Positions 1 through 64,000 of a DNA stretch of 64,000 nucleotides are shown here, one piece after another. Location of the stretch: NCBI GenBank assembly GCA_029948255.1, contig JALIZF010001702.1:1-64000 (forward strand), written 5' to 3'. The notes below the pieces were generated by a model, which was given only the letters and a program-made list of their open reading frames with translations, searched no databases and was not told the origin of the DNA. Position 1 is the first letter of the stretch; each line of letters starts with the position of its first letter. The stretch is from Telmatactis stephensoni. Lineage: Eukaryota > Cnidaria > Anthozoa > Actiniaria > Isophelliidae. The translations under genes and the position numbers were made by a program.

Positions 1-3000
1 TGTCTAGTCACCTATTCCCCCCCTGTATCCATCCCCGAGAGGCAAATATTTGACAGCATCAGTTTTTATGCTTTAGTTGAAGTATCCCAAGGGCCAAGAT
101 TACTTTTAGCTTATTAATCTGAAAGAAATTTTTGAGTAAAAAAAATATCCTTAAAGACTATAACCAGGAAAAAGTTGACCCAATTACATTAATTAAAACT
201 CTCTTGCCAATAACTTTGCAAACTGTATTGTAATCAAATGCAACATATAGGAAATGGAGATCGTTAGATACGTGTAGAGAAAGCTCTCCCTTCCCTCAGA
301 GCTGGCTAGGCAAGGCAGAGACGTTGTTGTTGTATGAATAATGTGTTCGTCCATGTTATCTACCTGCAAGATATTTAATCCCAAAAACGACCACTAGCAT
401 CGATGACTGACAATTTGCATTTTGATGGTACCTGGAACAGAACAAAACATGTTGGACGACCACTAGCTGTTTGTTCTTGATATTTCTTAAATAATTCGTT
501 ATTAAATTGACCTGTCAATTAGCTTAACTAAAACCCTGCATGGAATCATAACAAACGTGTTTCATTGTTAGCTTGTCTAGCGTCTTCTCTCGCGTGTGGC
601 CAGGTTTTGACCTTCAGAAATGTCTGAATTCGAAGTAAACATCAGTTGTTTTGCCCAGTCCAGCTAAATTAACTAACAGAATGAAAAACCCGTATATTAA
701 AGCTTTTAATGATCTCTAAAATAAATTATTTGCTTCAAAAAGGGAAGTTAATTAATTTCACAAATAAATTGGAGAACAATAGTCGAAAACAATAGAACTT
801 TTCGATTTCGATTTTCTCGTGATATCCAGTCACGATATACTAAGAATGTTACTTTACCAAAAGAGGCAAAGAAACTAAGCCAGTTTTGTCTCGTTTATGA
901 TCTTAAATTTTCGTTTTGAAATTCATTGTCAGTGTTACAAAATAGCAATCGAAAACTTTCTGGTGGACAAAGCAATATTTTCATATTTTTTGTTTACCTT
1001 TTTACTTTAGACAATTAAAGTTAAAGACGGGTTTGTGAATAAATAAAAAGTAAATAAAATATCTGCACGGAATCAGTATTCTTAGTGTTTTTGAAGAAAA
1101 CAGGATTTGATTCACTTGTAGAAACTAGTCTTGGCGTATAAAATAGAAGTTTTCGCGTCGGTTGAACACAATGACAAGCACTTTGATCAGTTCTGGGTTC
1201 GCTTTGAAAAAATGGCACTTGTTAATAATTTACGTAATTGGCCAGCACCAAATAACACAGTCTTTGAAAGGATTAGTCAATAAAAACGCTCATTTGAAAT
1301 GAATATAAAAAGAAATAAGATCAAATTATCCTGTGCGTAGCTTCGTAAATCATTGTATCCGTGTAGATTCTTGACGGATTTTCGGTCTTCGAAATGATTT
1401 TTTTATCTATCTATTGACACAGACTCCGAGGCGACTACACAAAAACATTGTAAAGATTGTGTAATATAACGAAAACCCTGAATGGGTTTTTGTTTTTCCT
1501 ACTTTACTGAAAACAAAACATCAAACTGTTAACGGAGAAAAAGTTAGAAAACGGGACTTGTGCTCGAGATAGCGGGGGTTCCAGATAACCGATAGTGAAA
1601 GACTGAAAAAGTCATCAAAGGAAAATGCGGTTTGTGTTCGACATAGCCAGGGTTCGAGATAGTCGATAGTAAAAGAAATGGTTCAAGGAAAGTGAGTTTA
1701 TGTTCGAGGTGCGTTGTGCCCTGATTTGCACACTCTGTCGTGTGTTCAATCACTCGCTTCAAAGCATTTTCTTAATGTAATACCTGCATCATAAAAATCT
1801 TGATAAGAATCGCTTTAATACAACAGACAAACTATCAAGCAGTCGAGGCCTGATAGCTAGAAGTACTGTCTAACCAAGGCTGAAACACAACTGGATGGCT
1901 TGTTTCTGTCACTTAGATTTTTGCTCTTGATAGAAAAAGATTTATCTTTTTTGGCATTGTTTGGTCAGCAATTGACAAAATAGTGAAGATTTTTTTAATT
2001 CTGTATTTCTTTTGACGTTACGACGGCATTGGTTCCGCTTTAGAAATGTATTCTTTATGAAGATAATATTCATTTTCAGAACATGTGTTATTACAAAATT
2101 AGAAGTAAATTTCCTTTTAAAATATAAACAAAGGATAAATAAATAGGCATAAAAATCGAACTGAAATGAAATGAATTCCCAGCGCACAAAATTTATCCCA
2201 AATCAGCAAAAAAATCAGAAAATTATTATTATTATTATTTTTTTTTTACCAAACAAAAATACAAACAAAAAAGTGGAGGGGATAGCAACCCGTCGGACGA
2301 TTGGATTCTCCAAATGATTCCATTCTGGCGAGTATAGTCCAAATTCTCTGCTCAGACTAAAAGCTTTTTCTATATATTAAGAAAGCGGTCTTTTGTCTTA
2401 TACAATGAATAATTTAAAATGATCCTGGCAGATGTGTGTTCAGTCATTGTTGAAATCGCTTGGCAACTTTCCTTTCATTTTTACAATACATTCTCAATAG
2501 CTTTGGCGCCACGGTTTCGATCCATTTCCTACTAATTTGGACCATTCGTCTCTTTGGACAACAATCCAGAGTAGACATTCGTGGCAATAGTGAAAATAAT
2601 TTTGATTTTCTTTCTCTAAATTGCTTGGCGACTTTTTTCCTCGATTTTCTCGTATCTTAACGCTTATGGCGCCAAGGAATCAAATTACTTCCTTTTAAAT
2701 CGAGGTTTCAGACAGTTCAAGTGGAAATTCGAGGCAGAGAGTCGGAAAATATACCGTGTGGCGACAAAAAGAGGCAACTGATCGCTAATCTCCCGCCTTC
2801 ATTATTAACACATCTGAGTCGTTAAGCCTCTATCCGCTCGACGTCACGGGGGACTGTCTAGACAGCACTATCAACATGTCTAGACCGAGTCTCGATAACA
2901 AAATGAAACACTTTGCATTTTGCATTCTCGACCGGTGATGTATTGTCTAGCGCGCTTAGCCCTGATTGGTCCGGTTCACTCAGGCAATAATTGACCTGGC

Positions 3001-3060
3001 AAGAAAGAATATTGAGATTCAGAAAACAACCCTGACAGCCCAACGAATACCTGTTCTATA
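1..3060. other. Intergenic, no gene recognised
   Basis: AT-rich DNA without an open frame I can assign. Around 1555-1710 there is a degenerate direct repeat built on a 'ttcgagatagtcgatagt'-like phrase, and a T-run near 2225-2247. The short open frames here have no domain, signal peptide or splice context that supports coding. The part next to 3061 may hold promoter and 5' untranslated sequence of the Ski/Sno gene, but I see no clear TATA box. Confidence 0.5.
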
Positions 3061-3061
3061 G

Positions 3062-3154
3062 AAATCCTTTGAGTTCAATTATTTACGCCATCAAGGTCTC
3101 ATCGTAGAGGAAGAGAAACCTTATGAGAAGGTTCTAGTAGTGGATCCATCACAG
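3062..3154 (+). other. Probable 5' untranslated exon of the Ski/Sno gene
   Basis: A strong splice donor (ACAG|GTAAGG) lies at 3154/3155, and acceptor-like AGs at 3399 and 3413 lie just before the Ski/Sno ATG at 3424. This suggests a leader exon spliced over an intron of about 250 bp. The segment 3062-3154 happens to be open for 31 codons but has no ATG and does not join in frame to the Ski/Sno start, so I treat it as untranslated. Where the leader exon begins is not resolved; a possible acceptor (TTCTATAG) lies just before 3062. Confidence 0.4.
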
Positions 3155-3423
3155 GTAAGGCAAGTCTGTACGTTGTTCAAGCATATGGTTGTTTCATTGT
3201 GAAATTTCTTGATCAACTTGATGTCTTTCATCACAAAAACCCTAGTTGAAGTTTACTCGTCAAACTAGAATTATTTTTGACCTTAATCACGTGTGTCAAA
3301 GCATGTGTAATCATATCAGATGTTTGCCTCACTAGACCTAATACTAGATTCTACTTCCTTCGACTTTGTACTAGAGCCACAGCCGTCTGCTGCCTATAGT
3401 CTCGCTAATCCAGTCAACTCGCG

Positions 3424-5595
3424 ATGGAGAAGGAAAAGTTTCAAAGAACTGAAAATCCTCTACTCGATGAAATCCTTCAAAAGTACAGAGATTGTTCAAC
3501 AGATTCAATTTCTGGGCCCAAAGGATTTGGCGAGCCACTTGGCAAAAAGCCGTGGACCGTATCTTCAGACGTGAAAGGGAAACAGACGTTTGTTTCGTCT
3601 GGGGAGCCAGTAAGGGCAGCACGGAATCACTCTGTACTGCGCTCGGTGACTGCCAGGATGCACGTAGTCACAGCTAAAGACCAGGGACCATTGAAGTTCA
3701 AAGAAACCCTGGTAGATCAAATTCCCTTGGCCTGCTTTAGCTACGGTGGTGAAAAACGACTCTGTTTTAAAGATCTGGTCGAGAAAGTCTTGAAAGGATT
3801 CAGCACCCATGCAATTAACAGTGCACGCGATCGATTGCAAATTTTCTGCCCTCGCTGTACACCACAACAATTAGAAATTCTCAAGTTGGCTGGGGTACTG
3901 CCATGGTCGTGTACATCAGCTGGTTTAATTACTAAGAGTGATTCATTTCGATTAATTGGTGCTCTGACATGCTCATCATTTCCTAGAAGAAACAGTCGAA
4001 TATTTTCAGTGGAAAGTCTGGAGGTATATCACGAGTGTTTTGGTGGCTGTGTAGGGACGCTGGAAATTGAAGCCTACACTGACCCGTATGCAGAGTGTGT
4101 AACTTGCTCACAATGTGATGGAGTTTTCTCTCCTAGGACATTTGTGACTCATACACATAGCTCTGGAGAGGTGCATACATGTCACTGGGGTTTTGACAGT
4201 GCTCAATGGCGGTTATATTTAATGTTATGCAACGACCACCCCACTTTACATGTGCAAATGATGTGGGAGACGTTGACCAGTAAGTTTGCTGAAGGAAATT
4301 ATCGTAGGAGATTTAAGCGCGAGTACGATAATGATGCTGAGTACAGCTTCAATTCCAGGCAGTCGAGGACAAGTCCTGGTTTTCCTGGAAAAAAGTTTCG
4401 ACCTGAAAGTCCTCGAGATGGAAGTGTGAGCCCCAAGCACAAAGAGCCTGAAGAGCGTTACGTTTGTTGCTCAAATGGTGTTGTAACATCGTGTACCAAT
4501 GGAGGAGACATCATGTGTCGGCGATCAGCTTTCAGGCCTTGGTCTCCAAATGGGAATGGAAGGCAAAATGGAAGATCAGTCGATAAAGTGGTCGCCAGCA
4601 CTATGTCAGTGATTCCGCCTGGTTCACCTGCCAGGATTTTTACACCATCTACAATTTCTTCACTTAACACTGAGTGCCACTGTGGAAGTACAAACTGCAC
4701 TCATCGTGGACAAAACACCTTCAAGAGTTCCAGCCCCAAATCTACTTCCCCCTCTCAGCAATTATCAGAGAACATTTCCACCCCGACAACGAAAGACCCA
4801 TTGTCTTTAGAGAAAACTGCTAAAGACATGTTAGATGTGGTCAGTTGTGAAAATCATGGCTGGAATACTTTTGAAGAAGCTTATTCCCATTTGCAAAATG
4901 GCTTGAAGGTTGGGGTCAACTCTGTTAATATATCAATTACAGAGGAGGATATTTACCAAACTCTCGTTCGACACATAAGTAACGGCGAGCCTCCAAATGT
5001 TAAAGAACTTAGCTCTATTTTAGCTAAAGATTTACAGGAAATTTTATCTCACAATGAAATGAAAGTAAAAGAACTATACACTGAGAAAGCCAAGATTGAA
5101 GATGCTTTGGATTCCATAAAGCGAGAGCATGCAAATAGAATCGAAGAACTGTACGATGATTTGAGAAAATCGAAAAAAGACCTACGTCTTTGTCAAGCCA
5201 GGTACAGAGACGAAACCCATGAACTTCAAAATAAAATCAACAGTCTTGAAGCTGAGTTGAGGCGCCAGAAGTTCGACAAAGAAGGGAGTGTAGGGTGCAG
5301 TAGCTCTAAAGAGTCACTTGAAGTCCTCCAACAAGAAGTAAGAGATATGAGTGTTAAACTTGAACAAAAGGACAGCTTTTGTAGAGAACTTGAGAACGAA
5401 CTGAGCTCACTCCATGCTTGGATAAAAGCTCAAACTTATCATCCTACTTCGACTATTTTATATGGCTATCGTCCACACAGACCACAATCTCGAACTGTAA
5501 TCCAAAGTGTTCAACTTGTGAATGGAAATTCCGAAAAATCGACACCAAAGTCGAATGGAGTCATGCGACACGACAGCTCTGAGGAAGACGTATAA
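3424..5595 (+). CDS. Ski/Sno family transcriptional co-repressor
   Basis: Nuclear co-repressor that, in known relatives, binds Smad4 and receptor Smads and represses TGF-beta/BMP target genes through HDAC complexes. The 723-residue protein has a SKI/DACHSHUND domain at about 95-188 (core GGEKRLCFKDLVEKVL, then FCPRCTPQQLEILKLAGVLP and GLITKSD). A c-SKI Smad4-binding (SAND-like) domain follows at about 200-290 (VYHECFGGC, then CVTCSQC, HTH and CHWGFDSAQWR), with the Cys/His pattern expected for zinc binding. The middle is serine-rich and low in structure; about 535-665 is a charged coiled coil. The size is close to vertebrate Ski (about 730). The start is the first ATG before the conserved domains and has an in-frame stop upstream (3406). 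Vertebrate Ski/SnoN genes have several coding exons; here the whole coding region is one exon. The SKOR/Fussel subfamily is a less likely alternative. Confidence 0.93.
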   Translation: MEKEKFQRTENPLLDEILQKYRDCSTDSISGPKGFGEPLGKKPWTVSSDVKGKQTFVSSGEPVRAARNHSVLRSVTARMHVVTAKDQGPLKFKETLVDQIPLACFSYGGEKRLCFKDLVEKVLKGFSTHAINSARDRLQIFCPRCTPQQLEILKLAGVLPWSCTSAGLITKSDSFRLIGALTCSSFPRRNSRIFSVESLEVYHECFGGCVGTLEIEAYTDPYAECVTCSQCDGVFSPRTFVTHTHSSGEVHTCHWGFDSAQWRLYLMLCNDHPTLHVQMMWETLTSKFAEGNYRRRFKREYDNDAEYSFNSRQSRTSPGFPGKKFRPESPRDGSVSPKHKEPEERYVCCSNGVVTSCTNGGDIMCRRSAFRPWSPNGNGRQNGRSVDKVVASTMSVIPPGSPARIFTPSTISSLNTECHCGSTNCTHRGQNTFKSSSPKSTSPSQQLSENISTPTTKDPLSLEKTAKDMLDVVSCENHGWNTFEEAYSHLQNGLKVGVNSVNISITEEDIYQTLVRHISNGEPPNVKELSSILAKDLQEILSHNEMKVKELYTEKAKIEDALDSIKREHANRIEELYDDLRKSKKDLRLCQARYRDETHELQNKINSLEAELRRQKFDKEGSVGCSSSKESLEVLQQEVRDMSVKLEQKDSFCRELENELSSLHAWIKAQTYHPTSTILYGYRPHRPQSRTVIQSVQLVNGNSEKSTPKSNGVMRHDSSEEDV

Positions 5596-5645
5596 AACCA
5601 AAAAATGTAAATATTATTTTTATACGAACTTGGTATTTCAAAATT

Positions 5646-5882
5646 AATTATAAGCCTAGAGTTCAGAATTGTTGTGCGAATGTTTGGCATAGTTTAAAAC
5701 ATTTTATTACGATGATATACATTTTTATAATTTTCCTGTCTCCGCAAAAATGCCCAGAAACATTTATTGTAATTTGCTTGGTGTTACAAAAATAGTTATA
5801 AGCTTATGGTTCAGAAATGTTGTGCGAATCTTTGGCATAGTTTAAACATTTTAATACGAGGATATACATTTCTATAATTTTC
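5646..5882 (+). repeat. Direct duplication in the Ski/Sno 3' UTR
   Basis: Two diverged copies of a segment of about 95-100 bp, one from about 5646 and one from about 5796, share 'gttcagaa.tgttgtgcgaat.tttggcatagttta' and then 'tatacattt.tataattttc'. They lie just after the stop codon, so the duplication is probably transcribed. No function is evident. Confidence 0.7.
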
Positions 5883-5986
5883 TCGACTGAGACACTATTA
5901 TTGTTACTTGCTTGCCAAGAAGCGCTTTCTTCAAAGGCTATCAAGGAAGCTGCTCGAGACAAAACAACCCCCTTTCGCAAACCACT

Positions 5987-5992
5987 AATAAA
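5987..5992 (+). terminator. Candidate polyadenylation signal of Ski/Sno
   Basis: AATAAA about 390 bp after the stop codon, the first canonical hexamer I noticed downstream. This is weak evidence for the 3' end; other sites are possible. Confidence 0.35.
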
Positions 5993-5999
5993 GGTTTCT

Positions 6000-8150
6000 C
6001 TTAGAAGGTTCCATTACGTGTAGACAAAACAATCAAACAAGCCATAGCTGGATTGTCTACTGTGGAAGCTCTAGAGCGAACCAGCTTATTAGATTTTTTT
6101 CCGCAACCGATCACTTTTTAGGCCTGTGTCTTTCCTAGATAAAGACTCTCACACGGAAAACGTTTATTTGCGACAAATAATGCCATTCTCTAAAAGTCTA
6201 AGTTATTTAGCTAAGCAAGTAATAAGGTGTATTCAATCGATGACCAAGAAAGTGTCACAATTTAGAAGCAATTTAAACTCGTTATGTGATTCTTTTCCGA
6301 CGTTTTTGCGACGCGCTGGTTGATATTGAAAGACAAATAAGAAAAATTATCGTTGAACATAATTTTAAGCTCGGCCATAAATGTATATTCATAAAATATA
6401 TCAAAAACGATTAATTATCATAGTAGACATAACAAATTTTGGAAGAAGAGAGGTATTTTTTAAATACGAAATTTTCAATTGCACTTGCTGAAATAGTTTG
6501 CATTGTAGACAGAACCAACTAGGCTTCAATAGATAAGAAAATAACCACCAAACATGTAAAAATTACGTCTCTTGAGCTCCTTATATTTCGTGTTCTACAC
6601 GTTAAAGTATTTATTAGTTATATAAAAGTTAGTTTCAAAGCTTGAAAAGCTGATGTTATATAGATTGAAAATAAATTTTCTGTTGGGTTTTGGACTAGAG
6701 TCTGGGCTTTTGTTGGTCAGTGACCCTAGGGGCGCCGCGAACAAATGAAACCGCCGCCAAAAAACAACATAAATTTGACAGAAAGGTTCTCTCTCAGACA
6801 CCAATATATCTCAGTGGGAACTCTTTTTCCTTTCAAAACACGAGACCAAATGAATGATTTTTAAGCTTAATGGAGAAGTCATAATAAATCGAAAGAGAAA
6901 ACGAGATCAAAAGCTCCAGATTTTTCTACGGAGTTGAATTTCTGGACTTTTTTTGTCCGATAGTAAGTAGTTGCTGTCAGCAGTAGACGAGCTGATTAAG
7001 GCTCTCTTATGCTAGTGTGGCAAATAGTTTGTTTAATTAGCCATGCCTTCTGATACTTTGAGATTTAATTAGCTTGCGAGGGGTTTTACGGATAGGTTTC
7101 ACTGCCGGCGCGTTTGCAAGAGTTTTAAGATACCATCATTGGACAACAATGTCCCCCTCGTAGTTGCGCTTTAAGCTTGTCAAGATTAGAATTGAATCTT
7201 AGACACTAGTCTCCGTGCTTGACGGTATTGTTTCGATATGTGATAAGGTATCGAAAGTGCGCTGGCGTCTGAAATTGCTCTCCACGCGCGCTCATCTCAA
7301 AAAGAGTTAAGCCACCAGCTGCTTTGCCTGGAAGCAAAGAAAACCTTGTTTGATGATGGATTCCTTGTCAAGACTCACATGGTAGACATAAAAGAAACAT
7401 TTCTAGAATGCTACATTGTCAAACTTTTTTATTGACTAACTGGCGGATGACTTTGTCCTGAATTTTACCTTTTTTTAACCAAACCATTCGGTCTTTGCTT
7501 TGTTTCTAAACTCAAATAGACTATTGAATGAACTACAACACAAAATCAGTATACTAAAAAATGAACTTCAATGAGGCGCGCCCATGGTTTCATCCATCGT
7601 TTCGCCTACTGGTTTTCTATTATTAGCTGCGTTCAACTTGGCCTTGGACAGTGTTTTTTTTGATGCAAATGAAGGTTGGTTATAGTCTCACAAAATCTAA
7701 GCAGGTTTTAATTCAACAATTAGTCAACCGTAAACCTTATATAGATAAGATTGCGCGTTGTGTAGCTTTTTGCGGCAGTATGCCCTGTTTTGAACGAAGA
7801 GTCAGAAACATCGAGGTTAAATGAAGAGTAAACTAATACCACATGTATGGAGGCTTTTTTCTTCGACCTTTTTTCAAATTGTTTGACGAATGTCAGGAGA
7901 TGTCGTGGGGTTGTTTAAAATAGTTCCAAGCGTCATATCAAAGGCGCCTTTTCTGACAGATAAAAGACATGTCCTGAAAAGTGTTTATTTCGACCCAGAC
8001 AAACACCTGTTGATTTCCTTTGTTTGAAAAAGGTTTTGTAGAACTATTTATTATAGACCTGTATTAAATGTCTGCTTGCCACATGGCCCAGATAAACCTC
8101 CTTTATATAGGACCACCTTTTGTACAGTGTGGGTCGTTTAATAAGGGTGT
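6000..8150. other. Intergenic, no gene recognised
   Basis: No open frame with recognisable content. The sequence is AT-rich and I see no strong repeat or RNA gene in it. Confidence 0.5.
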
Positions 8151-8156
8151 TCGATC

Positions 8157-8272
8157 TTGGTTGTCTAACAGAGGTGGTCACTCATGGAGGTTCCACTGTA
8201 ATGATAAACTACAAAATGGTTGTCTAATAGAGGTGGTCACTCATAGAGGTTCCATCGTGATGGTAAATTACA
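8157..8272 (+). repeat. Two-copy minisatellite, about 60 bp unit
   Basis: Two near-identical units with the phrase 'gttgtctaa.agaggtggtcac' followed by 'tcat.gaggttcca'. The short open frame across it (8068-8277) is a by-product of the repeat. Similar 'gtgtccgtaat...agaggtg' phrases recur at about 8880-8970. Confidence 0.75.
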
Positions 8273-8294
8273 ATTAAATATATCACTATTTCAA

Positions 8295-8575
8295 AAAACG
8301 TTTGTTGTCGCATTAAGTCTACAGTGTACACTCCAAGACTGCAAAGGATTTTGGTAGTTTTCTAGTAATTAATGTAATCATAGCATGTTTTGGTTGCATA
8401 AAACATGAATACAAAAGGCTTAATTGCTCATAACGCTTGCTGGAATGCTTCAAAGGCACAAGGAAACATCACACGAGGAAAGACAATAGTAAATAGATTG
8501 ACTAAAAGAAAAACTGCCAAAATCCTTTGCAGTCTTGGAGTGTACACTGTGGACTTGTTGCGACAATGTTTTTTT
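8295..8575. mobile_element. Foldback (MITE-like) element with arms of about 65 bp
   Basis: The left arm (about 8296-8361) is the reverse complement of the right arm (about 8510-8575). Both contain 'cagtgtacactccaagactg' or its complement, and the central spacer is about 150 bp. There is no coding capacity, which is typical of a non-autonomous DNA transposon or a foldback relic. I did not find a clear target-site duplication. Confidence 0.75.
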
Positions 8576-9302
8576 GTATAATAACTAGACTGGTTGTCAA
8601 GTTCCTTGTGTAAATTTGCTATCATACGATCTATAGATTGTTGCAAATAAATAATGTAGATGTGTGGATCGAAACATCTGTACGTTTTTGCAATTAAATT
8701 TCAAGCTAGTGACAGCCCAAGTCCTAGTTACTACTAGTTCAACTTTCTTTAATCACGAATTGGTCGTTTAATAACAGGTACCAAAACACAAAAATCGACG
8801 GAGCTCTATTTTATACGAGCATTCAAGGGACAAAGAGCACAGGTTGTCCTCTTTAAAATGAATTGCGAGTCAAATAGAAGATGTCCGGTATGAAGAGGTT
8901 TCAACCTTTGTAATACGGACACCAAAGAGAGGTGAAAAAGAGCGGTGTCCGTAATATAGAGGCGTGTGTTGTTATGAAGTTCCATTTATAATTGGAACTT
9001 ATGTATGGAGTTTTCAGTAGCCACTTAGATAAAACTTAATGTTGGGCGTAACTGCAAGCATCGGACGTTCAGCCCAGTTAACCTCTGTAATTGGTAACGT
9101 TAATTACGTTAGTTCTATACAAGCGAAAATCTCTATGAAAAACTAATATACAATGATTTAGTTAATGTTATTAATGAACAATCTTTGATTGACTGCTTCA
9201 GATAAATGTTCTCCTCTGCTGAAAACTCTCAAGTGTTTGAGCACTGGAAAGGTTGTTGATGAACATTACATCAGCTGGAACACACCTTTGCAGTTCTGTA
9301 CC

Positions 9303-9414
9303 TAGCCTGTATACAGCCCTCCCCTCCCCGTGCGGGGAGAAACGTTAATTCTCTCCCTGTTATTCCCCGCAGGGTTGGGGGGGGGGAGGATGGGTAACGG
9401 CTGTACACAGGCTA
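9303..9414. mobile_element. Short MITE with TAGCCTGTATACAGCC ends
   Basis: Terminal inverted repeats TAGCCTGTATACAGCC and GGCTGTACACAGGCTA enclose a 112-bp G/C-rich core with a second palindrome (ccccgtgcggggag and ccccgcaggg). Non-coding. Confidence 0.7.
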
Positions 9415-9499
9415 TTCTGTAACATAAACTTGGATACCTTAATCAATTCCTATCAGCGAATACGAGCACATGTATGAAATGTTACATTCGAACAATTTC

Positions 9500-10670
9500 A
9501 CTTTTAAGGAGACTTAGTCAAACTTGTTGCCATGACGACTAAAAAAAATTAAAATTTGTAACTTAAATCTTTGTAACCTTAAATTAAAAAAAAGAAATTT
9601 AATTATAAAACTTTTAATTGTGTTTATTTTCAACTAGATTTTAATGAGGCTAAGCCAAGCTTTGTTGCCACATGACAATCGAGAACATTTGAAATTTCCC
9701 CTTTGAACCTTAAATCGAACATTAAATGAAAAACATAAAATTTGCTTTGTGTTCCTGCCAGAGCTCAGTGATTATTGGCCAAGTTAGATTTGGTACCAGT
9801 GAAGAAATTTGCATGAGTAGACTGTTCTCATTCATCGTACCGTCTGATGGTTGGAAATCCTTTGAAATAAAAAATACTCATGACAAAGGTTTTGCTAGTT
9901 CCTTAAACTGGTGGACTTTGCAGGAGTCTATTCTTGTCACTCTTGAACAATAGGCTTTGGAACCATTCACTGAATATTTATTCATAAGCATTTTAAATCT
10001 TGTTAAATGTTTTAAGGCCAGACTTTTTCGTTCTGTTTGGTTGCCATGGTGATTTCTACGATAACGAGGAAAGACTTCACTGCTCGCCAGGGTATAATGA
10101 ATAAAATAAATAAATAAATAATAGAGCAAATTATAAAATGATGCCGTTGTTGTGCCGTATTTGTCTTGTTTATGTGAACTTGCTATTCAACATGAATTCT
10201 ATTCAGTCTTTGTAGTTTTTAAGGGAAACTACTTTTAACGAGCTGAAGATACAAATTGTAAAGCGGTACACGAAAGAAGGACAAGTGACAGGAAAACGAT
10301 TGACGCGAAGTCTTGTCCAGGAGATAGCGTGGCTTAGTAGGCCAAATATAGAGAGAGAGTTCTAAAATTAGTCTTCATAATAAGACCTATTTTTAATCGG
10401 CAGACTATTATTGTGTCCGGATAAACAGCCTAGGGGAAATTTCTTGAAAAGTCTAGTTACCTTAGCAACCTATCAAAAACTAAATTAAGAACTTTTTGGA
10501 TTGAAATTCTCACTCTAGAAGTTTAAATCATCCGTTGTACGGAGAGTGGATAGTGCTATTCGTTGCATATATCCTTATTCAATGGATAAAATAGTGGGAT
10601 TTTCCAATATATATTCACTGGATAAGGGTTTATCGGCCTACGGGTAGCACTATCCAATCCCTCAAAAAAA
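9500..10670. other. Intergenic with diverged repeat phrases
   Basis: A degenerate phrase like 'gttgccatggcaact' recurs near 9529, 9661 and 10040, which suggests old dispersed repeats. No gene recognised. The 75-codon open frame at 9726-9953 has no recognisable features. Confidence 0.4.
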
Positions 10671-10671
10671 A

Positions 10672-11034
10672 TTAAAAAACAACAACAAACAAACAAACAA
10701 ACAAAAAAACAACAACAACAACAAAAACAAAAACAACAACAATAAGAAAAGTAGATAAAAAATGATAATAATAAAACGCGAGAAGACAGCAGTTTTTTAG
10801 TGATAGAAAACCTCAATTTTCTTTGAGCCTCTTGAGCCTCTTTTACTTAAGGGTCATAGAGATTTTGACGAGATGCAATTTACATTAGGCTAGAAGGGTG
10901 TCAAGACACGAATACGGTAACTTTACCATCTAATATCCCTTCTCTCAAACAAACAAACAAACAAACAAACAAACAAACAAACAAACAAACAATTAACAAA
11001 CAAACACACAGGCACACAGACAGACAGACAGACC

Positions 11035-11070
<36 letters not shown>

Positions 11071-11100
11071 AAACTGAACCAAACAAACAAACTGATACAT
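10672..11100. repeat. A/C-rich microsatellites (CAAA)n, (CAA)n, (CAGA)n
   Basis: Runs of caaa/caa at about 10680-10745 and 10947-11095, with a short caga run at 11016-11032. The cysteine/valine-rich open frames here are translations of the repeat, not genes. Confidence 0.9.
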
Positions 11101-14100
11101 TCATACAAACAAATAAATTAAATAAATAGATGAACGAATGAATGAATAAATAATTGCAAGCTTTGCCTGTAAGTCAGCGAATAAATTTGAAAACAATTGT
11201 TTCCACATTCGTACGTATCTCGAACCGTAGCAAAAAAGATGTGTTTTCAGAATAAGTGCAAAAAATACTTGAGAATGAAGAAGTACACAAAACAATGAAA
11301 GGGGAAAAGATCAATAAAATGGTTAAATGAATGAATGAATGCATTAGTGAATGAGAGGACGACTGAATAGTTGAGAAAGTGAATAAATGAATAAATGACG
11401 CAGCTAGCTTGACTAGTAGCAAAGTTAAAGGATAAAAAGCCAAGTAATCAACTATTCCTTTCAAATAAAAACAGACGTAAAGCTTTCAGACTAAACGTCC
11501 CCACATTCTCACCTCCCTCGACCACTAACACTAATTGTCTAATTCCTCTAGAAAATCACTTTGTCAAGACACGGAATAGGCATTTTATTGACCAGACTTT
11601 GTACAAATCCGCCTATTAATTGTCTGGGGAACCTATCCCTAGACCCGTTGACGCCGTAGCTAAGATAGACCATGATAAGACTTCGTGTGCCCTATAAGCA
11701 CTTCAGTTTCCAATGTGTTTAGATACTGTGTTGAAAGCTTCTTAATTTACTCGCCTTCGGTTGAAAGCCACAAGCGGATATTCATTATGGCGTCTATGTA
11801 AGACACCAAAATAAGCTTTTAACTTCAAATGTGAGCAGTGGTTGCATTTTTGCTAGATCAAAGTAAAAAAGGTTCTAATTCTATAAGCTGCCATGAAAGC
11901 GGTGTAAACACAGGATAGGGTTTGGGTAGAAAAATGGTGCAAAAAACTACCAGTAGCAAATGATTTTGTTCCATGGTTTTTGGTCATGGTTGGTACACAC
12001 GCAACGTTTTCTTTTTCCTCAGTTTTTCTGTCTGTGCGAACACAAATGCAACTAAGACAAGCGCAATTTTCTCAGACCAGCACTCAGTGACGTACATGAA
12101 AATTGATCGTTTAGAACTAAACTAGTAAATACGGAATAAAAGTTTGAACTTTTTTCGCCCATTTTCCAAAATGGTCCGATGCAAGTTATAAATGTAATGT
12201 CACAACGGCTGTTTTTACTTCTCAAGGACTTTGATATCAGCTCTACGTGTGTCTACAATAATACACAGCGACGATTTTACAAGCCTCTAAAGTTCCCTTA
12301 AAAAGAGGTCAATAATCATGAAGAACGAATAGAATGATAAACAGGCTGTCAAGGTGCCAGGTTTTAACGTTCAAATTGGTCTCGACATTACTAAGACTTC
12401 CAGGTGAAGCCCAAAGGTTAAGTAAGACTTTCAATCTGTCTTCGGAATCTTTAAAATTTTCCTTAATTCATTTAGTGTCTGCGTTGAGCAATGAAACATT
12501 GCAGACGGAGCTCGTTGTCTCACTGTACGTTACTTGATAATACAGTATTTACGGATCGTGTAATCAAAGCTCCCATTGGCTGAGATTCTGAAGGGAGGGG
12601 GCGCTTCCCTATATAGACCTAGCTGATCGATTCTTTTGGCTGAAGATCATTTTTTAAACGTAATTTAACAAATTTAAATGCACAGGTGAAAAAATAACAT
12701 CCCATCATCAAACATACATACATGATGAATTCACATGTTGATTATTGAAATGAAGAGGAAATATACCTTTCCTGAATTCACATGACTCATCACGAAATAA
12801 TAGGTTCACGTCAAGGCTGGGGTGAATTGATCTATACATTCACTCATCCACCGCAGTCTCCACTTGAATCTTTTGTTTTGTGGTTAGTCACACGAATTCA
12901 GGGTCTATTGACTGCAGGTGATTACCCAATAATGGTGGAAAACAAAACTATCTTAAGAAGATTCATGGTAGTTAAGACCTTTTGAGTTAAGAATGCACAG
13001 TGCAAGGAATTTGGTGTGCTTCTCATCGTTAGGGCGGGGACCGTCTTACCTTTTAGGTGCCAAAATCACGGGACTCACCTGGCATGATGGTGCCGATGCT
13101 GGTCAGGAGCCCATGTGCTGGTACGATATACCAAGAGAGAAAGTGCTTGATCTTATGGAATTCAATTTATTGGTACCTTGTAGTTAATCCACGCGAATTT
13201 TAGTACCTTTTAGGGGCGAACATGAAACTTCTCAACGATCACTCCCATACTAAGTAAATGGGAGTCCCCCAGCCCCGCTTTAACGTCGAATGCTAATTTG
13301 GGCCCCTAGTGGGTGTATGTTGATTACAGTAACAGTGTATGTCAGTGTAATTTATGTTTGTCAATCGTAAAACCTTCTCTAAAGAATTGCAAAGGGCGTA
13401 AGCTTGTGATGTTTTATGAGGCCAAGGGTATCCACGATGATATCTGACCCTCTTCAATCTTTTCCATTATTCTTCAGTCCAGGCAGATAACGAGTTATTT
13501 GTGCTGTAAATTATAGCCTGCCGGAAGAGGGGTCAGGCCATGAATCCCCTGGAAAACGCACGTAATTAGAAACCCAGCAAAGGAATATGGATTGAATAGC
13601 ATGCAGCATCACGTAAATACAACGAGGAATTCCTCACGTGATTTTTGTCGATTTTACGTAATATTGCGTTTTCCAGTAGAGACGGGGTTTCAGACAGACG
13701 GAATACCAGACAAACAGACACACCGCTCTAGACAAACAGATAGACAGACTTCTACAGACGCTAATAAGTATCTTTATCAGGATATCATTTGAAGAGGGCG
13801 GATCCTCGACCTTTAACGCCAAAACAGGCGTCGATGAGTTTGGATGAACTTCATCACATGATGTTAATTATAGAGAGGAATGCTGGCAAAACTCCCGTTA
13901 ACTTGAGTTAGATTTTATTCTGTAGGGAGTCACACGACTTGCTTAAAACAGCTTTAAAACAGATTTAAACCAGATATTTTGATTCAAAAAATTAAGTTGA
14001 TTAATGAATTGCTCTTCTGCCAACGAAATAATTAACCCTGGGGGGAAGGGGGTCATTCATAATGGATTAGGGCTTAAGATTGTGTGGTTTCGTGCCGTTC

Positions 14101-14500
14101 TTACACGGTATTTCGGTTCCTATTTTTTACTTTATACTTTTGGCTGTTTTCTGTTTTTTGTTGTTGTTGTTGTTGTTGTTGTGGACAATTTTTGATGCGA
14201 TTTTTTTCTCGATTTTTTTTTCTCGATTTATTTATTTATTTATTTATTTTCTTGGTGGTTCTGCGGTAATACGATACATCCCAAACTATCCCTTTTCAAA
14301 ATAAAGTACATTATTATTGACGGTGATAAAACTGGACTTCAAAAGGGGAATACTGATCAGAAATTACGGAACAATATTTCAATATTCCAAGATAGTGTTT
14401 TCTGGAGCTGATCAAGTGTATTTTAAGAAGCTAGAATAAAGAAATGCTGCATGTAGTAGTCTCGTTTGTAGCTGTGTTTAGTCTCGACATATGCAACGCG
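11101..14500. other. Intergenic, repeat-derived in part
   Basis: Degenerate (aatg)n repeats at 11130-11390. At 12990-13290 there is a repeat-like block carrying the 'taccttttaggg' phrases also found in the element at 58.2-58.5 kb. A (ttg)n run and a (ttta)n run lie at 14158-14250. No supported gene. Confidence 0.45.
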
Positions 14501-14525
14501 CTCTGCCCCTGCTTTGTAGGAGCAG

Positions 14526-14790
14526 GCAGCATAAGACGAGTGGTCGAGTGGTCGAGTGGTTAGACCGTCGGTCTCGCAATCCGGTGGTCCCGAGTTCGAG
14601 TCCCCGCTCTGGTCACTAGCTGAAGCTGAATTCGTTCAGTTTCAAATTCAGTTTCTCGACCGTGCTTGTATATAGCCAACTGGTTCGCCTCCTTGCCAGT
14701 TGGGATTCATAATTGAGGCCAGGGCAATCAGTTATGTAAACTACCGGATCACCGGTAATAATGTTTATACCCTCAATAAATAAAATATTT
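14526..14790 (+). mobile_element. tRNA-headed SINE, single copy noted
   Basis: A tRNA-like head at about 14536-14617 has an A-box-like 'tggtcgagtggttag' and a B-box-like 'gagttcgagtcc', the two parts of an internal RNA polymerase III promoter. A body of about 170 bp follows, then A/T-rich sequence. The head has a duplicated 'gtggtcga' and does not fold as a clean tRNA, so a SINE is more likely than a functional tRNA gene. Confidence 0.6.
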
Positions 14791-14909
14791 TTGTAAGCTT
14801 TAGGAAATACCCTCTGCCAGCAGAGAAGCAACGCTCTTTCATTAGACTGGTATAAAAATGGCTGAGAGCAAACTGAGTTAAAACTAACTAACAAATTAAG
14901 TAACTATAA

Positions 14910-15030
14910 CTGACTGACTGACTGACTGACTGACTGACTGACTGACTGACTGACTGACTGACTGACTGACTGACTGACTGACTGACTGACTGACTGACTG
15001 ACTGACTGACTAACTAACTAACTATCACTA
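14910..15030. repeat. (ACTG)n microsatellite
   Basis: Nearly perfect tandem actg for about 100 bp, running into actaacta. The same tetranucleotide expands again near 43.6 kb. Confidence 0.95.
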
Positions 15031-15112
15031 ACTAGCAAACACAAATAAACAAACAAGTAAATAAACGGAATTTTCACACTGAACGTGTCACTGCGCACAG
15101 CTTTGAGACCAG

Positions 15113-15715
15113 TTGAAAATGGTATTGACCACAGGAAGCCCAGCAAGTAGGGAAGATGAACGTAACGAACGCCATGTTCGACGTCGTATCTGTCAAGCTT
15201 GTCATTATCACCTGCGGAACATTGGTAAAATCAGGAAGTACCTAAGTCAGGGCACTTCTGAGATTCTGGTTTATGCATATATCACTTCTAAACTGGAAAA
15301 TTGCAATGCATTACTTTATGGCCTCCCCAATTACATGTTAAACAGGTTATAGTCTACAAAACACTGCAGCAAGGATAGTAACTCTCACAAAGAAGTCGGA
15401 GCATACTACCCCTATTCTGCGCAAGCTCCATTGGCTGTCTGTAAAGTTCCGCATCATCTTCAAGGTTTTGCTGTTAGTCTACAAAGGTCTCAATGGTCTG
15501 GTTCCTAGCTACATATCAGAAATGCTGCCTTACCGCGCCTGTTCTCGTTTGCTGCGCTCTGGCTCAGAAATTGTTGAATATACCAAAAACATCTTTAAAG
15601 ACACTTGGAGATAGAGCGTTTTCAGTTGGAGCTCCGGGACTTTGGAACGATGTACCATATGAAATAGCCTCCGCAGGCAACTCCTTATTATTCCTCCTTG
15701 GGCTTCCTTTGTAGC
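15113..15715 (+). mobile_element. Non-LTR retrotransposon 3' fragment (reverse transcriptase C-terminus)
   Basis: The conceptual translation matches the C-terminal part of CR1/jockey-type reverse transcriptases. One frame reads AYITSKLENCNALLYGLPNY; after a stop and a frame change (about 15346) another reads HWLSVKFRIIFKVLLLVYKG, then GLVPSYISEML. Near 15600 a further frame change leads to 'GAPGLWNDVP'. Internal stops and shifts show that it is dead. The catalytic palm (YADD) is not in the window, so this is a 5'-truncated copy. Confidence 0.85.
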
Positions 15716-15939
15716 GGTTATTTTAACCGCGCGGAGACTGAGTACGAGACATGGAGAAAAGAGAGAGGAGTTGCTTTCCCCCTTCTCTCCCCACTCTTCT
15801 TATCCCTTTTCGCATTTCACCTAAACAGAAAGCCCAACACCCGACACTAAGCAAACAGTGTTGCCTGCGGAGGAGGCTATTCCCTAACGTGTTTTACAAT
15901 TCATGAACAACAGACACTGCTTGGAATTAACGTCAATAA

Positions 15940-16050
15940 CGTCACGTTCCGTGTCACACTTCGTGTCAATTTACGTAGCGAACGCACGTTCCATTTCACA
16001 CTTCGTGTCAATTTACGTAGCGAACGCACGTTTCATGTCACATTTTGTGT
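15940..16050. repeat. Two-copy repeat, about 48 bp unit
   Basis: 'cacttcgtgtcaatttacg' followed by 'tagcgaacgcacgtt' occurs twice in tandem, followed by a decayed third copy. No function is evident. Confidence 0.7.
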
Positions 16051-16429
16051 TATACACATGAAATGTGCGAATGTCACGTTCCACAGATCGTTCGTCACGT
16101 TCCAACATGATCGTTCTATTCGCACTAAGTAACTATTATACTAAATATTTTGCTGTGTTCTCCAAATTAAACCCGAATTACTGCAAGCTATTTCCTGCGC
16201 GAACAAGTTGTATGCCACAAGCTGTTAAATCGTTGACGGGAATAATGTTCGACGGAGGTGATTGTTCACGGTCATTCTTCATGTCTTGAAATCCTGTTAC
16301 AAACTGCTTGTAGTATTTCTCATCTACGTATGGAACAATATCAACCATGACCGGGTGGAATAATGATGCATTTATTCACCGGAAAATCTTTTATACTCTT
16401 TGTTGTAAAGTTTTTAAGATATATAATGC

Positions 16430-16655
16430 GTTGATTGGCTGACTGTCGTGTTTATATCAGAGGACAGAGACATGACTTGCACTAAAACCTTAGAAATATT
16501 TTATACGAGCAATATAAAACAATCGCTCTATGTACACAGTATTGTGATTTAAACACACTGGAAGATGTAGAGCGCTCGATTCTTGTTTCTAAGCTTGCTT
16601 TTCTTGTGCTCTTCATCTCCCACCGTGTTTCTATCACAGTACAGAGACATACGCA
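16430..16655. repeat. Dispersed repeat, copy 1 (pair at 26.3 kb)
   Basis: Shares 'gtgtttatatcagaggacag', 'aagcttgcttttcttgtgct' and 'atcacagtacagaga' in the same order with 26291-26530. The two halves carry complementary phrases ('acagta..gtga' and 'tcacagtac'), suggesting an old foldback element. Confidence 0.7.
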
Positions 16656-16699
16656 CGTGTTTTACATCACTTTACTGCGGACTGCTTGCAGAATTTCTC

Positions 16700-18340
16700 A
16701 ATGTACGTATCTAGCAATATAAACCAGGTGGAGCGATTCATTTATCTATACTGGAAGACGTTTTCTAATTGCACATTAATTAATTATTAGTAGTTTATTG
16801 CAAGTTGCCATAGAACTGAAGAAAGAAGAAAATAAAGAATAAATGAAGGATGGAAAGGTAAACTTGTGAGTAAATAATCATAATGCATGAATATAGCAAT
16901 AGAAAAACAGAAGAAAAGTTATAGGAATACTCAACAAAAATAAAACGGAAAAAAGAGACGAGGCGACGAAGTCCATTATCACACTCTAATAATTCCCAGT
17001 GGCAAATTCAGAAGTATAATAGTTTAAAAGGACGTGTCAAATTATTCCATTTTCTCCAGGCTGGCACTAAAAGTGAAAAAAAAAAGAGGTGCAGATGTCT
17101 TGCTAAACATTTTGTAGTTTTTCAGTACGTGGCGAATTATTATGTTTTTCTTCTAAAAATTAAGAGAGAAAAAATACGATTCTATTTCGCAATTTCTATT
17201 TGCAATTCCATTTTAAAAGGACGATTAAAAAGTAGACGAAGAAAAGATTTTTCTGCTTCAAAGCAGTTTGTTTCCTGTGATTCTATTTGACTCCATCCAA
17301 GGTAAACATGCAGGTGTAGTACAGATTAAAGCTTGTGAAATGAACGAACGAACGATTGAATGAAGGAACGAACGATTGAATAAACGAACCAACAAATGAA
17401 TGAACGATTTTTATTTCTAGAAGGTTTAACAAGTATTTGGTAAATGCTACTAGTTTAGCGTAGCGGATCTTACTGAAAAATCGCGTTAAAGCGTGAAACA
17501 AAACGCATAATATTTCGATTACCCCCACTAACTAAAAGCATCGGTGGAACAAGAAAATGTGATCTAAGAGAAAGTATCGATTTGACCGCTGCTTTGTTAT
17601 CAAAGATTATATTTCAAGATAGCCCTGTCGTAAAACCATAAATCTAAAGGATCAACTTCCTTTCTAAGGACGACCATTATCTGTGCTGCCTTTAGGATGG
17701 TAATTCTAAACTCCATGATTAACACTGCCGCCGTACGGGCTGAAATTCAGGAATTAATGTTCTGCGCTGCGTGGCCCTCTCTCAAATATCGGCTTAAATA
17801 GTATTAGTGCTAAATGCCTAAACTAATGGGTAAACAGTTGGGAGAAATCTCACGTGTTTAGATTCCTATCTCGTTGAGGAAGTTCATCCATTACCGTTTT
17901 AGCGAGAGATTATCCAAAAAGCTTAAACGCAGTTCCAAAAAGGACATATTAATCTGTATTTCCTGAGAATACAAAGCAGTTAATTTTTGCATGTGAAAGT
18001 TCTCATCTGGGCTTTTAGCGACGTCTTCGATGCGTTTGGTTTGGCACGGGTTGTGAATAATAGAAGCTGAGTGAATTGATCATTTTATCTAACTCAAGTT
18101 GAATCGCTCACTTAAACATGATCATTGCTAAGTTTGTAAGTTGATAACTGCTGTAAAAGCGACAATTAATGATTTGGTAATCAGTCTCCAAGATGCCTTT
18201 TCTATTAGGCACCTGTTTCCATGTTCCTGTGTTCACTCGCCGGTGGGGTTAATCAACGCCTAGCATTAAGTTGTGACGTTTTTGACAAATTTATTCATTA
18301 AGTAAACTTATTTTTTGGTTTTGGCCTTAAGGGGGAAATT
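16700..18340. other. Intergenic, no gene recognised
   Basis: AT-rich, with (gaacgaac)-like simple sequence at 17340-17405. Nothing else supported until the promoter of the peptide gene at 18.4 kb. Confidence 0.45.
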
Positions 18341-18345
18341 GAGGC

Positions 18346-18354
18346 TTTATAAAG
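18346..18354 (+). promoter_or_regulatory. TATA box of RPxCxxGxC peptide gene 1
   Basis: TTTATAAAG lies about 73 bp before the ATG at 18421. The other two members of the family have a TATA-like element at almost the same distance, which supports all three as real core promoters. Confidence 0.6.
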
Positions 18355-18420
18355 AAGTGAAAGCTTTAGTTCTGTCATTGGTTTGATACAGTCATAGACA
18401 ACACATTACAGAAAGAAGAC

Positions 18421-18822
18421 ATGCAACTCTGTACACTTGTTTTTGTACTGCTGATCTTGGCTGGTTCACCGAGTAGTTGGCCAAAAGCAGTTAGTGCAAG
18501 ATCTTTAGGATATAACGAAGACATGAGTGAGTACCTCGATTATTTAGCGTCAAGCCGAGGGGAAAAACCTCTAGAAGAATCAAAAGCACTACAAGAAGAC
18601 AGCCCACTAGAAATTTCCAAAAACGAGGCAAGACCAGTATGCCGTAGTGGTGGGTGTCTTGAAAGAGGCTCAGAAGTAATGAAAAATCAAGATCCAAAGC
18701 AAATAATGTTGCCTCAAAATCGTTTTTTTCGAGAAGCTTCAAAACGCGAAGGACTGAGGCCACCATGTTTTAAAGGTAAATGTCCTGAAGACGCTGTACG
18801 AAGACACCTCTTCATGAATTGA
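18421..18822 (+). CDS. Secreted peptide precursor with two RPxCxxGxC cores (gene 1)
   Basis: A 133-residue intronless precursor. Residues 1-26 form a signal peptide (hydrophobic LVFVLLILAG, likely cut after AVSA). The rest is acidic spacer plus two copies of a short cyclic-peptide core. The first, RPVCRSGGC (71-79), has no dibasic flanks. The second, RPPCFKGKC (113-121), lies between KR (108-109) and RR (127-128); cutting there would release EGLRPPCFKGKCPEDAV. The only cysteines outside the signal peptide are the two in each core, so each core should close as a C-x4-C disulfide ring. The layout matches neuropeptide or peptide-hormone precursors; the receptor and role are unknown. Paralogues lie at 24.2 kb (-) and 28.2 kb (+). 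I know no named family with this motif. An antimicrobial or other secreted role remains possible. Confidence 0.75.
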   Translation: MQLCTLVFVLLILAGSPSSWPKAVSARSLGYNEDMSEYLDYLASSRGEKPLEESKALQEDSPLEISKNEARPVCRSGGCLERGSEVMKNQDPKQIMLPQNRFFREASKREGLRPPCFKGKCPEDAVRRHLFMN

Positions 18823-19188
18823 AGTCCGTACTACCTAACACAAGAAAGAATTAGCCCATGAATTCACTCTAACACTGAAAAGAAATCAAACCTATGTATT
18901 TTTCTAACTTAGCCCAGAATTTAGCACACAGATTTGCTTATAGTAGTTGTATCGCACATAGTAAATCAAGGAATCGCACATTTGAACAAACAAGCTTTTT
19001 TTCATTCAGTTGTTACGAAGACTTATCAAGGAACTGATATACAAAGCTGGTCTTGTTTAGAATGATCGCTGTTTGAGTCGAATTCAGAAGAGCGAAAGTC
19101 GACTGTTTGATGTCGCTTGTGTGTATAAAAACTGATAATGATTCTAGATCTATTTTATGTAGTCTTAGCTAATACGTTGGAAATATTA

Positions 19189-19194
19189 AATAAA
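19189..19194 (+). terminator. Polyadenylation signal of peptide gene 1
   Basis: AATAAA followed by 'agtctagtttt', about 370 bp after the stop codon. With the TATA box it defines a compact intronless transcription unit of about 0.85 kb. Confidence 0.5.
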
Positions 19195-19629
19195 AGTCTA
19201 GTTTTAAAGAAAATTCACAGTCATTCAATTTAGTTCAAAATGTTTTAATTATACTTACAAAAGTATTTACGTCGCAAATCTTGGCTTTTTACAACTAACT
19301 TTGTAGTCAAAAACTTGTCCATCATTCTAGTATACGTTTTTCTTCTCATTGTGATTTTTCTCTGAGAGCGCGCATTAGTGCCAGTCTTTATTTGTATGGC
19401 TCGGTAAACGTTGGAAGACTGATACGGTCATTTCCAGCGTAATCGTCGTGCATCCAATACCAAGCGTCCAAAAACAATCTCTTGTGAAAAATTCTGTCGT
19501 TTACCATAATTTCAGTGTTTGCAAAGTCAAAAGTGTGTCCAGCGTCATTAGCGTGTTGAGCGATCTTCGTTCTTATGTTCGCTTGTTCTCGTCTTTAGGA
19601 ATCTCTCTCGCTCTCGTAGTGATTTTTTG

Positions 19630-19959
19630 CAGGGTCCCCTATACCTTTTGCGTGAAACGTGAATGACTGATTAATTTTGACGTGAAACGTGAATGGCTGA
19701 TTAATTTTGACGTGAAACGTGAATGGCTGATTAATTTTGACGTGAAACGTGAATGGCTGATTAATTTTGACGTGAAACGTGAATGGCTGATTAATTTTGA
19801 CGTGAAACGTGATTTAAGGCCTAAAATCTTTTTGCGTCCACGTGAAAGCAATTTTTGATTTTTTTGTGAACGTGAAAGCTTTTTTAATTATTCGTGACGC
19901 GTGAAAAGACCAAATATTTTTGCGCGATTTCATTTTGCAAAGGGGTATAGGGGACCCTG
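19630..19959. mobile_element. MITE with CAGGGTCCCC ends, TTTTTG duplication and internal 30-bp repeats
   Basis: Terminal inverted repeats begin CAGGGTCCCCTATACC at 19630 and end with the complement at 19959. A 6-bp target-site duplication TTTTTG flanks both sides (19624-19629 and 19960-19965). Inside are about five tandem 30-bp units containing 'gacgtgaaacgtgaatggct' (19660-19811), then decayed units. The clean duplication shows it moved as a transposon. The superfamily is not resolved. Confidence 0.85.
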
Positions 19960-20659
19960 TTTTTGATATAGTCACACGCACTTCTTGTAAAGCCAACTGA
20001 TCAAGGCTGTAGATGCAGCAAACGTCTTAGTAAATAAAAATCTTACAAGTCAAAGGCAAAAAGGATATTAATATAAAATTGAACTATGAATAATGACTGA
20101 AAATTCAATATTTTTTAAAATCCGAAACGTTTCAAATTATCCATGGCAACGATACTAGCAACTCAATTTGAACACAAATGGATTGAATTTTCTGAAATTT
20201 CTAATCACAGTGATGTTATCATATTTCGCCTTACAATAATATTTATTAACTTATATAGCGCGAATATCAATTGGGATTTTCATCCGCGCTTATATCTTAT
20301 ATCAATATAACAATATATCGGTTTTATAACACTCACTATAACGGGGCAGATTTGGAGTGTGATCCAGGAGTGTCCACCCCCCTGAGATGACTTTGGGCCA
20401 TTTTCTCTTCGATACCTTTCCTCCGCCTTTGTCGCCCGGACTCCAGCGACCACCAAATGTTTTCATCACAGGCGATGTGACTTCAATGATGTCTTTTACG
20501 AGTGTACTATGGAAAATTTTCATGGTTTCTGAATTCTATAACGCTATAGTCCCCTCCTAAAGGCTAACACTAGACTCGCTCTTGCTTTTCTCAGCCTGCA
20601 TTACCAGCTCTTGAAAGGAGAAGAGTTCGTAGCAACGCAGGCGTATTGTCCTCGAATTC

Positions 20660-21060
20660 TCTATAATATCAACAGCCCTAAATACAAACACAGATACCTC
20701 TATAATACCAACAGCCCTAAATACAAACACAGATACCTCTATAATACCAACAGCCCTAAATACCAACACAGATACCTCTATAATACCAACACCCCTAAAT
20801 ACCAACACAGATACCTCTATAATACCAACACCCCTAAATTGACCCTAAATACCAACACAGATACCTCTATAATACCAACAGCCCTAAATACCAACACAGA
20901 TACCTCTATATAATACCAACACCCCTAAATACAAACACAGATACCTCTATAATACCAACACCCCTAAATACAAACACAGATACCTCTATAATACCAACAC
21001 CCCTAAATACAAACACAGGTATCTCGAAAATACTAACACCCAAATACAAACACAGATACA
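20660..21060. repeat. Minisatellite, about 37-38 bp unit
   Basis: About ten units of 'taataccaaca.ccctaaat' plus 'accaacacagatacctcta', some with short insertions. It gives open frames on both strands (20557-20913) that are repeat translations. Confidence 0.9.
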
Positions 21061-21860
21061 AACACCTTTACACAGATGTGTACACCTAGTGCGAACACAC
21101 CCCATAATGATATAAAAACATACTGGGTTTCATGCATAGTTTTGTAACAATCGACTGCTAACAGCTGTATTAAACAGTCCTCTTTCGATATGTTGGATGA
21201 ATGATAGCAACCAATGAGGTCAAATCGAGGTTCTGGGGACATAAAATGCTAATTACGATTCTCTATTGTTAGACCGAAGCCTCGTTTTGAATTCCTTGTG
21301 TGGAATAACTCAACCAGTTTATGAAAAGAAGTCTGTCGTTCGGTGTAAATGACTTGTGTAAATTTCTAGTGTGACGTTATCGACGTCATACTTTTCAACC
21401 GGTGTTTGTTAATTAAAAACAATATTAAGCCCTTTTAACTGGGTTTTTATGGGTTTTGAAGACTTTAAAATACGTGATGTTGAAACGAAATTGCTTACAA
21501 GAACAAATGGATGTTAAGCAGCCAAGGGCGATAACGCGTTTCTAACTAGACTGGAGTCGCTCTAGTTATAGCGATGATTAACACAGGTGGACAGTGCATT
21601 AGTCTGCTATGAAAGAGGTGAAAGTGTACCTCATAGTGTCATTTGATGGTGCATTAAGAGTTTTGTCTTAACTGATACATAAAAGGCCCTACCGCACGTG
21701 CATTGTCTATGACAATTGGTCCTCAACAACTTTTTTGCCAAATTCATATCACAAATGCACTTGTTATGTGAAATTGTGTTGACTGGGTAAGTCCATTTAT
21801 AAATCAATCGATCAATCAATTGTCTTAGACAATTGCTCATTTTGAAGAGCATTAAGGAGT

Positions 21861-22094
21861 AAGGATGGCACAGTTGGTTAGTGCGAGTTTCATCTCCGGA
21901 TCTCACATCCTTGTTTCAACTTCTTTCCTTTCCGTGTAGCTTTAATTAGCTTTAAATATACCCTTAAAACGGAGCACTGATGGAGAGAGGGGAGTAAAAT
22001 GAGCGCACTGTCGACCTCAAGTTTATCAGTTACTCAAGTTACTGTCACAAGTTATCGACGTAAAATATGGTCGTTTTACTTTACTTTACTTTAA
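21861..22094 (+). mobile_element. tRNA-headed SINE, family B, copy 1
   Basis: Begins 'aaggatggcacagttggtta' (A-box-like), then 'tcacatcctt.tttc.acttctttcc', then 'cggagcactgatggagagag', and ends in 'cgacgtaaa...ttac'. It matches 29921-30170 but is shorter in the head, where the B box is lost. Non-coding. Confidence 0.8.
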
Positions 22095-22559
22095 GGCTGC
22101 TGGTTCACGCATTTGACAAGCAGAATTGCAGGTGAAATACGCGAACTCAGTGAGGTACTGTTCATTAGCAAACATACACAGTTCAGACTCGTATAGACGT
22201 TGGCGAATGTTTTGCCAATACAAGGGAGATTTTCTTTGTTTGAAATTTTATTCCCTAAAAGGATTGTATTGGGAAAACATTGGGGCAAGCGAGGAAGGTC
22301 TGTTGACCAAGTCATTACTAACTATTAGCGCGAAGTCGAAAGACAAAGCGCACAAAGGGTTTCGAGAAGGCGAAGAAAAAAATCCCCCTTTTTTCTTCCT
22401 TCCCTTGATGCACAGCGCGGTCAGTGCCAACAAGAGAAGCGAGCGACTGGATACGAATCAGTAATTAGCAGCTCATTATTCGGCTCATTAGCAGTGCTTG
22501 TCTCTTCACTGGCGACATAAGCACAAACAACATACCCAGACTCAGTAATGTACTATGTA

Positions 22560-22678
22560 CTTATCGACTGAGTTGGGTCGGGCTGAACAGGAAAATATTT
22601 GGCTCGAGATCATGGCCGTACGGACCGAGCGAGAGCCAAACATTTTCCTTTCTGGCCCGACCCAACTCAGTCAATAAG
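22560..22678. mobile_element. Foldback MITE, arms about 48 bp
   Basis: The left arm (22560-22608, with 'gactgagttgggtcgggct') is the imperfect reverse complement of the right arm (22631-22678). The loop is only about 22 bp, so the transcript or single strand would form a long hairpin. Confidence 0.8.
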
Positions 22679-23304
22679 CATTTTGTCATATGATTCTTTT
22701 TGATAATTATATTGATATTTTTGGGGCGCGCGTAGGTCCAAATTCGGATACGGGTTAATTTTTCCGGACCACCTTCGAAAATTCCATGTGCCCTGTCACG
22801 TGACTATTTCCAAAGGTTTTTTGGAGAGCACGCGCGGGACCAAATACGAGTTAAGCATTACAGGGATGCTTGTTAGCAGTAGAGTGCATGAGTTTTTACA
22901 TCCCTAGCTATGATGACAATACCGCGCTTATGTTTGTGCTGCAAGTGGAACAGATGGACAAAGAGCAATAAAAACGTTTTCCAAAACATCCACTTCTCAA
23001 GGTCGATCCAAGTAGCTCTTTATTTCAGCTTTAACTTATAGTACTATTATATTGTATTGTATTGTTGTATTATAGTACTGTTCAGTTTTTCAGCAAAATG
23101 AATTGTAAGCCACTAGAGATGCCTGGAAAGTCACAATCGATTTTCCACACTGAGTTTCCAGGATTGGCTGATCTACGAAGGAAAAAAAAACCATGAATAC
23201 CATCATACATGTGTGTAGATCGTTGTTGCATTACAAGTTAGTATAGAGTAGATTTCATATGACTGTGACAACGGCTCTTCATGGCAAGAATTCGAATGCT
23301 TTAT

Positions 23305-23475
23305 AGACGACACGGTCACTACACCACACGGTCACTACACCACACGGTCACTACACCACACAATCACGACACAGTCACTAAACCACACGGTCACTACACG
23401 ACACTGTCACTACACGACACAGTCACTACACGACACGGTCACTACACGAAGCGGACACTACACGACACGGTCACT
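23305..23475. repeat. 14-bp minisatellite (cacggtcactacac)n
   Basis: About a dozen imperfect 14-bp units. The 80-codon open frame over it is a repeat translation. Confidence 0.9.
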
Positions 23476-23799
23476 ACAGGGCGCGGTCCGTTTCACGCTT
23501 ATACGAAAACTGCTCTATTATAACATGACGAACGCTCTCAAGAAGTCGATGCCTGAACAATGTTTTTGAAGATCATTCAAAGAGTCTGCATTGTCATGTT
23601 ATCTCTAATACTAAAGCAATCGAGAGGAGACTGATATGTACAATAAAAACACCAGTTATATTACACATACACATATTTCTTGATCGATGACTTCATTTTA
23701 TAAACCGTCAACTCACTAACAGTTCATATATCGCCTTTGAAGTTTGATATTCCTCCTCTATTTATGCCGGAACCCTCTGCATAAGATCTCTAATCCGTA

Positions 23800-23943
23800 T
23801 AGTGTTAACTAGCATTAAATACTCGTAGAACGGTGCACTGATGGAGAGAGCGGGTGCTAAAGGGTGGACCATCAAGTTTATCAGTTACTCTTGAAGTTGA
23901 ACTGTCACGATTTACCGACGTAAAATGAAGTCGTTTACCTCCC
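23800..23943 (+). mobile_element. tRNA-headed SINE, family B, partial copy 2
   Basis: Only the body and tail survive: 'cggtgcactgatggagagag', 'caagtttatcagttactc' and 'accgacgtaaaatg..gtcgttta' match the copy at 21861. The tRNA-like head is unrecognisable. Confidence 0.65.
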
Positions 23944-24171
23944 GCTACAACTACCATCTACCCACATGGCTAATGACAAAATATCTCAGCTGGTAATGTG
24001 ATAGGATAAAAATTGAACCGATATGGAATCCTCCAGTAATTTTCCCCAGTGTAAAATGATATATGCAATTCTTATTTTGCCTTTTATAGAAACTTAGCAA
24101 ACAGTGGAATTGAACTTTATCGAACAGACGATCAAATTAATTGATACCTACTTTTCGAAGCCATCATCTAT

Positions 24172-24408
24172 TCATATACTTTTGTCATTGTCGATGAAAT
24201 CTACTGGACGTTCCTGACTTAAACGTTGTATTGGACAGCGCCCTCTCCAGCACATTGGACGTTCACCTCTTTGGGGTTCTCTCCGATAATTTTGTGGTCG
24301 TTCAGAAATCCCTTGGATTGTCTCACGAAGACTCTTCCCACACGTACATGGGGTCAAAAGCATTAGCGCTATCACTACGCAAAGTACAAACGTCGATGAA
24401 AGCTTCAT
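24172..24408 (-). CDS. Secreted peptide precursor with one RPxCxxGxC core (gene 2)
   Basis: A 78-residue intronless precursor on the minus strand. The signal peptide is about 1-24 (VLCVVIALMLLTPCTCG). A basic spacer has a dibasic RR at 42-43, then the core RPMCWRGRC (50-58). No dibasic site follows closely; a single R at 62 (PIQR) could serve. The core keeps R-P, both cysteines, the aromatic-basic pair after the first Cys and the Gly seen in genes 1 and 3. It lies opposite in strand to its paralogues, so the cluster arose by more than simple tandem copying. Same caveats on function as gene 1. Confidence 0.7.
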   Translation of the reverse strand: MKLSSTFVLCVVIALMLLTPCTCGKSLRETIQGISERPQNYRREPQRGERPMCWRGRCPIQRLSQERPVDFIDNDKSI

Positions 24409-24478
24409 TTTTGCAGGAATGATTGAGGATGACAGCGCCGTCTCCCGTCGTACTGTAATGGTTCTTGTGCCCAGAGCG

Positions 24479-24487
24479 CTTTAAATA
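24479..24487 (-). promoter_or_regulatory. TATA-like box of peptide gene 2
   Basis: On the minus strand this reads TATTTAAAG, about 71 bp before the ATG at 24408. The spacing matches that in the two sister genes. Confidence 0.45.
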
Positions 24488-26290
24488 AAAATCGGAAAAA
24501 TGAAAACGAGGAAAAGGATGGTGTTGAACTGCATGAGTCTTCCGCCATCGCTGTCTTTTGATAAATCGAGCAATTAAACTCCCATGTGGAAGGTATGGCG
24601 GTATTTAGTAGGGACGTGGTCGACGACTTTACCGACTTTAATATGATTCATGGGGCACAAAGCACGTTTTCAGACGATATCACGGCATCAAAAAATATGG
24701 AGAAGATTTTGGTTCGAACGGTCCAAGGCGTGTACTATATCTTTGTAAAAAACATTTTCGATTAAGGGGCCCAAGACATGCTCCTTGAGGCACACCACAT
24801 AATCAAAACCTGTATGAATGTTCATTTTACATAGAGCACTAAAACAGAGTTAAAAAGTATTACTAAAATACGTTTTGGATTACTGGGGCCCAAGGCATGT
24901 TCTTTGAGGTCAACCAAATAATGAAAACCTGGAGGAATCCAAGTTTAAAACGGAGTCGTAAACAGAGGGTTTTTGAACATCATTAGAACTCCTGTTGAAG
25001 AGTTTTTACTGATTTTATCTGATCTTTCAATCGAGAATGATCTTGGACCACTTCATCCTTTTCAAAGTCCAATCTCTATAGAACTAACACAAATATTCTT
25101 GGAATATGGAGCGGTGAAATGATAAATAATTCAAAAAATATTGTTTCAGTGTGGCAAATTGAATTTGTCATGCCTCGGCGTCTATATGTTTTCAGCGGTC
25201 CAACCTTGAACTAAGAGAGAGAAAAGGAACTCATATTAATGGATACTTCCTCAAATAATGATAATATCAGGTCTTAAAATCTTATATATAAATTTTGAAA
25301 CCTTAAAATAGAAGGGAAGTCAAATAGGCTAGTTGTCATACTGTGATGCTCATAGGAAACCCAGGATGTTTATGTTCAATATTTCTTCCTTTTCATGCAG
25401 ATTTAAACCAATTTATTGCTAAAATATTGTTTTATTGTGCTGTAGGACTGTAATGAAAACGATTGCCACCCGGTGGTTTTAACATATACAGTAAATCGCC
25501 ACAAACACGAAGCTCTTCTAGTTGTTTTTACAGTGTAGGTGTTTATTAATTTGCGTTTTACTCCAAGTGAAGTAGACAGATTTTCTAAGTTTTCACTTAC
25601 GAACACTTGTGTACCTAAAAGCACTTACTAAACGATTGACAGATTACCAAGGTGTTCTACTGTTTGAGTACTTAAATTTGAGAATTAAATGGGGAATGTG
25701 TGGGTTTAAATTGAAAAATTAATACCCGAGGGACTATTCAAATCACTATTGCAATGGTAAATTCATCTCTGATAAAAGCAATTTTATTTGTTAATTTTGG
25801 AAAAGTCGCACAAATGATGTTTTTTATATTTATCTTTTATATTTTTTAAATTCATAATTTCCTTTCTTGTTTGTACCCGGTTGGTGTCAAAAGTTTGATT
25901 TGCCTCGAAAAAATATGGAGATTTATCATTCTCAAAGTCATTTTGAACATTTTCATCTATCGTTCCGAAACTAGCAACATTTTTTGTAATTCCAGCCTTT
26001 TCCCTTCCTTTGAAATAAACGACTTGTCGTCTTTCATACTTCGAAACTGTATAAAGTAGTGTTGCTTTGGCAAACTGACATTATTTTTTTCGAGTAGTTG
26101 ACTGCCTTTAATCGTTAAGCTACTCCAGGAGAAAGACAATTTTCGGAAGCTACTTTTCTATGGTATTTGATGATATCCTTTCTAGAATTTATTTGCAATG
26201 TACGACTCACTTAAAGGATAAGTGTTATTCAAAAAATTGCATGTTTGTTGACTTGTATGTGTTTGGAAAGCCTTTAGTAGTGTTCTATTA

Positions 26291-26530
26291 GCTGATGACT
26301 GTGTTTATATCAGAGGACAGACGACATGGTTCGCACAAAAACGTTGAATTTATTTCATAAAAGAAATATTAAACGCTCTCTTCGCTATGTACTGTGATAA
26401 AGACACAATGGAAGATGTGAAGCACTTGAAAATCAAGATTAACACTTGGGTGCGCCTATAAGCTTGCTTTTCTTGTGCTGTACATCCCCCCGCACATTTT
26501 ATATCACAGTACAGAGATTTGGGAGTACGT
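26291..26530. repeat. Dispersed repeat, copy 2 (pair at 16.4 kb)
   Basis: The same ordered blocks as 16430-16655. In this copy 'tgtactgtgataaa' at about 26390 pairs with 'tatatcacagtaca' at about 26502, a foldback arrangement. Confidence 0.7.
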
Positions 26531-26577
26531 GCTTAAATAAACTGTGGATTAGCCTATGGATTAGAGTTGAATCGCTT

Positions 26578-27112
26578 TAGAGATAAAAATACAGAGCTAA
26601 TTTACTACTGCCATAATAATTCTCAGTGATTTAAGGGTGAGATTATACACATTAGCTCTTTAAAATACGTTAAAAATCAGCTGATCTTTAGATAATTGTC
26701 TTCTCGGCAAAAGCGCACGCTTCAGACTCAAAGTGCACGAAGAATCGTTCCTAGTAACTTGTCAGCCAAAAATAGCTTGTATTAGACTCCTCCGCCTAGC
26801 AAAATTACAGAACCCCCCATAAAGATAGCTATAACATAATCAATCATTCTATCTTCATACAAACACGCTTTATTTATGTCTTCAAACAATAGCCATCTAG
26901 CATGTTTAAGCCTCTTCTTGAAGCATATTCAATATTTATCCAGTCTAAGAATCCGTAAGTACAATACAAGAAAAAATATAACTTAATTTCCTCAAAATTG
27001 ATCAAAAGTATTATCACTATCTCGACTTTGGATTTGTAACAAAGTAGATAAAAATACAGAGCTAATTTACGACTGCCATAATAGTTCTCAGTGATTTAAT
27101 GGGAAAAGCTTT
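26578..27112. repeat. Direct repeat pair about 470 bp apart
   Basis: 'agataaaaatacagagctaa' followed by 'tttac.actgccataat' and 'ctcagtgattta' occurs at about 26580-26635 and again at 27047-27103, nearly identical. No function is evident. Confidence 0.75.
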
Positions 27113-28086
27113 GAAATTTGTCGTTGTTACCATATATTTAAGCAACTTTCTACTTCGTGAGCTAGATTTTTAATATGAAATTACTTGAAAATTATCTCTG
27201 ACAAGGGTTCAACATTTGTATTTAGTTGTCTTAGAAATTATCTATTAAAAAGTTGTATGGGACATCTGAAAACAGTGTTTATGGATTCTGTATTGATTTC
27301 CTTGCCTTGGAAATATCCCAGGGGCTGATTTACCTTGGACTTATTATCCTATTTAGTAAATATAATAGATGGCTGAAATAGATTTTCTAAATATCATTTG
27401 GTATGATTCAAATGCGTCTGCTGAGTGTGATTGAAAGGGTATTGAAAAATGACCTTAAACGAATTTCTCAAAAACAAACTAACTCAAACTATTGAGAATT
27501 TGCTGAAAAATCTGACTGAGTCAAATTACGACGAAGTCAAAGTTTAAAACAGGCACAAAAAGTTAAATTTAAATGTTATAAACGTCGAAAATAAATCCGT
27601 GCCGTTGGGAAATTCCTTGCTGGGGGTTAGGTAGCAATTAGAATGCCTCTCAGTCCATGAACTAATAGCCGAAAGAAAGATCAGAACTAATAGCTACCAA
27701 CTAAGACATTCAAACAAAAATAATTCCGCGTCTGTTAAATATTGCTTTCTATTTTAGAGATGCAAAGAAAAATCACATTTAAAACCGTTAATTCGCAAAT
27801 CCGATAAGTTAATCTTTTGTAAAGAAGCTCAGCATCGTAAAGTTTTCCTATGAAACTTAGCGGGTAAAAAAACCTTTTTGCTTTGAAAAAGTGACTCGGG
27901 ATTTTCGCTTAAATCAATAGCAAGCTCCAGTTTCTGAAGTGTTTATTGCTGTATATTGGCTAAAAGAGGATTTCTTTGAATATTACTAAAGCTTATTGGA
28001 TACAAAAGGAACTTGATATAGCTCCCAAATGTAGTCACAATTGCAAGTTATTTGGTCATAATATCGTTCTTGAGCGAATCCAGAAC

Positions 28087-28094
28087 TATATAAT
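28087..28094 (+). promoter_or_regulatory. TATA box of peptide gene 3
   Basis: TATATAAT lies 84 bp before the ATG at 28171, a position close to that in the paralogues. Confidence 0.5.
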
Positions 28095-28170
28095 TCTTGG
28101 GTGTCCTTTTGGTCTTCACTCACAGAGTCAGTCAGTGTTTTTCTCGCTTTCGTCTGGTTAAGTCTTCACT

Positions 28171-28404
28171 ATGACCTACAGGCATCTAGTATTGTTAGCA
28201 ATAATGTTTATGATTTTGAATTTTGCATGCCTTTGCGAATGTAGAAGTAAACGCTCCAGTCGCAAGTTACAGGGAACACGACCAATTTGCTTCAAAGGCA
28301 AGTGTTATAATCGTTATGGAAAAAGAGAGCAGGAACGCATTCCTTTCCTGGAAATGTTATTTTCAAGCTCAAAACGACGAAATATACCCAGGATTTATGA
28401 ATAG
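28171..28404 (+). CDS. Secreted peptide precursor with RPxCxxGxC core and amidation site (gene 3)
   Basis: A 77-residue precursor with a signal peptide of about 1-24 (VLLAIMFMILNFACLC). It then has RSKR, SSRK (dibasic RK at 31-32), the core RPICFKGKC (37-45), YNRY and GKR (50-52). GKR is the classic signal for dibasic cleavage plus C-terminal amidation, so the predicted product is LQGTRPICFKGKCYNRY-amide with one C40-C45 ring. A second basic site, KRR, is at 68-70. This is the most hormone-like member of the family: processing sites on both sides and an amidation glycine. The CFKGKC ring is identical to the second core of gene 1. A poly(A)-like ATTAAA is at 28424. Receptor and biological role are unknown. 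Confidence 0.8.
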   Translation: MTYRHLVLLAIMFMILNFACLCECRSKRSSRKLQGTRPICFKGKCYNRYGKREQERIPFLEMLFSSSKRRNIPRIYE

Positions 28405-28439
28405 AACAGGTAAAAATTGTTTAATTAAAAGTTGTTGAA

Positions 28440-29920
28440 GATATATTTTTATTTTTTCTCTCGTTCACTTTTCCACTCAAACATTTGTTGGTTCGAATGG
28501 AACGGTTTAAAACTCCACCCGACACATTTTGAAATCTCTTCCACCCAAACTGTGTACACTCAGACATTCCAATAAGCAATTAATCATTGCAATCCACAGC
28601 GTATTACACCAAAATGAATGGCCCGATTAAAACCCGCTGGCCTGAATTTCAGCCATCTCCTCTCAGTCGCTTGTAGTCACCTAGAGTAGATGGCTGAGAT
28701 TCGGGCTACTCCCTTGCGCGCGCCTTGCTGTTTCCTCAGACTGCCTATTTCATTGGGAAAAGGGTATACACTATAACACTATTAATTAATAGAGTAGCAT
28801 GCGAACTGTAGATAACGCTTTGAGCTTAATTCGTTACATTGCCAGCCCCAGGTTTACTGAGGGAGGAATGGGTGACTAAGGTGATATTTTTCAAGGAATC
28901 TGATTTTGCAATTAATTCTGTTTGTATTCGTACGATTCTTTGTTTTGAAAAAGGTGAAGTTACGAGCCGCCCAGTCTACTATATATTGATTCTGTATATT
29001 GAAATACTGTAAGGCAAAAAGTTTTATTTTCAGAGTTATGACTTCATTATAAAGTAAGATAAATATATCATTTCTTTTCCAACTTCTTTTTTTATTTAGA
29101 AAACTCCAAAGAACCACAAACTACAAAATACAGGAACTTGAACACACGTCACGTGACTGACATGCCGCAGTGCATCATAGGATAGAATGACGTGCCTTGA
29201 CGAAATGGATCATGGGAAGTGTAAAGGAATGTTGGCGTTAAAGAATATTTTAGAAATAAAATCAACTAAATTGGTAATAAAGTGATTTGCATGCCTTAAT
29301 CAGACGGTTTTGTGAAAATGTGTTTGTGTTACAGTCGAATTAGAATTCAGTTCCACCAAGTCTTTCTCTCTGCACCGTAAGCATTTCCCGCCCCCACAAT
29401 TGATCTGAAGTAGTTTTGTTTCTACTGTGTTTTAGTCAGGAAAAAATGGGCTAGGAAAGTGATCCAGAAGGGACGCAGCCTATCAAAATTTCGATCGATG
29501 CAACATGGATTGAGTTCAATAAAAAGACAGAGCCACAGAAACAATGGCAAACAAACTGTACAAAGAAAAGCTCGCTCATTTCCGTGACAGGAAAAGGGAG
29601 AGAATATCCATTATTCTATATCACTTTTATTGTTTCAACCTAACCCTGCTTACTTATTTACTGACTGCTCTTCAGCACAAAAACCAACTATGTTAAATTC
29701 CCAACGAAAACAATAAGTTAACGTTGTATAAGGTTTAGTGACCCACTGAGTTTTGAGGTATGAGAGCTACGAGCCAGGCTTTATACTCATAGACAGATAT
29801 AGCTTTTTTATTCCAAAAGATATGGCTTTTCCCCCTTCATTCTGGTACATTTGTTTTCCATTCATGCTAGTCATACGACATATGTTTTGTTTTTTCATAT
29901 ATCACGCTTAGTGTTTTTAG
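28440..29920. other. Intergenic, no gene recognised
   Basis: A hairpin-like pair ('ctgaatttcagccatct' and 'agatggctgagattcgg') lies at about 28640-28706. Otherwise AT-rich sequence without supported features. Confidence 0.4.
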
Positions 29921-30170
29921 CAAGGATGGCACAGTTGGTTAGTGCGCGGCCTTCGGTGCGAGAGGTCCCTAGTTCGATCCCCAGTGACCTCACATCCTTA
30001 TTTCGACTTCTTTCCATTCCTTGTAGCTTTAAGTACCTTTAAATACCCTTAAAACGGAGCACTGATGGAGAGAGGGGTAAAATGAGCGCACCGTCGGCTT
30101 CCTGGAAGATTAGCTCGGCTAAAGGAACTACCGACGTTAAACAAGGTCCTTTACCTTTACCTTTTTTTAG
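29921..30170 (+). mobile_element. tRNA-headed SINE, family B, best copy
   Basis: The head (29922-29998) has an A-box-like 'tggcacagttggttagtgc' and a B-box-like 'agttcgatcccc' and is about 75 nt, tRNA-sized. The body shares 'aaaacggagcactgatggag' with copies at 21861 and 23800. The tail ends in (ctttac)n. A head fragment is also at about 35213-35225. Not a working tRNA: the acceptor stem is not paired. Confidence 0.8.
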
Positions 30171-30469
30171 TCACAGCTTTTATGTTAATAAGTTTTCCAT
30201 TTTTGAAATTCTGTAAAAAATAAAGTTTATTATCAGTTATTGTTATCATAAATAATCCTGATTTTCCATAATGACATTTCATAATAATCATACTATTTAG
30301 GTAACATTAACATAGAAATGTTAATAATGGTAATAGAACTGAGTGGAGTGCAATTTGGGCTGAAATCACAAGAGTGATTACAAAATTGCACGACCGCGTA
30401 GCGGGAGTCCAATTTGTTAATCACGAGTGTGATTTCAAACCAAAATTGGCACGACACGAAAGTTTTTAT

Positions 30470-30796
30470 TACCAATTAATCATATTCATTTTGAAATCAC
30501 AATAAAGATTCAAACTCTTTTATCAGGCTGCAGTTCCAAAATGACTCATTTCTTGTTTGAAAAAGGGAAAAAATGTCTGCCATGTTTTTTTGCTTTTCTT
30601 CTCCTTACCCAAAAATTTAGCTTCAAATCCTGTTATTTGATTGGTTGATTTTCTTGAAATCTGCTATGTGATTGGCAGACAAAATGATGCTATTAATGAT
30701 TCAAAATAGTGCGATTAATGCTTAAATCGCACACTTTTTAACCAATCAGATTGCAGAATTTGTGAGTGATTTCAAAATGGATATGATTAATAACTG
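30470..30796. mobile_element. MITE-like element with about 26-bp ends
   Basis: 'attaatcatattcattttga' plus 'aatcac' at the left (about 30475-30502) is mirrored by 'gtgatttcaaaatgg' and 'atatgattaat' at the right (about 30764-30792). Inner palindromic pairs ('gtgattggcag' and 'aaccaatcagatt') lie between. Non-coding. Confidence 0.6.
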
Positions 30797-31950
30797 TATT
30801 GTACAATTTTACAATTTTGATAGATTAGTGAGGATTCCATGCCGTGTTTTCAGTACGGTAAAAATCAATATTAGACAATATTATTGCTTTAATTTACACA
30901 GTCTACAATATCTTGAACATCCTTTGATTCTTCAAAAGTAGCCTGAAACCAGCCTAGATGTGCTTACAATATCATGATGAGTTTTTAAACACTTCAAAAT
31001 TCGCGACGCTGGCGACGAGCGCAATTTATCAATTTTGAATTGTCGGGATTTTGTAATATCCTTACAATCTATTAGAGGCGTAGCGAAGAGACTCGTGGAT
31101 AGGATTTGGTATCTTTAGGGGACTCATAATCGTGCGCACTTTGACGGAAATCGGTACTTTAGACTTTGCATGTCTTATTGGAACCTCTTAACCTATGTAT
31201 TGTATATCTAGTGAAGGGGGAGGGGTTTGGTGAGCCTTTTAGGGGAAGAAATCATCCCTAATAACTGTTCTAAATCAGTATGGAGTTTTCCCACGTTGTT
31301 TACATTAGAGAGAATCCCAATCACTAGGGAGAAGAAATTCTGCTGGCACGTGATTGTACTAACCTTTATTGCTAGAAAAATAGTGTTTTTCAGAGTCAAT
31401 GTATTTGCTGTGGTCACATACACTGTAAGTTTTTTAACATTTGGCTAGCAAAATTGCAATTTCTAAAGGAAAAAATTGACCCATGCATTTTCCAGCTGTT
31501 TCAATTAAACTATTGTTGAACACTTCTGTTTTGAACCGTCGCATGCTCGCAGAGAATGCTTGCATATGTGCGATGTAATCAAAAAAATCCATCCAATATA
31601 TTTTTATCTTGTAGCAAAATCTAAGTTTTCTCGAACACATGGCGCAGTTTACTTTCTAGAAATATATTGGTATGATATCTAGCTATGTTTCAAACGTACA
31701 CTCTGCATATGCAGTTCATATTCCAAATACATTCCTTTTCTCCGTGCGTCTGTCCTCTAATAGATCCACAGATGACGTCAAAATGTGGTGAGATTAAAAA
31801 GCACGCCAAGAGACGTGGTCTAGTGACGTAACCGTTGTTCTCACCACATCCGGACATCTTGATTGCCAGGCAAACAAAAAATAGAATCTATCTGTTTTAA
31901 ATAATATTCATCGAAACATTTCAACCAATCAGAGCGCGCGTAAGATTCAG

Positions 31951-32035
31951 TGACGTCATCTATGCGTGTGTACTGTAATCACACACGGTTCTCGACCAAT
32001 CAGAGCGTGTGTAGTATACCGATTATTATATAAAG
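31951..32035 (+). promoter_or_regulatory. Promoter-like cluster at the 3' end of Mab-21 copy 1
   Basis: On the plus strand: ACCAATCAGAGCG at about 31923 and 31995, a CRE-like TGACGTCA at 31951, and TATATAAAG at 32027. It points against the Mab-21 gene and is repeated almost exactly at 38777-38852. It could be an antisense promoter; it could equally be repeat sequence, because the CCAATCAGAGCGCGCG phrase recurs elsewhere in the window. Confidence 0.3.
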
Positions 32036-32093
32036 GTATTCGCACCATATTTAGACTAGTGTCAAGAGTGTGGATCGACCATGTTCATGATGA

Positions 32094-34264
32094 TCACATG
32101 CTGGAATGAATTGTGACGATTACTGTTGGCACAGAACCTTGGAATGGTTCTCTTTGACCCACAGCAGAAGATGGGCTGGATGCATTACCTGTGTCAAGTT
32201 GTGATGGGAAATTGACGTGTTGTTCTAGCTGAGGAGGGATTTCGCTACATGCAGCATGGTCCATTCTAGCGTCTGCTCGGTCGTTGGTGGGGATAACTAG
32301 TACTGCTTCATTGTGGCTGGTTTCGCTCTTCTCAACAAGTCCCGGTGGAGAAGCTAGTGCACAGGGGTTGTCTTGGGGACCATCTTGTTCTTCAATGTGC
32401 TCGTTAACTTGAAGTGAGCTGCCATAGAAACTATGCTGGTCGTCAATTTGCCCGTTGACTTGATTTGAGTTGTCATGGACACCAACCTGATCATCTGTAA
32501 TTGAGTTGCCATAGAAACCATCCTGCTCGTCAATTTGCTGGTTTACTTGGACTATCTCATCGTAACGATCAGGAAATTCATATATGTGAAGTCTCGTGCA
32601 ACAAGGCGAAAGGCAGCAACAGCCGTCATCCAAAATGAAGGGAGCTGGATTTTCTCCAATCCTTTCTAGTTTCTTGACCAGCGAGTTGGTGGCTTTGTCA
32701 CGAAAGTTTTCAAAGAGATTGATGTCACGAAGCCAATGATGAAGCAGACGTCCATGACGTAATGCATCGTAAAGTTCGTTTAGCAGCAACAAAAAGCACG
32801 GTACGATATTCTCGTCTACCCAGAAGTTAGTTGGAATTTTCTCCAGAGTGTTCAGAAAGATTGTCTTGATGTGGTATGATGCAATCTTAGGGTAAACAGG
32901 ATAAAGATGGTCTTTATGTATGACTCGTAGAGCCAATAAACACTTTCTGGCTGTCTGTGGTACCAGTTTTGACAGCTCAACCTCTGCTGTAGAGAAGGAA
33001 AACCGCCAACTTGTACGTTTTTTATCATATGGACATCGTCTTCCTGCAGACTTGGGTACGAAATGACACCCAAGTAACTCGATTCTCGTCACGTTTTCTT
33101 GGCTTGGCCAATATCGTGGTCGAGTAGTCCAGTCACTAAGATATGGCCAGTCAGAACATTTGATGCATAACACAATGTCGGCTTCATAATCTCCAGGAAT
33201 CTTGATCCTGATAGCGGGAGGTGTTACCTTCGTTCTGGCTCTTTTACAGAACATTTGCAGACCAAGATTTGCAGTATTCATGTTACCAACGGCTCTCAGT
33301 ACTTGTTGTATGATTTGTTTTGAGCTAATGATACACCCTGTTTTCATAAACCTCAATTGAACAAAGCCCTCGAACCGACTCCCCTGGGTTAGAGGTTCAA
33401 CTCGAATACCTGTTTCACCATTAAAAGATGCCTCGATGGACTGCGAACAGAACATAACGTCGAAATCTGTTTCTAGACCACTAATGAAGGCAGGCACTGC
33501 CGACTCCATGTAGGAACGAGGAGTGCCATATCGTTCTGCAACACTCCCAGCAATGATGCATTCATAGTATGTCGTAGATAGAATCCGCTCGCTCTCTAAC
33601 TCACTTTTCAAATGATTTAAACACTGAAGTGCTTTGTCTTTAGCATTTCCAAATTCTTCCTCAGATTGCAAATTGATGTCAATATCCAAGAGAATATCTT
33701 GTAGAGTTTTGGAACTTTTACCAGTGAAACTGCACTGTCTGTGTCCGCAGGCGATTGGCCAATATATTGGCTGAAAATAACAAACAAAATCAGAAACCAG
33801 AATCCCCGAATTTTATGGTTTGGTACAGCCCGGTGAAGTTACTTTAGAAGGGCCCGAGTCTGAGGATTTCAGGAAGCCCCCCATAAGGTGTTTCTATAAA
33901 ATGGTGCCCCCTTTCCAAATGTCTAGCTCTGACGCTGGAATAAACGTAACGAGTTTTTCCGGATATGACGCAGGCTCGCAAATCATCGTTAATTCGTAAC
34001 GGTAACTCTTTTGAAATAGGTGCATACTTACAATTTCGTCACGATACCCGAGCCAACAGACAAAGGAACAGCAACCAATACAGATCATAATCAAAGATAC
34101 CGCCAACAACCAGAAGCTTTGGTAGTACACTACCATTACAATGCCAAGGGGTAGAGCGACACAGTTATTACAAAATCCCAATATAATAACATAACTGGCT
34201 CTACATATTATATCACATCTGTCACTTCCTCCAATGGTTCTGCAGCATGGCGATCCACACATGG
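32094..34264 (-). CDS. Two-membrane-segment Mab-21/cGAS-like nucleotidyltransferase, copy 1
   Basis: Two exons on the minus strand. Exon 1 is 34264-34032 (ATG at 34262; donor ATT|GTAAGTATG). Exon 2 is 33770-32094 (acceptor TTATTTTCAG|CC). The join is phase 0 and gives 635 residues. Residues 1-77 start MCGSPCCRTIGGSDRC and hold two hydrophobic segments (about 23-47 and 50-71), so the protein should sit in a membrane. The Mab-21 fold follows: GS at 152-153, the metal-binding pair in ETDFDVMF (D179, D181) and a third acid in YEADIVL (D275), so catalysis looks possible. The tail (about 490-560) has imperfect QVN..ID.Q..FYG repeats. Relatives are animal cGAS-like receptors that make cyclic nucleotides on sensing nucleic acid; that role here is inference. 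ITPRIP-type Mab-21 proteins are also membrane-bound. A further 5' untranslated exon is likely. Confidence 0.82.
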
Positions 34265-34589
34265 CTGACAGAGAAAAGATACACAAATACTATGATATAA
34301 AATTAGATGAAAACTAAAAATATTAAAACTATAGTAAAAAATGAAATTATGATTTAATTATATTAGAAAAAAAGCAAAAAGGTTGTTTCAAGCTGAAGAA
34401 TATTCTTAAATTTTGAGGTTGCTAGATATATAGTTAATCGATCAGTGCATTATAGAGTTGGAGAAACTGTAATGATGCAAATCCATTCAGACCCCGTCCA
34501 CACCTATGCTTTTGTATACTCATATTTTTTTAATGCATTTACGCATTCCGTCAACACGAAAACGCCTAGAAATGCTGACAGTAAAGGCA

Positions 34590-35165
34590 TACTTTCGAAA
34601 ACGCTATATTGTGAAGGAGACAGTCTACCATGGACCATTTATACTCATGACAAAGTGTCCCCTGTGTATATTGTGAAGGGGGACTGTCTACCATGGACCA
34701 TTCCTACTCATGACTAAAGTGTCCCCTGTGTATATTGTGAAGGGGGACTGTCTATCATAGACCATTCCTACTCATGACTAAAGTGTCCCCTGTGTATATT
34801 GCGAAGGGGACTGTCTATCATAGACCATTCCTACTCATGACAAAGTGTCCCCCTGTGTATATTGTGAAGGGGGACTGTCTATCATAGACCATTCCTACTC
34901 ATGACAAAGTGTCCCCTGTGTATATTGTGAAGGGGGACAGTCTACCATGGACCATTTATACTCATGACAAAGTGTCCCCTGTGTGTATTGTGCAGGGGGA
35001 CTGTCTATCATAGACCATTCATAGTCATGACAAAGTGTCCCCTGTGTATATTGTGAAGGGGGACTGTCTATCATAGACCATTCATAGTCATGACAAAGTG
35101 TCCCCTGTGTATATTGTGAAGGGGGCCTGTCTATCATAGACCATGCATTCATACTCACGACAAAG
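34590..35165. repeat. Minisatellite, 62-64 bp unit, about 9 copies
   Basis: Each unit reads 'aaagtgtcccctgtgtatat', 'tgtgaagggggactgtcta', then 'c.at.gaccatt..ta.tcatga'. 'tctatcatagacca' and 'tctaccatggacca' are near-palindromes inside the unit. Open frames on both strands here are translations of it. It lies just upstream of Mab-21 copy 1. Confidence 0.92.
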
Positions 35166-35212
35166 TGTTCTGTAAAGACTGTTCCTTACTAAATGGATCC
35201 ATGGATCCAAGA

Positions 35213-37880
35213 GCAAGGATGGCACATTCAAAATTTCTTTGTACGCAGGCATATGTTAACAAAGGAAGATTATTGTATCATTTTTTGATATAATTTAAGT
35301 GATATTCGACGTTTCGATGTCGCTGACACCATTTTCAAGACATCGAAACGTCAAATATCACTAATATTATTTTCATAGTAAAAACCATCAATAAATCTAC
35401 AGTCATTCAATCTTTTAATATACCAACCTTTCGGCCATGTTGGCCATCATCAGGGTTTCGAGCGTACGTAGCAAAAATGTCGCTATGGTGTTACAAACAG
35501 CGTGCGCAAATCAATAGAATGACATATGCATAGATAAGCTTAATTAACAAACAAGAAAATGAATAATAAATGTCAATGGCGAGCTAACAACGGTATGTAA
35601 TTGGTGCTAATGTTCTCCCATTGTCTTTATTTACAATGGCCGCCAAGCCATTCAAATGTGTCACATGATCAAATACAGTGCTCCAATTGGTCAATTTTTC
35701 AAAAGCCGTGACTAGTACCAGTTTTTCTCGGATTTGGAACAAAGCACAGATGGTTACACATAATTTATTTGAAGTGTATTTAATTTGTTGTATTAGAAAT
35801 ATTTATTTCTATATATGAGGTAAGATCAATGGCTTTATGTTTCTATAAAGATTATTCATGAATTAGTCATAACAGCATTCTTGCAGTTGTAGAGTAAATA
35901 TTTTATCAATATTTTGGAGAGGAAGACCTTAATCTGCCTCATAAAATAGGAATAAAACAGTCTATTTTAAGTCTGTTTTGACATTGTAGCAGCTAGAATT
36001 TTATGTATGTTTTTCAGAGGAACAGGCAGCACATTTTATCACTATTTTATAGAGCTATTCAAATACCTATTGTATAAAAGAGTTTTATATTTATATGTTC
36101 AAACATGTTGACCAATCACCTTATTTTATATTTAATTATTTATTCATTGTTTTTTTACCGGGGAGCTGGCTCAGAAAACTTCTGTTACTTCAGCTCCCCA
36201 ACTGCTAATGTGTTCCGATATATATTTTGTTGTTGTCATAATAAAATATAACTTCTTGAGAATATAATAGGATAAAATAGATGCGATAGCATTAAAATAG
36301 TCATAAAATGGAAATAAAATAGGAATGTTTTTGTAAGGGTAAAGAAGTTAATTGTTAATTGTCTCACTGATTTTGATCCCTGATTCTTGGTGCAAAAAAC
36401 TGAGCTGATCCCTGATCCTGGCCCAATGTCCCTGATCCTCGACCCATGCTCCCTTTTGATCCCTGAGCCCTGGCCTTTGATCCCTGAGCCCTGGCCTCTG
36501 ATCCCTGATCCTGGCCATAATTTGGAGCTTGATCCCTGATCCCATATACCATGTTACGAGCCTGGTATATGTTTGGTTACAAGTAAATATACTTTAAGTA
36601 TACTTCACATTGTACAGTATAATTACATCACTGGTTGCATGTACTTCATTTATACTTCAATTATCCTGAAGTCTAAATGACATATACTTCAATAAGTACT
36701 TTATGCCTCAGAAGTTCAGTATGCTAATAGTATACTTTAGATATACTTAAATTCTATATTGAATTAATATAATTGATTTAATGTCGATTTATTAATTAAT
36801 AGCAAAAACTTTGTGACTCAAGTTGTCACGCAACAGTAATTCACTTACTCAAGTTGAGGTCATACTGGAAATATATGAATGGCTGTCTTTGGGAAGTTTA
36901 TCGAGTTTGTATATATAGCTATTTCAATAAACTTTGTCAGTCTGAAAAAAGCTAAAGCTTTTCATTTATCTTTTGCTTACCAACAACATTGCTGTAGGCT
37001 ATCTAAGAAATTAAGGAATATGTGTGCCAAGTTGTAGAACTTGCAAGCATACAGTGAGTTTTCATTGTAATAATGTCACGGTGATAACAATTTTTCACGA
37101 TTCTGCTCTCAAAGCTTTAGCCTTTAGGCTTTCTTCGGCGACAACGTTAATTGAATTAGCGATCGTACAAACATCGACTCCAGGGATCGAGTCTTATAAA
37201 CTAATCTTTCAAAACATAGAAGCTGTGATCGAAATGAACACTGACTAACATTTCAAACAGTGTTAATATTGTAGACGCGATTATTTCGGTTTACAGCGGT
37301 GTACAGCGGTGTATTTCCTGTATAGGAAATATTTAGGAAGAGAAAAGGTCGCCTTTTCACTAGCGTCTGTGGCGTGTATTAAAACGATAATGACCCCAGT
37401 GAGACGTACAATCCTACCTTTAAATGGTTCCAAGTAATTATCATTTGAGATTGGTTTTAATATATCCGATAACATCCAGAACTTTTCATGCTTCTGACCT
37501 TTTCCTGCATTCTGAAACAATACATTTATCTCCTCGTGTTCTTCCGGGAAGCCCCAGACCACAGGTAGCCCAAACTGATTTACTAGAGATTATATATAGC
37601 GACTTTTGAAGGTTCGATTTTATGAGTTTCAGCGATTTTCGTTGGATTTTAGCCGCTTTCCCCAGTGGCTAGGGGAAAATGAGCTTGCATGGGCTACCTG
37701 TGCCCAGACCAGACAGACTACAAGGAAGATGTGCATGTAGTCTCCCTCGCAGCCGTGTTTAGCCTCGTCACGCAACGCTCCTTCAACGTCAGATGGAGCA
37801 CAGAGTTAACCGCGAATGATGCTACTGCCGTGTCAAAGGTCAAACATCGGTGAAATGCGTTTTATAACTCCCTCGTTCCC
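35213..37880. other. Gap between Mab-21 copies: repeats, no gene
   Basis: A SINE head fragment (35213), a hairpin with 24-bp arms (35298-35321 and 35339-35362), and a phrase 'tttcggccatgttggccatc' followed by 'atcagggtttcg' at 35430-35460 that resembles Penelope-like element termini. A 21-bp repeat ('tgatccctgagccctggcct') lies at 36400-36545. No coding region is supported. Confidence 0.5.
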
Positions 37881-37884
37881 TTCA

Positions 37885-38135
37885 CTCGTTTCTTTTTTTC
37901 TTTCTTTTCTTTTCTTTTCTTTTCTTTTCTTTTCTTTTCTTTTCTTTTCTTTTCTTTTCTTTTCTTTTCTTTTCTTTTCTTTTCTTTTCTTTTCTTTTCT
38001 TTTCTTTTCTTTTCTTTTTTTTTTCTTCCTTTCTTCCTTTCTTCCTTCCTTCTTTTCTTTCTTTCTTTCTTTCTTCCTTTCTTCCTTCCTTCCTCCTTCC
38101 TTCCTTCCTTTCATTTTCTCGTTTTTCTTTCTTTC
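37885..38135. repeat. (TTTTC)n polypyrimidine tract
   Basis: About 115 bp of nearly pure cttttctttt, then tttc/ttcc-rich sequence. It borders the left edge of duplication unit 2, so it may mark the breakpoint. Phe-rich and Lys/Arg-rich open frames here are artefacts. Confidence 0.95.
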
Positions 38136-38776
38136 TTTGGAGATTCCCAGTCATCAGGGAAAATGAAATTCTACTGTCACATGATTTTAAAAACTTTTAT
38201 TGCTAGATAAAAACATTTTTGAATGTCAAGTTTTTTGTGTGGTCACATACACTATAACATTTGTCTAAGAAAATTGCAATTAATCAAAGAAAAGCTTGAC
38301 GCATTTCTTTTCCGGCTGACCCAGACTAACGTTGAGCACCTCCATTCTAAACCGTCGCACGCACACAGAGAAAAATGTTCACACAGGTGTGACGTCATCA
38401 AAAATCCACCCAACATATTTTTATCTTGTAGCAAAATCTAAGTTTTCTCGAACACATGGCGCAGTTTACTTTCTAGAAATATAATTGTATGATATCTAGC
38501 TATGTTTCAAACGTACACTCTGCATATGCAGTTCAGATTCCAAATACATTCCTTTTCTCCGTGCGTCTGTCCTCTAATAGATCCACAGATGACGTCAAAA
38601 TGTGGTGAGATTAAAAAGCACGCCAAGAGACGTGGTCTAGTGACGTAACCGTTGTTCTCACCACATCCGGACATCTTGATTGCCAGGCAAACAAAAAATA
38701 GAATCTATCTGTTTTAAATAATATTCATCGAAACATTTCAACCAATCAGAGCGTGCGTAAGATTCAGTGACGTCAT

Positions 38777-38852
38777 CTATGCGTGTGTACTGTAATCACA
38801 CACGGTTCTCGACCAATCAGAGCGTGTGTAGTATACCGATTATTATATAAAG
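38777..38852 (+). promoter_or_regulatory. Promoter-like cluster at the 3' end of Mab-21 copy 2
   Basis: The same arrangement as the cluster at 31951-32035, with CCAAT-like boxes near 38740 and 38812 and TATATAAAG at 38844. It is kept nearly base for base, as is the surrounding non-coding flank. The same doubts apply. Confidence 0.3.
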
Positions 38853-38910
38853 GTATTCGCACCATATTTAGACTAGTGTCAAGAGTGTGGATCGACCATG
38901 TTCATGATGA

Positions 38911-41526
38911 TCACATGCTGGAATGAATTGTGACGATTACTGTTGGCACAGAACCTTGGAATGGTTCTCTTTGATCCACAGCAGAAGATGGGCTGGATGC
39001 ATTCCCTGTGTCAAGTTGTGATGGAAAATTGACGTGTTGTGCTAGCTGAGGAGGGTTTTCGCTAAATGCAGCATGGTCCATTCTAGCGTCTGCTCGGTCG
39101 TTGGTAGGGATAACTAGTACTGCTTCATTGTGGCTGGTTTCGCTCTTCTCAACAAGTTCCGGTGGAGAAGCTAGTGCACAGGGGTTGTCTTGGGGACCAT
39201 CCTGTTCTTCAATGTGCTCGTTAACTTGAGGTGAGCTGCCATAGAAACCATGCTGGTCGTCAATTTGCCCGTTGACTTGATTTGCGTTGTCATGGAGACC
39301 AACCTGATCATCTGTAATTGAGTTGCCATAGAAACCATCCTGCTCGTCAATTTGCTGGTTTATTTGGACTATCTTATCGTAACGATCAGGAAATTCATAT
39401 ATGTGAAGTCTCGTGCAACATGGCGAAAGGCAGCAACAGCCGTCATCCAAAATGAAGGGAGCTGGATTTTCTCCAATCCTTTCTAGTTTCTTGACCAGCG
39501 AGTTGGTGGCTTTGACAGAAAACTCGTCAAAGAGATTGATGTCACGAAGCCAATGATGAAGCAGACGTCCATGACGTAATGCATCGTAAAGTTCGTTTAG
39601 CAGCAACAAAAAGCACGGTACGATATTCTCGTCTACCCAGAAGTTAGTTGGAGTTTTCTCCAGAGTGTTCAGAAAGATTGTCTTGATGTGGTATGATGCA
39701 ATCTTAGGGTAAACAGGATAAAGGTGGTCTTTATGTATGACTCGTAGAGCCAAAAAACACTTTCTGGCTGTCTGTGGTACCAGTTTTGACAGCTCAACCT
39801 CTGCTGTAGAGAAGGAAAATCGCCAGCTTGTTCGTCCTCCATCATAAGGTGCAATCTTTGGTACGAAATGACACCCATGTGAAACTATTCTCCTCACATC
39901 CTCTTGGCTTGGCCAGTGTCGTGGTGGAGTAGACCAGTCACTAAAATATGGCCAGTCAGAACACTTGATACATAACAAAATATCTGCTTCGTAATTTCCA
40001 GCAATACTGATCCTGATGGCTGGTGCGTGTGTCTCCATTCTGATTCTGTTCCAGCAAATTCTCAGACCAAGATTTGCAATATTCATGTTACCAACGGCGC
40101 TCTCTGCTTGTTTTATGATTTGTTTTGAGCTAATGATACACCCTGTTTTCATAAACCTCAATTGAACAAAGCCCCCGAACCGATTCCCCTGGATAAGAGG
40201 TTCAACTCGAATACCTGTTTCACCATTAAAAGATGCCTCGATGGACTGCGAACAGAACATAACGTCGAAATCTGTTTCTAGACCACTAATGAAGGCAGGC
40301 ACTGCGGCCTCCATATAGGAAAGAGGAGTGCCATATCGTTCTGCAACGCTCCCGACAATGATGCATTCAAAAATTGTTGGTGGAATCTTGTTTTCCAATT
40401 CAGCTTTCAAATAGTTGAAACACTGAAGTGCTTTGTCTTCGGCCTGTTTGAATTCTTCTTCAGATTGCAAATTGGTGTCAACATCCAAGAGAATATTTTG
40501 TAGCGTTTTGGAACTTTTACCAGTGAAACTGCACTGTCTGTGTCCGCAGGCGATTGGCCAATATATTGGCTGAAAATAACAAACAAAATCAGAAACCAGA
40601 AAATGTAGGAGACAACTAGCGAGTGAACTAGTTTGGTCTGACATCGGTGTATAAAAATACAACAAGGGATGGATGGAAATTTGTATCGTCGTAAAGAAAA
40701 GAACTAACACACTGTATTTTGAGCTATAGTCCTTCGTCTTAGCCCTTCTCCTTTTATACGGTATTCCAAGTTTCTTTTTACCACAATCATCTCGCTTTCT
40801 GATTGGTCGAGAACTGCGCGCTCGCGCTCGAGCTAGTTCGACGAGAATTTGTGGTAAAAAACAAATTTACAATGGCTTTTCGTGGTATGTACTCTTATTC
40901 ACCAACATTTTACGTCACACATGGTCAAAATTAGTTATGAACCAATTCGGCTACGCCTCGTGAGTCGATAACATTTTGACGATCTGTGACGTAAAATGTT
41001 GGTAAATAAGAATCCATACCACAGAAAGCCATTGTAAATTTGTTCAAGTTATCCCTTATTCATTATTTTGTTGTTTATTATAAAAGTAAGGTCTCTGTAA
41101 TAAAAATCCGACCAGCTGGAGCATGGCAACTGTTTTGGGGGGGTGGGGAGGGTGAAAAGGGCAATATTAGTCGCGCTCCCTTCTCTCACGGTTCACTCCA
41201 GCAAGAATCTCAGAAGAAGACTCACAAGTCCACAAGAACCACAAGTCCTTTTGGCCTTGATATGTCCGTTCGTGACAACAACCTTTGTAAAATAGGTGTA
41301 TACTTACGATATTTTTACGACAGCATAACCAAATGATAGCGAACAACCAATTCAAAGTAATCATCGTTCCAGATAGCGCAAACGCGATGATGGCCAAACC
41401 AGTCAATCCCAGCACAATACCAAGTATAAAAGCGGTTAAATTATTCCAAACTAAAAATAATATCAAATACGGACATCTGTAACTTCCTTGGATGGTTCTG
41501 CAGAACGGTGATCCACACATGGTTGA
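38911..41526 (-). CDS. Two-membrane-segment Mab-21/cGAS-like nucleotidyltransferase, copy 2
   Basis: Same two-exon layout as copy 1. Exon 1 is 41526-41308 (ATG at 41520; donor AATATC|GTAAGTATA). Exon 2 is 40569-38911 (acceptor TTATTTTCAG|CC), again phase 0, giving 623 residues. Residues 1-71 begin MCGSPFCRTIQGSYRC and hold two hydrophobic stretches, but between these the sequence is barely similar to copy 1. GS is at 144-145, the acid pair at D171/D173 (ETDFDVMF) and the third acid at D267 (YEADILL). The C-terminal half is almost identical to copy 1, while the region around 230-320 differs and is six residues shorter (KIAPYDGGRTS against KSAGRRCPYDKKRTS). Reading the large exon alone gives an open frame starting in the intron at 40710; the splice site makes that start wrong. 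Function as for copy 1. Confidence 0.82.
40861..41043. mobile_element. Foldback MITE in the intron of Mab-21 copy 2
   Basis: Arms of about 70 bp: 'acaaatttacaatggctttt' and 'caacattttacgtcaca' at the left, mirrored from 40972 to 41043. The loop is about 40 bp. It is absent from the much shorter intron of copy 1, so it inserted after the duplication or was lost from copy 1. Confidence 0.85.
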
Positions 41527-41673
41527 CTGTAAACACAAATACATCATCATCATCATCATCATCATCATCATGATAATGACTATTTAGGCGCCTATACAGA
41601 GCTGTTCTAGGCGCTAGAGAAAAAGAAGAATATTACAGTAATAAGCTTATACCTACACAGGCTAGCTTATACT

Positions 41674-41957
41674 ATACACTTATTTCAAAAATCGTTGTCG
41701 CAAGTCAAGCTGCGAGCGTCAAGCCAAGACCGAAATGAATGCTGGTTTTATGATGGTAATGTATTCAAATCACACTTGTTTCTATAGAACTAATTACAAA
41801 ATATGGTCATTTGCACGTGCTTGTTACTATATTGCACTTTATTCTGTTGATAACAAGTGTGATTTGAATAATTACCATCATAAAACCAGCATTCATTTCG
41901 GTCTTGGCTTGACGCCTGTTGCTTGACTTGCGACAACGATTTTCGAAATAAGTGTAT
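41674..41957. mobile_element. Foldback element with arms of about 105 bp
   Basis: Left arm 41674-41780 and right arm 41852-41957 are reverse complements with few mismatches ('gtcaagccaagaccgaaatg', 'aatgctggttttatgatgg'). The loop is about 70 bp. It is among the longest perfect-arm elements in the window, which implies recent origin or conversion. Confidence 0.9.
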
Positions 41958-42717
41958 ATTGTGGAATATCAGCAACATGAGAGGTGTACAGGAGATATGA
42001 GATTGAATCCAGAACAGAACCTTGAGGAACGTAGCTCAAGAGTATCAGAAAAAGCGCCATCTAGCAAGATAGGTGAGCAATTTGATAAATATGACCGTGC
42101 AACAACTTAAAATACATGAATTGAATGATAAATATGTATGGAATTTTGAATAATTAAAAAAGTCAAAAATATCTAATATAAGAGATACAACACAAAGTGA
42201 AAGAAACCCATGTAGAACCACTTAGAAAAAATTCTGAGTTGCAGATGGGGAACAAGCCTATGAACTTCCGATTTTTAGATGGATGCTCTACCACGAGTGT
42301 CGGTGAATTGAGGACTGCGGACTGCGAACCGTGTTGTATATATATAAATGTTGATACTAGTATACAGTATAGTATACATAGTATGCATCATGTGATGCAT
42401 AGTGACTTTGTGTGAGGTTTTGAAGGCTTGCTGCGTCCCTGATTTCTGTGCCAAAACCACAGGAAGACCGTGAATGTGTCCGTTAACTTGGTTTCACATT
42501 TTTCTAAACAACACGAATGTGTGGCTAAAAGACGTAATTCAAAAAGTCATGTTTTATAGAACAAGTGGTGGGTTTCATTGGATTTGGTCTAAAATTTCCA
42601 ATTTCAGATGTCCAGCCCATCCTAGGCACCTTGAATCTCCAAGAATGGATAGAGACTACCGTAATTGTCCAACGAACACGTATTTTCAAATGCAAATAAA
42701 CCTACCTCTGTGGGCGT

Positions 42718-42844
42718 CTTTATCCCATAGAAAATACAGCCAATCAGAACGCAGAAAAGCCGTTGTATATTCGACAGTATTCAACTGTTCCTTTCTGTGA
42801 TGCATAGCGGTAATTGGCTGTATTTTTTATGGCGTGGGATAAGA
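42718..42844. mobile_element. Small MITE, about 27-bp arms
   Basis: 'cttatcccatagaaaataca' plus 'gccaat' at the left is mirrored by 'attggctgtatttttt' and 'atggcgtgggataag' at the right. Non-coding. Confidence 0.7.
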
Positions 42845-43194
42845 TAGGAAGTAGATTTAGCTAAAAGGTTATATGACATGTCAAGACTTTCATCTTCAAG
42901 GCTTTGATAAATGACTATAATACAAATTCAATTTTACTATAGTAAGCTAAATGATTCTAAACAGTCATGCAGGTTGCCTTCATTCAGCTTACACTTTATC
43001 AGAATTTATATAAATAGATGTGTAATACATATGTTAAGAAAGGTGTGAATGAAAATCATTGTCATTGTTATCCATCCATCCATCCATCCATCTATTCATT
43101 TACCCATTCATTCGTTCATTAATCTTTCCATCAATCCATTTATCCAAATCACCCATGCATTCATTTTCTTCTTTTTATTTTATCTTATTTCCAG

Positions 43195-43250
43195 TTTTCA
43201 TTCATCTGAATTCACCACGAAGTAAATCCAGTCTACGCTAGATGGCGTAC
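43195..43250 (-). pseudogene. Fragment of the Cys-loop channel last exon (TM4 end)
   Basis: On the minus strand this reads DWIYFVVNSDE and stop, against [10 protein letters not shown] and stop at the end of the channel gene at 52.1 kb. The DNA match is 'tggatttacttcgtgg.gaattc'. As at the real exon, (attc/atcc)n simple sequence lies next to it, so the piece was copied with its flank. It is too short to be functional. Confidence 0.55.
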
Positions 43251-43497
43251 GACATACTTCATTGTCGCGGATCGGTACATTTACTGGGACCCAGAACAAA
43301 AAGAGGAGTGAGGAGAAGGGAGAAAAGACTTTTTTATAATTTCTGAGCGGTATATCTCATCCATATTGTTTCTCCAAAAACACTAAAAACACAAACGTCT
43401 GCAGTAACTACCATATTTTAATTATTTGGAACAGTGTTTGTTGCTATAGAAACACTGACGTCACGAGTATCGCAAAGACATAAAGTGAGTAATGAAC

Positions 43498-43626
43498 TCA
43501 GCATTTGCCAGGAGTGAAGTACACGTCATCAATAGCCACGTCACCTTGGTCACCCTTACCTCGGACACCAATGAAGGAAATCTACAAATATAATTATATC
43601 GTTATTGACTGACTGACTGACTAATT

Positions 43627-43658
<32 letters not shown>

Positions 43659-46600
43659 GACTGACTGACTGACTGACTGATGACTGACTGACTGACTGAC
43701 TGACTGACTGACTGACTGACTGACTGAATAACTGACTGATTGGATGAATGACTGAGTCAGAATGAACGAATAAATCGATCGACCAACTAAAGCAGTTTTT
43801 CCTACTGTTTTTCGTACGAAAAGCTTTTGCTAAATATATGACTGAATGAAAATGTTGTTTGGTATCGTAGTTCATTGATAGTTCAATCATTCTTACCGTA
43901 TACGAAGTGGCCGAGGAAAGAAGTTGGACGTCAGCTCTCAACCATGCATCGCCTTGGTTACCCGACCTGCTCCACAACGTTTTGACCGAGGAACCTGATG
44001 TAGTGGACTGCCAGGTGACATTAAGATGGCCGATGTGTTTGCCAAACATGTGATAATAGAAATGTAGACAGAGTTCACTAGATGGTGGGTAGGCTTTGCT
44101 ACGTAAGATGGCTTTGTCTCCCTGAACACGGGGTTTTGACGTCTCAATGTACATAAACCACCCTGGAAGGCAAAGGAATAAAACTATATGTTTTCTACTG
44201 TATGGAGTCATTAGTAAGTAAGTAAGTCAGTAAGTAAGTATCAATGTCAGAAGTATTAATATCAACACTATATCATCATCATCATTATCATGTCTCATTA
44301 TCATTACAAGTGGATTATCTTACCCCATCTTCCTGTGGTATGGTCTGCTGCTGGTCCTGCCAGTTTATCACTGAGTCTGAACGTTTTACCAAGTCTTTGT
44401 GTCCAGTCAAACTCATCTCCACCAACGTTATGGAAACCACAGGTATCCCCCATTGTGTCAAATGTACAAGTATCTGAAAATACATGAAGTAGAACCTCGC
44501 TATCTTATTTATTTATTTGATTGTTTTGCCACAAAGGTAGCAGGATATTGTTTACAGGGCAGCAGCCCCAATTGCTTTACAATACCCATCACATGAACAC
44601 TGAACGGCTTGAGAGATTCTCCAAGTGGATTTCGAGAACTAGTTAACTGAAGAAAATGACCTTCAAATAAGGGAAACTTTTTTCTGATTTTAAAATAGCG
44701 GGAGTTTGAGATACTGGTAATAAAAAAACTGAAGTACACGAAGAAAATGATGCAAATGAGATTGTGTTCAAGATGATGAAGAAAATAGACTAAAAGGCTT
44801 ACCTGATGGAAGACCCGGACTGGTTGTCGGTTTGGGACGTGGCCTTGTAGTTTTGTCTGAAAAATAGAAAGAAAAAAAGGAAGGAAAGAAGTAAGAAACA
44901 AGAAACAAATGAAGGAAGAGAAAGGAAGGAAAGAAAGAAATGAAAAATGGAAGGAAGAAAGGAGGAAAGAAAAATAAAAACAAATGGAAGGAAGGAACGG
45001 TTCATTATTATCAATCTCTGAAGTCATCAATCAGTGCATCTCAAAGTAAGATTTACATCAACACAAATTAAAATTCAAAAGAGTAGATAAAATCCATAAA
45101 ACATAAAAATAAAGAGGAAATAAAGAAAACAAAAAACAGCCAAAACACACACACACACAAAAGAAATAAAGTGCAAATTACATACAAAAACTAAACACTA
45201 GAAATTAGATAATGTATAAAATAAGTCATTTTTAGTCGAATATCAACATATAGTAGAACAACATTGAAGAAAAAAGATGCCATTTTTTGCGCAGAACCTG
45301 CTACCCAAAGAAATTAGTATACTAATTTTATGCAAAACGTACAAAATCGGACCATGCATCCAGACAAGTCGCTGAATCATTGCATGTTACGTATAGGAAG
45401 GAGATTTCGGCCCCTTCCGCGCTATCCGGTAGAACGCAGCTAGATTCGCGGTGAAAGAGGGAGGAAACAATCGGATCCTAGGCCGTAAATGACTGCACCT
45501 TACCACTAGGCTAACTGGACTACTGAGAGATTTGGAGAACAAAATAACCTAGTGTATCGTGTGAATTGACAGTCTATTGTTGTGCAAATTACGTGACTGG
45601 ATGGCGCAAAGTGTAAAACGCTGGACTGTGACGCAGATCACGGGTTCGAATCGCGCTATTGTCGAGTTTTTAGTAACTATAAGAAGTTATTATTTCATCT
45701 TTCTATTTATCTATTCAATTTTTTTGAAAGAAAAATCATATTTCAGGACTCACTTTTGCATTTGTACAGTAAATCAGCTTGCTTGGCGTCCAGTGGACTT
45801 AAACCAACTTCCTGACCAAATTGGATCTGTGACGGGTCCTTGGATATGATGGTTGGTTTTCCGTTAATCGAGAAGGCTATAGATGGGTAGTGCATGGTGG
45901 AAAGGTAGTCATATGCTACGCCAAGGGAGTCAACCTGGGTACGGTTGTACTTGTCAAAATTGTACTGCATGTCTAAAATTGAAAAAAATATTGCTATTCA
46001 CATAGGCAATTACAGTAAGAGAGGGAATAGAGAAGGAAAGGGAAAAAGAGAAGATCTCATCATTATATAATGATTATTACGCAAAATCTTGCGTACTTAC
46101 AGTAGGTATATGACGTCAATGAATATTACTCACGTTCAGAGTATTTTGATAAATATATAAAATATACAGTTCTCGACCATTGAGAGCGCGCGTAAAATAT
46201 CAATTATTATTTCATCTGCTTTTAATCTTAGCTGCTTCCCTCACCACATGTTGAATGTTGTTGAATAGGCCCTTTGCAGCATGTTGCAATGCAGCTCAAT
46301 TTGGAGGGCAAAACAAAAGAATTTTAATGTCCTGTTGCCTGGAAACCATTGTTTTTGCCCTCCAAAATGCGCTCATGCTGCAAAGGGCCTACTGTAGTTA
46401 GCGCGCAGTTATCACAAATATATGACGAAAACTACAAGTTATCCAATAACGTACCTACTGGAATGTTTTTCCAAACAATTTCTATAAACTGATCACGGTC
46501 TGGTCGGCTTTGTTCATGCCAAAATCCCATTGCGTGACCTAAAATAACAAATTCAAAACGCTCATATCATCATTGCGTGACCTACAAAAGTAGAACACGA

Positions 46601-48740
46601 ATGCGTGACTTCGTATGTATCATTTCGGGTTCGTTTACATGGCGATCCCAGAACTAGAGAACTACAGCTGCCGCGGTCTAAGGCTTGAATAAGAGATACG
46701 TAAATAACGTTATGTGCAGAGTAGTTTGCAACGGCAAACGGTAGATCATTCCTCGAGTTCATATTTTTTGACTTGGACGGGCATAACAAATTTCAACTTA
46801 TCAACGAGCAACAAAATTCTATTCTGCATTTTGCAGTAACCTGGCCAAATTTGTTGATTACTAAGCTTTAAAACTGACTAAGGGCCTGATTGTATGAACC
46901 GGGCTGGCCCGGTTAAGCGAGCTGATTTATTTTGTTTTGAGTCCCCAAAGAAAACAGAAGAAGTCAGCCCACTTAACCGGGCCAGCCCGGTTCATATAAT
47001 CAGGCCCTAAAGACAAGAACCAACGGTAAGGATAATGTATCAATACAATATCAATATAAGAGAGCCATCATACCAAATTCGTGGGTTGCAGCTCCCACGC
47101 TCCAACACCCTTTTCCCAAAGAAAGTTGTTGTTTTCCCCCTTGACGACCAACCCAAGACCAACATCTGTAAGACCAAAGAACAAATGATTTTGTGTGATG
47201 TCAGTTTTACCCTCATCCTCACTCAAATGTCCGCCAAGTTGTGTTAGATGAACAAGACGCTAGAGTAAATTTTATGTTACTGTTAGAACGACACCGTCAT
47301 CACGGCACCGCTAAATTAAGCGCCCAAAATATAACTCGAAAGCACGAGTCTTTTTTCCAGCTTAAGCCTGAGTTTGACCCGTGATATTTCTCCATCCGCA
47401 TTGTCTTCGATTGAAAGAATTATCTACAACACTAGTCTAGCGGTTAGTAGATTGTTTACGTGTCATCATTTTGCAAGTTGAATACAATTTTTAATAATGA
47501 GATTGCCAACCAAATCTTCCATGTCAATAAGTTCTTGCATTTGACATGCAAAAAGATTTTGAAAGTAAAGATACCTGCATGCGTAACCAAATTCTTTATA
47601 TGTTTTGCAGTAGTAGAACTCGTTTCTAAACCTTTAACTGTTGCGTGCAATATTGCAGGGGTAAACACACGGTACAACTGTTGCGTGCAAAAAATGGTGC
47701 ACGGTGTTTTCCTGGCTTTATGTGCTGCTACACTTTTTGAGCAATGTTAGTTTCTCAGTTTGGACGCATTTAGTGAAAAGTATCTTACCCCTCTCCGTCA
47801 ATGATATCGATGTAGTCTTTCTCAGTTGTCCTGCGCACAAATTTAAGACAAGTATTTTCCTCCCACTCTCTGATACCATCGTTTATGGCTTTCATGGCTT
47901 CAGGAATTTGCTCTGAAGATAAACGTTTAATTAATAATGAATATTTACGATCCGTTATGCTTTTTACAATGTTTCTTTCCCAGGGAATGACGGACAATGT
48001 GCTCTGAGATTCTAAACAAACGTACAAACAAAAAACAACAACAAACAGTAAGCTCAAAACAAAGGAAATACAGAATAGAAAAGAAAAGCTGCACTGGAAG
48101 TAGGAGTCGGGAATTGGACAAGTGCAGGTTACCCTTGATTGGATTGTACACAACAACAAAGTGTGAGTCATCTATGATGATATAATATACTGCGATGTAG
48201 TCTTGTGTAATAAGTAATGTTGCCACTTCAGTTCGCTCCCCCTCCCCACACTCCCTCTCCCTCCTCTCCCCCTTCTCCCCCTCCCTCCTCCCCCTCTCCC
48301 CTCCTCTCCCCCTCCACATTATTGGTAATAGTTCCCCTGCTCCCTCCTCCTGGGGGTGTAACTAACCTAATTCATTAGAGACATTGTAAGGCACAACTAA
48401 ACTGGACCACAGCAATGTAGGGTCCTTGGCTGCGCCTCGTCCTATAGAAACAGTTGGATCTCCAAACCAGTCCAGTGCGACTTGCTGAGCGGGATTCAGT
48501 TTGATGTCGCCCTCGTGAAGAGAGACACCATGGCTTTCTGAAACTGTTTGAATTAATAAAGTAAAATTAACTTCAAATATGAACGCTGAACCGTTTCTGA
48601 ATAGACGAAAACGTAAAAGAGTGAAGAGTGGATAATAAACTAAGAACCGAAGAAATGAATGAACACTGACCTTTAAACTCGAGGGCCAACCCTCCATGCA
48701 ACAACACAAGAACTGATACGAGAGATAGGAAAATTCTCAT
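43498..48740 (-). CDS. Astacin-MAM zinc metalloprotease
   Basis: Secreted protease of the astacin/meprin family. Ten exons on the minus strand: 48740-48671, 48537-48367, 47912-47789, 47165-47074, 46538-46455, 45972-45754, 44856-44803, 44473-44324, 44162-43897, 43581-43498. All join in phase, giving 437 residues. Signal peptide 1-20 ([17 protein letters not shown]); propeptide with the aspartate switch HEGDIKL (D34); astacin domain about 67-253; Pro/Thr linker ([13 protein letters not shown]); MAM domain about 273-437 ending in [11 protein letters not shown]. The active site [12 protein letters not shown] (150-161) is interrupted by an intron after the first Gly. The Met-turn is STMHY with the Tyr209 ligand. 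The layout resembles Hydra HMP2 and other cnidarian astacins acting on matrix or in morphogenesis, but there is no ShK module. Two MITEs sit in its introns. Confidence 0.93.
43605..43735. repeat. (CTGA)n microsatellite in an astacin intron
   Basis: Tandem tgac/ctga between exons 9 and 10 of the metalloprotease. The Ser/Val/Gln-rich frame on the minus strand is a repeat translation. Confidence 0.95.
45283..45670 (+). mobile_element. Composite tRNA-headed repeat, copy 1
   Basis: About 390 bp, the reverse complement of 57020-57422. At 45593-45660 there is a tRNA-like module with A box 'tggcgcaaagtg' and B box 'gggttcgaatc'. At about 45495-45520, on the other strand, the phrase 'ttagcctagtggtaaggtgc' gives a second A-box-like motif. 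It lies in an intron of the astacin gene (between exons 6 and 7). Probably a SINE made of two tRNA-like parts head to head. Confidence 0.8.
46266..46391. mobile_element. MITE with TAGGCCCTTTGCAGCATG ends
   Basis: 18-bp terminal repeats, perfect, with a second inner pair ('ttggagggcaaaac' and 'gtttttgccctccaa'). It lies between exons 5 and 6 of the astacin gene. Confidence 0.85.
46882..47007. mobile_element. MITE with TAA duplication (PIF/Harbinger-like)
   Basis: Terminal repeats begin GGGCCTGATTGTATGAACCG and run for about 38 bp with one or two mismatches. TAA flanks both sides (46879-46881 and 47008-47010). A 3-bp TWA duplication and GGG-starting ends fit PIF/Harbinger-type elements. It lies between exons 4 and 5 of the astacin gene. 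Confidence 0.85.
48235..48320. repeat. Polypyrimidine tract (CCCTCTCC)n in an astacin intron
   Basis: About 85 bp of almost pure C/T between exons 2 and 3. The Glu/Arg-rich frame on the other strand is an artefact. Confidence 0.9.
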
Positions 48741-49719
48741 TGTTACACGACGAGTTCCCAACGTTAATGAAGCGATTACGAGAAGCGTTACCCTTTTATA
48801 ACGCTGACTGCGCCTCTTTACTGTGAGGGGAGGTGTGGGGGTGTAGTGGGGAGGAAGACGGTAAAAGAAGAGATCATTCATTTTAACTGCTGATGAGATT
48901 TTCAAGAAATTTAGCTGCATTTTGAAATGCACACTATTTTTTAATCGCTAGGTTTTTTCCTCAATAAATAGTTTTCCCGCCTTTGCCAATTTACGAATCT
49001 AAAAAAATTATCGGATAAAATGTTTCAGTTATGTTATCGACGATGTTCCTCCCGTTTCCTCCATTGTCCGTGTGTTCTTCTCTTCCCTTCCCCTCTAAAA
49101 GCAAATTAAACAACCCTCACACCTTCAATCAAAATGAGTTTTTGAGTTTGTTTGTTAAAATCGTTTCGTGTGTTGAATTAGGAACAGCATTAAAGTTGTT
49201 CAAAGACTGCGACAAAAGTTTTCCAAATATAGACGACGCAAACCTACAGAAATCTGCCGCTTTGTCATGTTAGATGTACTCCAAACTGTCTAGAGTTTAC
49301 AGCTAAAATCACAACGACAAGTTCATGTTTATTCGCAAAATGAATTTCGTGACATATTTCTGCTTGGTGTTGCGAAAGTCGATAATTTTTTTGTCAAACA
49401 CAAGAAAATTACTTTTTAATGAGAAAATTAAAACACCCACTTTGGGCCGATTGCTCAAACACTTTGATGTGTAAATTTGAACGGTGTTTATCTAATGTCT
49501 GAGACAATAGTTAAACACTGTCTAAGACGTAGGCACCGTTTAAGTCTTTGGGGAGAGAGAGAAGGGCTTGGGAGGGAGAACAGATTACAAAATGTTCCGT
49601 GAGACATTTCCAATAAGCATGAATATCTGGCACCCTAATACAAAACGATATGATCAACCCGACCCATTTCTGAATATCTGCAATAGTTTCTGTAACATCT
49701 TTTTATAATCAGTTAACTC

Positions 49720-49809
49720 TCATGCCCAAGTTGAAGACGATACTTTTGCGTAAGACTTCTCGAAGAAACGTTTGCCTTCCAGGGCGGGCACGGAGCTCTC
49801 AGCGTCATC
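49720..49809 (-). pseudogene. Broken copy of the Cys-loop channel last exon
   Basis: Minus strand: acceptor TTTAG| then DDAESSVPALEGKR, matching [14 protein letters not shown] at the start of the real last exon (52309). One extra T after 'ggcaaacg' shifts the frame, a stop follows soon after, and TM4 is absent. Intron sequence upstream of the acceptor ('aacaatacatgaattaaat') is also copied, so this is a DNA-level duplication and not a retrocopy. Confidence 0.8.
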
Positions 49810-50382
49810 CTAAACAATACATGAATTAAATAAAGTATCTACACTTAAATAAGTAACATATAGACCTTGATATTTCCGAATTGTTTTAGCTGGGGAAGGG
49901 AGGATTTGGAAATTTGTTGTCTTTCTTTGTTTCCAAGCCTCCCGTTTTAATAGGAATTTTATTCAATTTCAATGGAAAGCGAGAAATTATATGGAGAGCC
50001 GGAGACCTGAAGTTTGATTTATCAGTTAACTCTCTAACTTTAAAGCTGCGCCCCGGGATAATTCACGCGTAAAAATATTAGGGATGGTCTCCATAAATAA
50101 ATGTCGTAGAGTTCTCTCTTTTTGCAGTGGTAGGTCGAGTGAGCACCACAGGAAACCCATATTTGGATCGAACAGATCAGTCTACCCTAACGGATACCAA
50201 ACGTTACATCTCTACCATTAACTAAACGTACCAATTATGCATAATGTAATTATTACACGTAATATGGCTTATAAGTGCTGTTTTTTGAACGTTCTTCACC
50301 ATTTATGTTAGTACATGACCTTCTTCGATATCTGCATGTGAGAATGTTTCTTGTTCCAACAAAAAACTGAGCTGAAGTAAAT

Positions 50383-50530
50383 ATAGAGCGATAACACTAA
50401 AACCGTGAAACAAGTACTAACTAAAAAGTACAAATAGTACTAATGAAACAGTAGAAAACAAAGGGTTTTGCTACTATTTGTCTCTATTTAGTTACTAAGT
50501 TATTTCACGGTTTTAGTGTTATCGCTCTAT
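50383..50530. mobile_element. MITE with 28-bp perfect ends
   Basis: Ends are ATAGAGCGATAACACTAAAA plus CCGTGAAA and the exact complement. The 148-bp total includes an inner partial palindrome ('agtacaaatagtact'). Non-coding; perfect ends imply recent activity. Confidence 0.9.
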
Positions 50531-52111
50531 GTAATTATAATCCTTTATCGTTATTTAAAAAATAAATAATAAAAATAAATGCTTTATTTGTTTAAGCAGG
50601 CTTGACTAATTGGCAGCCATTCGGCTGATGTGGGCCTGCTGTCACTCACACACACTACCACTACATTCAACTATTCTACCACACGACACTCAACTCACAT
50701 GTTGATTTCTGAAGAAAATCTATATATACATTTTCTTATTATTTTTGATTTCTTATTCCACAATAACATGATATTTATATCCTTTTATTGTCAATAAAGT
50801 TTAATATTTACAAATGGGCGACTCCAAGGAATTCAATTTAAGGGGAAAAAACCTGAAAGTGAAAAAAGAGAAACTGGATACTGTTCAACTACAATCCACG
50901 TTGATTCAGGAGCTCAAAAAATGACACGATTTTACCGACCAAATTTCAATTTATTTGACCAACTGTAGTGTTATTGTACAGTTCATAACTTTATAATAGT
51001 TTTTACTGATTTATAGATATTTATATAATTCACTTTTTTGGAAATAAGAAAAGGAATTTCAACTTGCTAGTGGAGAATTGAAAACTATTAGAAATGAATT
51101 TAAATTGTCTCTAGTCAATAAGTCGCTTGCTATGTTGAAAATTGTAAATCAGGAAAGCTATGACCGCAAAGGTATCTGAAGAAAAACTTATTATTGGGGC
51201 ATGAGAATGAAAATCTGAAAACTCCGTGTCTCCTTCATTCCTTTCCTTCCTTCCTTCTTTCCTTAATTCCTTCCTTCCTTCCTTCTTCCCTCCCTCCCTC
51301 CCTTCCTTCCTTCCGTATTTCTCTCTTTCCTTTTTTTTATTTTTTCATGTCTAAATTCTATTCTTTCAAAATTCAGGATAGTTCTACAAGCAAATGATTT
51401 CCTTTACGGAATTAAGCCGTTCAAATCCTTACCGATTCAATACATTTTGCAGAGCTTGACTTTCATGTGTGATAATTATCAACTTAGCAAACAATTGTAT
51501 ATTTCTGTAGATTTAAAGTTTACAAACAATCTATAATTGGAAGAGCAATTCATTTATTTTGGTAAAAATTGTAAATGTAAAAACTTTTAACGGTGATTAT
51601 CATTTTAACAGCCAATGAGTCATCAACATTATCATCATCACTATTCGCGTGATATCGATTGATAATCATATAGCATCAACATTAGTACCACCATCATCTT
51701 TATCATTATCATTATCATTGGAATCATCATCATCAACAGCAAACATCATCATCATCAACATCTCCGATCCATAAATCCACTGATTCAAAATACCGGCGAT
51801 TATGGTAATGACTACTAAATCACCATCATTTATCCATTCATTCACTTATCCATCCATTCATCCATTTATGCGTTAATCCATTCATTTATTGATTGATTCG
51901 TCCATTGATTCATTCATTTCATTGATTCATTCATCCATTCATTGGTTCATTTTTTGATTCATCCATTCATTTGTTCATTTACTCACTCATTCCTTCATTT
52001 CTGCATTCATCGGCATCCACTCATTCATTCATTGATTCATCTATTCGGCATTTATTTATCAATCTATCTGTTCACCATTCCATATCCATCCGTTTCTTTG
52101 TATTTCTTTCA

Positions 52112-55100
52112 TTAACCAGAATTCGCCACGAAGTAAATCCAAAAGACGATGTTGAGGAAAATAAACGAACCAGGAAATAAGAATCTGCATTTCATGTCAA
52201 TCGAGTCGACGTTTATCATGTCCAAGTGAAGACGATGCTTGAGTTTTTGCGCAAGACTTCTCGAAGAACGTTTGCCTTCCAGGACTGGCACGGCGCTCTC
52301 AGCATCATCCTAAACAATACATGAATTAAATCAAGTATCTACACCTGAATAAGTAACATATAGACATGATATCTATACTACTTAAGTAATATGAATGAAT
52401 TGTTCATTAAGAAAGCAAGTACTTGGACATAAAATAAAGAATGCCCATTCCACACTCCAAACCTGTCATCTACCTAATCGTTGCAGTACCTAATACTGTT
52501 TGAGTTTATCTAACTTAATTCTGTCCCGCCAACCACCTCTCTGCAATGTTGATTCAGATGCTGCTTTTTTGCCGGACTTAATTCAACAATTAGGCACAGC
52601 AGCAAATAGTCACATGACAGGCGTGTGGGAGCGTGTGGGACGGGATTAAGCTGAAAGATAAAGTGGAAAGTTCATTACTAAAAATATATCTTACTCCACC
52701 AAAAGGCTGTGACTCAGCCGTATTTACGTGTTGTCTGGATGAAAAATTTCAGCTGAGTCACAGAACTTTGGTGGAGTAAAATTTATAGCTTTTGAGATAA
52801 TTAAGGTTAGAATCTACTGCATGGAAATGATTGTTCTTGGCCCAACGGCCAATGTCAACGATCTAGGGTAAACGGGCACATCAAGCAAGCTGCGTACGCA
52901 ACCTTCAGAAAACAGTCTATTTCTTGCAACTTCAAAGAATTCGGCGCGACATGCTCATTACGCCAACAAATAACGTGAAAATGCGGTTCCGCAAAATGTG
53001 TTTAATGTGGCGATCAGCATGAAATAAATTAAAATGTTTAACATTTTCATTGCACAAATATTATCAAATTCAATGAAATCCTAACACTCTCACACACTTC
53101 TTACTACATCAAATATTCTAAACACCCACCTCTCAACTCACCAGTTTGTTTTTGCTGGAGGAAGACAACAAACCGTTTGATGTGGAGAAAAACCCTCGAA
53201 GTGAGGGAGAGAATGAACTAACAAACTCAACTCACATGAAGTATAAGTGAAGTACTCGTCCTGAAATCGAACCAGGAATCACTCGGACACCCTTTCTTTC
53301 CCTTGACATAGAAAAAGCGAATTCTTTAACTTTTGTCCAGCCAATTCGTATCCATTCCCAGTAGAGAAAACAAGATTGGGTGGTCGCAACATTTTTTGGT
53401 TAGATCTTTGAGATAACCTGTAAGAATCTGTTACCTATCTCTTCTCTGCCCAGAAAACATTGGAATTGATAACAAAGTTGTTTCATTACCTCTTTCAATC
53501 CAGTTAATTCCATCTCATTCATCTTTTCCTGCTTTAGTTTTCGTTGTTGTGCTACATTGTCATAGTAATTGACCACAGCGTACTCCACTAAGGCAGCAAA
53601 CACGTACAGTAAACCAGTAATCAGAATAATGTCACTGTACTTGGTGTAAGTGACTTTGGGAAGAGAAGCACGTACTGAACCACTTAGAGTGATCATTGTT
53701 AATACCTTAGAAACCAAGACAACTATGAGAATAACGACGTACAAACTACTCTAATGTATAATCCAAGCCGTGTAAATAGGTTGACTCCTCTCAGGTAGAC
53801 AGTAAGAGCAGGTCCCAAGGGTGTCCACCTTAGAGGGAGTTCACTGTATAAGGTTGACTCCTCTAAGGTAGATTGTAAGAGCAGGTCCCAAGGATGTCCA
53901 CCTTAGAGGGAGTTCACTGTATAAGGTTGACTTCTCTCTAAGGTAGACTGTAAGAGCAGGTCCCAAGGGTGTCCACCTTAGAGGGAGTTCACTGTATAAG
54001 GTTGACTCCTCTAAGGTAGACTGTAAGAGCAGGTCCCAAGGATGTCCACCTTAGAGGGAGTTCACTGTATAAGGTTGACTCCTCTAAGGTAGATTGTAAG
54101 AGCAGGTCCCAAGGATGTCCACCTTAGAGGGAGTTCACTGTATAAGGTTGACTTCTCTCTAAGGTAGACTGTAAGAGCAGGTCCCAAGGGTGTCCACCTT
54201 AGAGGGAGTTCACTGTATAAGGCTGATTCCTCTCTAAGGTAGACTGTAAGAGCAGGTCCCAAGGATGTCCACCTTACACATTAGAGAGGAGTCAACCTGT
54301 CCACTCGACAGTGTTACCGTTGTGATGCACAAGGCCACCCTTGCAGGGGCTGCTTTATAGTTGATCCAAAATGAAACCCAAGACAAAGCAACAATCAACA
54401 CCAGAGGCACGTAGGTTTCGGTCAAGAATAAGTTTAGTCTTCTTTTGAAGTAGAAGGTTAAGGACAACCTGGAGAAGCTTCCTTCAGTGAAATAAAAATA
54501 TAGAATTAAGATAAGCAGTAGTGCATGGTATAATTGATGACCCAGTGGCCCTTAGTTATTAATAACGCTTGGAAATGACAAGTGAACAAGTAATACAAAA
54601 CACACGCGCGCCTGTGTACTGTAAAAGAAAAACATGCAAAGCAAGGAATATGAGGCGTAGCTAAGTGTTTCTCTTGCTGTTTGTATGCTTTTAATCTCCC
54701 AGAGTGTTTATATGGGAGTACACACACGAGTGACCATTTTTACTTTTCATCGATGCTCCGTTATAAGGGTATTTAAAACTACTGAAAGCTACACTGAATG
54801 GAAAGAAGTCGAAACAAGTGTGAGGTGACTGGGAATCGTATTCCTAATAGGGGAATGTATGGGTAATGGAGGGGCGGAGGAATGAATACATGAGCACATT
54901 GGGGGAGGGGAGGGGGGGCGGGGTGGGAAGGGACGGATGTTAATTAGTTATATAGATTAATGTTGATTAATACCTGAAGGGAACTGGTCATTATATTCTT
55001 TACCGATGACTTTGACCAAGTCCATTTGTGGCAGTCGAATGTCTTGTTGCATAGAAACTGAATGAGTTTCGCCGAACTTCCATTTTAATATCAAATCTCT

Positions 55101-58100
55101 TGTGGAACCAGAATCTACAAAAGAAAACAAATAAGGTGTAGTGCATAAAATCATCATTAGAGACATGGCTGAACAAAAAATGATTTTCTCGCATATAAAA
55201 CGCACTTTTATAAATATATATAGGACACAATCTAAACATTTTAACGTCGTTGCAATAAACTCAGTTCTCCTTGCGTCGATTCTCGGTCCTGGAATTATCG
55301 TAATAAAAGAATGGAACTCTGTAACACCACCGGCGTAGAAAGACAGGAAATTAGGAATGCTATATACTCACAACTCATGACGTCAAGCTTACACTTTTGT
55401 CCATCCAGTGGATATTTACGTAAATCCATCGGACAAATGGCAGAAATTGAGATCCTAAAAAAAGAACAAATTGACCGATCAAAATACATGCATGGTTTTG
55501 ACAGCAAATGTCAAATTTCTACTTATCAATTAGACAACAGAAAGGCGAGCGCCCATGGCGTTATAGACGCACGAGAGAAAATATAAAGAACGATTAACAA
55601 ACGTAAGAGTGGCACGAGGCGTAGCCGAGTGCGACTCTAGTTTGTTAAGAGTTCTTTATATTTTCTCAAGTGCGTCTATAACGCAATGGGCAAGCGGCTT
55701 TCTGTTGTCTAATTGATTTATAACAGAACCTAGGACGTTAAAAACGGAGCCGTGCAGCCCATAGGCCATGGGGAAATAGTTCATAGATTTTCAGCCAATC
55801 AGAGCGCGCGTTATATGTGTCGCCATCTTAAAAACGAACGATTTGAAAAAGACGATGACGAAGATAGTGCGCGCGCAGTGCGGCCCATGGGCAAATAGTT
55901 CATAGCTTTCTGGCCAATCAGAGCGCGCGTAAGATTGTAGCTATGTTATAAAACAACATCAACAACAACAACAACAACAATAATGATAATACCAAAACAA
56001 CAAAAGAAATCATTTCTGATGTAAGTCCCTTCCGGGACTAGAATGTTTGACTGGAAGCAGCATATTACTGCCTTCTCTATAATCACTATCATCATCTGTT
56101 GTTTATATACCTCAAGCTAAAGAAAATCGTTCCATTAGGCATAATCACCAACATATAGTTATCTTTAGTGACTTGATGCACAAGCGATGTTTTTTCATTC
56201 GTAAAGAATGTATCAGGTATCCAGATATCGTTCAACATGTCTCCCTGGATGGACAACGATTCGTTCAGGTCAAACTTTAACCGTGGATCGTCCCAGGTCT
56301 GACGGTAGTAAATCATTAGCCTGTAGTCCTGGCAACGTAAAAACAACGGTTACTATGGTAACATTTTGCCTTCCCAGGGGGAAGGGGAGGGGAATAGACA
56401 CGACAAGAAAAGTGAAACAAACAAGAGACGACCATCGGATTGCATTGTCCTGGCATGGTACCACGATATCTAAAGACATTTAATACTTTAGTGACAGCGT
56501 GTCTTCAGATGTATACGTCACCATGGCAACATAATTATGTTACTATTGCGATGACAGCATTTGTCACCATAGCAATGGCTGTTGTCACAACTACAAGTGT
56601 TTTGCTTACCATATTTCTGACTGAAATCTCACCGATATTGACAACATAGAAATCAACGTAGACTGTGACGGGCTTCCCTGAAACGATATGTTCTTTTAAT
56701 TAATTAATTATTTATTTATTTATATATTTATTTATTGTTTGTGTGTTTGTTATTGACTGATTGACTGATTGATTGATTGATTGATTGATTGATTTATGCA
56801 TTTATTCATTTATGCATTTATGCATTTATGCATTTATGCATTTATGCATTTATTCATTGATTCATTTATTTATTGATATAAGAAATTGCAAGATAATAAA
56901 AGAAGTAAGAAAAAGAAGAAGAAGAAGAAGAAGAAAAAGAAGAAGAAGAAGAAGAAGAAGAAGAAGAAGAAGAAGAAGAAGAAAAAAAAACTAAAAAAAG
57001 AAAGAAAAAGAAAAAGACATTTTGTCACCACGGAGAATCGAACCTGGACCATGTGCGTCAAAGTCTAGAGGTTTCCACGCTGCGCCATCCAGTCACGTAA
57101 TTTGCACAACAATAGAAACACAAAACACACGATACACTAGGTTATTTTGTCTTCCAAATCCCTCAGTAGACCAGTTAGCCTAGTGGTAAGGTGCAGTCAT
57201 TTACGGCCTAGGATCCGACTGTTTCCTCCCTCTTTGACCGCGAATCTAGCTGCGTTCTACCGGATAGCGCGGAAGGGGCCGAAATCTCCATCCTATACGT
57301 AACATGCGATGATTCAGCGATTTGTCTGGATGCATGGTCCTATTTTTGGGTTTTGCATAAAATTAGCATACTAATTTGCTTTTGGTAGCAGTTTCGAATC
57401 TTGCCTGCGCCAGGCAAAAACTTTTTTTTTCTTTTTTCTTCGTTTTTCTTTTTCTTTTTCTTTCTTCTTTTAATTTTCATTTATGCACATTTTAAATAGT
57501 GTTTGAAAATTTTAACTTTCTTTCGGTAATATTTTCAGTTTATTTTTTCTTTCAAGTGTTTTTATATGGATTGTATTTCTTTCTCTCTTTCCTTTAATTT
57601 TTTATTTATTTCCACAATAACTTCAAAATTTAGATAAAATTACAGGCGTATTTTGGTCCATAGATGGTACGTGCTTGTGCACCCTTCGATTCGAACACTT
57701 ACTGTATACGCTTTGCCCAAATTTGCAAAAATGGATAGTTCATTATAGGTTAGAAAAAATAGGTGTCAACTTATAGAGCGAAACAAAACTGATAGAATTA
57801 CGAGTTTTGAAAGCTTTTTATCATGTTTTACGGCTATTTTGCGCGACCGAATCTGCACTTTAATGGCTTTTCGCGCCATAATATTGTGACCACCTGCTAA
57901 CACTTAAATGGTTTCTGTGTTGAATCAAATTTTCTTTATAAGTATTTTATAAAATCGACCAGTTTAATTAAATCTTACTTATAAGTATCTAGATTATAAT
58001 GATTTTATCACGACTTTTTACAACACGCCTCTGGTAGTAAAAGAAATTTACCTCCAAAATATGGTCTTAGTCTCTTGTCGTAATTCTTCTTTAGACCATC

Positions 58101-60708
58101 AAGAATTTTGGTTGCATTGGCCATCTTCTCTTTTATTTGGATCTCCGACACATCATTTGCGCTAAAAGGAATTAAACCAAGCTGTTAGCCCCCCGGGGGG
58201 ACTCCAATCGTAAATGGAAGAGGATGCTCGTCGTACTTTAGAGGTCAAAATCTGCAATCTCGGCTGGTACCTTTTGGGGTGTCTCAGACTTAATTGGACT
58301 ACCAGAGACATAGCTGGTACCTTAGCTGGGACGATTTCGATGATCTGAATTGAATTCTTCAAAGCACATGGATAACAAAGTGTTTCTTTCTTTAATTTCT
58401 TATTATTGATTTTTAATTGGTACCTTTTAAGGGTAGAAATGAATTGTTGCCACTCCCACTCAGGTACCTAGCTTTTAGGGGTCATTTTCAAAATTTCCGA
58501 CGAGCGTCCCCGTCCTCTTATATATAGGAGTCCCCCCCCCGGGCAGTTAGCCCTGATGCAACAGTTCTGTTATCCGGTTATCATATCGGTTACCGGTTAC
58601 CGATTACCCCGTTTATGCACTTACACAGCACAAACTACAATCAGTGACATGCGTTGCTAACAGTAGAAATCACTATACTTCTCATGTCTGTCGCGCTCCC
58701 CTCCTCCCAACCAAGCAATGTGGTTGGTCCCTGAAAAGGTGTGAAAAGCCATTGGGTAGGTAGTTGGGACCCTAGGTTGATGTCTGTAAAGATCAACATT
58801 GATTTGAGGGGAGGGGAGGGAAAAATATTGCTGCGATTGCCACAGTAAATTCATAGCATGTCGCAAGTAACCTGTCTATGATTGTAATTTACTCGTTGAT
58901 TTTCGTTTGTTTCTCGTCCCTATAAGTAGGTTGCTGGTCGTTCAAGTTCAGTTTATATCCTTATGAATGGATAAGTTTTTCTCCGCCCGGCCAATCACAG
59001 TGGGGGAAAAATTACGAAATAAAAAGCTAAAGGGAAATACTTTCGCTTCCTGTTGAGGGAACTGTAGGGAATGATGAGAACATTCATTTTGACTCCTTTC
59101 AAAACCTACTCACGTCTCATATCTGGAAGTGTTCTCACGCTGACCTTTTCGACAGGATATCTGCTAGATAGTCATGTGATGACGGCAGGGGTTCCACTAA
59201 ATCATGACTCACTGTAAGGAAACTGATAATTGGATATAACCTGCAGCTAAAGTCTACTTTAAAGCTTTTCTAACGAATAAAGAGTTTAGAGAAGCCTGTG
59301 GCTCCATTGTAGCGGCTTTGGCTTAAATCAGAAACACCTGTATGGTCTAATGTGTTCCCTTGCACCCAAAAATGCATCATACGAATTAATTTTCAATAAT
59401 TCAGTACTGCGTGTTGTACTTTTTGACTCGAAAGTCGCAGCAACTCTGTTCTGTAATGAATGTTTCAGTGTCTACACGCATAACTTCTTGACCGTTCAAA
59501 TTTACATCTTTTGCTGTTCATGACCAGAAATGACGCTTGCGTGGAAATGGATGTCCATTAGTGTTAATGAGCTTTACTCTTTATGCAATAGGCTTAATAA
59601 ATGTGATAAATGCTAAAGTGGATGTCGACATAATAAAAAGAATGATGGCACTGCACAGTTTGAGGAAGCGCGTTCTATACGCATCATTCGGAACAGACGT
59701 CACAGAAAAGGCCTTTCAAAATGCAGCCAGGTAATATGCAAACCTAGCGCAAACAAGGCTGGGCTGGTGGCTCATTTTCGTCACCCGGGCTCCCTTAAAC
59801 ACCAATCATTTTCACCGAAAGCAATGTCTTCCACGACAATAAAGTGAATGTAATTAAAATAAATCACATTTCATTCTTTGTGTAACATCCAAGAATACGT
59901 ATATAACTGTTATTCTGGCAGAAGTACCGTCGAAAAATGAAGTATAAACAACAGAACTGAAGTTAGTGAAAGTATATTTTCTGTTAATGAACATCGAATA
60001 AAGGTTTGGTTCATTATACCAGCTTTTCAGTCCAATAATAAGATGCATTCGTTTAATTTAAACACTTCAATAAACCTGTCTGCTCTTTCAAATTCATCGA
60101 ACTAAAAAGTACAGTTGTCAGATATCTTGTCTTTATATAATTTGAAAAATAGGTGTTAACTTTAAGCTCTAGTGTCAACCTTTAAATCTAAGTAAGTGGT
60201 GTATCAGTTCCGTGAAGAAATATTTTAAGATAGCTTTAAATATTTTTGTTATCACCTGTTCTTGGAAGCTAAGGAGAGACGACAGTATTTAATAAAATGC
60301 ATTGAACTGAGAATGGACAACTTGATAAGCCAATTCCGGCGTCGTCAACTTCCCCTCAAAAGCTGTAGTCTAGACACATTTTTGCTCGATTTCCGACAAA
60401 CTAGTTGACAGTGAACGAATAACCGATACTTAGAAGAACGCACATCTGAGATTTATTTGACTTGGTTAACCTTCGAGTTCACAGTCGATTAATATGAATA
60501 AGGTAGCTGTCTTGACTTGAGAATATTGTACGCATCACGAAACAAACGATGCAGTCCAATTTTTGAATGTCACGATTTTGTTTAACCTTTCCTTATATAA
60601 AGCAAATTATCTTTAAATGTAAATAAAGCAGTTTTACCTTGCTAGCAGAGCGGTACGCATAGATAGGAGGATTACGGAAGCAAGACAGAAAAGATTCCGA
60701 GCAGCCAT
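52112..60708 (-). CDS. Cys-loop ligand-gated anion channel subunit (GABA/glycine receptor-like)
   Basis: Nine exons on the minus strand: 60708-60638, 58161-58052, 56677-56610, 56328-56111, 55454-55372, 55114-54974, 54481-54318, 53705-53490, 52309-52112. All joins keep phase, giving 422 residues. Signal peptide ([13 protein letters not shown]); ligand-binding domain with WDDPRLKF and DIWIPDTFF; Cys-loop C163[14 protein letters not shown]177; loop B SYSGST. TM1 ends SWVSFWIN; P276-A277-R278 stands before TM2 ([15 protein letters not shown]). PAR at this place marks chloride-selective channels; cation channels have Glu here. TM3 is about 308-330; the TM3-TM4 loop is short and basic; TM4 ([19 protein letters not shown]) ends ten residues or so before the stop. 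Likely a plasma-membrane pentamer subunit. The ligand cannot be told from sequence. Confidence 0.93.
52690..52780. mobile_element. Tiny foldback element in the channel's last intron
   Basis: 'ttactccaccaaaaggctgt' plus 'gactcagc' is mirrored by 'gctgagtcacagaactttgg' and 'tggagtaa'. About 90 bp in total with a 33-bp loop. Confidence 0.75.
53775..54300. repeat. Minisatellite, 73-75 bp unit, 7 copies, in a channel intron
   Basis: Units start 'aaggttgactcctctaaggt' and contain 'gtaagagcaggtcccaagg' and 'gtccaccttagagggagttc'. Each unit carries an inverted pair (ctctaaggtagac and gtccaccttagag), so the array can fold into serial hairpins. It fills the intron between the exons that encode the two halves of TM2. 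Confidence 0.92.
55526..55717. mobile_element. Foldback MITE, about 67-bp arms, in a channel intron
   Basis: Left arm 'atcaattagacaacagaaag' through 'aatataaagaac', mirrored to 55717. The loop holds 'ggcacgaggcgtagccgagt'. It lies between exons 4 and 5 of the channel gene. Confidence 0.85.
55762..55935. repeat. Direct repeat with the CCAATCAGAGCGCGCG motif
   Basis: 'aaatagttcatag.ttt' followed by 'gccaatcagagcgcgcgt' occurs at about 55774-55811 and 55892-55930. The same CCAATCAGAGCG phrase appears near the Mab-21 genes (31923, 31995, 38740, 38812). Confidence 0.7.
56735..57015. repeat. (ATTG)n, (TGCATTTA)n and (AAG)n block
   Basis: Three simple repeats in a row between channel exons 2 and 3: gatt at 56755-56795, gcatttat at 56797-56850, aag at 56910-56990. 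The last gives poly-Lys and poly-Phe frames on opposite strands. Confidence 0.95.
57020..57422 (-). mobile_element. Composite tRNA-headed repeat, copy 2 (inverted to 45.3 kb)
   Basis: Reverse complement of 45283-45670. The tRNA-like module is at 57025-57097 on the minus strand, with B box GGTTCGATTC and A box TGGCGCAGCGTGG. The plus-strand 'ttagcctagtggtaaggtgc' lies at about 57176. It ends beside a T-rich tract. It is in the intron between channel exons 2 and 3. Confidence 0.8.
58185..58545. mobile_element. MITE-like element with CCCCCCGGGGGGACTCC ends
   Basis: The left end 'agccccccggggggactcc' and then 'gaagaggatgctcgtcg' is mirrored at the right by 'cgacgagcgtccccgtcctc' and 'ggagtccccccccc'. 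The inside has two 'ggtacctttt.agggg' phrases like those at 13.0-13.2 kb. It begins only about 25 bp upstream of the acceptor of channel exon 2. Confidence 0.7.
59567..59734 (+). CDS. Possible small secreted peptide or exon inside channel intron 1
   Basis: An open frame of 55 codons from ATG, on the strand opposite the channel. A hydrophobic start ([16 protein letters not shown]) resembles a signal peptide and is followed by [19 protein letters not shown]. Just before the stop there is a donor-like CAG|GTAATATG, so it could instead be an exon. No homology recognised and no TATA box nearby. Weak call. Confidence 0.2.
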   Translation: MSFTLYAIGLINVINAKVDVDIIKRMMALHSLRKRVLYASFGTDVTEKAFQNAAR

Positions 60709-61889
60709 GTTGCGATTGACTGACGAATGAATGAGCTGTCAGGAGTCGAGACCATAAGCATTTAGCTAGCTTATTAAAAATTGAATTGTTTCTCTTCAAA
60801 AACCAATGCTAAAGTCCGATTATGTAGATAACTGAGCACCTGTATTAGTAACTTGTCGTATTGATATAAGTCATCTTTTCGAAGGTGCATTTGTAAGTGA
60901 GAATTCTCAAGCCAAAGAGAAGCGATTTCAAGGTTTTTCGCACGCTGTCGGCTGGGTTAAGCGAATGCTCTCGAAATAGCTGTATCTCCTGCGAAGCGAT
61001 CAATAATTTACGTGGCAATTTGATGTTTGGGCTATGTCGTGGGTTTGGATAAAATTGCTTTGAAACTTTACTGAACACAAAATCAAAACAACTTACTGAT
61101 TTTATAAGATTAATTCCAGACCGCAATCAATTCAAAATCTCCCTTTTTTAAATTTTATTCTTTTATTCTTCTGAGATATTTTTGGCGCGTGTTCAATATA
61201 ATCATGAGTCCAACGAAACTGCATCAATATTTGTTAAAAATGTTAAATTGTTAATTTGTCAATATATTAAAAAAACACTTTTATTTCGCCGGCTATGCTA
61301 ACGCGCTTTTTTCACCCATATTTATTTTGAAATGGAGGAATGGTTTGAATATGCGTAAGGAGCCGAAACATGTCTGGAAATAAATCTTAACGGTCATGTT
61401 GTACTCATTATAAACTGAATTTTTAGCTTCGCTGCTATTACCGAACATTTGTTTTAATATTTTGTCAAAGAAAGTAAAACCACTTTAAAGCAAACTACTA
61501 TTTTAAAGAAAATTTCTGGATATCATGACGTTTTGTGCTGCCAACTACGTGACTCTGAGATCTGATTTATTGTTATTATATTTTTATTTATTTTTCTTTT
61601 CTTGATAAATAAATCAAATACAAATAATTTGAATTACTCTACTTTCTAATTGATATCTCTTTTTTTTTCTCTAACTTTTTTTTATTAATAAGCGAATTTT
61701 TGTATTTTATTATATATTTTTTGCTTGACCTTGCATGATCGGATATTTTCAATCATGAGAAAGTATTTTACTAGCGCTGTAAGATTAATTTGCCTTCCAA
61801 TATTTTCTTCTGTTTTAAAATGATTTTAACTCTACCAACTACATCTGCCCACGAATCGAATTCTTACCTAGCAAATCTCGTTTCGGTTA

Positions 61890-62050
61890 CTTATTATTGT
61901 TATTGTTATTATTATTAATATTGTTGTTGTTGTTGTTGTTGTTGTTATTATTATTATTCTTGTTATTGTTATTATTATCATCATCATTATAATTATTCTT
62001 GTTATTATTATTATTGTTGTTGTAGTTGTCGGTTGTTATTATTGTTATTT
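61890..62050. repeat. (TTA)n/(TTG)n microsatellite
   Basis: About 150 bp of tta, ttg and tca triplets. The Asn-rich frame on the minus strand is a repeat translation. Confidence 0.93.
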
Positions 62051-63215
62051 TACTGTTGTAAAATGCATGTATCACTCGATTAGCCAATGGAAATTGCCTT
62101 TAATTAGAGAGATTTGTAATTGTTGTAAAAAAACATGAAATAAAGTTTCCATTAGTAAATTTAACCCTTGATTTAATCGTCGATTAGTCGCTAATCGGCC
62201 CTTCAGTAACCAAGTCTAGAAATACTCGCGGAAAAATAGAGACCACTTGAACGACAGTTTCCTATGAAGGTTGCTGATTGGACAGAGCTCTGATTATGTC
62301 ATGGCAAGGGAAGCCAATTAGCTGCTCGGGTAAGGAGACTTTACCGTTAAATTCTTTTCGCGTTTATTCAAACAATAAGGCAACATCGCTACAAATTAAG
62401 CAACAGCAACCCAACTGGGACATAGCGTAAATATTTATGTTGACAGAACATACTTCTAAACCTAAAATTAATTTTTAACAATCATTTGGTCCCCAACAAG
62501 GATTCTTTTTGAAATATTGAGAGGTTTTTGGAAACTCCTTGAAGCGTAAAAAAACCCTGACAAAAACAGTTTATTCCCAGTCTTGTCATTAAGCTGGGCA
62601 AGTGCTTTACCTCAAGGACAATGACAAATAAGGGTAAATATGAATGCTACTAAGCCCGATCGAGGTTTTCTAAACCATTAAGCAGTATTAACGGCGGGGG
62701 ATCCCGGTGGGGGCTCTAAGGGGTCCTGAAGGAACACCTTTGTAAAACTGGCCATGTTATATGAAAACAGCAGAATGGATGAAGAAATAGCGTCAAGAAT
62801 AACCCCAAGACTTATTTGCTAGAAACACAGGGCTTTATTTAAACTAACTTTTGCTAAATTAGATGTCTTTAAATAAATTAAAACTAAAAAAGTACTCATT
62901 TCAGTAAAGGGAAGGTCAGTTGTTATGATTTACAAAAAAATGTATAATAATAAATAATAATAAAACATCTTCATGCCTCTCCCATTGTGATGCAGCCGTA
63001 CAAGGCAAATAATACCCTCCATTGACGGCTTCATCTCTTGCAAATGAGTGGCAAAACGTCCAATTTGAGTATTTTTCTGTATTGAAGGGAATTATGTTTA
63101 AATATAAGCTGGCGTCATCAAAACAGCTGCTCTGTAAACTTAAATATTTTTTTTCTCAAAAATGGAATCAAAATTCTGATAAAATAAAGAAATACCAAAT
63201 AAAAATATTCTCAGT

Positions 63216-63351
63216 GTAGAGTGATCGCACTTAACCCATGAAAAAGTACAAAATCTAAATAGTCAAAAATCCTTTGTTTTCCATTGTTTAATAGTGCTAT
63301 TTAACATTATTTAGCTAGTACAATTTGACGGGTTAAGTGCAATCACTCTAC
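63216..63351. mobile_element. MITE with 22-bp ends
   Basis: 'gtagagtgatcgcacttaac' at the left and 'gttaagtgcaatcactctac' at the right, one mismatch, 136 bp overall. Non-coding. Confidence 0.8.
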
Positions 63352-64000
63352 CGTTCTCCTTTAATTCAGTTGCTGTTTTTACTCTTGCGCAGTTTCTGTT
63401 GGTTGAAGAACGCAAGTGTGATCAAATTGCACCTCATTTGATTCTTAAAAATGGTTGAAATAAATGATTAATAAGCTGTCCTAAACGCTGGGCAACAGTT
63501 TCAATGTTTTAGTTAGTTATTTAATCTTCCCTACAGGGGTGATAATTCTACCTAAAACATTGATACATAATGAAAGGTATTTTACAAAAACCTTATCACC
63601 ATGCAAAACCACTGTCAATACCGCAGCGTAGCGAGCGTCGAATGTGAAGCCATCGATAAACCGCCGACCTAGTAGTAAACACCTTTATTTAACGTAAATT
63701 CAAAAAGGATCTGACAACACTAAATATATATAAAACTATGATAAAATACTACATAATCTGTAAAACTATAATTTGAGTTAATAAAATTGGTAATATTTGT
63801 ACATTATAAAAACGATAAGCTTTATAATATCAAACATCTCTATAAAAATTTGTCGTTCGTACGGCCATGAAGTCTATTCCATATTGGGTAGGCATTACCT
63901 AATTTGGAAGTCACGTAGATTTGTTTGTGTTGATTTTCCTGCAATTTGGAGCCTGTCAAAATTCCATCAAAACTTGCAGATATTGTAGCGATAAAACACA

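Follow-up and report, generated by a model that had tools for sequence, protein, structure and literature searches.

Seven clustered genes predicted to encode precursors of secreted single-ring peptides

The window (the whole stretch of DNA that was analysed, 64,000 nucleotides) contains three short ORFs, g1 at 18421..18822 on the plus strand (133 amino acids, with a hydrophobic N-terminus and two cores), g2 at 24172..24408 on the minus strand (78 amino acids) and g3 at 28171..28404 on the plus strand (77 amino acids). An initial annotation had placed cores of the form R-P-x-C-x-x-G-x-C in ORFs at 18421 +, 24408 − and 28171 +, and both the ORFs and the cores were confirmed there. The first core of g1, RPVCRSGGC (18631..18657, plus strand), reads without flanking dibasic sites, and the second, RPPCFKGKC (18757..18783, plus strand), has KR before it and RR after it. 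The g2 core RPMCWRGRC (24235..24261, minus strand) reads with RR upstream and just a single Arg nearby downstream. The g3 core RPICFKGKC (28279..28305, plus strand) is followed by YNRY and then, as read from the codons, by Gly-Lys-Arg (28318..28326, plus strand), a classic amidation plus cleavage signal that would yield an amidated peptide. A search of the six frames of the window with RP.C..G.C returned four matches (18631 +, 18757 +, 24261 − and 28279 +), every one of them in g1–g3, whereas 300 shuffled versions of the window (first-order Markov) averaged 0.0067 matches and never exceeded 1, which places the motif far above chance.

Cysteines lie at residues 4, 74, 79, 116 and 121 of g1, at 10, 21, 23, 53 and 58 of g2, and at 20, 22, 24, 40 and 45 of g3; the earlier statement that the ring cysteines are the sole ones outside the signal peptide thus holds if the signal peptide extends at least to residue 23 in g2 and to residue 24 in g3. 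An in-frame stop precedes each ORF, by 54 nt in g1, 75 nt in g2 and 12 nt in g3. TATA-like words, for which TATAAA, TTTAAA and TATATA were accepted, lie 73, 77 and 84 nt 5′ of the respective ATG. The word before g1 is TATAAA (18348..18353, plus strand) and may serve as a promoter element, the evidence from such words being weak in AT-rich DNA. All three reading frames end in a same-frame stop, with no AAG|GT donor-like site at the corresponding place. To compare the cores of g1 and g3, the codons of the eight residues common to both were examined, the ninth (Pro versus Ile, three base differences) having been excluded beforehand. The result showed six substitutions, all of them silent, a pattern matched by 1 of 200,000 random draws, supporting the view that the ring codons are constrained. 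No Rfam family matched the window at the gathering score.

The three genes are also present on a second contig, C1084, which is 99% identical and is probably the other haplotype. Their order is kept, the spacing is similar and the ORFs are open. The haplotypes differ by one silent and one replacement change in g1 and by one replacement in g2, and the g3 coding sequence is identical; in g7, one of the genes described below, there are two silent changes, three replacements and a 2-base gap past the ring. These differences are too few for a selection test. The flank of g3 showed an apparent haplotype divergence of 11%, due to its last ~800 bases, which could not be aligned, the aligned 2.2 kb being 99.4% identical; perhaps one haplotype carries an insertion near position 29,000 of the window.

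At least four further ORFs with a signal-peptide-like N-terminus (g4–g7), each with one C-x4-C or C-x5-C ring, were found on the same contig as g1–g3, indicating that the initial annotation, although right about three intact ORFs, undercounted the family. The ring is C-x4-C in g1–g6 and C-x5-C in g7, and a Pro stands one or two residues ahead of the first Cys in six of the seven genes, g5 being the exception. The RP-x-C-x-x-G-x-C consensus, proposed as the family hallmark, fits only g1–g3; what the larger family shares is instead the C-x4-C plan (C-x5-C in g7). The signal-peptide-like N-termini were judged from Kyte–Doolittle hydrophobicity, and the mean of the best 10-residue N-terminal stretch was 3.27–3.82 in g1–g6 and 3.33 in g7. 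Across 264 kb, six ORFs combined a hydrophobic N-terminus with two or four cysteines after it that include a C-x4-C pair, versus three of poor quality once the sequence was reversed. When dibasic sites on both sides were also required, four remained (g1, through its second core, g3, g4 and g5), versus none in the reversed sequence and none in each of five order-2 shuffles. This strict pattern missed g2 and g6; g7, which lay outside the scan, reads KK...RRRRR. By reading, dibasic sites stand on both sides of a ring in five of the seven genes and on one side in g2 and g6, the ring of g6 having just a single Arg before it.

Behind the ring, g3, g4, g5 and g7 carry an amidation-type signal (GKR or GKK), which g1, g2 and g6 lack. 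The g5 sequence is QGPPKNPYQTCSFYMCRN-GKK, its end reading ...CSFYMCRN-GKK, and long Arg runs occur in g4, g6 and g7. AAG|GT donor-like sites lie 3′ of the ring in g4–g7 and the sequence beyond them is unconserved, suggesting that these four genes probably continue past a splice donor. The genes g1–g3 had been called intronless; what the sequence shows is an uninterrupted ORF in each of them. The 8.5–9 kb downstream of g4–g6 and the 1.5 kb downstream of g7 were compared for a second exon in common; this gave three short matches distant from the donors, which were read as repeats and rejected.

Similarity among the seven genes outside the ring is weak. Querying the genome with the g4 protein brought up g7 (E 0.016), located on the contig of g4 itself, and, weakly, g6 (E 3.35). 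We infer that all seven descend from a common ancestor. Weak protein matches on contigs C191 (E 0.68) and C78 (E 0.69, with stops) were dropped. A restricted core pattern, unable to capture g4, g5, g7 or the first core of g1, occurred at 19 places in the genome, compared to nine for the backwards pattern; seven of the 19 are g1–g3 (on two contigs) and g6. The other 12 (L001–L009 and L014–L016) were dropped as no signal-peptide ORF was seen by eye, and some of them could be exons.

Single-sequence protein searches with g3 and with g1 returned no relative, and a profile built from all seven members found no outside relative of g1–g3 either. The profile did recover two proteins, P0001 and P0002, carrying the rings of g7 and g4, respectively. 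P0002 and g4 share 15 consecutive identical residues over the ring; their 11-residue core is identical at 11/11 positions, compared to 20/74 (27%) for the rest. P0001 and g7 are likewise identical at 11/11 core positions and agree at 47/69 of the rest, the amidation Gly of g7 being Ser in P0001. Poly-Arg or Arg/Lys-rich tails adjoin the ring in g4, g6, g7, P0001 and P0002. As would be anticipated for a gene of animal origin, g3 found nothing among phage proteins, nor did the g4 core pattern in contigs from prokaryotes or viruses; CFKGKC, tried on the viral contigs, likewise gave no match. No solved structure matched g3, and no Pfam family scored above its cut-off for g1–g3, g5, g6, P0001 or P0002; residues 66–85 of g1, which hold the first core, weakly matched an antimicrobial family of nematodes (E 0.055, under the curated cut-off).

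The conserved rings, basic sites, Cys pair, hydrophobic N-termini and clustering on one contig suggest, with a probability of about 0.6, that g1–g7 are paralogues encoding precursors of secreted signalling peptides, of the kind that includes peptide hormones and neuropeptides. The precursors would each enter the secretory pathway and be cleaved at basic sites flanking one short segment to give a peptide of ~13–21 residues, in which a single disulfide would close a ring of six residues (seven in g7). Some peptides may be C-terminally amidated, the best candidates being g3, with the predicted product ...CYNRY-amide, and g5, with GPPKNPYQTCSFYMCRN-amide, and the ring would be the part read by a receptor, probably a GPCR. 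The layout of a secreted single-ring precursor, as the initial annotation had proposed, is thus supported by the dibasic sites, some amidation-type signals, the constrained codons and the rings conserved in P0001 and P0002; hormone or neuropeptide function is its inferred part. Counting against it are the Gly to Ser change in P0001 and the missing amidation signals, the incomplete dibasic flanks of g2, g6 and the first g1 core, and the failure of the searches with g3, with g1 and with the profile to find a relative of g1–g3. So too do the Arg runs of g4, g6 and g7, which also suit cationic effectors, and the further exons that g4–g7 may have. It is also possible, though doubtful, that these genes form a lineage-expanded, clustered family of cyclic neurohormones, with a distinct ring from each gene for a correspondingly expanded set of peptide GPCRs, and that the family was overlooked since screens for repeated cleavage sites skip precursors with only one or two rings.

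The genes might instead encode antimicrobial or other innate-immune effectors, with small disulfide loops and a cationic tail. Effector genes are commonly clustered, diverse paralogues, as g1–g7 would be, and the basic tails beside five of the rings and the sub-cut-off match of g1 point the same way. However, the net charge of the seven predicted peptides (K and R counted against D and E, with cuts at the basic runs) is just 0 to +4, and the unchanged 15-residue stretch over the g4 ring, set against divergence elsewhere, resembles a hormone more than an effector, making this reading rather unlikely. We consider it less likely still that the ORFs are first exons of bigger spliced secreted proteins, the ring being part of a larger fold. 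The donor-like sites of g4–g7, the unconserved sequence past them and the gap in g7 further on would fit, but g1–g3 end in a same-frame stop, no convincing downstream exon is shared by g4–g7 in the span searched, and the basic sites would free the ring regardless. Venom components from stinging or gland cells would also be small secreted Cys-containing peptides, the animal being taken as an anthozoan in the initial annotation; the single disulfide per peptide, together with the Pfam and structure results, makes such an origin improbable. That the ORFs, which are short, arose by chance is hardly credible given the motif statistics, the silent substitutions and the conserved rings of g4 and g7.

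Small secreted peptides with a one-disulfide ring are characteristic of peptide hormones, and the C-x4-C ring occurs in several known systems; the g1–g7 family could be matched to no named one. Vasopressin and oxytocin have such a ring in a secreted hormone precursor with a neurophysin domain and a C-P-x-G-amide end. The present genes resemble them in the ring and the predicted secretion, but the predicted peptide does not begin with Cys, the C-P-x-G-amide end is missing, and Pfam showed no neurophysin domain in g1–g3 (nothing in g2 and g3, and in g1 only the sub-threshold unrelated family). The cyclic FRamides described from Cubozoa and Scyphozoa have a predicted six-residue C-x4-C ring, a secreted precursor and basic cleavage sites, features also predicted for the present family, and their precursors contain multiple similar copies that end in CWFR-amide, or CWFRP-amide in N. 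nomurai (PMC6402141, PMC6909153); they are reported to be lacking in Staurozoa and Octocorallia (PMC6909153). In contrast, g1–g7 hold one ring each (g1 two), with different residues in the ring and without a WFR end, and the amidated multi-copy CxxxMCWFR end described there is absent from their sequences.

The hexacoral neuropeptide families named in PMC7523074 (GRFamide, GLWamide, PRXamide, RPamide, RWamide and others) are linear, and the main text of that paper does not use "cyclic", "cysteine" or "disulf" and has "cystine" once, in a remark on vasopressin. Single-copy precursors in some cases, N-terminal Pro protection and amidation are features that these peptides have in common with predictions for members of g1–g7, which differ in bearing a ring. 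The C-terminal Arg-Pro-amide of RPamides was not found, RP being N-terminal to the ring in g1–g3 and RPG absent from the three proteins. Should the proposed reading be correct and the animal be a hexacoral, disulfide-ring signalling peptides would be added to a group whose peptides, as described in the papers cited here, are linear amides, many of them from multi-copy precursors, and would offer ready ligands for trial on orphan receptors. It would also suggest that screens based on repeated cleavage sites, such as the one with a regular-expression step described in section 5 of PMC11087051, can overlook single-ring precursors.

Insect CNMamide, as described in PMC4237046, has the layout C-x4-C, two residues and an amide, as in GNPPPLCYFKICNM-amide. 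This layout is matched by g5, with a Pro-rich N-side, homology not being implied; no CNM-amide end occurs in g1–g7, the end of g5 being closest and the other six having other tails. The predicted g5 peptide further resembles Nematostella peptides, for which mass spectrometry is reported to show x-P-P N-termini and amidation (PMC11087051, section 5), but its acidic residue lies three positions before the cut rather than adjacent to it.

Three short ORFs for putative secreted precursors with an R-P-x-C-x-x-G-x-C core are present within 10 kb of the window, as the initial annotation had described: g1 (18421-18822, + strand), g2 (24408-24172, − strand) and g3 (28171-28404, + strand). A six-frame search of the 64 kb yields four copies of the motif: two lie in g1, and g2 and g3 have one apiece. 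The mean in shuffled windows is 0.0067, and the motif is thus not due to chance. The second g1 core and the g3 core are separated by six substitutions across the codons of their eight shared residues, all six of them silent, an outcome obtained in 1 of 200,000 random draws; the ninth core codon (Pro in g1, Ile in g3) was excluded before this test.

The view of these genes as a three-gene family proved to be an undercount, as four more members lie on the same contig, C259. An ORF scan covering 264 kb (the window, C259:1-64000, and C259:64001-264000) for a hydrophobic N-terminus and a C-x4-C segment among two or four later cysteines returned six ORFs, namely g1-g3, g4 (C259:111444-111707, +; REPCFMARC), g5 (C259:124496-124699, +; CSFYMC) and g6 (C259:133326-133550, +; SPVCNYGSC). 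The same scan of the reversed sequence gave three ORFs, all poor. A whole-genome search with the g4 protein found five places: g4 itself, g6 (E 3.35), g7 (C259:554156-554362, −; E 0.016; RAPCGMSFRC, whose ring is C-x5-C), another g7 copy on contig C1203, and a place on contig C191 that was weak and was dropped. By the scan and this search, the family has at least seven members.

A seven-member profile was compared with 6232 candidates drawn from 5.77 billion database proteins, and two of these scored at E <= 10. One, P0001 (E 2.3e-10), is evidently a relative of g7, with identity of 11/11 in the core and 47/69 in the remainder. The other, P0002 (E 3.3e-3; four member sequences from nine contigs), contains PFREPCFMARCVRRR, identical to g4, and matches g4 at 11/11 residues of the core and 20/74 of the remainder. 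Given the lower identity outside the cores, the ring is the conserved part of g4 and g7. Searches of the protein database with g3, with g1 and with the profile found no relatives of g1-g3, which leaves a gap for the RP-x-C-x-x-G-x-C motif itself.

A strict pattern, with dibasic residues on either side of the Cys pair, was found in g1, g3, g4 and g5 in the 264-kb scan; it was missing from g2 and g6, and neither the reversed sequence nor any of five order-2 shuffles contained it. g7, which lies outside that scan, has KK upstream of the ring and RRRRR downstream. A GK(R/K) element stands after the ring in g3, g4, g5 and g7, and its Gly in g7 is replaced by Ser in P0001, leaving predicted amidation best supported for g3 and g5. 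Comparison of the DNA of g1-g6, each with 1.5 kb on either side (g7 was not compared), showed no similarity in 14 of 15 pairs, suggesting that any duplications among them are old; the sole similar pair, g2/g3, shared a 21-base match (E 0.009).

The genes had also been described as intronless. In g1-g3 the stop is reached within the same open frame. In g4-g7, an AAG|GT after the ring looks like a splice donor (g5 AAG|GTAAGA, g6 AAG|GTAAAT, g4 AAG|GTTAGC, g7 AAG|GTTAGA), so the description may apply to g1-g3 only. Past this site the g4-g7 frames have little in common by eye, those of g4-g6 stop within six codons, and the g7 haplotypes differ by a 2-base gap. A search for a second exon common to g4-g7, covering 8.5-9 kb (1.5 kb for g7), found none that was convincing.

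Taken together, the family most likely comprises precursors of secreted cyclic signalling peptides, which would pass from signal peptide through cleavage and oxidation to amidation. Mass spectrometry in Nematostella, in the portions of PMC11087051 considered here, supports dibasic cleavage and N-terminal x-P or x-P-P, often with a flanking acidic residue; g5 (LDAQ-GPPKNPYQ...) and the second g1 core (EGL-RPPC) resemble this style, with the acidic residue three positions off. The comparison carries weight if the source is a cnidarian; the SKI/SNO and Mab-21 domains in the window mark it as an animal. An antimicrobial function is a less probable but plausible reading, to judge from the tails rich in Arg and a Pfam match, below threshold, that spans the first g1 core; the predicted cleaved peptides are only weakly charged (0 to +4). 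That the ORFs are parts of larger spliced proteins, or serve as venom, is less likely.

In the partial sources used, the FRamides of cubozoans and scyphozoans have the same ring size, but differ in sequence from g1-g7 and occur in several copies per precursor. No cyclic peptides are mentioned in the abstract, sections 8-9 or, by term search, the main text of the hexacoral survey PMC7523074. The portions of the Nematostella study considered here name disulfide bridges as one reason to call mass-spectrometry identification uncertain, and ring peptides may stand in its supplementary lists, which counts against novelty (PMC11087051). Full-text literature searches with ring strings including CFKGKC matched only plant-peptide and antimicrobial-peptide papers, judging by the listings, and six further ring strings gave no match. 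The family was not recognised in the literature by subject, judged mostly from listings, and its prior listing elsewhere is possible.

In the assembly (483.5 Mb, 1782 contigs), a restricted core pattern showed that g1-g3 recur on contig C1084 in the same order and with similar spacing. DNA identity was 99.1-99.4% over the aligned parts of the 3-kb loci, which take in almost the whole of the g1 and g2 loci and 2.2 of the 3.0 kb around g3; the C1084 copy is interpreted as the other haplotype. All three ORFs are uninterrupted on C1084 too, with two differences in g1, one in g2 and none in g3, too few for a selection test; the rings are untouched. The alignment ends at about window position 29000 (from 2231 of the extracted g3 locus, L012), some 600 bases past g3, perhaps at an insertion in one haplotype. 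C1084 and C1203 are second copies of parts of C259 (about 98-99% identity), which suggests that for some regions both haplotypes were retained in the assembly.

Outside the window, at about 187 kb on C259, a single open frame encodes a 7tm_1 rhodopsin-class receptor (C259:187218-188249, +; L032:3218-4249), and the solved structures that match it best include somatostatin, orexin and galanin receptors; such receptors are numerous, and its presence is no proof of pairing with the ring peptides. Within the window, a long open frame at 3409-5592 (+) carries SKI/SNO Dachshund-homology and SMAD4-binding domains, and two Mab-21 nucleotidyltransferase-like frames (32097-33812 and 38914-40866, both −) are possibly cGAS-like receptors. 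A frame at 47788-48171 (−) resembles, by eye, an astacin-type metalloprotease exon. Between the genes, a 39-base unit is repeated in tandem 10 times (20659-21059) and a 16-base unit 11 times (23307-23478). The block at 19630-19959, with inverted ends by eye (CAGGGTCCCCTATACC... / ...GGTATAGGGGACCCTG), looks like a non-autonomous DNA transposon and contains 5.6 copies of a 30-base tandem repeat.
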